From Apostichopus japonicus (taxonomy: Eukaryota > Echinodermata > Holothuroidea > Aspidochirotida > Stichopodidae): a stretch of DNA of 64,000 nt. Below are positions 1-64,000 of the stretch, piece by piece. The notes beneath the pieces are model-generated. The model did not search any database. It was given only the letters and a program-made list of their open reading frames with translations, and was not told the origin of the DNA. A program made the translations under genes and the position numbers. Numbering within the stretch: position 1 is the stretch's first letter; every line of letters starts with the position of its first letter. The stretch covers positions 10,020,484 to 10,084,483 of the forward strand of contig NC_092564.1 in assembly GCF_037975245.1 (NCBI RefSeq), written 5' to 3'.

Positions 1-466
1 TCCATGTGAGGGTTAGTAGTTGGTTCTAGCCTAGCCTACCTCACTGTGTGATGCATGATGCTAAGTACCCAATATGTACGAACTGTGAAGGTTGTGTGAA
101 GGTAAGTAACCAAATGAATGGTAGCCCTCCCTCCTTGTTGTGAAATTAATAATAGCCAGTGCTTACCTGATGTACCCTCTGAAGGTAGGCAGACAAGTGG
201 GGATCATGCCATTTTGGTGATATGTTAGACAGGAGTGGGCAGTCCTAGCTCACCATATGACTAGGTGAAATACTAGGTAATGTTAACCATCACAAGCAAA
301 GTCAGCCATGTAGTTGTGGTCTCTAAAAGTTTGAAGGACTTCTTCCCCCCATTCCCTCCCCTCCCTGTAACCGTTACCCTCCCCCCCATACCACTCTTTA
401 TGTAGTTGATGCAGTGTTTTCTACACACTTCTTCAGTGCTATGATATCTTTATCCTGATTTTACAG

Positions 467-586
467 ATGACATCAATTGTGGGAATGACGATGCATGCAG
501 CCAAGAGGCCACTTGCTTGGATTCAGAGGGAACGTACACATGTGACTGTCAGGACGGTTACCAAGGAAACGGAAGAATTTGCGTTG
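467..586 (+). CDS. Exon: calcium-binding EGF-like module 1
   Basis: Acceptor ttttacag, donor gtaaga. It reads DINCGNDDACS to GRICV with six cysteines and the CLDSEGTYTCDC pattern that carries the Asp/Asn hydroxylation consensus of cbEGF modules. Symmetric phase 1-1, 120 bp. First coding exon recognisable in the window. Confidence 0.87.
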
Positions 587-3500
587 GTAAGAAAAATTTG
601 TAACAGCATTTACAGATATTCACACAGAGGACTGTATAAAACTTCCCAAAGAAGTGACAAAGAGAGTTTACAAGTGATATGAGGGCAAGGAGTTTTAAAG
701 TGACTAGATAGATAGTTCAAATACTTACAAGAGAGTCTTAGATGCATTCAAAATGGTGTACCATGTCTGTATGGAGGCTTCATTGCAAACGTTAAAACAT
801 CATTAACCTCAGAATACAGGGGATTTGGTTTAAACTGCAATTAAAAAACTGGGATATTTAAAATAATAATCTTCAACAAGTTTGTTGAATGTCATATACA
901 GTATTTCCTTGTCAACAGCGCATGAAGGGGGCGGGGGCAGCGTGAAGGGGGAGGTGGCAGGTGGAAGAATGCTGCTGTTTGCTCAAATAATGAATGAATT
1001 TCTTTCCAGCCCCAAGATTATATACTTTACTGTAATGTCATACCGAGGACTTGAAATTTAAATAAAAAGACTATTTGCCTGATATTAATTAATATCAGAC
1101 AAATAGTCTTTCTATTTAAATGTTTAAACAGAGGGTGATTACAGTAGTTATCGCTAGTACTAGCAACAGATTTAACAAATACTTTTCAAGAAAATAAGTC
1201 TTGAGTAGCTCCAGAGAGGTTTTGTGAGGAACCATAGAAATCTGCTTAAATTTGCTGCAAATCTTTGTAGGATGATGAAAATAAATCAATGTATCTCATT
1301 CAGACGGAAAAAGGTAACATTTTTCATATTATTTTGCACTCATTGAAACAACTATCTATGAATTCAAATCAAATTTGAAAATAATCCCTATTGAAACACG
1401 TTTTGAATAGTAAAAGAAATGTCATTTTTTAAATGAATATAATTCAATCAAAATATTGTATCTTTTCAATGTTTGGTGTAGTTCAAACGAAGATGCATAA
1501 TTTTTATGTTTCCATTAAACATGGCGCTCTACGTATCAATGGCTCGACAACTTCTCTGGAGTTTAATCAGATCAGCTCTAGGAAAACCTAAGTTCATAGT
1601 TTGCCGTAATAACTCCCCACTTCTGTCTCTGAAAATATCTTCCTTCTCCTTGAAATTTGCAGACAAGAAGGATTGCCAGGAAGACGATGTTTGTTCAGTT
1701 AATTTTATTTGCCAAGAGGAAGAACCTGGATTCAGCTGTGATTGCCCTGATGGCTTCCAAGTCATCGAGGGCGCCTGCACGGGTAAAGATTTAACTCATT
1801 CATCATCTGACGTCAAATTGCTGCCGTTTCCATGTCATTATTTCTTTGTTTTGTTTTGTCTTTTGTTTATTTATAATTATCCTTCCAGCAGCATCCTTTT
1901 CATCTCTTATAAATAAATTAGATGATATTTTTTTTTAGCCATTTCCTAATTTCTTTGGAAAACAGTTTAGAGGTAATTATTTAAGGAACTTGAAATTTTG
2001 CTAACTTTGCTGGCACATGAATAGTCACTGTGAGGTTGGTATTTTGTTGTCTTGTGCGGCAAGTGTTTGGGGAAGGAGTTTGATGTTTTCAGCCCAAACA
2101 GAAATGCTAACACATTTTCAATAAAGACAAGAACTGCAATTGCAATATCAATGCCTTTTGCAATACTTTTAAGTTGCATTAAATGGATTGTAGTCTGTCC
2201 TAGCATAGTTGGCATTATATTTAGCATCAAGCATTTAGTCAGTCCCTACTAATATATCATAGTGTATATATGTCATAGTGTATATAGTGGACATGTTGTC
2301 AGCCTCAAGAAACTGCAATCAGGGATCTTCTACTATGATTATTTGATTTTGTGAATCCCTTTTTCTTGATAATGGTGATAAAAGTTCATTCTAACTTTAA
2401 TATAGATTCTAGCTTCACAGCTTTTTTCTCCATTCAGTTTTTTAAATTTCTTTATATTTTATCATAGATATCAATGAATGCGATCTTGATCCTTGCCTGG
2501 ATGAAGCAACATGCTACAATACCGAAGGGTCCTTTCACTGTCAGTGTCCAGGTGGGTTCCAAGGGGATGGCCGGCCGAGTGCCTCTGGATGTCAGGACAT
2601 CGATGAATGCCAGACAAGGACTGCTAGATGTCCTGCTAGGTCAGATTGTGTCAACGAAGAAGGCAGTTACGTATGCATCTGTCAGCTGGGGTATGAACTC
2701 ATTGGAGAACTTTGTGTTGGTAAGTAATTCTAAATATCAAATTAATATTTCTACCCCATTACCCCCACCGCCTCTCAAACACCTTCCCCTACGCAATGTC
2801 TCCGAGCTTTGGTGCTTATGACCAAGCTATGAGGCTAATGACCGAGCTATGAGGTTAATGACCGAGCTAAGAGTTTAATGACCGAGCTAAGAGTTTAATG
2901 ACCGAGCTATGAGGCTAATGACAGAGCTATGTGGCTAATGTTCGAGCTGAGAGTTTAATGACCGAGCTGGGAGTTTAATGACCTAGTTATGTGGTAAATG
3001 ACCGAGCTTTGAGGTTAATGACCGAGCTATAAGGTTAATGACCGAGCTATAAGGTTATTGACCGAGCTAAGAGTTTAATGACAGAGCTATGAGGTTAATG
3101 ACCGAGCTTTGAGTTTAATGACTGAGCTAAGAGTTTAATGACTGAGCTATGAGACTAATGACCGAGTTATGAGGTTAATGACAGAGCAATGAGGTTAATG
3201 ACCGAGCTTTGAGGTTAATGACCCAGCTAAGAGGTTAATGACCGAGCTATGAGGTTATTGACCGAGCTTAGAGTTTAATGACCGTGCTATGTGGCTAATG
3301 ACCGAGCTATGAGGTTAATGACAGAGCTATGTGGCTAATGACCAAGCTAACAGTTAAATGACCGAGCTATGGTGTTAGTGACCAAGCTAGGAGGTTAATG
3401 ACCGAGCTATAAGGTTAATTACCGGTACAAATTGAGGCAACAAAACAACAAGCAAACAAACTAAAGCAGGAACATTGTTTAACTTGAGGGCTTTTAATTG

Positions 3501-6500
3501 TTTCAATGTATGAAAGATGACCTTGTTTTATATGAAAGATAAAAATAGAAAACCTGAGAGCAATGAAGTTGATACTCGATGTTATTATAATATAGAAGAC
3601 ATGCCAGGTAATGTAGCAATCATTTTAATCTAACACTTTACCATGTATGATAGTGTGTTTCTGACAGCAAATCGTTGCTTCTGGTGCTTGGGATAATTTG
3701 AAGAAATTACATGAGAGCTAAGGAGTATTTCAAGTCAATCTCTCACACACTTTGAAACAGATATCTTCAAATTAGCTCAGTTGATCAGTGGACAGACTGT
3801 CAACAAATCACAGTCGATGACTATAAAACTCAGTGGTGTTGCTAGGGAACATTTGTGATGTATTAATTCACATCATTCTTCCTTTCTGCCTCTGTTGTTT
3901 ATTATCACAGACATTGACGAATGCAAGGACTCGAGGCTACATGACTGTGCCCTGAACTCCTCCTGTGTTAATATCCCAGGGACGTTCACCTGCCAGTGTA
4001 ATCCAGGATTCTTCAGTTACATCAGTCTAGGACAAAATGGAATCTGTGAAGGTAAAGAAGTGGTCAATTATATAACTATAAATTGGCTGTACACTTAACG
4101 AAAAGGGGATGGCATATAGTTTGCAAGTTTTAAAGACTTCTGGTTTTTAAAAGGAGTCTGTAATTATAACAATCATCAATAGGATCATTACTTTTCTTTA
4201 TCTTTGTCCCATTTGTTTGCAGATCTGGGCTAATTTGAATATATGCAAATGATGCTGCATGAATATTTCATATATTGAAGCCTCATGCAAGCAGATCAGA
4301 AAAATTCAAAAGTATTTCTGTTAGAAGTATCTCAAAGTAGAATGAATATATTATAACTGTAATAAAGTTTGAAGCGTTGAATTATTTTGGTAAAATTTTC
4401 AATGAGATTATAAGGATTATTTTTATTTATTACCAGAGCCAAAATCATTTATCCTAATACATTTGGTTTTCAGATATCGATGAATGTGCGCTGGGGGTTC
4501 AAGACTGCTCGTTGAATGCTGAATGCAACAATGTGGCTGGCAGCTTTATTTGCACCTGTAAGGAAGGTTTCCACGGAGATGGCAAAACTTGTCAAGGTAA
4601 CACGATGTGATCAGGAACGTTATAAATAGCCATTTGCATTAATTTAACAGCGAGTAAGAATCATTGGATTTATCTGTTGATAGTCTCAGACAGCCTGTGA
4701 CCAAAACAACCGTAATGCAGTTATCAAGATTTGAGATGTGTGAACATTTTCTGATACAAGTATAGATTTTAAAGGCATAATTTTAGTCTTCATATGTTAA
4801 AGTCAAAGAAAAACATAAACACTTATCTAAGTACTAGTAATGTCCCTGTTGCTATTCCTGGTTTCAAGATAATCAGCTTTGAATTATGCTGAATCTCCCG
4901 AACGTACCTTTGAAGAATCAATTGATGAACGCGATTGGCTCCTCAGTGCAGGTCTAACCTACTAATATAGCCATTGTATCATCACTTGTCTAGTTCACAA
5001 TATTACAATACCTCGAGTTTTCTTACAATGTAATTCTCCACAATCGCATGCATATCATTTGGTGAATTGCTGGGAGAATGGGGATGGGTACATTAACATT
5101 ATGAACTATTGGAGAGTTTAAATGTCACAACAATTGATCGTCAGACTTATAACTATCATGTTAACATTTGTAGATTCACCTGAAGTCCTTGACGGGTTAT
5201 TCCATTAAGTACTGACGATGTATCTTTAACAGATTTCAAGGCCTGTCCGCCATGGATTCCAGCCTTTCTTCGCGCTTTCTTCATAATAAATATTGGTATT
5301 TTTGTCCTTTTCTTCTGCTCTTTAGATGTTGATGAATGCGCCACGAGTCGGCCATGCTCTCAGCAAGCACTTCGAAGTTGCATGAACCGGGTTGGAAGTT
5401 ACAGATGTATTTGCCAGATTGGCTACTATGAAAATAGTCAGGGTATTTGTTCAGGTGAGGAAGAACTTACCTAATTCCTAAGATTATAATTGGACAGATT
5501 TTTGTTAAAGTTTGAAAAGTTTTGCATTTAGAACGAAAATTTAAAGAAAAGTTTAGTATAAACTGTGCACGGATAGAATTGTATCTGTTTTGTAAAATAA
5601 ATGAACTCTGTGCCTGTTGTGTCAATTTTACAAAATAGATCAGCCTATCATACACACATTTAAGTAATGATTGTTTATTATTATCAATTTTTCTTAGAGT
5701 GACCAGGGTTTCATTACTGATACATTGTTTTTTCAGGATTTGCTTCTTTAACATAGTTATGGTAATGCATGTATGTATGCAGTAATTGACATATTTATTT
5801 TGTTCTCGTAGAATCCAATACCATTGAGCTGAGCGTTGAATTCTCAGACATTAAAGGCCTAAAGACCAGATATTTCTATGACCTCATCACAGAGGAATCT
5901 CTTGACCGCCTCTCAAATGATGTAAGTTTTATTAGTTATGAAAGAGAGCAAAGAAAATTATGACTAGAACTGGGATATGTACCAGTGACCTCTGGGTTAA
6001 AAGCGTGTAGTGACCTCTTGGGTTCATACCCATAGAATTTCATAGAATTAGAATATTATGTCGATTATTTTACATATATACACTTACTTTTAACCATATA
6101 GCATCCATCAAGTCGAGTGAGCAACTTTCCCTGTGAATTCTGTGATTTTTTTCTGTCCATCGGTTATTACTAATAAAAAGGTAGCAAGCATCAGCAGTTA
6201 TTGGCAATTATGACTTCAGCCCTAATTCTTATATGCACATTAGGTTTGTCTTGGAACCCTTAGCAGTGACATCTTGGGTTTTCAATAAGTCAATTGATGT
6301 TCTATTTTGCTTTTGGAAATCAGAAATACCCAAAATTTAAGATAGTGATCTATGATTCTCCATTTATGACCATGTCGAGGAGACAAGTTTCGGAAAATGA
6401 TTTGTAGTTGACCCATGTTAAAGTATTGTTGTTTTCATATTACACTCTGACAATTGTCAGGATGTTGCCATCGGATGTATACCACTGAACAAACAATATT

Positions 6501-9500
6501 GTGTCACTAAGTGCATTGAATCACCAAATACTTTCAATCCTCACCAAGCTTTGACGATAGTTTTACAATCTCTTTCAAGGTCACAGTCTTGTTTGCCAAC
6601 TCTGATGCTTCTGACCATGTCCATGATGTCTCGGTGCTGAGCATGACCAGGTCAGCGACAGATTCGGCCGTAGTCATCATCAGGGTAGACTTTGACTTGA
6701 GAGCCAACATGACCATCCAAACAGCCACTGGAATGTTCGGTGAACTCTTGCAGGGACGACGTAACAACATTGTACCTCCGGACAGCATTGTAATCAAATA
6801 TGATGTGTATTATGCAGGTAAGGAGCTTCATATCATCCACAGTGGCAGTAGGGGTATTACAAATAAACTTGAAACTTGAAACAAAGGTAGCCTGGGTACA
6901 GAGACTTGCCATCTAGAAACATTGGTCAAGGGGACAACGTTGTACTCAACTATGATGTGTATTACGCAGGTAACAACTTTATATCAACCAGAATGATAGA
7001 TGGGTACTAAATTGCATATTAGTTACAGGGAATTAGGTAAAGGGAATTAGGTACAGGGAATTATGTACAGGGATTTTTGAAACATTAATCCAACACACTA
7101 TTGTTCTCCACTATAATGTGTATTCTGCAGGGCAGGTAACAACTTAGAGACTGTCGTTAGGGGTATTCAATGTGTTCTTGGTACATATACAATTGCCACC
7201 CAACAGAAACATGAACCCATGATGTGTATTATGCAGGTAACAACTTAATGTCATCCAGAATGACATTAAAGGGTAATATTCAAATATATATAGTTACTAC
7301 TGATGATTTGCCATCTAAAAACATTGGCCATATGAGCCTGCTGTATTTTGGTCTTTCCCATGTGCTTCATCAGTTTATCTGTCACGGTAACCTTCTACAT
7401 CTATCTTCAAAGTGTAAGCATAGTAAAATTAGAGTGAAATCTCAGGCCTATGTAGAAACTGTATTCTCAAAGGCTGAGGAATGAAACCCTCTGCAATGCT
7501 TTACAATGATCATAGGTTACTTATCTAAAACAAAACCAAAAATCCTTTTAAAGCAAATTTTGAGAAACATTCAAAGAAATATCGAGTATTCTACCTTATA
7601 AAGATGGAAAGTGGCATTTTTTTACATGAGTCTAATAATATTTAACCTGAATATTTAGCTGTATGTTTAATATGGTGATGTTGTGGCCAAGCTAAGCTAA
7701 CCTCATATTTGGGGTATTTAAGTTTAGATATTTTGTTTAATTGGCATAAAATGAGTCACACACACATAGCTAGTGTATAACCCTCAATACAGTATTATTC
7801 CTACACAGTTTTCCTTTTCGTCATCTTCTTTCGTTCTTCTTTTTCACAGAAGAGAATCCTTGCCTCAGCGGTGACCACGGTTGCTTTGAGGCCGGCTACA
7901 GTCACTGCCTGCCGGTCAGAGGTGGAGGCTACGAGTGCTCCGACTGCCAAGCCGGTTTCAGGAACGACAATGGCGCTTGCGTCCCGGATCCTTGCCAGAA
8001 CGGAGAGAGCGACTGTACGGACAGATACTTTGCCAGCTGCGTCTACGCCGAGCAGGGACAGTTCACCTGCGAGGATTGCCTGCAGGGCTTCATACAGGAG
8101 GAGACCTCCTGCGTGCCGGATCCCTGCCAGGCAGGACAGAGGATGTGCGAAAGGTTGAATTTCGTTCGGTGCATCCCCGACGGTAACAACCAGTATCACT
8201 GTCAGACCTGTAAGACTGGATTCAGACTGGAAAATGGAGCTTGTGTCTCTGAAATTAGTAAGTATCAATGAAATGAGTCTACACATTCACAAGTTTTCAC
8301 TCGTGTGTGTCTGTGTGAGTGGTCGGGTAGGGTTTTGTGTGCATCAATGGGAGGGGTGGGGTGGGGTTGGGTAGGGATTTGTGTGTGTCTGTGGGAGGGG
8401 TGGGGTAGGGTAGGGATTTGTGTGTCTGTGTGAGGGGTGGGATAGGGTATTCTGTGCATCTGTGGGAGGGGTGGGGTAGGGTTTTGTGTGCGTCTGTGGG
8501 AGGGTGGGGTAGGGTTTTGTGTGCGTCTGTGGGAGGGTGGGGTAGGGTTTTGTGTGCGTCTGTGGGAGGGGTGGGATAGGGATTTGTGTGTGTCTGTGTG
8601 AGGGGTGGGGTAGGGTAGGGTTTTCTGTGCATCTGTGGGACAGGTGGGGTAGGGTTTTGTGTGCGTCTGTAGGAGGGGTGGGATAGGGATTTGTGTGTGT
8701 CTGTGTGAGGGGTGGGGTAGGGTAGGGTTTTCTGTGCATCTGTGGGACAGGTGGGTAGGGTTTTCTGTGCGTCTGTGGGACGGGTGGGGTAGGATTTTGT
8801 GTGCATCTGTGGGAGGGGTGGGGTAGGGATTTGTGTGTGTCTGTGTGTGGGGTGGGGTCCGGTAGGGTTTTGTGTGCGTCTGTGGGAGAAGTGGGGTACT
8901 GTTTTGTATGTGTCTGTGTGAGGGGTCTGGTAGGGTTTTGTGTGTGTCTGTGTGAGGGTGGGGTAGGGTTTTGTGTGTGTCTGTGGGAGGGGTGGGGTAG
9001 GGTTTTGTGTGCGTCTATGGGAGGGGTGGGACAGGGTTTTGTGTGTGTCTGTGTGAGGGTGGGGAAGGGTATTGTGTGTGTCTATGGGAGGGGTGGGGTA
9101 GGGTTTTGTGTGCATCTATGGGAGGGGTGGGGAAGGGTTTTGTGTGTGTCTGTGTGAGGGTGGGGTAGGGTTTTGTGTGTCTATGGAAGGGGTAGGGTAG
9201 GGTTTTGTGTGTGTCTATGGGAGGGGTGGGGTAGGGTTTTGTGTGTGTCTGTGTGAGGGTGGGGTAGGGTTTTGTGTGTGACTATGGGAGGGGTGGGGTA
9301 GGGTTTTGTGTGTGTCTGTGGGAGTGTGGGGTAGGGTTCTGTCTGTGTTCTTTTTACCTTCTTCATTCTTTGTTTTATTTCGTTACTACAAGACTGATAT
9401 ATGATGTAAAAGCTTCAACGTTGAATAACTCATTGCCCCAAAAAGTAAAATGCTTTTCTTGAATGACAAATTTGTTACACTGGAATAACCCAAGAGGTGT

Positions 9501-12500
9501 AAATATATAAGGTACACTAGAGGTAAAAGCAGAAGTGGGTGAGAATATATAAACAGCAAAATTTCTCTTGAAATTGCTTACCTGCAACTTTGATGTTTTA
9601 AGTAGAATACCCTATCTGTTTGGTGTGTTCCTGGTTTCATGATTTTGCTAGCTGTTGTGGTTTCTCACTGCATGGCACACCCGGCACAGAAGTGGTTAAA
9701 TAAGATTTGTCCACCAGGGCTGGATAGCTTGGTTAGTAGTAGCACACAGAACTTGTAATCCTTTAGTCTCTGGTTCAAATGCTGCTGTTCTTTCGGCCAA
9801 TACTTTCTTTGCTCTATCAAATTGTTGTAAATTATGTTTGCCCATAGGCGTAGAGTGCGGGGGGGGGGGGCTGCAGCTCCCCTGAACCAAATATTTTTGT
9901 AAAAATTCGAGCAATATGCTGAGGATTTTTCGGGCACCTACTGAAAGAAAAATAAATTGCAATGATGTAGGTAAAGGAAATCAATAGTTTAAAAAAAAAT
10001 CCTTGGTAATTAAAATAAATTCTAAGCTTGGCCGACTAATTTGCCATTTCGGTAATAACACAGCAAATGTTTGTATGTAATTGGCATGCTATGTAATAAC
10101 CGATGCATGCCTATACGGTATGTACGTTGACATGTTGAAAAATTTTGGTTAAATATTTCGGGCAAGTGGTTACAGCCCCCCCAATCATACGCCTACGCCT
10201 ATGTGTTTGCCTGTCAGTTTTCTGTTAGATGCTTTATGTTGATTTACCTTGAGCAGTCGTAAGCAACAAGCCGCGTTTAAAGTGTTTGTTAACAGAGTGT
10301 CTGCTTGTCTCGTCCACAGGAAACAATCCTTGCGCATCGGGCGCAAATAACTGCCAAGCAAATAACTTCCAAACCTGCGTATTCGACGATGAGGGGCTCT
10401 TCCATTGTGAGGACTGTCTCCCCGGTTACCGTCACGAAGGGAACGAATGCACTACGGATCCCTGTCAGTTACATCAAGACAACTGCAATGAGCGTAACTT
10501 TGATCGCTGCCTGTTCACGACCGGCGGGGGATTTACTTGCAGCCTGTGTAAGGCAGGTTATAACCAGCAAGGAGCAGAGTGTATCAGAGATGGTGAGCTA
10601 ATTACCATAGCAACTAGCAAATGTTTTAGACTTGGGATAAGTTGTGAACTTGTGAGTTTGCTAATGTGGACATTTCAATGGATATTCTGTAATTTGTGAT
10701 AAGTTTTTAAGAACTTATGCCCCCCCCCCCCAAAAAAAACCCAAAAAATGATACCAGCCCTTTTCATAATTTTTGATATATACTGACTTGTTTTGACAAA
10801 AACAAATTGGAATTTCATCTGATGATTTTTGGTTTTTTTTCTATGGTCACATTTCAAAGAGATGGCCTGTAAATTGTGATAATTTTCTAAAGCTACTTAT
10901 TCCAGCCATGTTTATGACAGTTGTCTTTACTAGATATCATTGATATTTATTTAGTATAGTTTCAGAGCAGCTAAGATCCCCCAGAAAGCAACATATTGCA
11001 CCCCAAAATCCAAGTCGGGGGGCCGATAAAAACTGAATTGTTCTCTCATAGTTTGTACCATGAACCTGTACCCACATATGATATACTTGTTACCTGAACC
11101 ATGTACTACAATACCATCTGTACTTCCAACATAGCAACCTAGAGTACACTTTCACTCATTCTGATACTAATATCCCTTTCTCCAGATACCAGTACCCTAA
11201 AGCGTTATCGTGGGAAGTTGAAAATTTTGTCGGTTAATAATTCCGAGGCATTAGCAGTATTCCAGCCTGGTCTGTCAGAGGTCAACTCGGATGTCTTCAG
11301 GGTTTACGAGCAACAAGTCTGCTCAATAGTGAGTAACGGCATTCTTTGGGTTGGGGTCCAGCGTTCCAGCGTACTAATATATTGTTAGTGATAGTCAGAG
11401 AAGGATGGGTTACTAATAAATAAGTTATTTGAATATATTCCCTTCATTGTAATTTGTTTTTCACCCTCTGATATGGCAGGGGAGTGGGTGGGGGAGGGAG
11501 GAGGGTGTGGCTGACATGCAAATATTCACATGAAAATAGTTTTAACCAATAAACTGGAACTTTTGAAAAGAAAAGTCACTGAAGGCTGCTGAAAAATAAA
11601 AAGCTTGTCACGAATAACATGTTAGAATGATAAAACAATTAGTTTATTGACTTAACAATATTTGTAAAATCTACAGGAATCAGGTACCAGTGTCAATTTT
11701 TTTTCTCTCTTTCTGACGACATTAATGATTATTTTCCAAACAGCTAATAAAAAAATGAAATATATTGTCTATTTCTGTGACAGTAGTATGCAACTAACAA
11801 GATTTTTTCAAGGGAGGGTGTCATTGTTAACATTGTCGATTCTCTGCTGAATTTCACAGGTCAATGACGTCATACCCAGCCATAGCGACTTGCTGAGAGG
11901 TGGTTCCAAGGACTGTTTTGTGTTTTCATTCCTGAATGGCTCCATCATCACCTATCTGGCTCTTGATTTCACACAGACCAGCAGGTCTATAGATCTCAGC
12001 TCCGAAATAAGTCGTGCTCTCACCAGTGGCGGCACATCGCTGCCAGAAGGTCTGCTATTGGCTCGCAGCGACGGACGAGCTAACATTCTGGTCGATTCTT
12101 CGTCCATTGAAGTCATAGGCAAGTGCTAATAAAGTTCTGCTCTCAGTATACAGAGGCGCTCTTCTGAGAATATCTTTTGGATTCTTATCACTACCTGTTA
12201 AAATAGCTTTTCTGCATGTATTTAGGCATGCAGGAGTTATGGCTGGTGTTCTGTGTAGTGTGTTATTAAGAAAACCAGCCCTTAAAGAACATAGGAATAA
12301 AACTTGAAACTATCTTTTAACGATAGATTTAATTTGTCTATGATAAAGGCTGCAGAATGTGACCAGATATTTTGCCCTAACAATGAGTTAGTTGCACAAT
12401 TCAGTCAAATTGACACGTATCTTATGTTTACCATCTTATGTTTATCATATGTTTACTCAACTATATATCTGAAGGATGACAACTCTAAAATAAAAAATAT

Positions 12501-15500
12501 AATATATGGTGACTGGCATGGGTCTTTACTTATATACGTATTGGGTGTTCCTCCTTGTTATCCATCCATGCATCCATCCATCCATATTTATTTATTTTTC
12601 TTTCATTTTTTGTTATATTTTTGTAGATACCAGTAGATACGGATGTAACCGAAATACCATCTGTGCCAACGGAGGCTCCTGTCTGGAAGATGCCAGAATA
12701 TATGACTATGAATGCAGGTAACCCATAGATACCATTGTACACAGCTGGTTTCATGTTAGTGACAAGGAATGTGTGCCAGTGATTGCTCGGACTCGGAGAG
12801 AGGCAAATGCTGGAGTTGAATAGACCTCCCTATCGTAGAAGTTAATTAACTAATTTTTGTTTTATTAATAGATGATTGCAAAGAAAGAATGTTTTATTAT
12901 CGATTGGCAGTTGCCCTGAATTCAGCTTTCTCGTAGTCCTAATTCTGAGTCAGATTTCATTTTAAAGAGACAACATTTTATAATGAGAGCCAGGGGGTAG
13001 GAGCCTGGGGGGGGCACGTGCCCCCCACTTTTTCCAAAATAGCAAATGTGCCCTACTGGCAAGTAAAATTTGCTCCTTTGATGAAGAACTTTTTTTGATA
13101 TCTCATTTTATTTAATTACTAATTTTTAGTCTGTACATGCTATTTTTAAAATGGCATCCCATAACTTTTTGTAGCACTGTTTACAATAAACAATCTCAAT
13201 AAATAGTATTGATAGCATACTATCACATCATATGTATTTAAGTGGTATGGCTGGTTTGTTTTGCTTTATAGCATAACGAGTGGTGGTTGTGGAATGAGAA
13301 AATGCCTCTCCTGATGTTGTGCCCCTCCACTTTTTGGAAGTTTCCTACCCCCCTGATGAGAGCAACCTTAATGAGGGCCACCTAGTGACCCTTGTTGTAC
13401 CCTAGAAGGACATGAGATCCATGTTACATTACAGTTCTAGTTTGATTCTTTCCTCTTCCTCCATGATAGGTGTCCGTCCGACTACGAAGGAAGCTTCTGT
13501 CAGCTCAGCTCGCAACGTAAGATCATCTTAAACTTTTATAGATAGTATCAAAGTATAGTAATAAGAGAATTGATGAAAGTAAGAGAGATTGTACATTGTC
13601 ACACAAGTATCTATGGATTCTTAAGAAAGTTCTGACAGGTGTAGCTATAGTGAAGGTCTGATAAACTAATGTAGGTAACTACATATCAAGTCCTCTCATG
13701 ACTTAGGAGATGGTGATAAACTAATGTAGGTAACTACATATTAAGTCCTCTCATGACTTAGGAGATGATGATAAACTAATGTAGGTAACTACATATCAAG
13801 TCCTCTCATAACTTAGGAGATGGTGATAAACTAATGTAGGTAACTACATAACAAGTCCTCTCATGACTTAGGAGATGGTGATAAACTAATGTAGGTAACT
13901 ACATATCAAGTCCTCTCATGACTTAGGAGATGGTGATAAACTAATGTAGGTAACTACATATCAAGTCCTCTCATGACTTAGGAGATGATGATAAACTAAT
14001 GTAGGTAACTGTTATAACAAGTCCTCTCATGACTTAGGAGATGATGATAAACTAATGTAGGTACCTACATATCAAGTCCTCTTATGACATAGGAGATGAT
14101 GATAAACTAATGTAGGTAACTACATATCAAGTCCTCTCATGACTTAGGAGATGGTGATAAACTAATGTAGGTAACTACATATCAAGTCCTTGCATGACTT
14201 AGCAGATGAAGATAAACTAATGTAGGTAAATGCATATCAAGTCCTCTCATGACTTAGGAGATGGTGATAAACTAATGTAGGTAACTACATATCAAGTCCT
14301 CTCATGACTTAGGAGATGGTGATAAACTAATGTAGGTAACTACATATCAAGTCCTCTCATGACTTAGGAGATGATGATAAACTAATGTAGGTAACTACAT
14401 ATCAAGTCCTCTCATGACTTAGGAGATGATGATAAACTAATGTAGGTAACTACATAACAAGTACTCTTATGACTTAGGAGATGGTGATAAACTAATGTAG
14501 GTAACTACATAACAAGTCCTCTCATGACTTAGGAGATGATGATAAACTAATGTAGGTAACTACATATCAAGTCCTCTCATGACTTAGGAGATGATGATAA
14601 ACTAATGTAGGTAACTGTTATAACAAGTCCTCTCATGACTTAGGAGATGATGATAAACTAATGTAGGTAACTACATATCAAGTCCTCTCATGACTTAGGA
14701 GATGATGATAAACTAATGTAGGTAACTACATAACAAGTCCTTGCATGACTTAGCAGATGAAGATAAACTAATGTAGGTAACTACATATCAAGTCCTCTCA
14801 TGACTTAGGAGATGATGATAAAGTAATGTAGGTAACTGTTATAACAAGTCCTCTCATGACTTAGGAGATGATGATAAACTAATGTAGGTAACTACATATC
14901 AAGTCCTCTCATGACTTAGGAGATGATGATAAACTAATGTAAGTAATTACATATCAAGTCCTCTCGTGACTTAGGAGATGATGATAAACTAATGTAGGTA
15001 ACTACATAACAAGTACTCTTATGACTTAGGAGATGGTGATAAACTAATGTAGGTAACTACATAACAAGTCCTCTCATGACTTAGGAGATGGTGATAAACT
15101 AATGTAGGTAACTACATATTAAGTCCTCTCATGACTTAGGAGATGATGATAAACTTATGTAGGTAACTACATATCAAGTCCTCTCATGACTTAGGAGATG
15201 ATGATAAACTAATGTAGGTAACTACATATCAAGTCCTCTCATGACTTAGGAGATGGTGATAAACTAATGTAGGTAACTACATATCAAGTCCTCTCATGAC
15301 TTAGGAGATGGTGATAAACTAATGTAGGTAACTACATATCAAGTCCTTTTATGACATAGGAGATGATGATAAACTAATGTAGGTAACTACATATTAAGTC
15401 CTCTCATGACTTAGGAGATGGTGATAAACTAATGTAGGTAACTACATAACAAGTCCTTGCATGACTTAGCAGATGAAGATAAACTAATGTAGGTAAATGC

Positions 15501-18500
15501 ATATCAAGTCCTCTCATGACTTAGGAGATGGTGATAAACTAATGTAGGTAACTACATATCAAGTCCTCTCATGACTTAGGAGATGGTGATAAACTAATGT
15601 AGGTAACTACATAACAAGTCCTCTCATGACTTAGGAGATGATGATAAACTAATGTAGGTAACTACATATCAAGTCCTCTCATGACTTAGGAGATGATGAT
15701 AAACTAATGTAGGTAACTACATAACAAGTACTCTTATGACTTAGGAGATGGTGATAAACTAATGTAGGTAACTACATGACAAGTCCTCTCATGACTTAGG
15801 AGATGATGATAAACTAATGTAGGTAACTACATATCAAGTCCTCTCATGACTTAGGAGATGATGATAAACTAATGTAGGTAACTGTTATAACAAGTCCTCT
15901 CATGACTTAGGAGATGATGATAAACTAATGTAGGTAACTACATATCAAGTCCTCTCATGACTTAGGAGATGATGATAAACTAATGTAGGTAACTGTTATA
16001 ACAAGTCCTTGCATGACTTAGCAGATGAAGATAAACTAATGTAGGTAAATGCATATTAAGTCCTCTCATGACTTAGGAGATGATGATAAACTAATGTAGG
16101 TAACTGTTATAACAAGTCCTCTCATGACTTAGGAGATGGTGATAAACTAATGTAGGTAACTACATATCAAGTCCTCTCATGACTTAGGAGATGATGAAAA
16201 ACTATTGTAAGTAACTACATATCAAGTCCTCTCATGACTTAGGAGATGATGATAAAGTAATGTAGGTAACTACATAACAAGTACTCTTATGACTTAGGAG
16301 ATGGTGATAAACTAATGTAGGTAACTACATAACAAGTCCTCTCATGACTTAGGAGATGATGATAAACTAATGTAGGTAACTACATATCAAGTCCTCTCAT
16401 GACTTAGGAGATGATGATAAACTAATGTAGGTAACTGTTATAACAAGTCCTCTCATGACTTAGGAGATGATGATAAACTAATGTAGGTAACTACATATCA
16501 AGTCCTCTCATGACTTAGGAGATGATGATAAACTAATGTAGGTAACTACATAACAAGTCCTTGCATGACTTAGCAGATGAAGATAAACTAATGTAGGTAA
16601 ATGCATATCAAGTCCTCTCATGACTTAGGAGATGGTGATAAACTAATGTAGGTAACTACATATCAAGTCCTCTCATGACTTAGGAGATGATGAAAAACTA
16701 TTGTAAGTAACTACATATCAAGTCCTCTCATGACTTAGGAGATGATGATAAAGTAATGTAGGTAACTACATAACAAGTACTCTTATGACTTAGGAGATGG
16801 TGATAAACTAATGTAGGTAACTACATAACAAGTCCTCTCATGACTTAGGAGATGATGATAAACTAATGTAGGTAACTACATATCAAGTCCTCTCATGACT
16901 TAGGAGATGATGATAAACTAATGTAGGTAACTGTTATAACAAGTCCTCTCATGACTTAGGAGATGATGATAAACTAATGTAGGTAACTACATATCAAGTC
17001 CTCTCATGACTTAGGAGATGATGATAAACTAATGTAGGTAACTACATAACAAGTCCTTGCATGACTTAGCAGATGAAGATAAACTAATGTAGGTAAATGC
17101 ATATCAAGTCCTCTCATGACTTAGGAGATGGTGATAAACTAATGTAGGTAACTACATATCAAGTCCTCTCATGACTTAGGAGATGGTGATAAACTAATGT
17201 AGGTAACTACATAACAAGTCCTCTTATGACTTAGGTGAAACAGAGGAGTTGTATGCTTCTGGGTTGACATAAGAGGATGTTCAAGATTACATAATACAAC
17301 TCTACCTCATTACATTAAAATTATTCTGTTCTTCAAATTATAGCAGAACTCTGAAGAGTGTCTCTTGACAACAGTGATTGGTTGATTGATTTTGCACCTC
17401 TTCTTGCTGTTAAAATGTTCCCTGTGGTGTAACAACCTCCCATATTAACCTCTTACAATGCTTATGATAATGCTGGAGAACTTACATTGTTGGTCATGGT
17501 TCCAAATGAACATTGCTTAAGTTCATTACACATATTACTTTGTCTAAAATGAGTGTTGCTAAATTCTTGCTACCTCATCCATCTTTTTATTCCCTCCTAT
17601 CCTAGGTCCCACCAAACCTCCACTTACCCCCACAGCTGATCCCTCCTCCCTTCAAAACACCTTCCCCGCCTGGACCCTGGCCTTAATCGGGATAGCGGGA
17701 ATCCTGGCTGTCGGACTCTGCGCCTGTTGCTGCTGTCTCGTCCTGCTCGGTGCGAAGAGACAAGAAAACGTTCCCCGGGGAGGAGTCTACTTGAACTCCG
17801 ACACTGGCAAGAGTCCTCGGCGATCTGTTCCCGTACGAAACCGGCTCGTTACTAGGGGACGTGTGCCATACTACAATGCACCATGGGATATCAATGACGA
17901 TCTGCCAGACGATAGGACCATGCTGGCGAATCGCGACGAGAAACGACTTCAAGCGTTCTCTGACATTCTCAGGCATGCTGATTACTTGAATGTAAGTCCT
18001 ACCTTGTTGATTAAAGGAATTGAGCTACATCATTGAAAAGAAAATGTTAGAGGGCCAGATGTTTAGATCAGAAGGGCAGGCCCTTTAATTTACAATTTTA
18101 CCTTACACAACAAGCTTTTTGCAGTAGATTAGCCATTTTCAACAGTGTTTTTTCCCTCCCTACGTTTAAAAAGTATTCTATACAAATTTGTAGCAAATAT
18201 TGTTACAAGTTTCTAAAATGATTTCCCTAGAATATTATGAGGAGGACCCTTGAAATTATTTGATGGTTTGTGAGGAGAGGATCAATTAATATATATTTAA
18301 ATGCCACTGTGTGGGCATACACTACATGGGTGATAGTAGTTGAATGGTAGCTCAAGGTTATAGATATGTGACCATGCAATTTTTCAGTTACTAGCATCAT
18401 TAATGTTAGGGGAGAAATACTGACCACCTTCTAAAAACTGGGGGAAAGTGTAAACCCTGATTTCTCCAAATGCACATCATCACAAAACTCTCAAAACGTT

Positions 18501-20571
18501 TCTATAAAAAATGTGTAAAATGAATGATCTATCAAATAGTATAAAATGTGAGAAGGCAATGATTATTTGTCAAAGAGATGACCTTTATTAAAGGGAATGT
18601 CTCACAGAGTACACACTGTAGAGACTGTAGCATCCTATGATTGGATTTATAGTTTTTAATTCACTGTAATGATAAAGGATGCACCAATCTAACCACGTCT
18701 TCCTTCACATCGTCCAATTGCTGGCTACAGATATGGAATTTAAAATTTACAATGTTTACTTTCATTCGGGTTTCAGAGTTCAATGAGGGAATGCCCTTAT
18801 TTTTCAATCATCTAGTAAACTTCAGTAATGTTAATAATGGCCTAACTCTGCAGCACCAGTGTTATTACATCACCTAATCTATAAGCATGATACCTTCACA
18901 TGTTTCACACGCTATTGACAACGGCTGCCCACATGAGATTTTCTCTTTCTTCTTAGAATCGAATGAAGAGCCATGCAGAGGATAGAGACCGAGAGGTGGT
19001 TCGTAACCCGAATGTAGAGCAACGTAGTCAAGAGTTCAGTCGACCACTGGTCGTCGATGGAACAGAGGCGGCTTCCTCTCTCAGTGACAAGGTAATTTAA
19101 TTGAAGGGGTAACCAAAAAAAAAAAAAAAAAATGGGGGTAAAAAAACAAAAATTGGTGTAAAAATAAATTTAGGACAGAGTTTGTCAAGGAAGCTGAGTC
19201 ATGCAACTCCCAGTTTCATAGCTATTTCTATTGTTATAATAAAATATTGCAGTTTACTCCACTTTATTTTTAATATGAGTGCATTTTCTTATTTTCTGGC
19301 CTTTTCCTGCAGCAAAACATTAAAGTTAATGGAAAATTGAATGTTGCATGATATATACCTTGTTCTGACCCTCTGTTGTGTTATTTAAAGTAGTTTGTGG
19401 ATTGCATAATTTCAATGTCTACAATATCTAGACCAATTTTTTTCTTGTTGTCCCGTGGACAACCAGGTCTCTATGTGTGGTTGTCGGAAATAAAATTACC
19501 GAAATTATTAATATGTACGTGTACTGTAGGAGAGATGTGTAGGTTTGGTGAAAAGAGTACAATTGTTTTGAGTCTGTTCAACTCTCCTTTGGGTGGATCA
19601 TAGGCCTAATGCTTGTTTATTTTATTTCAGTACCTTGCACAGTGAAAGAGGGCAATACTAATTTATCATTACCCCTTTTTTGGGGTATTTAGTTACAATG
19701 CTATCTGAATTTAATCTAAACAACTAGACTTCTGCCAGAAGTCTTCCAAAGTTAATTTTGGTCGATCGTCTCGAAAGATAAAAAATTGCCCTGCATTGTA
19801 ACATTGTGTCAACTGCATAATTTCTATTTCTGACAAATATTCCTCAGATCAATGAGAATAACACTGGTTGTAATGCATATTAATACTGCAGAATCAATGT
19901 TATAATATATATTACAGCTTTTTATATATTTACACACACATATATATATATGTTATGGGTCTGCAATATATTCTACATATTAGCATCATAGTTTGGATGT
20001 ACTAAGTCTTTATCCACGCAGTCAACATCAATTAAGCGAATATTTTAAAACATAGTACATCCCATTTTGATCAAATCCTCTCATCCATAATTTCCCCTAT
20101 ACATTATCAAACATTGTCCAGTTATGAAGCTCGAACATTAAAATGGCAAATTAAGCTCTTGGTTACCATTTGAAATGGAGACCCCCTTGATGATCCCCAA
20201 GACCAGACTCATCTTTGTACCAGAGACATGTGAATCTAGCTCACGTTAGGTTCTTTTATGATGGTAAAAACTGGTTATTGTTGGATAATTGGATAATAGT
20301 ACTTATTGTAATGCTATTGTTTCTGGTTGGATGTAATTGTACAGGGTTTTATGGGAAGAGTCACAGCATACGCTGTTGGGGAAATATAAATTAAGAACTG
20401 AACTGAAAAAAATTAAGAACTGAGCTGAAAATTTAAGAACTGTGAATGATTTTGTATTTTCTTTCACAGGCTCCACCTCCTTACGAGGAGGACTATATCG
20501 AGCTGACGGAATCCTCTTCTGGAAAATCCATCTCGACAGTTTCGGGATCCGATTCTGAGTCGTACCTGTAG
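467..20571 (+). CDS. Multi-EGF/SEA single-pass membrane protein (3' part, 17 exons)
   Basis: Joined exons: 467-586, 1663-1782, 2468-2719, 3911-4051, 4474-4596, 5326-5454, 5812-5921, 6580-6817, 7850-8257, 10320-10592, 11186-11328, 11860-12118, 12627-12717, 13470-13516, 17606-17991, 18957-19091, 20470-20571. All junctions keep one frame, giving about 1,024 visible residues. Order of domains: seven EGF-like modules, SEA, five noncanonical EGF-like modules, SEA-like, EGF, transmembrane helix, tail of about 150 residues. EGF/SEA/EGF next to a membrane helix resembles the transmembrane mucins MUC3/12/17, but no mucin Ser/Thr tract is visible and orthology is not claimed. Expected at the cell surface in adhesion or ligand binding (inference). 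Exons coding whole modules are phase 1-1, as usual for shuffled extracellular modules. The first exon enters in phase 1 with no start codon or signal peptide, so the gene begins upstream of the window. Confidence 0.88.
1056..1121. repeat. 66-bp near-perfect palindrome
   Basis: Two 33-bp arms meet with no loop at 1088/1089 (gatattaa|ttaatatc) and match except at two positions. It lies in an intron of the EGF/SEA gene. It could be a very short foldback element or a cruciform-prone site. Confidence 0.8.
1663..1782 (+). CDS. Exon: EGF-like module 2
   Basis: Acceptor aaatttgcag, donor gtaaag, 120 bp, phase 1-1. Six cysteines in EGF spacing (DCQEDDVCSVNFIC, then FSCDCPDGF). It lacks the hydroxylation consensus (CQEEEPGFSC) and has DKKDC instead of DIDEC, so calcium binding is less certain. 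Confidence 0.85.
2468..2719 (+). CDS. Exon: two calcium-binding EGF-like modules (3 and 4)
   Basis: Acceptor tatcatag, donor gtaagt, 252 bp, phase 1-1. Two tandem cbEGFs start with DINEC and DIDEC, with CYNTEGSFHCQC and CVNEEGSYVCIC as hydroxylation-consensus segments. This is the only exon in the amino-terminal run that carries two modules, so an intron was lost here or never present. Confidence 0.88.
2801..3425. repeat. 20-bp minisatellite, about 31 units
   Basis: Tandem units of consensus gaccgagctatgaggttaat run without a break through an intron between EGF exons. Unit length is strictly 20 bp; variation is by substitution (ctatgagg, ctaagagt, ctttgagg). Confidence 0.95.
3911..4051 (+). 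CDS. Exon: calcium-binding EGF-like module 5
   Basis: Acceptor tattatcacag, donor gtaaag, 141 bp, phase 1-1. Begins DIDECKDSR and contains CVNIPGTFTCQC. The segment before the sixth cysteine is longer than in its neighbours (FFSYISLGQNGIC). Confidence 0.88.
4474..4596 (+). CDS. Exon: calcium-binding EGF-like module 6
   Basis: Acceptor ttggttttcag, donor gtaaca, 123 bp, phase 1-1. DIDECALG start, CNNVAGSFICTC core and a FHGDGKTC end are textbook cbEGF features. Confidence 0.88.
5326..5454 (+). CDS. Exon: calcium-binding EGF-like module 7
   Basis: Acceptor tgctctttag, donor gtgagg, 129 bp, phase 1-1. DVDECATSR start and CMNRVGSYRCIC core. Last module before the first SEA domain. Confidence 0.87.
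5812..5921 (+). CDS. Exon: first half of SEA domain 1
   Basis: Acceptor ttctcgtag, donor gtaagt, phase 1 to 0. It codes for about 37 residues including IELSVEFSDIKGL and FYDLITEESLDRL, the first strand and helix expected of a SEA domain. The split with the next exon is at the same relative place and phase as in SEA domain 2. Confidence 0.8.
6580..6817 (+). CDS. Exon: second half of SEA domain 1
   Basis: Acceptor caatctctttcaag, donor gtaagg, phase 0 to 1. It codes for VHDVSVLSMTRSA, the hydrophobic strand VVIIRVDFDL, a helix (MFGELLQ) and the final strand DSIVIKYDVYY. That last segment aligns with the SEA autoproteolysis motif G-S-[VI]-V-V, but Asp replaces the Gly, so self-cleavage is doubtful. 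The 3' end of this exon is echoed by degenerate copies in the next intron. Confidence 0.82.
6818..7330 (+). repeat. Degenerate tandem copies of the SEA exon 3' end
   Basis: The exon end and donor (gatgtgtattatgcag|gt) recur in the following intron at about 6953-6971, 7110-7136 and 7219-7238, each followed by gtaac-type donor sequence. Parts of the flanks also recur (gccatctagaaacattgg and gccatctaaaaacattgg). Short 16-bp tandem copies (acagggaattaggt) lie between them at about 7025-7075. Confidence 0.75.
7850..8257 (+). CDS. Exon: three noncanonical EGF-like modules
   Basis: Acceptor ctttttcacag, donor gtaagt, 408 bp, phase 1-1. Three tandem repeats start with NPC or DPC; each has six cysteines, but the fourth and fifth are separated by two residues (CSDC, CEDC, CQTC) rather than the single residue usual in EGF. 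Repeat length is about 42-46 residues. The GC content is visibly higher than in the surrounding intron. Related to the next exon, so this module expanded by duplication. Confidence 0.86.
8299..9350. repeat. G-rich minisatellite, 33-36 bp unit
   Basis: About 30 units of a pattern with gtgggaggggtggggtaggg followed by ttttgtgtg(c/t)gtct. All G-runs are on the plus strand, which is the coding strand of the host gene. Runs of three or four G with short spacers could form G-quadruplexes in the pre-mRNA. The long minus-strand reading frame across it is a repeat artefact. Confidence 0.93.
9718..9795 (+). repeat. tRNA-derived SINE head (tRNA-Thr-like)
   Basis: A tRNA-like stretch has a box A-like tagcttggttag at 9725, the anticodon-arm-like acttgtaatc at 9751 (as in tRNA-Thr UGU) and a box B-like ggttcaaatgc at 9772. 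Spacing fits a tRNA, but arms do not pair well, so this is a SINE head and not a functional tRNA. The downstream body is interrupted by the MITE at 9843. Confidence 0.6.
9843..10203. mobile_element. hAT-type MITE, 361 bp
   Basis: Ends are perfect 11-bp inverted repeats (cataggcgtag / ctacgcctatg). An 8-bp target duplication, tgtttgcc, lies at 9835-9842 and 10204-10211. A long G-run lies just inside one end and a C-run inside the other. No transposase frame. Its interior is shared with the element at 59519-60278. Confidence 0.9.
10320..10592 (+). CDS. Exon: two noncanonical EGF-like modules
   Basis: Acceptor cgtccacag, donor gtgagc, 273 bp, phase 1-1. Two more modules of the NPC/DPC type with CEDC and CSLC central pairs, matching those at 7850-8257. 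Five such modules therefore lie between the two SEA domains. Confidence 0.86.
11186..11328 (+). CDS. Exon: first half of SEA-like domain 2
   Basis: Acceptor ctttctccag, donor gtgagt, phase 1 to 0, the same phases as the first half of SEA domain 1. It codes for YRGKLKILSV, then SDVFRVYEQQVCSI as the amphipathic helix. Confidence 0.77.
11860..12118 (+). CDS. Exon: second half of SEA-like domain 2
   Basis: Acceptor gaatttcacag, phase 0 to 1. It codes for FVFSFLNGSIITYLALDF, equivalent to the central strands of SEA domain 1, and ends ANILVDSSSIEV. No G-S-[VI]-V-V cleavage motif is visible. The donor is gc, not gt: ATAG|GCAAGT is a good GC-type donor consensus and is needed to keep the frame. Confidence 0.77.
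12627..12717 (+). CDS. Exon: first part of membrane-proximal EGF module
   Basis: Acceptor tttttgtag, donor gtaacc, phase 1 to 2. It codes for CNRNTICANGGSCLED to DYECR, with CANGGSC typical of a canonical EGF. The module is completed by the next exon. Confidence 0.84.
12991..13355. mobile_element. hAT-type MITE, 365 bp
   Basis: Terminal inverted repeats cagggggtagga / tcctacccccctg, flanked by the 8-bp duplication atgagagc at 12983-12990 and 13356-13363. Noncoding. It lies in the intron inside the membrane-proximal EGF module. Confidence 0.9.
13470..13516 (+). CDS. Exon: end of membrane-proximal EGF module
   Basis: Acceptor ccatgatag, donor gtaaga, 47 bp, phase 2 to 1. It codes for CPSDYEGSFCQ, completing the six cysteines of the EGF started at 12627. 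It lies just upstream of the 55-bp satellite. Confidence 0.83.
13658..17236. repeat. 55-bp satellite array, about 65 units, with higher-order structure
   Basis: Units of 55 bp contain gataaactaatgtaggtaac, tacatatcaagtcc and tctcatgacttaggagat. Marked variants recur: one with tgcatgacttagcagatgaag at 14191, 14742, 15458, 16010, 16562 and 17058 (spacings of about 10, 13, 10, 10 and 9 units), and a 56-bp variant with aactgttataac. It fills most of the intron before the transmembrane exon. Confidence 0.96.
17606..17991 (+). CDS. Exon: stalk, transmembrane helix and start of cytoplasmic tail
   Basis: Acceptor ctcctatcctag, donor gtaagt, phase 1 to 0. A short Pro/Thr stalk (PTKPPLTPTADPSS) precedes a hydrophobic stretch starting WTLALIGIAGILAVGL and ending in a CACCCC cluster. 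The cluster meets the basic GAKRQ stop-transfer and is a likely S-acylation site (inference). The tail then has SPRRS and many charged residues. Type I orientation follows from the extracellular modules lying N-terminal. Confidence 0.87.
18957..19091 (+). CDS. Exon: cytoplasmic tail
   Basis: Acceptor ctttcttcttag, donor gtaatt, 135 bp, phase 0-0. It codes for a hydrophilic, charged segment (NRMKSHAEDRDREVV to ASSLSDK) with no recognised domain. Frame and splice sites are compatible with both neighbours. Confidence 0.8.
20470..20571 (+). CDS. Exon: C-terminal tail with PPPY motif and stop
   Basis: Acceptor tttctttcacag, phase 0. It codes for APPPYEEDYIELTESSS to SESYL followed by TAG at 20569-20571. 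PPPY fits the PPxY ligand of WW domains (for example Nedd4-type ligases), and YIEL could serve as a tyrosine-based sorting or phosphorylation site; both roles are inferred. AATAAA at about 20697 is a candidate poly(A) signal. Confidence 0.82.
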   Translation, partial: APPPYEEDYIELTESSSGKSISTVSGSDSESYL

Positions 20572-21606
20572 TCTTAGTCAGGCATATTTTTGTTTATATC
20601 TTTGAATATCTTAAAAGGAATTTTATGTGGTCAAATATGGGACGCTTTTAGATATGCTCACATGTAGCTTAGATTAATTTTTGTAGAAAGGGGTAGAATA
20701 AAAAACCTTATCTGTATACACCTAACTGTGTGCTAACAAGGACCCTCACAGGGTTTAAATAAATCCAGTATGTTCAATTTCACCCCCTCCCCACTGTCCC
20801 CTCCTTTCTTCTTCATGTTCAGGAGAAACAGTGTGGAGGGGTTTTATCCATTTTGTATGCTGCATTGGTGATCGGTCTGCTTTCAGTTTAGTAATATGTT
20901 GGTATCAGACAGTTTCAGAGGATACGTAAATACTTCACCAGTATTGTATTCAGTAACAGGGTTGGGGGAATACTATATTGGAATATTCATTTGTGGTTTT
21001 TGACCTGAACCATTATGGTATGCAAATCATTTGTCATTGTTTCTCTATGATGCTTGTTATATTGTTATTATGTTGTTATTCCACTAAAGCTTTTTCATTA
21101 TGTATCAAAGTTTTGGTCGGATAAATTTTCCTATGGGTTATAAACTGAAATTGTTTGCATTTGTCACCAAACACTGTTTGGTTTCTTCGTAACTTACACC
21201 AAATATAACTTACATCAAATGTAACCAAAACTTACATCAAAATGTAACTTGCAGCAAATAATGTAACTTTGTAACTTACAGCAAATATATGACACCAAAT
21301 AATGCACACAACACATGAATGTTGAATTTTCTTTTTCTGCATGTTTACTGTATTAATCTCATACACTCAAAGATTTTGATAGGAAATAGAAGTAACTCTT
21401 ACACTGCCCCCCCCCCCAAAGGCACCCTAGCAGGCACAAAACTCTCTAGCAAGTTATTTTGACCAAAAATATACATTTCCATAAAAACAAGCAAAACAGC
21501 ATATACATCCAGAGATTCATACTTTTTTTCATCAATGCACTTTCTGATTGCCACAATCATAGTCCATCAGGAAAATTCTAGACATTTTAACATAATTAGC
21601 CAAGTG
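20572..21606 (+). other. 3'UTR and downstream flank of the EGF/SEA gene
   Basis: AT-rich, no coding potential seen. Candidate AATAAA signals at about 20697 and 20757. A degenerate tandem patch of cttacatcaaatgtaac-like units spans about 21190-21290. Confidence 0.5.
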
Positions 21607-22033
21607 CAGGCATGAGACTCTTCCGCGGAAACGCGGATTTCTGATTATTTTTTTTCATTTTCGCGTTTTTTCTCGTAATTCGCGGTTTTTATTTTTATTT
21701 TTTGATTTAATTTTTTTTGAATTTTTTTTTTTTTTTTTTTTTGCCGAACATGCTGGACTGTGAAGGGAAGGAACACCAAATTTGACCAGTGGTGGAATCA
21801 AGTAGCACAAAGCAAGCAAAAAAGCCTTTTTATGGTTCAAAAGCGAATGGATAAATTATACAAGCAGAAATTCCACACTTTTTTGGCGAGTTACGTGATG
21901 TGATAGATTCCATCTAGAGTCCACCATTTTGCATCTAAGCCCTCCTTACCTGACAAAAAATTTCTAAACCCCTCCCCCAGGACGGCGATCGATAAATTTC
22001 AGATTTTTTTTCCCCGGCTCAGTCTCATCCCTG
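21607..22033. mobile_element. MITE-like element with short inverted ends
   Basis: Ends caggcatgagact / agtctcatccctg are inverted repeats with one mismatch. The flanks share a 6-bp direct repeat, caagtg (21601-21606 and 22034-22039). The interior has long T-runs and no coding frame. hAT-like ends, but the flanking repeat is shorter than the usual 8 bp. Confidence 0.65.
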
Positions 22034-22682
22034 CAAGTGAGGACATTGTCCTTAAACTATAACATTCACCTGATGATGTTAACATATTTACTGGTGATAA
22101 GACCATTTTCACATTGACTGTAAGGGCAACTTCATAACCAGGCTAAGAAAAAAAAAGCCCCACTACACCCAGAAATGTTCAGCCACACCAACATACCATG
22201 CTATACTTCCACTATTAAAATGCATTAAAGACATATTTGTTTATAAGATAGAGAAAGGCTTATTTGATAAAAGGAGTATTCTGTGAGTCGATCTGCAGAG
22301 AGATATTAAGAATGACTGACTGACTGACTGAATGCACCAGCCTTTTCAATTCTATGAAACATGACAAGACATTTCTACTTTCCAATCGGTTCCATTGAAC
22401 AACTTGGTGGAGGGCTTTTTACACCAAGTCAACAATATACACAGTTGTAGATTAACATTGAAAGTGGAAGTGACAGCTTCAGCTTTCATTGACATTTGTA
22501 AATGTCAATGAAACAAAACATTTGACACTTCTCTAAATTCTCAACCAATTGTAAAGTAAGAGGCACAATCAACTCCACCGTATGGGTAGCACCATCAGTT
22601 ATGTGGTAGCAGTTATGGTAGCACCATCAGTTATGGTACCATTGCATGGAAATGAAGTTTCTCTTGAATTTTTTAACCAGGC
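22034..22682. other. Intergenic, with a 30-bp hairpin
   Basis: No gene seen. A perfect 14-bp inverted repeat with a two-base loop lies at 22484-22513 (tttcattgacattt / aaatgtcaatgaaa). Confidence 0.6.
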
Positions 22683-24240
22683 TATTATTATTATTATTAT
22701 ACAAAATTTCTATAGCGCCTTATCCAATCAGAAATTGCTCTAAGGCGCTTTACAGTAAAATACAAACAATCATGATATACAAATATATAAATCGATAATG
22801 TAAGGTATAAAAAGGGTAGAAAATTTGTTAAATACCAACTGACAATAAATTGTATAAAAACTGCAAATGTAAAAGCGAAAATGATACAAACAAATTCTTA
22901 AAATTTAAAATATATATAAATCTGACAACAATTTAAAATTTAAAAGCGCTATAAACGCAAAAACGCAAAATGGAAAATGCGTAGTAATAATGTGACAATA
23001 AATAGTATAGAAAACACAGTTAATGGAATGCAGATCTAAATAGAAAGGTTTTGACTAGTTTTTTAAATTCATCTATATTTTTGGCACACTTAGCTTCCTC
23101 CGATAAACTGTTCCATAATGTCGCAGATGAGTAATCGAAACGCCTGTTTCCGTATGTAGAAGTTTTAATGACAGGTTTGGTAAGTAAGGACTTGGATTCT
23201 GAGCGTAGAGATCGAGTAGGCTTGTATTTATGCATTAATTCAGAGAGGTAGATAGGGGCTAAACCATTAAGTGACTTATATGTATATAACAGAATCTTAT
23301 AATTGAACCTGCAATGAATCGGCAACCAATGTAAGTCACGTAATACGGGTGTAATATGCTCATGTCTACGAGTGCGACTTACAAGCCGTGCAGCGCGATT
23401 CTGAACTCGCTGAAGGCGATCGGTTAGCTTGTGAGGCAGGCCATATAGCAGTGCATTGCAGTAGTCCAGTTTTGATGTCACAAGGGCATGGATTAAAGTC
23501 TTACATGCATCATCTGAGATATACCTTCTAATTTTGCCAATATTCCGGATCTGCCAATAACAGGACTTACAGATAGAGTCAACTTGATTATCCATGGTAA
23601 GATTGTGATCAAGATATACACCTAAATTCTTTACTTTAGGAACTGAACATATGGTGTTAGGTCCCATATTTATATACAAGTCTTGAATAGCATTACCCTG
23701 AAATTTTGGTGAAAATACAATGAACTCAGTTTTGTCCTGGTTAAGTTTCAAGCAATTAACCCGCATCCACCTGACTATATCTGAAAGGCATGCTTGGACC
23801 TTTAAAGATACATCATTCCAGGACTCAAGGGCACCAAAATTCAAATACAATTGTGTATCATCAGCATAACAGTGATGGTTGATGTTATGGCGCTGAATTA
23901 TTTCTCCAACTGGACGGGTAAACATACAATATATCAAAGGACCAAGTACAGATCCTTGTGGCACCCCAAATCTTAGCTGTTTCTCGTTAGATATAACATT
24001 ATCAATTTGTATACATTGCATTCTGTCCCTAAAATATGATTTAAACCATTTTAATGAGTTTGACGCAATTCCAAAAGTATGTTGGAGACGATTAAATAAG
24101 ATCTCATGATCAATAAGATCGAAGGCTGCCGATAGGTCCAACATGACCATCATTGTTTGGGACCTCTTGTCAAGAGCTGCAGCAATATCGTTATGTACTC
24201 TTAGGCTATGAAGTTGCCACAAAATACTACCCAGCATAAG
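22683..24240 (-). mobile_element. 5'-truncated non-LTR retrotransposon (L2/CR1-like LINE)
   Basis: A minus-strand element ends in an (ATT)n tail at about 22683-22700, after a 3' tail containing the gcgccttagagc-like motif common to LINE tails. The reverse transcriptase frame occupies 23020-24237. The 5' end stops at a short satellite at about 24240. Confidence 0.82.
23020..24237 (-). CDS. Reverse transcriptase, C-terminal part (LINE ORF2 fragment)
   Basis: An uninterrupted frame of 405 residues copies LINE RNA into DNA at the target site. Visible RT blocks: LDLSAAFDLIDHEIL, FGVPQGSVLGPL, the catalytic YADDTQLYL, LNQDKTEF, and a thumb and C-terminal region with LWNSLSEEAK and FKKLVKTFLF. The N-terminal endonuclease and fingers are missing, so the copy is dead on arrival although its frame is intact, which suggests a fairly recent insertion. 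Clade call (L2/CR1-like) rests on these motifs only. Confidence 0.85.
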   Translation of the reverse strand: MLGSILWQLHSLRVHNDIAAALDKRSQTMMVMLDLSAAFDLIDHEILFNRLQHTFGIASNSLKWFKSYFRDRMQCIQIDNVISNEKQLRFGVPQGSVLGPLIYCMFTRPVGEIIQRHNINHHCYADDTQLYLNFGALESWNDVSLKVQACLSDIVRWMRVNCLKLNQDKTEFIVFSPKFQGNAIQDLYINMGPNTICSVPKVKNLGVYLDHNLTMDNQVDSICKSCYWQIRNIGKIRRYISDDACKTLIHALVTSKLDYCNALLYGLPHKLTDRLQRVQNRAARLVSRTRRHEHITPVLRDLHWLPIHCRFNYKILLYTYKSLNGLAPIYLSELMHKYKPTRSLRSESKSLLTKPVIKTSTYGNRRFDYSSATLWNSLSEEAKCAKNIDEFKKLVKTFLFRSAFH

Positions 24241-24290
24241 AAGAGAGGTAAGGAATACATGACAGCAACTGGCAGTTAAATGTCATTACA

Positions 24291-24561
24291 AACTCCCCAC
24301 CACTAAACACACTCCCTAGTAAACATCCCCCCACTAAACACACTCCCACTAAACACTCCCCACAAAACACACTCCCCACTAAACACCCTCCCCACTAAAC
24401 ACCCCCCACTAAACACCCCCACTAAACACTCACACTAAACACTCCCCAGTAAACACACTCCCCAGTAAAAACACTCCCCACAAAACACTCCCCAGTAAAC
24501 ACACTCCCACTAAACACACTCCCACAAAACACATCCCCCACTAAACACACTCCCCACAAGA
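24291..24561. repeat. Short satellite of actaaacactcccc units
   Basis: About 15-18 irregular units of roughly 14-17 bp (cactaaacacactcccc and variants) adjoin the truncated 5' end of the LINE. Confidence 0.9.
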
Positions 24562-25753
24562 AGATGCACTGGCATAATAACAACTGTCACAGTGCTTGGG
24601 TGCATAAGTTTCTGCAACTGCAGTTTTGTTTGGAGGAGTACCTGGTAGCTTTAAGGTAATTGTTGGTCAAATCAACAAAACAACTTTTAAAGAGATCAGC
24701 AGTTCTTACAAAATATGTATTGGTTGCCACGGTTAGTTACATTTTTCTTTGTTACATCCAGACTTGAGTTGATAATCTTCTGTAAAAGTATAAGGACACA
24801 TTAATTCACCAACACAACAACAATCTTATGCTTGGGCTCGTCAGTTCCATTGTCAGGTTGCCAACGGTAATGGATTTCGTTTTTTGGGCATAGCCAACGC
24901 ATTTATCATGGATTTAAGATCCGTGTCATGAAATGCTTCTTGACTGTAATTTTCTTCTCCTTGGGATTGAATCTGAACTGCATCTCGAGTTCTAGCTAAT
25001 TCAGCGACGCTATGATACCATTTCCAGTCACCTAAGAGGACGTATTTACCTCAAACTTTTCGACCCTCGGCTATAAACCATGGTGAGGGCCTGACTACAG
25101 CTTCCCAGATTTATGAATGTTTTTATGATGACCATCTTGTATCTTCAACTGGCAAACACATACACAGCAGCACCAGCAATGCCTCTCCCATAACAAGGAC
25201 CGTCCGATTTGTCCAAGCTGAAATGAAAACAGAGAAGTTGGTTGTGAGAGATTTTGTTCAAATTCCCTGACAGTACAGAAAATGCTACATTTGTTATGGC
25301 TTGGCTTGCTCTGAACTACAATATGTAAGTGATGATGCATCCTCTTAGCAGCGGATAATGCAGCTCAAGATAGTTTTGATGAATTACTAGAGGTTGTTCG
25401 ATGATGTAAATGCCCATACCAATATCATTCATTAACTTAACTATTCAACCTTCCATTTAAAATAGTCTCAACAGTACAATTTCATTTATTTTGTCACAAC
25501 ATAAGTATGACATACCAACATAGGAGATTAAATAACAAAAATTGTGAAAGGAAGTGTACTAAAAAAAAAAAAAGAAGCCTATATAGGGCTTCTTGGATAC
25601 TGACACACCCTGAAAAAACACAGAACTTTACAATTAGGAAAGAGAACAAAAAATCAAACAGAACCACTACCACCCCCCTCCCACACTTTCTCACCCCAGT
25701 TAGCATAAGTACAAGCAATAATTGAGTATAGTAGACAAAAACAATTCACAGTT
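24562..25753. other. Intergenic; LINE 3' flank
   Basis: No gene recognised. The part from about 25480 to 25753 is probably the 3' noncoding tail of the LINE fragment at 25754-25900. Confidence 0.4.
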
Positions 25754-25900
25754 CTAGTACATGTCGATGAAGTGCTTATGTAAGCATTTTTTTAAAGCAA
25801 CTAAAGAAGGCATCCCCTTTAAATTTAAAGGTAATGGATTCCAAAGTGTAATGGTCCGATGATGGAATCTATTTTTAGAGATTTGACATTTTCTGTCAGG
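25754..25900 (-). pseudogene. LINE reverse transcriptase C-terminus fragment
   Basis: The minus strand reads RKCQISKNRFHHRTITLWN, then PLPLNLKGMPSLVALKKCLH to a stop at 25754. The LWNPLP and following helix match the extreme C-terminus of CR1/L2-type reverse transcriptases, as in the better copy at 23020-24237. Only about 48 residues remain. Confidence 0.7.
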
Positions 25901-28900
25901 TTACCTGAAGGGTACTTTCAACTGCATGATCAGGACTAAAAATGACAGCCATCTTGATACTGCTTCTGATCGTTCATCCAAATCCGGCCCTTTATTTCTT
26001 CAAAGTCCACTGCCTCTGGAAAACGTAACCTGTAAGAAACATTGAACACTGGCTCAACCTCAAAATCTTTGAAAAATTTCACACCGTTTTTTTCTTTCTT
26101 TTACTATTTCCTCCATCTTAAGTTAAACTAAATCAGTCCTAACAATCAGACTATTTCCACACAGCATTTTCTATACATTCTAAATTATCAACCATCTCAT
26201 ACTTCAAAAGACTAAACATGATTACAAAACCTTTTGCAAAGGTTCTTGAAGGCTTATATATGGAACTTGTTTTCAGAGTATAGGCCAACTTATAACATAT
26301 TTTAGGTCAGTAGCACATCCGAATGCACTTAGTTGCCTTACTTGAAACTATGAAAGGTTTTTCTCTATCAATTCAAAGGGATAGCATCGCAAGATGTAAA
26401 CATTCTGGAACTTCTGGTATACAAAGAAAGAAGATGCGCATGAGCAAGTTGGAGAGTATAAAATATACTTAAAATGCCAAGACATGTCTCTCTTCTTGCT
26501 CTTAAAAAACAGTTTTGTGAATTTAATTCCATATTCCTCGAACAAAACAACGATTTCCCTTTGTTTCTTGATTCATATATTTATCTTCGCTGACTTGCAC
26601 TTCACAATTATATTTCCATTCAAGAAACTATTACAGACGAGACGATACATAATTTACCATCGGCTGGAGTGGCAAAACTTTTCTGAAGAAATTCTGTCTC
26701 TCCGTCGTACCACGAGTAAATAACCTAAACCAATGCAAATCTTCCCCCATGGTTTCTTGTAAAAAGCAGTTCTAGTTAAATTTAAGTTGTTTTAAAGTCA
26801 ATTTTGTTCTTTTCAGCATTTTCCTGGCTTTTCTATTTATTTGGTTTTCTTCACCATTCCTATAGCCCCTGCCAAAATCCATAATATCACAGACCATTTG
26901 TTTGTAAATGGTTGGTCTTTTTTAGGATTCTTGAAGGAGAGTGCATTTAGTCAGGCTGTACCGATTCCACTAAGCAACCCTAGCAATGTACCATCTCTGA
27001 GTGAAAAAGTATTCAGGTCACTATTCACATCCCAAAATTGTAACCCCAAATTATTTACTGAAAATGAACATTTTTTTCAGCTGATCTTCAATTTATGGTC
27101 TTCAAAAATATAACCATTTAGTTGTATTAGATGGTTGATCTAAATATCAGCCTCTTTAGTAGTAATAATTGCAAACACCTTGCAAACATTTGCACACTTC
27201 AAATCCCAGATTCAACTGTGGACAGTTTATAAGACTTTGTAGCAGATCTACAAGACAACCAATAAAAAACATTGTTTAAGCTATATACCCAAGGGGAAAA
27301 AAAAAATCAATTCTTGCTTAACAAATACCCCTTTTTTTTGGCTGTTTACTCAAATTGGTTGAAATCTTTCTCTTCTGATCCCAATAGAGATGTAATTTAT
27401 AGAAACAGAGATATGCCGACTCCAGAGACAATTACATAATTATTAGGATGTTTCCACTGTTTTTGTTAACATTTTGAAGCGACGAAGAACAAATTCTGAA
27501 CAATAAGCAAAGAAGTAATGAAAAGAAAAATACTAATCCTTCTTCAGTCATTCAAGCAAATCCATGATCTGGTCCTCTTCCAAAATCACAATTGACAATG
27601 GCATCACTTAAATCATCGGAGCAGAGATGCCTGCCTGAAGTGCCGCTCCCTATCATATTAATCAATATTAAGGATCAAGTTATTCTTAGCAGAAGATACA
27701 GGACACCTCTGGGACCCGACCTAGTTTTTCAGAGACTCGATCCTAGCTCTAACTATGTGTTGAACAAGCTTATCAAATTTCTCCCCTAAATTTTAAAGTC
27801 ATTGAAGTTAACCACATTTTCTGGGGCCTTTTTTTGCCCTTATAAATATATATTACAGTAAGATTAAATTTTGACAGCAATGGAAGAATAGGATTGGAAA
27901 TATAAATTACTCCCTTTTCACAGTTATTAATCAGAACTTTACTACAAGCATCCTAATATATCTGGAATTGTCTGACTTCATTCAGAGATGGGTAAAATCA
28001 TGGCCTCGATATTTTCGTTGGCCATGGATGAGCAGGTCTAGATAAACATCACAAGATGTCGAACACAGCCAACCATTTCCCTAGCTATTTACCCATCTTT
28101 GGCAAGTTTCTCTTGTTCCTACATACTTTAATTTATGTGTTAATTTCTAACATAGTTTTTATCCAAGTCTAAAACGAATATCCACCTTTGGACAGAGGGT
28201 ATGGGCACCAGCTCTAGACGAGATATTTCCACGTTTTTTTTTGGCAAATTGATGTCACATAGCATCCTAAGTGACACAAAATTTTAACTTACAAACATGA
28301 ACAGCTGCATACCGATAATTCTGTCCTATTTCTTTACTTTGGTTCAATTCCACTTTTGGTTTTCTTTCACTGTTAGTCCTATTAGCCATAAGCGTATACT
28401 CAGAATGAGGGGCTCGCATAAATATTTTGTTTGGAGTAGCAATTCCAAAACAAAATAATAAACAGAATTTGTAAACAAAGTAGCAATTCTCAGATCCAAA
28501 TAACAAAGTTTGCAAGATTCCCAATCATCAAGAATTTTAATGGACTCATGGTAAATTTCATTCAAACAACAAACAGTGATACAATTTAACAAAGGCAACT
28601 TTTAGTTTGTAAAAAATGCATTATCCACTTAAGAAAAAAGAAAGAAAAAGAAGATAGATAGATACTTCCTTATGATAAGAATATGCCTCTAATCTACAAA
28701 CTATATTCACTATCAAACAGACCGACAGAAAGAAAAAAGGAAACCTATTGGGTGTGTGGAATGTGGTCTATCAACCTATGGGAAGGGCAAAGAGGGGGGT
28801 ACCCTTAAGAATGGCCGATTTGAGAGACGATCTCAAGAAATGAATATTCATGAGCTGGTTGATCAAGTTAAAATATCAAATGCAACTTTAAGAAGCATCA

Positions 28901-29750
28901 TCTTAGCAAATAAATTATAGGAAAGAACAATTTGCTAACATTCATTTTCTGCAAGTACTTATGTACAAATAAGAAATTATTCACGAAAAAAATACAAAAA
29001 AACACATAGATAAAATACACAGCTACAGGGTTTCATCTGTCTTATCAGTATTTCCACGTTTTATCACTTAGTTAGTTACAGGCCATTAAAACTTATCAGA
29101 GAGTGAAATATGGGCACCTTAACTTGGTCGATCCCCTAAATGGACCAAGGAGAGTCCAGTGGGACATGGAAGAGACAATCAGGGGACACCTATCTGTTAA
29201 CAATTCTGATAAAAATTTGTTCTCACATTACAAAATATCAAATCTTAACTGCACACTACTTGGTGTCAAAAGGCCCTAAATTTTACAGTCAACACTAATC
29301 CCTGCTGGTAAACTTTCATTAGATCACAAAGATCTTTTGCTTATAACAAGCTAACATCTCACAGTCAATTGCTTTAAATCAATGAAGGAAAAATTGTCCC
29401 ATGTGACTGTTCACAAAGTCCTTAACATGCAAAATATATCATTATATCCTTTAACACATCTTTTTTTCCAGTAGCAAGAAAACAGAAACATGATTGGGTC
29501 ATAGGTCACTCCAGTTTTCAGTTTAAAAATTAAAAATATACTGGTTTTTGGAGAAACAGTCGATGTGCTTGGAAGAAGAGGAAGAAATATGACCTTTGAC
29601 CAATCAAATGCGGTATCTCCTTGTCTAACCAAACATGAACTCCACAAGTAATATAATCTCTCTTGGCTGGTAGTCAAATTCCTTCTCTTGATGGTTCAAC
29701 TTGTGTAGTGTTCATGGCATTATTTTGAGAGAGAGAAAAAACCTGAGTGC
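25901..29750. other. Downstream region of hnRNP copy 1; no coding sequence seen
   Basis: AT-rich, with only short frames lacking domains. It may hold the rest of the 3'UTR exon of the hnRNP gene and its poly(A) site (minus-strand AATAAA at about 26836 and 25992), but the end cannot be placed from sequence. Confidence 0.35.
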
Positions 29751-29817
29751 ACCTTTGTGCACAGAATTGAGTTGGGACAATCCTTCACTGCTATATACAC
29801 AACCTCCTAGCAACAAT
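29750..29817 (-). other. Start of 3'UTR exon of hnRNP copy 1
   Basis: In the gene's sense the acceptor tttgtttgccacag is followed by ATTGTTGC, then AGGTTGTGTATATAG and CAGTGAAGGATT. About 45 bp after the acceptor, and some branch-point-side sequence (aactgat), are shared with 48670-48737 in the paralogue. With the donor at 31816 this defines a 1,999-bp 3'UTR intron. The 3' end of the exon is not placed. Confidence 0.7.
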
Positions 29818-31820
29818 CTGTGGCAAACAAAGGGACGAAACATATCAGTTCATTAGAGTAGCTCGAATATGAAGGCATTCAATTGGTTAACAGTGATCAC
29901 ATGATTCACCCAACTGACTTGTTCCTAAGGCAACAGACTCCCGACTGTTGCCATGTCTGAAAATTCCAGCAAGCTTCATCTTTGAGCTTAAGGGTTTTTA
30001 TTCAATGCCCTTCTCTCATCTAGTACCTTTATCGCATATCAAACAATTTTCAAGGTAAATTTCTGCCAATTTCAAAGAGCTTCATAGCACATATCCAACA
30101 AGCTGCTACAACTATCAGCAGACTAGCAGTTCGCAACAAAAGTTTTTTATATTGTAAAAAAAAAAACACCGAAATCAATTTAGCCCAAAACAATTCAATT
30201 TGAATGCAGGGGATAAACTCTTGTTATGTCCCCTGCACTTCCATTTCCAGACTTTAAGGAAAGATGTTACAAACATCAATTTTTCCAAGGAGTCCTGATC
30301 TTTTCATTGCAGCCATCCTTGGGCAGCTCTCAGGAAATACTGCAACTAATAAGCTGACAAATCCAATAACCTGGCACCACCTTTAGAGATCCATGATGAT
30401 ATTTTTCAGACAATCAGAAGTGGGAATCATATAATGACTTCTTTGCAACCCTACACCAGGAACGATACTTGATGTAGAGTTGCAAGGCAATCGCAACATA
30501 TCAAAACTAACAGAGAAGTCATAACGCAACTAAAATATCACATCAGACAAAAATACAGTGAAATTGACCTAGCAAAACAAGATTAACATCCCAGCTAACC
30601 ATGTTCAGATGATTCTGTATTTTGAGTTTGACTGACACAGCTTTTTGTTCAGTTGACACTAACTTATTGTTTTTGTAATTCTGCTCATCTTCATCTCTGT
30701 GAATTGCTAACAGAGATCCCATATTCCTGCAAGGCTCAACATTGTGTCTGGACACACCCCCCCTTCCCCCCAACCCTAATTTACACCTTACTGAGTCATT
30801 ACTTAGCGAAACCACCGACTTCAACTTCACTATCACCATTGTCGGACAGGAATGTTGTTGTGATAATCATACTACCCTGGAGAATGAAATCTGAAAGGTT
30901 TCAACAAATTTGACTAAATCCATTTCAAAGCTGATTTGAATGTCCCTTCAACTACACTGAAGAAGCAGTGTTACTTCTTGATGGTTTTACAGAGTGTTGG
31001 CTTCCAATTCCTTTAGGTTTTATGATTCCTTATCTAGTGTAATATCATTCAATAATTATATTTCGCTTTCAGCACCAGTGGAATACACTGATCTCGTAGC
31101 ATTTTACTATAAACCCTATCCAAACTTGCCACAGAAATTATTTTGGGTGCAAAAGACGAGTTAATCTGCACCGTGTACTCCAAATCAACTTATGCTAGAT
31201 TGGATGAAAAGCAGTTTAAAAATAATTCAAACCTACCATTGTTTCTTTCCACTACAAACCCTGCATGCGTTTACCCACCTTATCACTGTTAAACCCACTG
31301 TGAAGGAATTATGAACCTTTTTTTCTGTCCAACAGAAAACTTTACATGAAGTCAAAAACTCTGGTGCAAGAATTCCCCACCAGTATCTCTAACTAAGTTT
31401 CGAGAAGTTTCCACATAAACACTGTGATCAAATGTCTGATATATGACCAGTATCTGTAAGTTCACAGAAATTGTCTTCAAAACCTTCTTTTTCTGGTGGG
31501 GAGGTGTGGGAAGGGGGGGGGGACATTTTTTCAGAGAAACTTTAAACAAAGGTTTCATTTTATTGTCAAATGTCACATGGCCTAAGAAGCATCTTAGAAA
31601 CCATTAAATTTAGACTGACAACTTGTATCAGATAAGAATTAATGTTTAACTTGGTTCCAACAATCTGTGACCACCACTTTTTTAACTATTTCAATAGTCA
31701 GAAAAGTTACGGAAAAGCCATAACTGACCTAATGGGAAAGTTGTGATGTTGGTGTTCTTATGTTGGACACCTGATCTGAGGAGTCAATGTCAGACCTAAC
31801 AAGGACCTACACTTACCTCT

Positions 31821-31900
31821 CTAATACCTCCGGTTTCCTCCTCCTCTTCCTCCGGAACGGCCAAAGCCGCCACCACCACCTCCACCACTTCCGTAAGAAC
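31821..31900 (-). CDS. hnRNP copy 1 exon 11: C-terminus and stop
   Basis: Acceptor ttctgacag, phase 1. Codes for SYGSGGGGGGGFGRSGGRGG, then GNRRY and TAG at 31821-31823. A consensus donor (AGAG|GTAAGT) follows the stop after four bases, so transcription and splicing continue into a 3'UTR exon at 29817. Confidence 0.88.
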
Positions 31901-34900
31901 CTGTCAGAATAATCAAACAAAGAGATCTTAATGTATTTAACCAAATCACATGGATACCAGGAGCTACCACATTAAATGATATATACATCGGGTAACTGTC
32001 TAGGGCAGGGTTTCACTTACTTCATGCCCCCACGAACCCCCTGTGGATGTCAGTTGTCCACGAACCCCCAACTTTTCTAGACAAGATCTGAGTCATTATT
32101 ATATTATAATACGCATAACAGTGTTCGTAAAATATCAAGTTCAGCTCTTTATCTACATGACATACTGTCATGCGTACACCAACTTCACCAAAGTCATGCG
32201 GCCTGTGTCTGTTTCATAATTCAGTTATTTATCACATGCACGGTACCGTACAGCTATGGCAACATATGCGTATGGAACGCGAAAAGAGTTTGTCGATAGG
32301 TACCACTTTTGTAAGTACTAAATTATATGATATATCAGATTTTAGTTCAACAAAAAGTGCTCTAGTTTTGACTTTCAGAATTGTCTCACAAACTCCCTGG
32401 GATGGACTCATGCACCCCCTGGGGGTTCATGCACCCCAGTTAGGGAACCCCTAGGGTAAACAATGTCATAAGCTTGTAACTTTTCCAACACATAGGAAGT
32501 CAATCACGAAACAGTTAGATTAAGCTGTCATCATGGTATAAAGAGTACGTGAAACTGATACAAGAATTACTAAAAAGGTAAACAAAGGAGAAGATAAAAA
32601 AGAAAGAACTAGAAACTGCTAGGAAATTCCTCATGTTTTTTTAAAAGTCAGATGGCATGATGATTTGGACATCTCCAAGATCGAACTCGAGGGTAAAATG
32701 GTTAATAACTTGTCTTTTATATATATTATCACTAACAAACCTTCCTCACCTCCATATGGTCCAGAGCTGCCTCCACCCCCACTTCCTCCGTAGCTACTTC
32801 TACCACCTCTCATGGGACCAAAGCTGGACCCTTGATTACCGTAATCATCATTGTAACCACCTTGGAAAAGTGAATATTAAGGGAAATAATGAACACATAT
32901 TGAAACTAGAGAAAGGTTACGAAAACAGACCAAAAACAAGAGTTTCTATATTACTAGCCATGACTGCAAAGCTAGGGGGGTTCCGTGCAGAGGAAGATTT
33001 GTGGTATTCAGTAACTGAAGAAAAGTCATGCATTGTATAGGTCCTACCGATTCAAACATGTATCTTATCTCAAAGTGGCTTTGATTGGAAGGTTTAAACA
33101 ATTTTGGTCAAAACAAAGTTTTTTTTTTTGCATTGAAGCCAGAGTTTTGAAGAATTCAGTCAAATATATCCCTAAAATTCGCTCCAGGTAAGAACTATAC
33201 ACTTTTTGCAAATATCCATACTCATAATCTGTTGCTCCTATCCGCACTGGATCAACATCATTAGCTATTACGATATATAATTCATATGGGTGACTCACAC
33301 AATTACCGTATGAAAAGCCATAGACAGCTATTTCTTATACAGTACAGTTTGGTAAAAGTATGTAGCTCATTACTTGATTATTGAGTGTTTTTCAGAGAAC
33401 AACACCTCATAAATCCACATTATCAATTGCAACACACATTGCCATGTGTAGGCTACCTACCAATAACACATGTTTGATGAAACTGAGTTATGATTGTCTA
33501 GTTATTGCATTTTGAACATTCTGACGTTTGACCCTGTTACCTCATTAATAATCATTATATGAGAACCAAAATCAATAGGGTTTAGGGAACCACCCACCCA
33601 TCAAGTATGTTATTGATCAATCATTCCCTTGTCTAGATATTGTGCATACAAACTTCTGTTACTAAAATAAGGATCAGCTCCGCTTCCTCATAAATATGCA
33701 TGATATCAACTGCAAGACACTAGCATGTATAGGTGGTCTACCAAAATCACCATACCAAGTTTGAAGAAACTCCAACTTGGGTTTGCAAAGTTATTACAAT
33801 TTGAAGATTTTGACGTTTGACCTTGTGAGCTTATTAATATTCATGATATACAAACATCTGTTGTAAAAATTGTCGATCAGCTCCGCCTCCTCCTAAATAT
33901 GCATGATATTAACTGCAAGACAAATCAGCATGTTTAGGCCGTCTACCTATATCACCATACCAAGTTTGAAGAAACTTAAACTTGTGGTTGCAAAGTTATT
34001 GCAATTTGAAGATTTATATTCATGATATGAGCACCAAAATCAATAGGGTTCATCAACTCATTATGAACCACCCATACTACCCAGTATAGCATTGATCAAT
34101 CATTCCCTTGTTGAGTTATCATGCATACAAACTCAAAGTGTCACACACACACACACACACACATGCCAACCTGACAACAAAGGTTCCTTTGCTTGCAGCA
34201 AGGAACCAAAAACCCATCAAGATACATAAAGGGCATTGAAATTCCCAGAACAATCACCAACACCTTTTCAAAGAAGAGGCTAACATTTCATAGAACTCTA
34301 AGATACAAATTGATGAGCAAACATTGTAATAGTAAACAGACAAGATTGATGACAATGGAAAAGGACAAGACTACAAAGCACAAATGACGAATACGTTGTA
34401 AAGTGCCTGTGACAAAATGTTTCTATGTGGCATGTGCAAATGAAATGGTCCACTCGTTTTCTAGATATAGGGGTGCATGTTTAGAACTTGTACCTACAGG
34501 CTCTCATCACACATACACACACATGTATGTAGCTTCATAACTCCACTGCTGCAATGCTCATGGTGGTGTAAAAATAGTAGAGGAAACTAAGTTTTCTTCA
34601 ATAAATGTACACAAAGAATAGAAGGAAACTTGGAAACAGCTAGCAGTATTGCCCCCAAAACGGTGAAATACTGACAAACCACTTACCCCCTTTTTTGTGG
34701 CAACAGTATGTTACTGTTTTTTGGGACAGTACACAACTGTCTTTGTGAATATCTAACATTAAAAAAAGAGGACATTTTAACTTTGTAACTAAGCAATGAA
34801 CTTTAGAACACCAGATTTGGGGCCAATACAACATCTGTTCTATGATGAGGCAAACAATATAACATTTTCAAGGATTTACCAGAATTATATCCCCCACCGT

Positions 34901-37900
34901 AGCTATCATTGCCGTACCCTGAAAACAGAAAAGAGAAAACCAACGGAACGTTTTCAACAGGGACAAAGCAAAACACCATGAGGCTGCATCAACAGGAAGG
35001 ACCAGAGTCCTTAAAAGATTTGAAACCCCAAAATAGGAGGCAAGAGAACACTTTCCAATCAACAATTGGTGTGTTCTACACATCAACTGATAACTTTCAT
35101 CTGTTGTATATCAACCGACTGAATCATCAAAAGAAACAGGAGCAGTCAAGAACAATAGACATTTACAAAACTTTAAAATATCCAGTTGCATGTGCAACTC
35201 CTAATGACAAGCAGTGCAAGAATGCAAAATATTTAGCTGAAAAGGAAAACAAAACAGACAATTACATGCATTATTTTTAAAGTAATACTAGCAAGTATGT
35301 AAAAGGTCCCAACATGTATGATCAATATGTAAATTTTCATTATTTGAAATAACTGAACCAAAAAATGAAAAGGAGAAAAACAGGGGCAAGGAAGGAGTCT
35401 CTGTAAAATATTGTAGTATCCAGTAACATAGACAACTGAAGAAATTGTAATCCATTCATAAACTTTTATATCATCTATCCATATCAGCATTAACTTCCTT
35501 CATTGTAAATTGATGTTAGGACACAAGCTGTAAATCAATACACAAGATTTTGCTCTAATCGTATCACAACCAATTTCAAAGCATGTCAGCAATTTTGTTT
35601 GTTAACATATGTAGAGGTCAAAGTGTTTATTTTACACTACTTACCTCCCCCTCCTCCTCCGTTGTTGTAGCTGTTGTAACTCCTATTGTATGAGCCACCA
35701 TATCCACCACCACCTAACAAACCAATGTTAATTAAACACAAGTATAAACTTTCAACTCACTAGCTTCATATAAGATCAAAGAAAAATGAAAAACAATATC
35801 ACTATTAAGAAGAGCAGTAGAGCCTCATTCTGATATTGACAAGCAGCAAATTTTGACTGTTCGGTGAGCTGATGTATTTTGTGTGTGTGTATGTATGTGT
35901 CTGATGTATTTTGTGTGTGTGGGTAAGGGAGTGGAGAGAAAGCAACAGGTATTGATACCTCACCATACCTGAAGAGCACTGACGTTCTGTTGCAGCAAAT
36001 GTTGGTTGTTGGTACTGCGTTACAAGATGTTGCCCTCTTGTAAAAATTGCTGGACAGATGCTTATATGTATTACAGAAATTTAGCCCAAAAAAATTCTAG
36101 CTAAATTCTGAAACTCACTAAATTAAACTTCACAATTTCAACCACCACTATAATGTCACATTCCACCAATCACCAACTCTCACCAGTCACCAAGTCACTT
36201 TTTTCCAGAAATGTCTTAACAGTCACCAATGACAAGTTTTCAGACAGTCCTTGCTAATGGCCTGCATATGTGGCTAATCCATGATTCTTTAAGTAACATG
36301 TGTTACTAAACTGTCAAATGCTAAAACAGACTACGAAATCACAGTTACCTTGTCCACCGCTACGGCCACCTTTCCTGTCACCTGTTGGAGAAGGAAAAAA
36401 CATCAAATATAACAAGGCAATAATCCTTGAAAATTTGCCCTGCAAGAGACACTGACAAGATGAAAGGTACCATGTTCAAGCTAGCAGTATTTCTGACCCA
36501 CTTGTAACACCCTTCTTAATCATCCAAGTCTTTTTGTCGACCTGACAATGGATGACCAGCAGAGATGGGGGGATGTAAGGAGAGACAGAGACATGGGGGG
36601 AGGCAAAAAAGAGTGAATTTCCTACATTTCAGCCAGAAAACCATGACAGGCTGCCACTAGCTTTCATCAAGGGTTTATAAGCAATGCTAATCAATCTATT
36701 ACTTACCACCATAGCCACCGCCATTTCTGTATCCACCACCTCCGCCACCACCGCCTCCGTAACTACCTGTAGAAGCAAATGACAAAAGCTTTATAACATC
36801 ATCGCCACTACTACTAGGCACCGATGTTTCTCCAGTTCTAAAAATAAAACACCAATCTATCCCTTGAAACATGTGGCCAAGTCCTAAACCAGACAACCCA
36901 TAAGTGATCCATTGCCTACGGCCAGTGATAAGTTATGTGTCTCGTGGTTGAAAGCCCTATTTTTCTGCATTTAATCTTATTGTTCTAACTGTGTCTTCTT
37001 TTCAAAATATTGCGCCATCAGGGATCAGTGAGGTCATATATACAAGGGACTGCTAATGAGGTCAGGAATAAAGGGGTTCGTCTTTCTCGAGTGTGCGCTG
37101 CGTTTCTCACACACTTTAGGAACTGACCATATTCATAAGCTACATAAGCTTTTTGTATAGTTCCAATGTCAGGGTAATCTAGACGATAAGATGTTTTGAG
37201 ACTTACAGTATCATATGTCTCTAGTCATCTAGCCAAGGGTGATATATATGACTCTTGTTTTGAAACGGGGTTGGGGTGGATAATGTGTACAGTTCATGAT
37301 TGTTACTCACCAAAAGATCTGAAACCGCCACCACCGCCTCTTCCTTCTCTTCCACCAGGCCCACCAAAACCTGATAAGGGGAACAACATCTCTTCAACAG
37401 TTTTTTTCTAAACCTCCTATTTGAAGTCGTTCTGTTACTTCAAGCCAAAAGATGGTAACTCAAGACAATTCATTGTGCAAGAGAACTAGATATCAAATGT
37501 AGCAATGCTCAAACAGAGTTTAAATTTTGCCTCTGCACAGGCAGAATTTTGAAAGTTTTTCAACAGACATTGCCATTAACTTAAACGTCGAGTAATGCCC
37601 TTATGACAGCTAGTCAGTGTTGCCCAACACAGAGATCCTACCTTTCATTTTTCTCTACCCAGTGTAACAGTTTCAACTATTGCCACTAAATGCAACTAAA
37701 TGAACAATGTCTTAGACAACTTACAAGGTCAAGAAGTTCTGACTTACTAAAGGGAAATAATTGACAGACTTACCTCCTCTCCTGGGCTTTTGTGTAGCTT
37801 TCTTAACCTCGACATCTGTACCATAGACGTTGTGATCTTGATTTTCTAGATTGAAAACCAAAATGTCGACATATTAACCACAACCAATGGATTGATGATG

Positions 37901-39718
37901 AATGGATGAGGGTATTTAATACTGGCACACAAATTCACTTTCCACATAGATGATCACAACTAGCCAACAAAATGTGACTTACCAAGTATCTTGCTAGTAA
38001 TGCTCGCGTCTTCAAACAGGACGAACACGAAACCTCTGTTCTGAGTCTCATCTTCTGCAGACATTGGCATAATCACCTCCTCGACAGAACCAAACTGACT
38101 GAAATACTCGTGCAGTTGATCCTTGGAGAGTCCACCAATTTTCCCAACATACAACTTCTTGACAGGAGCTTCGTCCTAATGAGAATAAGATGGAAAGATG
38201 TCATTGTTGCAACTGCTTTAAGTCAAATGCCACAAAAAAAAACAATGAAACTAGGGATATTTGACGGGTGCTTGCGTAGTTTATGGAACAAATCAAATGC
38301 TTCTTAATTTCTTTCAAGTGCTGAAACTTTCTTAACTATATTCAATACACGAGGGCCTATTTCCTATAGACTTACATTTGTGTTCATTCAAGGGTGTCAG
38401 GGATACTGGAGAACAACATGAATGGTAATCTGCTATATACTACCATTAGTTTTATTAACTAAATCCAAACATCAGTTACAAGGTAACAGCACAATTTTGC
38501 AAAAGAACTTTCATCATACTTCTTGACTGTGTTGTCCCCTATGAATTGTAAGCACATTTTGAAGAAAAAAACATTTTAACAAATTTCTTACTGCAGTTCT
38601 ATGACATCACACCGGTTTCCTTCAAGTTCACTTTTGGCAAAGTACATGTTAACTTTAAATGCATCACCAGGACACTTAGAATAGGTTTCTCTTTCATGTG
38701 AGAAATTAAAATTTTCCTCTTGACTATGCTTTAACAGTCATCCAGGACCCTGAAAGTAATAATTTTGAACTGTCTCAATTACCTCTCTTGGCAAGGCTTT
38801 CTTAACATCTACAACACGTCCAAGCATATTGATTTCCCCTGCTTGAAGAACAGCATTGGCCTGCTCTGCTGTTGCAAAGGTGACAAAACCGAATCCTCTG
38901 GATGCGCCCCAGTCCTTTGTAATGATAACTTTGTCGACTATTGTTCCAAATGTTGAAAATGTGTTTTCAATGTCATCTTCTGTTGCTTCGACTGTAAGCC
39001 CACCAAGGAATAATTTCCTATCTTTCTCTGGAGCGGTATTCTGCAAAATAAAACATGTAATTTCTCTTTCATCTTCAGATTAATCAAAAACTAAAGTCTT
39101 AAAGAGCCTATCAAGTATCAGTATAGTTTACGGTAGCCAATTGACTGAACAGCTATTGAAATGCTCAATTTCAACCGAGGCAAGCACATTGATAACTTTT
39201 CTTAGCACACAGATGCTGAAATAGGTACAAATTTGAAGAAAGAAAAATTAAAAAAGAGAAAACTAAAAGATTTCTTATGTTAAATTGTGATTGGAATTTT
39301 AGGAGCAGCTATCATTATCAAGACATTTGTGTGTTCTTTTTTTGCAAATGTTTTAAGCCTATATTTCTTCAAGAATCACTGGGATATCTACTTCGATGAT
39401 GAACGCTAATTAGGCTAGATTGAGGTCCTCTTATATTGTTAATAACTAATGTTTGTAAGCTTGACAAAAATTCGCAAACCAACCATACGTACAGACGGGC
39501 TTGTCACGATAGGTTACATAGCCTAGCCCACGCCAGTAAATCTATGGCGTGGGCTAGGCAGGCTATGGCTACAATATCAAAACTGAAGGGCATTAAGGAA
39601 CTGAAACTTGATTCTTGCAAGAAAATCACAACGAAATATCAAAATTTAGCGCATTGTCCACCATTAAAAATAACATACATTACTTGATAATATTGTTTAA
39701 TCACATTACCTCTTCCAT
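31821..39718 (-). CDS. hnRNP A/B-type RNA-binding protein, copy 1 (11 coding exons)
   Basis: Join (minus strand): 39710-39718, 38783-39040, 37983-38175, 37774-37845, 37311-37370, 36707-36766, 36349-36381, 35645-35713, 34880-34918, 32750-32860, 31821-31900. The product is 327 residues, close to hnRNP A1/A2 size. RRM1 (about residues 12-88) has RNP2 KLFLGGL and RNP1 RGFGFVTF. RRM2 (about 97-172) has LYVGKI and RGFVFVLF. The rest is Gly/Tyr/Asn-rich with RGG-like sites, an M9/PY-NLS-like segment (SSFGPMRGG and SSGPYGG) and a terminal NRRY. The family binds pre-mRNA and mRNA in splicing, export and stability. MEE followed by the intron sets the start. All tail introns are phase 1. A second copy lies upstream at 49-59 kb in the same orientation. 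Confidence 0.92.
32006..32450. mobile_element. hAT-like MITE in hnRNP copy 1 last coding intron
   Basis: Imperfect inverted ends: cagggtttcacttac with acgaaccccc inside, against gggggttcatgcacccc and gttagggaaccc. These resemble hAT (Charlie-type) ends. Both flanks carry ctaggg, a possible remnant of the target duplication. No coding frame. Confidence 0.65.
32750..32860 (-). CDS. hnRNP copy 1 exon 10: M9/PY-NLS-like segment
   Basis: 111 bp, phase 1-1, acceptor acttttccaag, donor gtgagg. Codes for GGYNDDYGNQGSSFGPMRGG, then RSSYGG and SSGPYGG. The FGPM(K/R)GG core and the downstream GPY match the transportin-binding M9 signal of hnRNP A1/A2, so nuclear import by transportin is likely. The YND motif lies in the steric-zipper region of the vertebrate proteins. 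Confidence 0.88.
33470..34140. repeat. Dispersed repeat copies, about 200-bp spacing
   Basis: The segment gatcagctccgc(t/c)tcctc recurs at 33672 and 33875, ataccaagtttgaagaaact at 33756 and 33958, and ccaaaatcaatagggtt at 33567 and 34035. The text (accaagtttgaag, tgacgtttgacct) resembles a common interspersed repeat family of marine invertebrates. A (CA)n run follows at 34143-34163. Confidence 0.7.
34880..34918 (-). CDS. hnRNP copy 1 exon 9: Gly/Tyr-rich microexon
   Basis: 39 bp, phase 1-1, acceptor tctgttttcag, donor gtaaat. Codes for GYGNDSYGGGYNS. Confidence 0.8.
35645..35713 (-). CDS. hnRNP copy 1 exon 8: Gly/Asn/Tyr-rich
   Basis: 69 bp, phase 1-1, acceptor gtttgttag, donor gtaagt. Codes for GGGYGGSYNRSYNSYNNGGG, a prion-like composition. 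Confidence 0.85.
36349..36381 (-). CDS. hnRNP copy 1 exon 7: Gly-rich microexon
   Basis: 33 bp, phase 1-1, acceptor ttctccaacag, donor gtaact. Codes for GDRKGGRSGGQ. The smallest internal exon of the gene. Confidence 0.78.
36707..36766 (-). CDS. hnRNP copy 1 exon 6: Gly-rich
   Basis: 60 bp, phase 1-1, acceptor gcttctacag, donor gtaagt. Codes for SYGGGGGGGGGYRNGGGYGG, with Tyr spacing typical of prion-like hnRNP tails. Confidence 0.85.
37311..37370 (-). CDS. hnRNP copy 1 exon 5: Gly-rich
   Basis: 60 bp, phase 1-1, acceptor cccttatcag, donor gtgagt. Codes for GFGGPGGREGRGGGGGFRSF, an RGG-box-like segment. Confidence 0.85.
37774..37845 (-). CDS. hnRNP copy 1 exon 4: end of RRM2
   Basis: Acceptor ttttcaatctag, donor gtaagt, 72 bp, phase 1-1. 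It codes for the last strand of RRM2 (GTDVEVKKATQKP) and the first RGG-like site (PRRGG). Inside the intron-rich tail region it is also symmetric. Confidence 0.88.
37983..38175 (-). CDS. hnRNP copy 1 exon 3: RRM2, first part
   Basis: Acceptor attctcattag, donor gtaagt, phase 0 to 1. It codes for KKLYVGKIGGLSKDQL and NRGFVFVLFEDASI. RNP1 has Val where Gly or Ala is usual. Confidence 0.9.
38783..39040 (-). CDS. hnRNP copy 1 exon 2: RRM1
   Basis: Acceptor ttattttgcag, donor gtaatt, 258 bp, phase 0-0. It codes for RKLFLGGLTVEATEDDI and SRGFGFVTFATAEQ and ends KKALPRE, the counterpart of the KRAVSRE end of RRM1 in vertebrate hnRNP A1. The loop before RNP1 is short (KDWGASRGF). Confidence 0.92.
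39517..39567. repeat. Intronic stem-loop, 14-bp perfect stem
   Basis: Arms cctagcccacgcca (39522-39535) and tggcgtgggctagg (39545-39558) pair perfectly over a 9-base loop; catag/ctatg extend the stem past a bulge. It lies in intron 1 of hnRNP copy 1. Confidence 0.8.
39710..39718 (-). CDS. hnRNP copy 1 exon 1 (start codon)
   Basis: Only nine coding bases, ATG GAA GAG, then donor gtaatg. It joins in phase 0 to the RRM1 exon. The short first coding exon is inferred from the frame and the donor. Confidence 0.75.
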
Positions 39719-39924
39719 GATTGAGACTGATTGAAGGAAGGCCTTGAAATTTATGTTATCAAAAGTAAAGTTAGCCTGCACGAGTCGTCTTTTGTCCCTG
39801 ATATGTAACACAACGCGCTATGGTGTATAGACTAAATGCATGCATGAGACCACGCGTACGTACGTATTACGATGTAATCAATGCAGTGTCCTGTGTCATG
39901 TGAAGCCGCAGTGGTATTTGATCA

Positions 39925-39955
39925 TGACGTATGGCGCATGCGCAGATATACGTCA
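39925..39955 (-). promoter_or_regulatory. Likely hnRNP copy 1 promoter elements (NRF-1-like, CRE-like)
   Basis: About 210-240 bp upstream of the start codon are gcgcatgcgc (39934-39943), the palindromic NRF-1 site, and two CRE-like half sites, tgacgt (39925) and acgtca (39950). Such sites are typical of broadly expressed genes. No TATA box was placed. Confidence 0.55.
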
Positions 39956-40001
39956 AAGAATTTTGATGCGCCACTCGCATAGATAGTAATTTTATTATCA
40001 A

Positions 40002-41594
40002 CACTGAGGAAAATTCTTGCGGTTTGTGTGGCCAGGAGGATTCGTCCGTCAATTGATGAGCATATCCTCCCCATTACCCAAACTGCCTACACTTCAGGAC
40101 GTTGCACAGCTGCACTTGTCTTCGCTTTTAAAGTGCTAGCAGAAAAAGCTATAACATCCATAAATCTATTGATGCTAGATATGAGCAAGGCGTTCGACAC
40201 AATTCAAAGAGGATCCTTGCTAACTGACCTAGACTGGTTCTTGAAAACGACGAACTTCACCTGATATCACTACTAATCGATAACGTCTCCTACACCGTCA
40301 AATTAGAGGGCAAACTAGGACTTCCTTTTAACACTAACATTGGTTCACCACAAGGAGATAGTGCAAGTGCACTATTTTTTATAACTTATCTAGCCAACTC
40401 TATGAAATCAGATGATAATGATATCGATGCAGTTATCCTGCCATCGCAGTTAGTTGATCATGATTACAGCACTACCACCACTAATTCTTTTTTCACAGTA
40501 GACCAACAATACGCTGATGATATCTCTTGGGCATCAACTGGTCAGCATATACTGCAAGACATCGAAAAACGAGTCTCTGACAAACTGGCAGTAAGAAATC
40601 TGAAAATCAATTGCACAAAAACTGAGAAATTTACAATCACAAGAAAAGGAAATGACAGTTGGAACAAGGGCGTAGGAACCGGGGGCTGGGGGGCGCCAGC
40701 CCCCCCAGTGAAAAATATGGGGGGGGGGGCGGAAGTATCGTTCCGCCCCCCAGCTCCGCAAGTCAGAAAACCCCTTTTTCATTTCCAAATGAGAAAAAAA
40801 TCTCATTTGAAGAACCAAATTGCATCTAAGGCCAGGTGAAAATGCAAAATTCTTTACAAAATGGAGTGGGTGTTGAAGTGTGCTATATTGCACCAAATTG
40901 CATCTGAGGCCACCTGGAAATGCAAAAAAAATCCAAAGGGGAGGGGGACACCCCCAGTCTTCAGCCCCCCCCCCACTCAAAAGTACCTTCCTACGCCACT
41001 GAGTTGGAAGAAATGTAAATATGTTGGAAGCTTGCTGGGGACCGAAGAAGACATTAACAGAAGAATTGGTATAACCAACGGTGCTTTCAACACACTGTCA
41101 AGCATTTTTAAAAGCAAAAACATAAGCCGGAAAATTAAGCTTAGGATCTTTGAGACTTTATTAAAGAGTATTTTTTTGTACAATTGCGAACTGTGGGGCA
41201 CAACGAAGGATCTTGATCGCAAAATTGACACTTTTCAAAGGAGACTACTTCGAAATATTCTCAACATTAGATGGACCAATAATAATTGGTTATCAAATGA
41301 TGAGCTCTACAACGAAACCAACCAAACACCTTGGTCATCGATAGTCGCACATAGAAGATTGAGATTTTTCGGTCATGTAGCAAGCTTAGACTCCAAGAGG
41401 ACGCTCCAGCAAAGGTTGCTTTAAGAGAAGCACTGGGACATACTGCTAAACCAGTTGGAAGGCCCGTGACTACATTGCTTGGAAAAATAAAATCGCAATT
41501 CCAGGACATTAATATTAACAATTTCGAAGAAGCAATAAACCTTGCGCAAGATCGTGATACGTGGCGGAGGTTAATCACTGAGCATGTCGGATAG
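40002..41594 (+). pseudogene. LINE reverse transcriptase, disrupted
   Basis: RT blocks appear in order: RRIRPSIDEH, LLMLDMSKAFDTIQ, GSPQGDSASALFF, catalytic QYADDISWAS, KINCTKTEKF, KYVGSLLGTEEDI, FQRRLLRNILNIR, RRLRFFGHVASL and a C-terminal DRDTWRRLI. The frame is broken at about 40262, again at about 41398, and by the 337-bp insertion at 40665. The motifs differ from the L2/CR1-like copy at 23 kb, so this is another LINE clade, not named here. Confidence 0.82.
40665..41001. mobile_element. hAT-type MITE inside the LINE, 337 bp
   Basis: Inverted ends caagggcgtaggaa / ttcctacgccactg, flanked by the 8-bp duplication agttggaa (40657-40664 and 41002-41009). Removing the element and one duplication puts the RT frame back in register across the junction, which confirms the boundaries. 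The interior carries opposing G- and C-runs. Confidence 0.92.
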
Positions 41595-41769
41595 ACGAGA
41601 CTCAACTTACTACTTACTACTACTCGCATAGATCCCAGTCAGTAGTCAATTTCGAAAATTGATCATTTTGAACAAGTTGATGTGACAGTTGTGACAAGTC
41701 AAAGTGTGGATCCGAATTGAGCTGTCACCAATGAAGGACTTAAATCGGATGACCTCCTGACCTGTTGTT

Positions 41770-42985
41770 TAAATGACGCTCATGACATGTAGTCGAGAAA
41801 TCACCCTGTTTTTCAATTATCAGCTTGAAATTTCACAATATGTTAAAATTAGTTATCATTGCTCAGCTCCTACCAAGGTGGAATTTGGTGTACCCCAGGG
41901 ATCTAGATCCCTGGGCTTGGACCGTTGCTGTTTTCCTTATACACTGGCCCACTCGGACAGATCGAACTACGATCTACAGTATCATGCAGATGACTCACAA
42001 ATTTACATTTCGTTCAATCCAAATCAAGTTGAGGCCACTATGCACTGCGTCGCCTACTAGTATAGAATCATGCATTGATGACATTAGCCTGACTTTGGAT
42101 AACTCAAAATTTCTTGAAATTAAACGGTGATAAATCTGAATTGTGTCTGTATCAAAACAGCAGCGTGAACAGGTAGAAATTCCTCACCTTCGTATTGTTA
42201 CCATAAACATAACTACTTCAACAAAAGTGCGGAATCTGGGTACCATATTTGATGCCAACATGTCATTAAATGATCACATTACCTTAATATCTCGAAATGC
42301 TGCATTTCATCTTCGCAACCTTGGTCTTATTGAGAAATAACTTACACAGAATGCTACAGAACAAATAGTACATGCATACGTCACATCACGCCTTCACATG
42401 GGAAATTCTCTCCTGTACGGTCTACCAGAAATACAAATCAACCGTCTTGCACGACTAGTCGCGACTATACAGAACATTGCTGCACGAATTGTCACCCGTT
42501 GAAAGCCAAGAGAACATGCCATTCACACATATTCTGAGAGTACCCGATCAAAGACCGAATTATTTATAAAATATTGATTTTCACATATCACTCTTTGTTG
42601 GAACTTCGCCATCCTACTTTTCAGAACGTCACAGTGCAACCATATCACGCAAATCGCAGTTTCATGAGATCCCACAATAAATTACTTCTGTGTGAAAATC
42701 GCTCATGGGGCATGCCGCTGCTGCCCCTTCTCTGTGGAACAGCCTTCCAGAACATGTAAACCACAATCCATCTCTTGCTTCTTTCAAATGCTCTCTGAAG
42801 ACTCATCTGATGAAAACTGTTTAACTATCTGTTCACCATTTGTGCTTGCATTTTTGTCTTGTACTATGTATGATCAGTTTTTTGTTGTTGTTGCTGTCGC
42901 ACTGTTTGTGTCACTGCGCCATGAGCTGCGTCTTTTTTGACTGATACCGGCGCATTATAAATGTTCATTATTATTATTATTGAAT
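41770..42985 (+). pseudogene. Decayed L2/CR1-like LINE
   Basis: Pieces of reverse transcriptase in several frames: VEFGVPQGS, YHADDSQIYISF, TKVRNLGTIFDANMSL, NAAFHLRNLG and RSWGMPLLPLLCG. Numerous stops and shifts. It ends in (ATT)n at about 42967-42981. Confidence 0.78.
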
Positions 42986-44283
42986 AATGACCAGAAGGTC
43001 TGGTAAAGAAATCTTCAATCTCAAGAAGGTGGATTATTGGATTTATCTTATAGTGCGTATTGAGACTAGATATCATGCAATCAACCCGCCCCCTCCTCCC
43101 ACACACCCAATCCCCCACCCCCAAAAAAATTGTCAGCAAAATGTTGTTTTTAATATATACGTTCTGCCTTCCAAGCTGGAAGAGGTTTGAGACCCCTAAG
43201 CTCCGGAAATCATGGTTTAATGTTTGAATTTGTATGTACCTTAACTTTCAAACATAATGAAAAAAGCAATAATGTTGGAAATAGTTTTCTTTCAGAAATA
43301 ATTAATGTGGCTGTTATTCATTATATATACTTTCATTATATATACTTTCTAGGTTGACTGGCTTATTAAACTAGTTTTTCTTCTTCAATGTATGCTTGTA
43401 ACTTAATCATATCAGGTCAAAGTTGTGCACTTACCAAATGTGTGATTAATTTTGTTGTTGTCAAGTTCAACATTAATGGGGTTTTCCAGTGGCTAAATTG
43501 ATTTCTTAACAAAATTACTAGAAATTAAAAGTTAATAAAAAAGATAAAAAGTTCTTTTGGCTATTATTCCACATGACAAATGACAAAGTACAGAAAGCTG
43601 AAAGTGTTATATCCATAAGACTAATGACTGTTTGAATGGAGCATATTTACATAACATGTCAAAGTTCATGGGGTCAGTAAAATCCAAAGCACATTTACTC
43701 CAAACGTGGGTGTGTCCTAGTGGTGACATCATATTTGTCATATTCCCAAATCTTGGGGTGAAATTCGCAACTCCATGCATGATTGCCTACTTGTTACACT
43801 ATTTTCGTCTTCAATTTATGGAATATGATATTTGTCTACTATAAGTCTCTGTGGTGGTGCTTTTATCTAGGTTTTACCCGGATCAATGGTTTAAATATCA
43901 CCTCTCTGCACATTTGAACATTCAAGGTTTTGTTTAGATTAAATACCTCTAACCTTTGACTGACAAGTACATGTTGTTGAATTAAATGATACACTATCAT
44001 TTAAAGACCGCATGAAACTATCCGATTTCAGCGTGACAACATGAATATGCATTTTTAATTGCATCATCACGGTCTGCCATTTCTTTTATCTGTTTGCATT
44101 TCTTATCACTTTGTGTTGACAATCATGCTCTTCTCCTTTGCCTACCCCCCTCCCTCCCCCCCAAATGATATTCACTGCATTACATAACATGCCAGCCCAA
44201 ATCATTTCAGTGATCATTTCAATCATATTCATGAGCAAAAAAACCTTGGAGGAAATCATGAGGAATTATTATGAGAAGTGTTA
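42986..44283. other. Intergenic, nothing recognised
   Basis: AT-rich, with a C-rich patch near 43088. No coding domain or RNA gene seen. Confidence 0.4.
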
Positions 44284-44495
44284 AGCCCGGGTCACATCTG
44301 CGCGATTCTAAAATCACGCGAATCAGAAAAGTTGCTTCTGAGAAGTTGCGCTGATTAGGACATTGCTCTATTGCAAATCAACGGCGCAACTTTTATTGCG
44401 CAACAAGTTGATACCCGTGTCTAACTACGCGATTCAACCTTCAATTGTATTGCGAGTTGAATCGCGTGTTGAATCGCGCAGATGTGACCCGGGCT
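44284..44495. mobile_element. 212-bp MITE with 25-bp perfect inverted ends
   Basis: Ends start agcccgggtcacatctgcgc and are perfectly inverted over 25 bp. A 3-bp TTA duplication flanks it (44281-44283 and 44496-44498), which fits the PIF/Harbinger type. The interior repeats gcgattcaac-like words in both orientations. Confidence 0.85.
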
Positions 44496-44498
44496 TTA

Positions 44499-47400
44499 AA
44501 GAGACTGCACAAATAACACAATATGAATATGGATACCAAATCTGTTCAGGTATTTGATACCGAAAGGCCATTTCATGGTCTTCCAGCAATTTTATTGCCT
44601 CAAATATCAGATTTTCCCCCTCCTTTTCTCCTCTCTCTTAGTTTTTTCAATGTGACATAAAACATAAAATATAAACCTACACCTCCTACAGTTTGTAAAT
44701 CACCGATTCAAAATCTCTCTACCAGAATGGTATCCATTAACTACAAAACATTGATTAACTAACGGAAAACTAGCCCCGAATAATATCAAAACAAGCGTAT
44801 TGAAAATACTTCTTGAATATACAAGTACATTATGTCTATCAAACTGCATTTATTTCATTGAATTACAAGTCTGAAAATCACTTGCCCCCCCCCCCTTACA
44901 GAAATAAAAGGCATTATCCCAGTTTAATACTACCATGCACCCTCTTACTTACCCCCTTTATCCTTGTCGACTTTGTAACTGCAATTCGCTACATTCTTAT
45001 AAGGTACCAGAATCTCTCGTTTGTTGCATATGAAAATGAGTCACGAGTAGACACACAACCCAACCATCATCTTTAGCTAATATGACCATGTTCTCTCTGA
45101 AGAACAGTTCCACTACACAGCTAGGGAAATCTCGCTCGGGTTACGAGATAACCCAGTTTAAAAGTTGTGTCTGGGAGCTATCACGGTGCCCAATCTGTGA
45201 TGTCACAGTTGTCTTAGTGTCACTAATATCTAAAAACCATTTATTATCATTGTTTTTTTTTTCTATTCAGGCAAAATGTTAACACTTTTTGACATGAAAC
45301 CACTGCCATCATTTACGTCACGTTTAAGAGCTTCCATATGTCAGATTCAGTATTTGCGACACTACAGAAATTAAACAATGCACTAAATACAGGAAAACAG
45401 AAGCACATTTGGCTCAATGATGTCAAACTTAGACTTAGTCTTCCTCCTTGTGTCCTAAGAAACAATAAATCTGTGATACATTCTGAATGAAATGAGATAT
45501 TTTTTTGTGTGAGCTGTTTGATTAAGTTATTTTTGACATTTATCTCTATCACATCAACCAATGATGGTCAGGTTTGTGTCTAAGGAAACCGCAACAATCA
45601 GAATACGGATTGAGCAAGTTGTCATGTCCAAGTTAAATTTGGCACCACTTGACTGAGCTTTGCAAAATATTCAGACAACAGTATGATTATCAAGGATATA
45701 TTACAACTTGATGGAAATACAAGATCCTTTTAGACTTGTCAGCTAAAAATATTCTAGCAGTTTTAGCTAGAGGGGAAGGAACCAAAAGGAAAAAATGCAG
45801 CTAATATCAGCTAGTATTGATTGCAAAAAAACTACAATATTACATATTCACACTAATTTTGGCACCAATTAACACATTTCTACATACTAAAGTGACCTCA
45901 TATATGGTACATGCTTCAAGGAAAATAAAGATAAACAAATAAAAAAACAAAAAACAAAAATAAGATAAAGGTAAAGGTGAAAGGATTTTGGGCAATATCT
46001 TACAAATATTTGGCAAGCATTCTCCAATGCATTACTGATGTGCTACTGTCGTTAGGAAAGCAACAAGCTTAGTACCACAATATTCATTGATAGCCTATGT
46101 GAGGTATTACCAAAGTAACTCTTGCTGTGTTATGCAAAAAGCTCTATCTAAAATATAACACTTAAAAACATGCCAAACATAGTCAGCTTACATTCTGGTA
46201 ACATTTTCATTACTAAATTATCCAATTTTTTGCAACAATGCTATACCTCTTTTGTATTTTTTTAAAAACTTTTTAAGACAGTCATTGAAAAGCCTTACAA
46301 TGTGAACAGTACATGTATAGCTATGTATTGATCAGCCAAACTCCTCACTTGTTCGCCCCCCTCCCCCGCCCTCACACACCCTAGGTTTTCAATCGAGTGA
46401 GCATGCAAATTTGGTCATCCTTTCTATCTACCGTATATTCCATGAATGTGTACCAAAAAGTGTCACACATACAAACTGAGGGGGTCTAAAGACATATTGA
46501 CTAATTAGCATTCTTCTTGCTAATTAGCAATCTTCATGGAGCTCATCAACCACTTCCAAAATCAACAGAGGGCACTGTCCAGTACCCCGAACTTGACACC
46601 ATTTTTTTTTTTAAATTCCAAGTCAACCTAATACTTTTTAATATCTTAACTTGTTTTACAAGCTGCACAAGAGCAACCTTGAAGTAGTCAATCGTAATGT
46701 GTCTGTATACAAGTTCATCATGGGGTGTTCGCGTGCTGGTGAACGCGCTCTCATGCGATCTTGTAACATAGAGCTGTACACAGCTGTAAACAAATGATCA
46801 CGCACATTAGGACCGACATGACGTCGCCCTCCATAGAAACGCTGGAGGGCCCCGTTAGCGGGCAAACTAATAACAGCATCTGCAGACGAGCAAAAATCCC
46901 ATTACAATGGCCATAGAGTGTTGTATTTATAAATCATAAACGTAATCATAAATCATTATCAGAGAAACGAAAATGAGATGTCACATTTCACATACACGTT
47001 TCTCAAATTCTACAAAACCTTTGTGGTCCATGTTAAACAGAAACATTGATGTTACATAATGCCTTACGGATCTATTGGATGTTTCAACATGTCACTTACT
47101 GTTCAAACGTTTAATACTTCGATACCCACAATGCATATAGAGCTCACATTTTATTTAGTTTTAATCTTTCAAAATCCACAATTAATTGCCACTTTTATAG
47201 TTCAACATAAAAAGGCACTTAGTTTTTCTCAGGCCTGCGGATCAGATTAATAGCTACATTGTTGATCATTCGGACATTACAAAAGTCTACACCATGTATC
47301 CTACCACAGCTAGTATGATATCCCTGTTACCTATTTCCACAGCTCTGCTTAACTGTGACCCTACTTTCTGGCATTGGTCTTCTGAAATTACTTCTGCACA

Positions 47401-48669
47401 TGTTGCTATGTTGGTCACATCTACCTAACAATAGCCTACACATAAACACACACAATTTCTTGTGCAAATCCTCCATCCAAAAATAGTGATACTAAACAAG
47501 TTATTAACTTAACCTATGTAACTCTAACAGTGTATGCATATTCATAGGGTGGGATGAATGTTGAGACATTGAATCTAAAATTTCTAATTTTTCTAGTTTT
47601 TCCTAGGTGCACCTAAACTTGGGGTCGCTAGTCTCAATTACTACGTACTTCTACCAATCAACATTCAACAACCTCCGTTCCACATCACAATTTTACAAAT
47701 CGTCAGACTCTACACACAGTTAATTCAAAATAGTTTCCAGGAAACAGTTCAGAGTTAAACCAGACAAAACACTATCGGCAAATATCAAAACGAATAGTCA
47801 AAGCACTGTGAAGAAATGCCTTTTAATAATTGGTCATTCTCATTTCAATCTTGTGGCATCTTGCAAGCTCCCAGGGTAAGAAGAGGATAGATCCATAACT
47901 TCTTATCTCAATCGTGATAGCTATCTTATTACCTGGCTATCTTCAAGAAAGCTTTCCATGACAATCATTTTTGCATAGATCTCTGGCTATTAGTCCAATG
48001 ACCCTTTCAATTAGCATTTCCTGCTACCTTGCCTCGGACTAAATACTTTTGATCCATCTTGTTGTCATTAAAAAGCAATTACCAAGATTCCTCCATGGAA
48101 TGCAAATTTCCTTAATTCTGGATAAAAAAAACACAGAACCTTTCAAATTCAAAATAGTTTCTTTATATTTTCATTTGACCCATTCTTTTAAAAACTCTGT
48201 CATTTCTCTTCAAGAAAGTAGACCAATTCACTGACTATCTGGATCTCTATCCTGCTTTCAAGTTGTCTTCACGGTACATTTCATCTTGACAAAGGGGGTA
48301 TCCCAAACCTTGTCTGTCTGCTCTTCATCTCATCTCCATCACCATCTGGACTAGGTCTAACAGGACTTGATGCTAGCATCAAAATCCTTCAAGCTGCGTA
48401 TCTATCTCCCTAAGAGAACAACATTTTTCTGTGGTAGAGTGCTAAATTCCTTCCTTCTGCTGGATGAATATCCTTCGCCAAATTAATTTCTGGCTACTCC
48501 GACCGCAGATCCTGATCTGACCATCCTGGCAGGCCCTGTCGACAGACTTTGGTTTCCATCCCCGTCTCTCATGGGCTCCTGACAACCTTTGTCTGTACTC
48601 CTACTGAATCCTTGGGCTATCTGTGTTCTACTGGTGGTCTAAGTTAGTACAATCTGACTATGTTTTAAG
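44499..48669. other. Downstream region of hnRNP copy 2; no gene recognised
   Basis: AT-rich with only short frames lacking domains. The part next to 48737 is probably 3'UTR of hnRNP copy 2 (a minus-strand AATAAA lies at about 47150). 46650-46870 is locally GC-richer without a recognisable product. Confidence 0.35.
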
Positions 48670-48737
48670 TGGTATTGTGTGGGGTAGTAGTACAAATCCT
48701 TCACTGTTGACTATTTACACAACCTCTATGCAAAAAT
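48670..48737 (-). other. Start of 3'UTR exon of hnRNP copy 2
   Basis: In sense, a strong acceptor with a T-run (tttttttttatcacag) is followed by ATTTTTGC, AGGTTGTGTAAATAG and CAGTGAAGGATT. This matches the 3'UTR exon start of copy 1 at 29817. With the donor at 49342 it gives a 605-bp 3'UTR intron. Confidence 0.72.
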
Positions 48738-48819
48738 CTGTGATAAAAAAAAAATCAATGACATGGGTCAGTTTGATGAGAGCACCATAATAATAGTAAT
48801 CAGCAGCAATTTTTACGAC

Positions 48820-48975
48820 ACTTATAAATAATAAATAATCATAAAAATAGTACTTATATAGCGTGTTCATCAGCAACGCTGCTCAAAGCGCTTTACAGGA
48901 ATTGAAACAATTAATATACAGGAAACATTTAAAATACAAGAAACATTCAAAAGCAAATAGTAGAAAAATAAAATA
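48820..48975 (-). repeat. LINE 3'-tail fragment
   Basis: The minus strand reads tgtaaagcgctttgagcagc, then cgctatataagt and an AT-rich end. This is the same kind of tail as at about 22700-22755 after the better LINE copy. It lies in the 3'UTR intron of hnRNP copy 2. Confidence 0.65.
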
Positions 48976-49346
48976 AATGGAAATGATAGTGTTCTATAGT
49001 ACTTGTCAATTGCAGTATTAGTTCACTGAACCCTTAGTGTGGTTCCTTGTACTGCCTCTATTAGATTGAAGTTGATTGTGCTATTTACAGATCGTTCACT
49101 AAAGCATCAGTTAAATGAATAATGCCAAGTGCATTGGTTTCTCACGGAATGAAAGAGTCTCCATCATTATCATCGTGTCTCCTCCAATCAGCACTTATTA
49201 ATGCAACCTACATGCTTGGCAGTCTCTCTGATCAGGCGAATTCCCTACAACTTTTTAAAAGTCAAATCTTTCCTTGCCTCAGATGTGTAAATTGAAGGTT
49301 AATATCTACAGTTATCTTATGAGAAATAAAAGGTGAAATTACCCAT

Positions 49347-49420
49347 TTAGTATCTCCTGCCTCCTCCTCCTCCTCCACCCCCTCCTCCATAACGATTGTA
49401 GTTGTTACTTCCAAAAGAGG
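49347..49420 (-). CDS. hnRNP copy 2 exon 10: C-terminus and stop
   Basis: Acceptor tcctttgtag, phase 1. Codes for ASFGSNNYNRYGGGG and a Gly run ending GRRY, TAA at 49347-49349. A donor (ATGG|GTAATT) lies four bases after the stop, as in copy 1. Confidence 0.86.
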
Positions 49421-52400
49421 CTACAAAGGAAAGGGTAACATGGTACGGTTACAAAGGGAAAGCTAACAAAGACAAGCTTAGATGAGTCTAGATTTGTTTA
49501 CTATTTTCATCCAAATTTCTAATAATAAGGCAAAGAGTAACATGTACTTTCAGACTGATCAATTTGCAGGCCTGAAAAATGTACTAAGCAATCAATGCAG
49601 AATCATCAAGAAAAAAAAAGGTTTCAACATATCTTTGGGGTCTGGTGGTGCACATGCAGACTCGTTATCTAATTTGTTAGCCCCAAATGCTCCGAAATGC
49701 ACTTATTTTTGGGTCTGTTACACTAGCAGACTTGCCATTAAATGATAAGGCAGCCCAGACTCACATAAACTTAACATACAATTCCTTCAGTCTGGGAGAA
49801 TGCAGACTTGCATGTAAAAGGTCGATGCAAAGCATACGGCCAGCCCAAGTGGATGTCAGATTACGAAGAAAGTCTCAAAACTTTGGGCATGGGTCAATCT
49901 AACATTACAATACTTTGCTGGTGTCCACAGCCATGACTGCATTGATGGCTCTCTGATGATGATGATGATTTCAATGAAGGATCACCAGAATTCAAGTACG
50001 TCTATTTCTCACCAAAACGGACGAGAGACTTCACGCTGGTAGGGATGCCACATGGCATATATGTCACCCATCGATATTTGCTCTTCTCGAGCTATCCTGC
50101 TTACAAGAATACACAGTGCTTGTCTGTCTCTCTCTCTGTTGACCTGTAATGACCTTGGATTTCCCACCAAAACCAACAAAACTGTTGTGCTCACAGGGAT
50201 AATGCATGGTATCTATGTCACCTCCCTACAATATGAAGATGTTCTCTACAGACAAATGTACCTCATTTCATGCACCCTCTCATAGCATGAAAGTTCCCGA
50301 AGAAGTTGTAAAGATCATTCACCTTTTGCATGATAGTTGATGTTACAATGTTAATGGGGGGAAATAACGAGACATTAATTTAACTTAGTAAGTCATCGGT
50401 AAATTAATTGTCAGCTCATCCACCAGTTTGGAAACTAATCTTCACTTACACAGCAATCTTTCAGGGCAGATTTTGTTCTCATTTTCTTCATATAATACTA
50501 CATTCAACAAACAGCTGGTTAGTTGAGAGAATAGTGTTAATCAAATTGCTTGCAATGTCCTACAAAATTGACTTTGGAGTCATTTTTCAATGCATTGAAA
50601 AGTGACACAAATGATCATTACACAAAAAAAAGAACAGGAATAAATCTAGCTTAACTTGTATCATGGAGGATGTTTGCTGTTCATAACATCTTACCTCCAT
50701 AGGGACCACCTCCACCCACTCCTGAGCTCCTTTTACCACCTCTCACAGGTCCAAAGCTAGACCTTTGACTAGCATAACCATCATTGTACCCTCCTAATGG
50801 GTAGAAAGAAAAACATCTCTTTAGAGTCTCATCTGGAGAATTCTTAACAGACAAGTTCCAAAGTAAAAAATGCCAACTTTAGACATATTTTTGAGAGCCA
50901 CCAAGACTTAGTACACCTTGACTATCCGAGATACTGAGTACACCCTGACTATCAGTTTTTAGTAAAAACACAATTTGCGGGGCTAACATTCTAACATATT
51001 CAAGACAAACAGCGTAAGAGATTATAACTTATGAATAATTCATATGCAATTACCAGATGCAGCATATCCACCACCGAAGCCATCGCCCCTGTATCCTCCT
51101 CCTCCTGCTCCGCTATTACTACTAAACCCTCTGTTGTAGCCAGCTGTCAAAGCAAGAGGCGGGAAAAACATAGAACATGATGAGAAAAGCACTTTTAAAC
51201 AGATGTCAAGTTTACACATGAATAGTCTCACAGATATACTCTGTGTATGTTGCAGCTGTATCTGAACTTTGGGAAAGGTATTTTTGGGGGAGAAGGGCCA
51301 TTTAACCAACCCACAGGTGTAATGAATGGCTGTCCACATTTTGTTGTTGTAAGTTATGACTAGTTTACAGCTTTCAAAGTCATTATGAACAAAGAGACTG
51401 GGGGTGAATTAGTTTGCATGGTTTACTTCCTTATAGTAGGGAACTCCTGAGAGTGTTGTGAGAGTATGAAGTGAGAGTATATGGTTTGCTGCACATGTAT
51501 CAACATATGTCAGTACACAAACCTTTACTGTGTTATTTGTGTAGAGGACATTTTAGGCACTGTAAGGCCAAACCGAACATTTTAACTCCTGAGGGGCTGA
51601 AGTGGTCATATTAGGTCCTGAAGGGCTGGAGTGGACATTTTAGGTCCTGAAAGATCAAACTGAACATTTTATCTCCTGAGGGGCTGAAGTGGACATGTTA
51701 GGTCCGAAAAGGTTGGAATGGCCATTTCATGTACTGGAGGTCTGATGTGGACATCTTAGATCCTCAGTGGCTAAAATTGGACATTAGACCTTTTAGGATT
51801 GTCCCAAAAGGGAAAAAAGAAAACACAAATGGAAGCCAACCTCTACACGTGGATACAACATTTCAAAGCCATGATAGAATGGACAAAGAATCCTGACCCA
51901 AATGGAGTAAGCTTACCTTGGCCCCCATTGTAACTGTCATCATAACCACCTTGTCTTCCAAACCCATCATTATACCCTCCACCTCCTGTGAATAGTTGAA
52001 GAAAGTAAAGAAACTTAAATGAGATTGACCTGTTCAGGTCTAAAAAAAAGAAAGTGTCCACTGCCCCCCCCCCTCTCCCTCCCTCACCTAACCTATATTT
52101 TACTTCTTTTCTTTTTACTCTTTAACATTCATGTCAGCTAGAAAATATGTTCATGAACTTGACGTCATAAATATTTCTAAAACTAAATGAGAATAATATG
52201 AATCATAAAACTAACCAGAAGGATAATAGGCTTCTGGACTCCTTGCGATATTTTATATGAGAAGATTTAATGTCAACCGGATGCAAAACAATAGCGTCAT
52301 TGAAGTCAATAGTGTGGACCTATGTACCAAGTGTGTACCTTATACATGCTTAAAAGGTTTGAAGTTATTGTGTTTACAAAGATTGCAGACTATTTACTTT

Positions 52401-55400
52401 TGAAGGCAACAAATGACCTTTCACCTCCACAGAAATAAATAGAGCAGGATTCTTGTTCTCAAAAACATTACCAAAGTTTAAAACATATCAAACTTTCAAT
52501 GCCAGTCATTAGTTCAAAAAGCCGATTGAATCAAGGATTCCTCTCAATACATGGTACTCACTGAATACTACTGTCAAAAGCTAACTTTGTCAATCTATAT
52601 ATCTCCCAGTCTTCATTTATATATTTTGATATTTTAATTGGAAGCAGTATAATCTCTCTTTACACCACTAAAGCAATATATTGCCCATGTTTTTTCTTAA
52701 CAATATATCGCAGGTCTGTCAAATTTTTTCCCCAAAATTTTACTAAAAATCTCATGTTAATGTTTGACCATAATATCAACTTACCACCAAAATTGTCTCT
52801 TTGATTTCTGCCACCACCACCATACCTGTCTTCTATAAAAATTAAGAAATATATGTAATAAATAAACAACCCAGAAAGCCAAGTTGGCAATGTCATTCCT
52901 TGCAATACAATTTGCTCAAAATTCCAAATAACATCTAACAAATTTAGAACAAGCGAGTTAAATTTGTCCAAGAATTAAGCAAAAAAAAGATCACAGATTT
53001 CCAGCTCTCCCATTTGTAGCGATAAACCATTTCATTCACTGGTAAGGATTTTATAGAATCTTATCCTCAAATGTTTCAATATCCAGAACGAACAGTCTTC
53101 CTATTTCAAATATAGACACAAATATGTATGAATAAAAGGACATTTTCTTTTAAAAAAAAACACAAGTTTAAAATTTGTGTAGCAGCTGTTTTCTGTGTAA
53201 GGGATGGAACTGCAATACATCTATCTTTGCACTTGTATAGCAAATAACCTATTTCGCATAGCATTTTCAGTCCCCATAGAAAGAAATTGGAAAATATAAT
53301 ACTAGCCAGTGATAAACATATATCCTGCTTAAGTTTTTTATGCAAAATTTGAAAAGTGGCAACTTTTATATTTTTCATAGAAATGGTACAGCTCATTCTG
53401 TTATTGCTTAGTCTTCCTTGTGACCATTACTGGGGGGATGTTTTTTATAGCCAACATACCTGCAAATCCACGGTTACCACCCCCTCCATAGGGAAGGCAT
53501 CCCCCTCCGAATGCACCGGCTCCTCCAAAGCCACCACCTCCGCCGTAACCACGAGGAACAAAACCTGTAGGTCCACCAAAGCCACCGTCAAACCCACCTA
53601 AACAAACAAAAAAGTTACAAGAACATCAGCACATTTTCTACTTCAAACAGTCCACAACATACCGCATTGCAGTATTAATCAACATAGGAAGATTAGCATG
53701 TTTTGTGTAATTAACAAGCCCCCCACCCTACCCCCCCTCCCCCAAGGGGAAATTTGCAAGTAGTCTCTTTTCTTTCACAACACATTACAGTACTCACATA
53801 GTTCAATTAGATTCATATTTCACATATTGAGGCTATAAACAAAGTCTGTAGTTACGTCTACCCTCAATGCTAGTAACCACTTTATTTAATTTTTTTGTGT
53901 GATGAAATGTTTGAGAATTGGAGGAGACCCCCCCCCCCACCACCCCCATCCAGAGATATAAGCATCACTCTGAAATCACTGAACAGTGCCAGGAATAGAG
54001 AGAATATTTGTTTCTGAGATTCTCAATTTTTTCTTTTTCCCTTCTCCCACTTGACATCACCAGGAAGATTATTGTCAAAGAAATGCTGTAAAATTACTTG
54101 GGAAAAGCTGTCTTTTGTTTGATTGCTCTGTCTACGTCACTACCAGTTATTTTCCCTCTAAGTGCTTAGCAATTCAATCGACACTTTACCTCTCATTCTG
54201 TCACCCATACCACCTCCACGATCTCTTCCACCTTTTGTTTGGGGAGTTGCTTTTTTTACTTCAAGTGATACCCCACCTATAGTATGGGTCTTCATTGCTG
54301 AAAGAAAGTAAGAATAACATACAGACTTAGTGTATTAGTAGATCCACAACTGACCACAGATGTGCTAAGGCCAAGCGGCAGCAGCAGCACAAACAGCATC
54401 TTAAACATTTTGGCCTGGCACTATTTTTGATGATTAATTTAACAAATTTTAAATTACCAAAATATGGGTGAATACTACAAGTTTGGCAAAGAAGTTAGCT
54501 CAGAATAGGAAAATAGATAGCACCATTTGTCATCTTAGCATACTTCATTTGCAAAACTTTTCCATCTCATCCCTTGGACCCCTTCCTCAGGACGTAAATC
54601 ACACTACTACACAAATCTGCCCAGCACTCAAATATTCCTGAGCATATCCCTGGTGACTGCATGCTTTTGTCATGTCAAGACGTTAGAATAATGCAGTTGT
54701 TTCCAAAGAATAAAGCAGGCCTTCAGCAAAGCCCCCCCCCCACCCCCCACCAAAAAAAGAAAAGAAATTTTGTAGTATTTGCAAAACTAGAATACTTGAC
54801 CTTACGTTCCATTTACCTGAAAGGAACTTTTCTATCAAGGAAGAGAATTTGTCGCTGATTTTTATGTAGGAATCCCTAGATGTTCAAAATCTTTTGACAA
54901 ATAAATATCTTGTGCTGGAAAAAGGGTAGGGGCAGAGGATCTAGTGGCATGACAATATGTCAAACAAGTTTATTACCTTGTAATGTACTCAAATGAGTTC
55001 AATTCCATACAAGTTCCATATATCAGTGAACTAAATGCATAATTAACAACAGGATCAATTGCTGTTATAAAATGCTACTTCTCTCAAGCTGTTTATACTA
55101 TATCTTTATCCCTCTGTTTTTTGTTCGTTATTTTTTGGGCGCTTCTTGTTAGAAGACAAGTAAGACAGCCTTACATTTCACCAACCAACTATTAAAATTA
55201 ACATACTCTCCTAATGATGCTTGCCCAAGTAGATTTCTGCCACAAACTGGTCTTCCTATTTCAGCCTTTTAGTCATTTTTCACTAGTCATACTGTACACC
55301 CCCAATCAAGCAAACAGCCACAGCCCAAAGAGCATACAAAAGTCATCAGACTCACCAACGAGAGTATCTACGATATCGTAATCTGTAAATTCAACAAATG

Positions 55401-56753
55401 CAAATCCACGTATTTTATTCCGATCGGCGCTCTGTTTGGGAATGATAACGTTTTTGACTTCTCCGTGTTGACTAAAGTATTCTTTTAGGTCTTCTTCTCT
55501 CAACGAGCCGATGCCGTAGATGTAAATTTTCATGGTCTCTTCGTTAACCGTTGGATCCTTCTCGGAATCCTGACCAGAAAAAGAATATTCACAGAAAGTT
55601 ATCAGGCTTCAATGTCTGAATGTCTGCCTCAAAAGCACAGTACTGTCTTTCTGACATTAATAAACCAATCACCAGTATCAATAAAAGTCTGCAATATGGT
55701 AATCCATCATATGATAGAGTAATGAGAAACACACAATGAATGCAAGCTTCAATATAAGCTCATGCAACCCACTTAAAAAAAAAGCCAAAACCTGTGTGAA
55801 ACCCTGAAGTCGCTAGTTCTAGCAAAAGAAGCATTGGGTCATTGTGTTTTAAATTTCTCGTCAAGTTTTTGGTGTTGATGGACTTACTGAAATATATATG
55901 TTAAACTATGATAATCCAAACTCTCGATTTGTAGAACCGGCTATTCCTACATTAACAAAAGAGTTATCTTCCCATAACACCTTCACAACATTAATAAATG
56001 TTCATTAATCTAGCGTTTGTGTGCCTAGCATTCTTGACAAGAACATCTAAAGTTGTCAGTGAGTTCTCATCTTGTTATCAGTATTAGGCTAGGATAAAAC
56101 TACTGACACTAGTGTTTCCTGTACTATAGTAAGAGAAATATACAGCGTAACAGCGATGATATATGGAATACTGAACATGCGTTCAGAGTCGTGAAAGTAT
56201 GCTGAAAATGTCAGAGGAAGTTACACTACGCCTGTTGTCATTTTCTATGTGGCAGTTGGACTTTTCTACGTCAAGTTTGTGAGACACTTGCAAACTTCTT
56301 AGAAGAGTAAGTACTTTAACATCTATGTATAGCTGCTGAATGAAAAGTATGAGCATTTCAAACACACAGACTTATGAAAGCCAACATAAAACAAACAGGG
56401 GAGTCACTGAATACTGGCTGAGTTCTGTGCAAGTACTGCAGTGATACTAACATGCATAAAAGACAAGTAGAGACTTGACTTACTTCTCTAGCCATTGCTC
56501 TTTTAATATCAATCTCCCTGCCATTCATCTTTATCTTTTCCCTTTTACGAGCATCCAGCACAGCCTGTGTTTCCTGTGCTGTTTGGAAGGTGACAAAACC
56601 AAATCCTCTAGAACGAGATGGAGTTGGGTCATCTCGTCTGGTTGGGTCTCTGATGACTACGCAATCCACAATTTTACCGTAATGTTGAAAGGCCTCCTTG
56701 ATATCATCTTCAGTCGTGGAAAAACTGAGGCCACCAAGAAATAACTTTCTCAT
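49347..56753 (-). CDS. hnRNP A/B-type RNA-binding protein, copy 2 (9 coding exons)
   Basis: Join (minus strand): 56484-56753, 55356-55569, 54190-54297, 53460-53597, 52785-52832, 51917-51985, 51054-51143, 50695-50793, 49347-49420. The product is 369 residues. RRM1 has KLFLGGL and RGFGFVTF with a longer loop than copy 1. RRM2 has IYIYGI and RGFAFVEF; its C-terminal part (HTIGGVSLEVKKATPQ) is like hnRNP A1. The Gly-rich tail holds an M9-like SSFGPVRGGK and GGGPYGG and ends GRRY. Start: with the 59110 noncoding exon spliced on, a TAA lies in frame upstream and the first ATG is 56751-56753 (context aggATGa). Another unseen first coding exon is possible. Same orientation as copy 1 and about 9.6 kb upstream of it, so a tandem duplication. 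Confidence 0.9.
49990..50290 (+). repeat. Interspersed repeat, two related copies
   Basis: Similar segments with gggatgccacatggcatata and gggataatgcatggtatct, each followed by tgtcacc, lie about 165 bp apart with tgaccttggatttcccacc between. Noncoding; likely the same marine-type repeat superfamily as at 33.5 kb. In an intron of hnRNP copy 2. Confidence 0.55.
50695..50793 (-). CDS. hnRNP copy 2 exon 9: M9/PY-NLS-like segment
   Basis: Acceptor ctacccattag, donor gtaaga, 99 bp, phase 1-1. Codes for GGYNDGYASQRSSFGPVRGG, KRSSGVGG and GGPYGG. Clear counterpart of copy 1 exon 10, but the Met of FGPM is Val and the RSSxGG spacing differs. Confidence 0.88.
51054..51143 (-). CDS. hnRNP copy 2 exon 8: Gly/Tyr-rich
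   Basis: Acceptor gctttgacag, donor gtaatt, 90 bp, phase 1-1. Codes for AGYNRGFSSNSGAGGGGYRG and DGFGGGYAAS. Confidence 0.85.
51560..51790. repeat. Degenerate 29-30 bp tandem repeat
   Basis: About seven units of ggacattttaggtcctga plus ggggctgaagt, diverging towards one end. Intronic in hnRNP copy 2. Confidence 0.85.
51917..51985 (-). CDS. hnRNP copy 2 exon 7: Gly/Tyr/Asp-rich
   Basis: Acceptor ctattcacag, donor gtaagc, 69 bp, phase 1-1. Codes for GGGYNDGFGRQGGYDDSYNG. The same length as copy 1 exon 8. Confidence 0.85.
52785..52832 (-). CDS. hnRNP copy 2 exon 6: Gly-rich microexon
   Basis: Acceptor atttttatag, donor gtaagt, 48 bp, phase 1-1. Codes for EDRYGGGGRNQRDNFG. Confidence 0.83.
53460..53597 (-). 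CDS. hnRNP copy 2 exon 5: Gly/Phe-rich
   Basis: Acceptor tttgtttag, donor gtatgt, 138 bp, phase 1-1. Codes for GGFDGGFGGPTGFVPRGYGG, GGFGGAGAFGGGCLPYGG and GNRGFA. The longest tail exon; it contains the only tail cysteine noticed. Confidence 0.86.
54190..54297 (-). CDS. hnRNP copy 2 exon 4: end of RRM2, RGG start
   Basis: Acceptor cttctttcag, donor gtaaag, 108 bp, phase 1-1. Codes for AMKTHTIGGVSLEVKKATPQ and then GGRDRGGGMGDRMRG. Confidence 0.88.
55356..55569 (-). CDS. hnRNP copy 2 exon 3: RRM2, first part
   Basis: Acceptor ttttctggtcag, donor gtgagt, phase 0 to 1, the same phases as copy 1 exon 3. Codes for MKIYIYGIGSLREEDL and IRGFAFVEFTDYDIVD. Confidence 0.9.
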
Positions 56754-56768
56754 CCTCTCTGAGTCAGA
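56484..56768 (-). CDS. hnRNP copy 2 exon 2: RRM1
   Basis: Acceptor ctatttgaag, donor gtaagt, 285 bp, phase 0-0. Codes for RKLFLGGLSFSTTEDDI and SRSRGFGFVTFQTAQ and ends DIKRAMARE. The loop before RNP1 (DPTRRDDPTPSRSRGF) is about eight residues longer than in copy 1. The probable start codon is at 56751-56753; 56754-56768 would be 5'UTR. Confidence 0.9.
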
Positions 56769-59109
56769 CTTCAAATAGATCAAAGAGATCAATGTTAGTG
56801 ATTGCTTTCATACAAGCAAATTGGTATAATCTATTAACACTAGAAAGGGGAACTAAAAGGGTATATTATTGAGAAAAGTTTACTGGCTTGTATCTTGAAT
56901 TCTTCACTACAAGTCAGTTTCTAAAGACACATCCAAGTTCCAACACAATCAGATAATTATAGGCAATTTAATATGAAACATCAGGAATTAAAACATGAAC
57001 TATCATTAGGATTTATGGGATAAAACTCCTCTTACAGATTTTCACATGTGAAGTACATTGTATATATCCTATGCCGAAGCCTCCAGAAGATCAAGGGAGG
57101 CTTTTGTTATTTGGAGCTTCTTTGGTGATCACAATTGAACACTTACATCATAACAGCCAAGACATCATAACCAATTTGAATTTATTTTCATGGCAAACTT
57201 TCTATATCTATGTAGGACAGCCATATGCAAAGATCACAGAATCTAGATTGTCACTTAAAAATAACAAAAAATTCTCTGTTCGTTAAAGCAGAAAAATTAT
57301 GTACTGTTGAAGTTCAATGTTTTACTACTGTAAGTTGTCCACTAAGTTGAAGAACTGCATGGTCTTAATTTGTTATTCACAAGGTTGTTGATTCCATTGA
57401 TGTATTGCATTATTCCATTGATGTATTCCTACATGTTGGATTTTTAGAATCTGTTTCATGAAGTGGGTTAGTTTAGAGGTGGAAGCATCAAACACAAGAT
57501 ATATTGATAGTATGTTTATGTCACTTGTGTTTTTGTGTATGGTCACCAAAACCAGCTCTTAGAAAGTTGATTGAAAATGACTTTGTTACTCATGCTTTGG
57601 TTCTAAAAGTAATGATGGCAACTTCCTCAGATGCTCCCAAGTAACTCACTTGTTTTCTATTCCTTCAGTACTTCATGCAGAACTTTTCACTGACATTTTC
57701 ACAAGCTTGGTATCATACTTCATCATTAAAATAGAGTTTAAAATAGAGTTTAAAATAGAACTTAAAATAAAGTTAACAAAGACCCTAACAGGATTTGAAG
57801 GACACAGGAGTTAAGCTGTGAACCTCACATGGCGAACAGCAAATAGTCAGGATCTTGAAACCCTTTTCTCAATAAACATGGGACAAAAACGAAAGGGGCA
57901 TAACGGTGAAGCGCATTTGCCAAAAATGTTGTAAATGGAGCTTAGCTAAGGAATAATAGCAGCAAACATTATCCAAGATAAAATCAACAATTTGGGCATT
58001 CTTAAAAACTTGCCTATAAAAGGTATCTTAAACTGAAGGAGATAAGCAAAGAAGTAAAGGTTATAAATTATGAGGTATAATAATTAAATGCCAATGGGGG
58101 AAAAATACAGCTTTGATTTATTTCTGCCTTGAAAAGGTTTGGTACCCAAATAGCTTCAAGAGCTTGCATGTATGAGAACATGAAACGAATCACACAGGGA
58201 GAGATGTTATGTGGTCAACAGTCTGAGTTAATTTCTAATCACTGTGTATAATGAATTCGCAATGGAATTCATGGTGTCTTTAATTTTACATGTTGTACTA
58301 ATAATGTTATACAATAGTTCACTTCCTATCTTGAATATGTTAAAGATATCATATACTAAACCTATTCTAGGCCTAACATGGCCACCAGACTAGTGTTTAT
58401 ATTTAGACACAGGAAAATACCATTTCTAGCCTAGGCCTATGCTAATTGTAAACTAGGCCTGTGAAACAACCCTGCTGCATGGAAAATCCAAGCTAGCTTA
58501 GGCAATCTACTTTATGCTATAGCATTAAATTATTCCACCTTGCATAACAAACAATAGAAACAAATGTTAGCATCAATGATCACGGTATAAGTTACAACCG
58601 ATTTATTCCGGCCTACTGTAGTGTAAGTGTAACTTTCTATTGTTACTAACACTACAGTAGGCTACAGCAGGCCAATTGTCAATGTTAGCGCGGCCTAGCC
58701 TAACATTACCAGTTAGGCCCTGCCGACCTAGGCTAAGCGAATATGATTGTTATACCTAAACAAGATCTAAATAAGCTTGTTATCACAGTCTTTTTAGCAC
58801 ATATGGGCGGGCAAGGCCGTATTTTAAATACGAAATATAGGACATGAGTACCGATTCGTCATTTGTATCCATCTCTGTGCGTATTCTTCAACACTGTTTT
58901 TATGTAGTTTCCGTGTCTTACCACTTGGATCAGAATCGGCGTTGGGAATGAACACTGTCGACTGACGAAATATAACAGTTAATGGACGCGAAATATGTAA
59001 AAAACCAAATGCAATATACAATCCAGGGAAGTCTTTTATTCCTTCATCACTTGTTGTCATATGCGTAGGAGGCGTGGTAGTAACAAATTTAAACGAAATT
59101 ATTACTCAC
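56769..59109 (-). other. First intron of hnRNP copy 2
   Basis: No exon seen. 57720-57775 has 14-bp tandem words (aaaatagagttt). 58360-58750 is strikingly rich in aggcct/ctaggc words. Confidence 0.5.
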
Positions 59110-59200
59110 CACTGTTCGTCTAGCACAGCAAAAATAACTCCGGTCCACTGGGTCGGTCCGTTGCGGAATAACTTATATCGGATCCATCCATAATAAAAAG
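59110..59200 (-). other. Probable 5' noncoding exon of hnRNP copy 2
   Basis: Sense sequence ends acgaacagtg|gtgagt, a strong donor. The frame that would join RRM1 has a TAA and no later ATG, so the exon is read as 5'UTR. The intron to 56768 is about 2.3 kb. The 5' limit is arbitrary. Confidence 0.5.
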
Positions 59201-59332
59201 TTATGTTTAGATCCTTTCACAAATAACGAAAAGTTAATATAACGAAATGAAGGAATGCGTTTCCAATAAAATATATCTCAAGCGGTCGGATATGAACGTT
59301 TCTCAAGGTAATAAGAATTATCCGATCGAAAG

Positions 59333-59396
59333 TAAATATAAGGCGATAAATGTAGGCGATTAAGTAAATATAAGGCGATTAATGTAGGCGATTAAC
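59333..59396. repeat. 32-bp direct duplication upstream of hnRNP copy 2
   Basis: Two copies of agtaaatataaggcgat(a/t)a plus atgtaggcgatta lie about 200 bp upstream of the putative 5' exon. A weak tRNA-like block (tagctc, gttcgaac) follows at 59402-59455. Confidence 0.75.
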
Positions 59397-59518
59397 GTCG
59401 TTGGTAGCTCGTCGTGTTGAGCGGTCGAAGTGGTGTAAGTTCGAACTAGCGATACCACAAGGGTATTTGAGGGCGCTAACAGTTGACGGAAAGAGTAGCG
59501 GTGTCAAATTACGCCGCT

Positions 59519-60278
59519 ACAGGGGTATTGGGGGGGGGGAGCTGCAGCCCCAACCCAATTTTTTTTTTTGAAAATTCGGGCAATATACTGAGAATTTTTT
59601 GGGCACCTACTGAAAGAAAAATAATTTGCAATGTGTTTTTCAATGGTTAAACTACTTGTGTTAAAGGCATTGAAGACTCGCCCCAAACCGCGTGCGGCCA
59701 TCTGAAAAAGTTAACTTTCTGTTGCTTGCAAGTGACGTTTTGTTCGTGTCACTACAAAATGCAGACAGTAATGAAAAGTGATACCTTGTTATCTTTAGCT
59801 GGACCTGAGATACCCATCGCTGTATCGTTTGTACACAGTGCTGTGTGTATTGACCGCAGCTGTATGTACTGACTGTACACTAGTGTCTAATTATCGACGG
59901 TAGCAAGCTGTGTGTGTACTTTCTGGGATCGATGGTGGTGTCTAACACTTCTGTTACACCTCATACGAAAATAGGTCAGATTACCGGCATTAGACGTTCC
60001 CTTTTGCGCGAGTCTTCACACCCTTTAAACTGATATTATTATCATTATTACTGTAACGACTTTCCCAATAATTATAACCAATATGGAAGGGTAATAACAC
60101 GGCAAATGACTGTATGTTATTGGCATGCGGTGTAATAAATGATGCATGCCTATATGATATGCACCTTAAGGTGTTGAACGCGCGCAGAGCGCGCGAAAAA
60201 CTTTGGTTATATTTTTCGGCAAGTCGTTACAGGCCCCCCCCCCCCCAAAAAAAATCAAATTGGGCTCCTACGCCTATG
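59519..60278. mobile_element. MITE related to 9843-10203, interrupted by another
   Basis: Interior text matches the element at 9.8 kb (gggcacctactgaaagaaaa, tgatgcatgcctata, ggcaagt.gttacag), and the right end has ctacgcctatg. The left end is degraded, so no target duplication was found. It is split by 59661-60028. Confidence 0.75.
59661..60028. mobile_element. Nested element, 368 bp, with ttaaagg ends
   Basis: Ends ttaaaggcattgaagactcgc / gcgagtcttcacaccctttaa are inverted repeats with a few mismatches. Inserted within the outer MITE; outer-element sequence resumes on both sides. TTAA-like termini; superfamily not assigned. Confidence 0.72.
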
Positions 60279-62652
60279 CATGTTGCTCATAACTGTTGTT
60301 CATCACGGTTGTTGATACCACAGGTGGGAGGCCGGTGGTATTTGAAACCAAAAATTCAACCCTGTGTTTCCGCCCGTAGAACCTTGTAATTATTTTGACT
60401 AACCACATGTCCATGCACATGTCCAATACCATTAAAATACTACTCCGACATTATAGAATTTATTAAATCAGTTTTTAAAGTTGTTTAATTTGCCATTCAC
60501 AGACACCAGACTATGAACGCGACACAACCACATTTAGTACAACAGAAGCAATTTGTTCAGTACAACGACTGTGTGATATTGTAAGCATAAACAATGAAAC
60601 CAACACAAAAGTTAAAAACCGGGTACGAGAGGGGCATGGTCCGCCCGTGGTCAGGGTACAACCTTTACTTATATGGTATCATAACTTGTATTATATATAC
60701 ATATGCTTTGTCGTTTTGGGGCCAAATTATTTAATCACTGTTTCGTAATTTGGGAACATCAGGCTCAGGTCAGGCTGAAAATCAATAAGTGGCTTGCTCA
60801 CACAGAAGCCTAAAACTACACATTTGGTACATACACTGACATTGGAGCATGGATTATAAGATAAACATTTGTATAAACCACTGATTTTTTTTTACTGCAG
60901 TAATTCGGGAAATTACCCATTTCCTGATATTATGGTAAATTCCAAACGTATGTGGTTATTATACCCCAGTGAAGATTTTTTTTAATACTTGATCTCTCAA
61001 CCCATCGTTGCATGAAAAGCTACATGCATACATTGACAGATAGCAATGTGAAATGTATAGAGCATATAAGAGTAATCAAGAGCTGCCTGTTTTTTGGTAT
61101 ACATTATACATTTGTTTATGTTTTAAGCTTTGTTTCATTGAGGGTAACTCTATTATTGAAGCAAATGTTACTGTTCTGGTCAAGACCATAGTTTACAAAT
61201 TTACTGAAATACTGAGTATGGGGGAATGAAAACATTAACTAATTTTATCGGAAGATTTTTTTTCTGTTGCCAGACGAAGAAATATAACTAGTCTTAGTTC
61301 AAGTCTGCCTTACATGGCTTAATTTCCATTTTGTAATAACTGGGTGCTGTAAATTGTTAAACTGTAAAAGTGGATGCAATCCGCGTGTATAGGTCTAGAA
61401 TACATCAGTGCGGCTCTAAATAGTTTGCAGGGAGATGAAAACACTACCAGGGAAATGTGAAGAACAGCTACTTGGCAAAAATTTACGACGAGTCTCAATT
61501 CCAATCGCTTCCATCATTCAGTTACTTTAACATACATTTGCCGGACTTGAGAAATTTGAGCTTCCATGATTTCAGGAGAAAGCTTGGTGTAAACATTATT
61601 CTAATTGCCCCAATATTTTAACATGTAAGAATTTGCTAAAATTGACTTTTCAACAGCCTATTTTAATGGAGGCTCTACTCATTCGAAATTATCCTCTTAG
61701 ACTAAAAAATTTATATTTTTTTCGAGGTAAACAGCTTAAAAATAGACCTGAAATATTGTTTAAAACTTAACAATGTTTCAAATGGTTATTAGAACAATAT
61801 CGATAGAAACCCCAACAATATGTATACTGATATCCTTTAATTGTCTGAAAACATATCATACCACAATGGGAGAAGTCAGAGAGAAGATAAACATTGTCGG
61901 GAAAATATGCCAACATGCCAAGTGGACCTACTGATGTGACCTTCCCCGCCCCCTTAATTTTAAGTCATCATCAGTTCTTTTCTCAGCTTGAATAATGAAG
62001 AGGATGAAATAAATGCTACTGGTGGTCTAATATTCAGGAGAATTGAAGATGATTTAAAATTCCCGGGTGAAACAGGAAAGATTCCATGGGAGCTGGGTTG
62101 GTGCATGTGTGCCATGCATAACTTCAACCTTTTCTGGCAGAATATCTCAATGGTCATGGTGGTAATATTTGTGTGTAGTTTGATATCCCAAGCCACCAGC
62201 TATCAGATGGTGGGAACTAGGGCCAAATACGTTGATATGGAATTACTGACACTTATTACATGAAGGAGAGATAGGATTGCACGGCAGTTGACATGTAAAC
62301 TTGATAGGATTTGAAACCAGTACAATACTTGTAGGAATCATTGAAGTATGTGGTCAGAGTAAGAGGGTATTTAGTCACAATTATTCGTCACAATTATTGC
62401 TCATATTCAAATAGTTATATAGAATAACCCCCTCCCTGCCCCACCCATCCTTTTATGACGTATTGTAGTAGCATACAAATTGTGGCAAGAGAAAGAAGTT
62501 GGTCAAACTGAGCAGGCACTCAAATTATTCTGAACACTTTTCTGGCATTGTGGACATGTGACTGATCTATACAGCACATATGATTTTCCAAGTATTTGAT
62601 TTTACAAGATATTTTACAGATTTAAAAGCTTACATATATCAGGTTCGTATTG
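60279..62652. other. Intergenic, nothing recognised
   Basis: AT-rich. Short frames only; none shows a domain or convincing splice-linked partner. Confidence 0.4.
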
Positions 62653-62660
62653 TGGTGTAG

Positions 62661-63759
62661 CAGTGGCGGCGGAACCGGGGGGGGGGGGCTTGGGGGGGCT
62701 CAGCCCCCCAATGAAAAAGTTGAGGGGGCAAATGCATGATAAGCCCCCCCAATATTTACCAAGGCTCCGAAACGTGCATCTGCCCATTTTTCAATGCATA
62801 CTTGTCGATCTGTCCGATGCACACGTATACTATATAGGTGTAATAATTTTAGTAATTGCTGGGGGACCCTGGTCCCTCGGACTGTCCCCTGGCTATAGAC
62901 CACATTGTCACCCCAACCGCGTCTTCACGCCCCGTGAAAAGTGGAAGCAGTTAGTGTGAGTACCGGTAAGCGTAACACAACTTCGTCTTAGGCCAATGAC
63001 TTGCCTCATTTCAGCCAGTTCTCCAACATCCCCTTACTTAGTGGCGGAGCGTCCATATATACAGTCAGGGGGCGGATCCCCCCCCCCTCCTGACGGACTC
63101 AAATGGACTGCTGGCGCCCTTTTTCAGCTTTACACTACTTTTAACTGATTCGCGATTATTGACTATTTTATTGCGCTCTCATATACCTATTGACATTTGT
63201 CATATTCTGTTGGTGTAATTTTCCGACAAAATGGCGACGACACCTATTTATTCTCCGTTTATCTGCAAATTAGCAAGGCCCGAAAAGGGTCATTTCCTGC
63301 AATCTAGGGAGTAACTTTACTCAATTTTTTCCCGTACGCTCCGCGCCAACCTGTGGTGGCGCTCCGCTTAGATAGTGTCGAAAGCGCCCCTACAGACCAT
63401 TCTTGCCCCCCCTGACCAATACCCCTAGCTCCGCCACTGCCCTTACTACACTCAAAAACGTCTTTGCGAGAACACTACGAGTAATAGCTACTCTCTTAAA
63501 ACACCATCGAATATACAAATTACAATGTTTTTACAGACTTTTACGTGCAATCTGAGAAATTGCAGGCTTGAGACCCATATTTTAGGGCTAGGTATTCGCA
63601 GCATAAAACACTCGGGAAGTGCCGTTTCCGGCCATCTGGGGGTTTGAAAAAACCCCAAATTTTCTTGTACGCTTCGCGCCAACCGATGGTGGCGCTCCGC
63701 TTAGATAGTCTCCACACATTAGCCCCCCCCCCAATAATTTTTCCGTTCCGCCGCGCCTG
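62661..63759. mobile_element. hAT-type MITE with nested insertion, 1,099 bp
   Basis: Inverted ends cagtggcggcggaac / gttccgccgcgcctg, flanked by the 8-bp duplication tggtgtag (62653-62660 and 63760-63767). Its start resembles the MITE at 40665 (ggaaccggggg, cagccccccaatgaaaaa). Split by 63039-63439. Confidence 0.9.
63039..63439. mobile_element. Inner hAT-type MITE, 401 bp
   Basis: Inverted ends tagtggcggagc / gctccgccactg, with the 8-bp duplication cccttact at 63031-63038 and 63440-63447. It shares ggtggcgctccgcttagata with the outer element's right part, so the two families are related. Confidence 0.9.
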
Positions 63760-63767
63760 TGGTGTAG

Positions 63768-64000
63768 TACAGATTGACTCTATGCATAAAAGCAAAGGCA
63801 AAATTAGAAACATAGAAGAAAAACAAACAGTAACAACATTGTATTAACTTTTCTCTCCTTTTGTATTGAAACATACATTTCTTCAAAAGAATCGCATTCA
63901 GGAAATTTAAGATTACATGGTTGTAATACGATTGCTGCATGTTTGCATGTTCAATTCTCTGGTCTGATGCAATTCGTGGCCACAAGTCGACTAGGTTTGG
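63768..64000. other. Window end, nothing recognised
   Basis: AT-rich flank after the nested MITEs; no feature seen. Confidence 0.4.

Follow-up and report, generated by a model that had tools for sequence, protein, structure and literature searches.

Two hnRNP A/B-type genes on the minus strand of the window (the whole 64-kb stretch of DNA analysed here), gene A and gene B, share a short block at the acceptor of a predicted 3'UTR intron, and this block appears to have outlived all other detectable non-coding similarity between the two old paralogues. The block is a sharply defined candidate for the element by which hnRNP A/B proteins limit their own and each other's amounts. In human cells, such proteins keep themselves and one another in check in this way, in part via their 3' ends. 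The preferred reading, to which a probability of roughly 0.45 is attached, is that hnRNP A/B protein itself represses the removal of its 3'UTR intron through the block, so that each protein would hold down splicing of its own transcript and of the other's. Autoregulation of hnRNP A/B genes through 3'UTR introns is already known, and the pair of blocks described here would be a new instance of it. The coordinates of the genes, introns, block copies and a short motif within the block are collected in Table 1.

Table 1. Positions in the window of the two genes, their predicted 3'UTR introns, the two block copies and the UGUAHAUA matches
Feature	Position	Strand	Details
Gene A, hnRNP A/B-type coding region	31817..39718	-	Hand model: 11 coding exons, 327 aa, stop TAG
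Gene B, hnRNP A/B-type coding region	49343..56768	-	Hand model: 9 coding exons, 374 aa, stop TAA
Predicted 3'UTR intron, gene A, 1999 nt	29818..31816	-	Donor 14.2, acceptor 2.7
Predicted 3'UTR intron, gene B, 605 nt	48738..49342	-	Donor 5.6, acceptor 10.2
Conserved block, gene A: acceptor and first 39 nt of terminal exon	29779..29831	-	Local alignment, BLAST
Conserved block, gene B: acceptor and first 43 nt of terminal exon	48695..48751	-	Local alignment, BLAST
UGUAUAUA, matches UGUAHAUA	29792..29799	-	Gene A block
UGUAAAUA, matches UGUAHAUA	48712..48719	-	Gene B block

The coding regions of both genes were modelled by hand, with the frame kept and GT..AG present at every modelled intron. In the model for gene A the short 9-base first coding exon (ATGGAAGAG) is assumed, and in the nine-exon model for gene B the exon carrying the start codon was not located. 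Each predicted protein has two RRM_1 stretches (Pfam RRM_1) and a Gly-rich tail ending in RRY. By eye, the Gly-rich C-terminal regions of the two models also contain the stretches SSFGPMRGG and SSFGPVRGG, which are presumably of the M9/PY type. Among solved structures, the RRM region of gene A is most similar to hnRNP A1 (113.8 bits), and a yeast RNA-binding protein (110.6 bits) and an hnRNP D-like protein (99.5 bits) also outrank A2/B1 (96.6 bits). The RRM region of gene B is again most similar to hnRNP A1 (143.9 bits), with A2/B1 at 136.6 bits. The sequence-only reading had described the pair as hnRNP paralogues, and the tandem RRM_1 domains and the best match to hnRNP A1 in both cases agree with that description; both genes encode hnRNP A/B-type RNA-binding proteins and are paralogues. 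Since both match solved hnRNP A1 chains better, neither appears to be an orthologue of A2/B1 in particular, as judged by bit scores and not by a tree. In alignments to hnRNP A1, the stretches that we take to be the RNP motifs of RRM1 are retained in both proteins, and the RNP2 Phe of RRM2 is replaced by Tyr in both. Because of this replacement, recognition by RRM2 may be less well preserved.

The RRM regions of A and B have 46% protein identity, with third codon positions 26% identical and four-fold sites near saturation (10 of 33 comparable sites identical). In the Gly-rich part, 49% of the third positions are identical. Judged by these values, the two genes are old duplicates. The region just upstream of gene A, 40228-41421 (+), has a reverse transcriptase-like frame (RVT_1 at 25.7 bits, below the Pfam cut-off, plus DUF6451), and apparently constitutes the remains of a non-LTR retrotransposon.

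The position, conservation and motif content of the block, like the identity of the genes, can be read directly from the DNA. Local alignment of 29831-29779 in gene A with 48751-48695 in gene B gives 45 identical columns out of 53 plus one 4-base gap, or 79% identity over 57 columns when the gap is counted (BLAST), the sequences being AUUGUUGCUAGGAGGUUGUGUAUAUAGCAGUGAAGGAUU in gene A and AUUUUUGCAUAGAGGUUGUGUAAAUAGUCAACAGUGAAGGAUU in gene B. The block begins in the pyrimidine-rich 3' end of the 3'UTR intron, where 11 of the 14 columns are identical, and continues into the terminal exon, where 34 of the 39 are identical; the alignment stops at the limits of the block on both sides. A shared block at acceptors 29817 and 48737 had been proposed from the letters alone, with a length of 45 bp, and the block is indeed present there, but its exon part measures 39 nt in gene A and 43 nt in gene B.

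The two gene regions were compared over 27500-41500 (14.0 kb around A) and 45500-60500 (15.0 kb around B). With the modelled coding exons masked, the block is the sole non-coding match with E<0.05 between them (E 8e-7); the next-best non-coding match has an E of 0.27, and there are 12 matches with E up to 5. No other intron of genes A and B has a conserved non-coding flank at E<0.05. The block scores 31, whereas the highest-scoring of 200 first-order resamplings reaches 25. With gaps removed, it is slightly more alike (45/53) than the coding sequences of the two genes are in their best 48-column window (39/48). These results bear out the earlier impression that the surroundings have diverged and that the block looks selected. 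Selection on the block is the natural reading, since the genes are old duplicates whose non-coding likeness has otherwise been lost.

The likeness could instead be due to chance, to recent gene conversion or to a shared repeat, given that the comparison is of two sequences only and that tandem same-strand paralogues can exchange short tracts. Chance is opposed by the E value and by the shuffles, and a conversion tract or a repeat would hardly respect a splice acceptor and end within about 55 nt. A shared repeat was rejected, and no third copy of the 15-base core of the block is found in the 64-kb window beyond chance (six matches with up to three mismatches, two of them perfect, against 8.95 expected). 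Taken together, origins of this kind have only the slimmest of chances.

The block is also unlikely to be translated. One frame of gene A is open for 34 codons from the start of the exon, the same frame in gene B stops after 11, and the remaining frames of the block exons stop within 8 codons. A coding function was rejected because there is no common open frame and the 4-base gap breaks the register.

The 3' end of gene A reads TAG AGAG|gtaagt, with the last exonic base at 31817 and the intron starting from 31816, and that of gene B reads TAA ATGG|gtaatt, with the last exonic base at 49343 and the intron starting from 49342. The predicted acceptors read CACAG|ATT, with first exonic bases at 29817 (A) and 48737 (B). 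The predicted junction is 4 nt past the stop in both genes, and the donors are thus where the sequence-only reading had put them, four bases after the stop, both in the letters themselves and in the hand models. Wherever a modelled intron separates two Gly-rich exons (31800-38200 and 49300-55600, minus strand), it is in phase 1, and so is the 3'UTR junction when the reading frame is extended. Because its phase matches, the 3'UTR intron perhaps once lay between two Gly-rich coding exons, and the terminal non-coding exon may formerly have been a Gly-rich coding exon, before the upstream stop arose.

Splice-site strength was scored with matrices from the 18 coding donors and 19 coding acceptors of genes A and B, a small set that makes the scores indicative only. 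Leave-one-out scores range from 5.9 to 13.9 for the coding donors and from -2.5 to 14.0 for the coding acceptors. The 3'UTR donor of gene A (14.2) is above all 18 coding donors, whereas that of gene B (5.6) is below all 18. The predicted acceptor of gene B (10.2) is the best of the 132 AGs in 47800-49344, whereas that of gene A is weak (2.7), and at least 8 of the 189 AGs in 28800-31818 score higher. The best-scoring acceptor-like sites in gene A are 29567 (10.2) and 30568 (10.0) on the minus strand, and splicing to 29567 would result in loss of the block from the gene A mRNA. The sequence-only reading had named intron retention or alternative acceptors as possible switches, and these sites are candidates for such acceptors; they also weigh against the acceptor predicted for gene A. 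Each 3'UTR intron has one strong end and one weak end, the acceptor being weak in A and the donor in B, as might be expected of an intron that is prone to retention. The word AATAAA is found within the 3'UTR intron of gene A, at 31564 and 30002 (minus strand), and is absent from that of gene B; a conserved APA site was rejected on this basis, and the difference between the genes also weighs against the preferred reading.

One weak site per 3'UTR intron would also suit a constitutive exon-definition element, an enhancer to which SR proteins bind and which serves only to get an intron with a weak site spliced out, with no role in feedback. The 3' part of the block has a purine-rich stretch, GUGAAGGAUU, that presumably resembles a purine-rich exonic enhancer, and the purine-rich AGUGAAGGAUU is conserved. 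Such an enhancer would leave unexplained the UAG words kept in both copies, and also why the other introns of A and B have no conserved flank at E<0.05, and it is quite unlikely to be the explanation for the block.

UAG words are typical of hnRNP A/B sites, and each copy of the block has two. AGG words stand at matching places in the block, three in A and two in B. The first UAG is shifted by one base between the copies and falls inside three consecutive mismatches (of five exonic), yet it is present in both. The count of UAG and AGG words alone is weak evidence, because 181 of 9137 sampled minus-strand 41-mers (2%) have at least two of each. For human hnRNP A2/B1, the available text of PMC5789076 describes recognition of AGG by RRM1 and of UAG by RRM2, and reports that AGG mutations are more damaging to binding and that UAG mutations have only a moderate effect.

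At exon position +19, both copies of the block also contain a match to UGUAHAUA; the sole internal difference between the two matches is at the degenerate position. This word, which we take to be of the Pumilio type, is rare, being found in 62 of the 9137 sampled minus-strand 41-mers (0.7%) and at 13 sites on the whole minus strand of the window. The block may accordingly be a Pumilio (PUF) response element (UGUAUAUA in A and UGUAAAUA in B) for cytoplasmic control of stability or translation, with the intron merely an ancestral neighbour. This is unlikely, since the 8-mer accounts for 8 of about 40 conserved bases, and the conserved CAGUGAAGGAUU and most of the UAG and AGG words fall outside it. 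In addition, a PUF site needs no adjoining splice acceptor, and the motif was picked after the sequence was seen.

No fold is shared between the copies: two 81-nt stretches do not outperform their shuffled versions in folding (z 1.11 and 0.40), and their folds disagree. A scan of the whole window with Rfam at the gathering threshold gave 0 matches. A structured RNA was rejected on these two grounds, and the absence of a shared fold is consistent with a linear site.

The preferred reading, repression of the 3'UTR intron by hnRNP A/B protein, treats the block as a linear cis-acting RNA element. An ancestral hnRNP A/B gene would have carried this element where its non-coding terminal exon begins, and selection would have kept it in both daughter genes. 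hnRNP A/B proteins on the UAG and AGG words just past the 3' splice site would hinder removal of the 3'UTR intron, and the purine-rich stretch nearby would counteract them, helping to define the terminal exon. At low levels of hnRNP A/B, the intron would be removed and the mRNA would be exported and translated, the spliced junction four bases after the stop not leading to NMD. At high levels, the intron would be retained and output would fall; in gene A, an intronic poly(A) signal may alternatively terminate the transcript. With the block present in both genes, either protein could in addition lower the output of the other. We infer the binding of hnRNP A/B proteins to the block, the direction of its effect and the fate of the retained form from the arrangement of the sequence.

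NMD is generally triggered when a junction follows the stop at a distance of more than 50-55 nt. The junctions of genes A and B fall far short of this distance, which an HNRNPA2B1-type switch would require, in agreement with the earlier remark that they are too near the stop to cause decay alone. It is possible to imagine a classical HNRNPA2B1-type NMD switch here, in which the normal stop is taken for a premature one on account of another 3'UTR intron further downstream. HNRNPA2B1 itself provides the precedent (available text of PMC3091714), and gene B has GT sites downstream of the block at 48083 (score 8.8) and 47933 (6.8). This is highly improbable, however, since the stop+4 junction falls well short of 50-55 nt no matter which acceptor this donor is spliced to, and the block is the only conserved non-coding stretch at E<0.05.

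According to the available text of PMC3091714 (McGlincy 2010), HNRNPA2B1 has a small UTR intron too near the stop for NMD (junction a) and a separate distal intron that triggers NMD. Overexpression of hnRNP A2 brings junction a down to about 60% and the NMD-sensitive junction b up by 20%. The small stop-proximal 3'UTR intron is the likeness to genes A and B, in which it is predicted, and HNRNPA2B1 is further described there as having a highly conserved 3'UTR and autoregulation. It differs in that its NMD switch is a separate, distal 3'UTR intron. The sequence-only reading had drawn a parallel to autoregulation of A2/B1 by 3'UTR splicing and NMD; control through a 3'UTR intron in HNRNPA2B1 is real in this source, but the parallel is a little off target, in that NMD is switched there by the distal intron. 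A study of hnRNP A1 (PMC3794575, available in part) also devotes a section to how expression of hnRNP A2/B1 is controlled, in which 3'UTR splicing is assayed.

The nearest precedent is HNRNPA1 intron 10 and not the A2B1 NMD switch, because a junction at stop+4 should not trigger NMD. Overexpression of HNRNPA1 is said to inhibit splicing of its own intron 10, with neither NMD nor the 3'UTR being required (Suzuki and Matsuoka 2017, as cited in the available text of PMC8068773), and the same text places the stop codon of human HNRNPA1 and HNRNPA2 in the penultimate exon. The likeness to the system proposed for genes A and B consists of an hnRNP A/B gene with its stop in the penultimate exon, a late intron that is kept from being spliced by the gene's own protein, and no need for NMD. 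Unlike what is proposed here, the autoregulation of HNRNPA1 is said to be independent of the 3'UTR, and the two systems are compared by description only.

The accessible part of PMC8068773 also reports that HNRNPA1 and HNRNPA2 cross-regulate each other through their 3'UTRs, with no effect on splicing and with inhibition by cycloheximide, and that overexpression of HNRNPA2 leaves HNRNPA1 intron 10 unchanged. Two hnRNP A/B paralogues linked via their 3'UTRs resemble the arrangement proposed for genes A and B, but in the human case the link leaves splicing unaffected and is inhibited by cycloheximide. These data count partly against the preferred reading of splicing repression. They suggest that hnRNP A/B proteins might act on the block in the mature 3'UTR, causing mRNA decay or less translation and leaving splicing unaffected, as in the mutual reduction of human HNRNPA1 and HNRNPA2 reported there. 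The UAG and AGG words would serve such binding as well as they serve splicing repression. The block would then have no reason to adjoin an acceptor, and this explanation is very unlikely.

TDP-43 offers a further example, being an RRM protein that regulates an intron in the 3'UTR of the transcript encoding it (available text of PMC3950720). It belongs to another protein family, however, and it activates the intron and alters the use of poly(A) sites. Among the literature matches listed, none has a 3'UTR intron of an invertebrate hnRNP A/B gene as its subject, by title.

The unit may be older than the split between invertebrate and vertebrate hnRNP A/B genes, in which case hnRNP A/B genes across bilaterians would have a terminal exon with this UAG-rich beginning behind their stop-proximal intron, although this is doubtful. 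The human HNRNPA2B1 and HNRNPA1 3'UTRs may have a UAG/AGG-rich stretch shortly past the stop, a lead that carries no weight in the readings given here. Among the papers listed for short human strings, none concerns HNRNPA1 or HNRNPA2B1 by title, and in one of them the string belongs to an siRNA against hnRNPC. If such deep conservation were true, the block would rank among the oldest known non-coding splicing elements, and the duplicated genes would be wired together by a shared element. The age of the feedback loop could be read from which other phyla have the block and which lack it. In two collections without animals, viral_contigs and genome_contigs, the block pattern has 0 matches, a result that does not bear on conservation among animals. 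Protein searches found RRM proteins at 13 viral-contig loci, and the best 80 of 434 prokaryotic records were taken with them; blastn of the block against these 93 non-animal loci gave nothing better than E 0.59.

The window has several other features. A reverse transcriptase-like frame at 23026-24282 (-), with an RVT_1 match of E 1.5e-23, is apparently what remains of a non-LTR retrotransposon. The region 445-18033 (+) has frames with calcium-binding EGF domains, with Pfam matches at 2446-2724 and 3859-4095. It also includes Cys-rich frames at 7774-8268 and 10253-10696 (+) and a frame with a hydrophobic stretch at 17563-18033 (+), all without a Pfam match. The frames in 445-18033 (+) perhaps constitute one multi-exon membrane protein gene. 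A tandem array at 13659-17235 has a 55-bp unit in about 65 copies with 92% matches, and a second minisatellite (34/101 bp) lies at 8359-9348.
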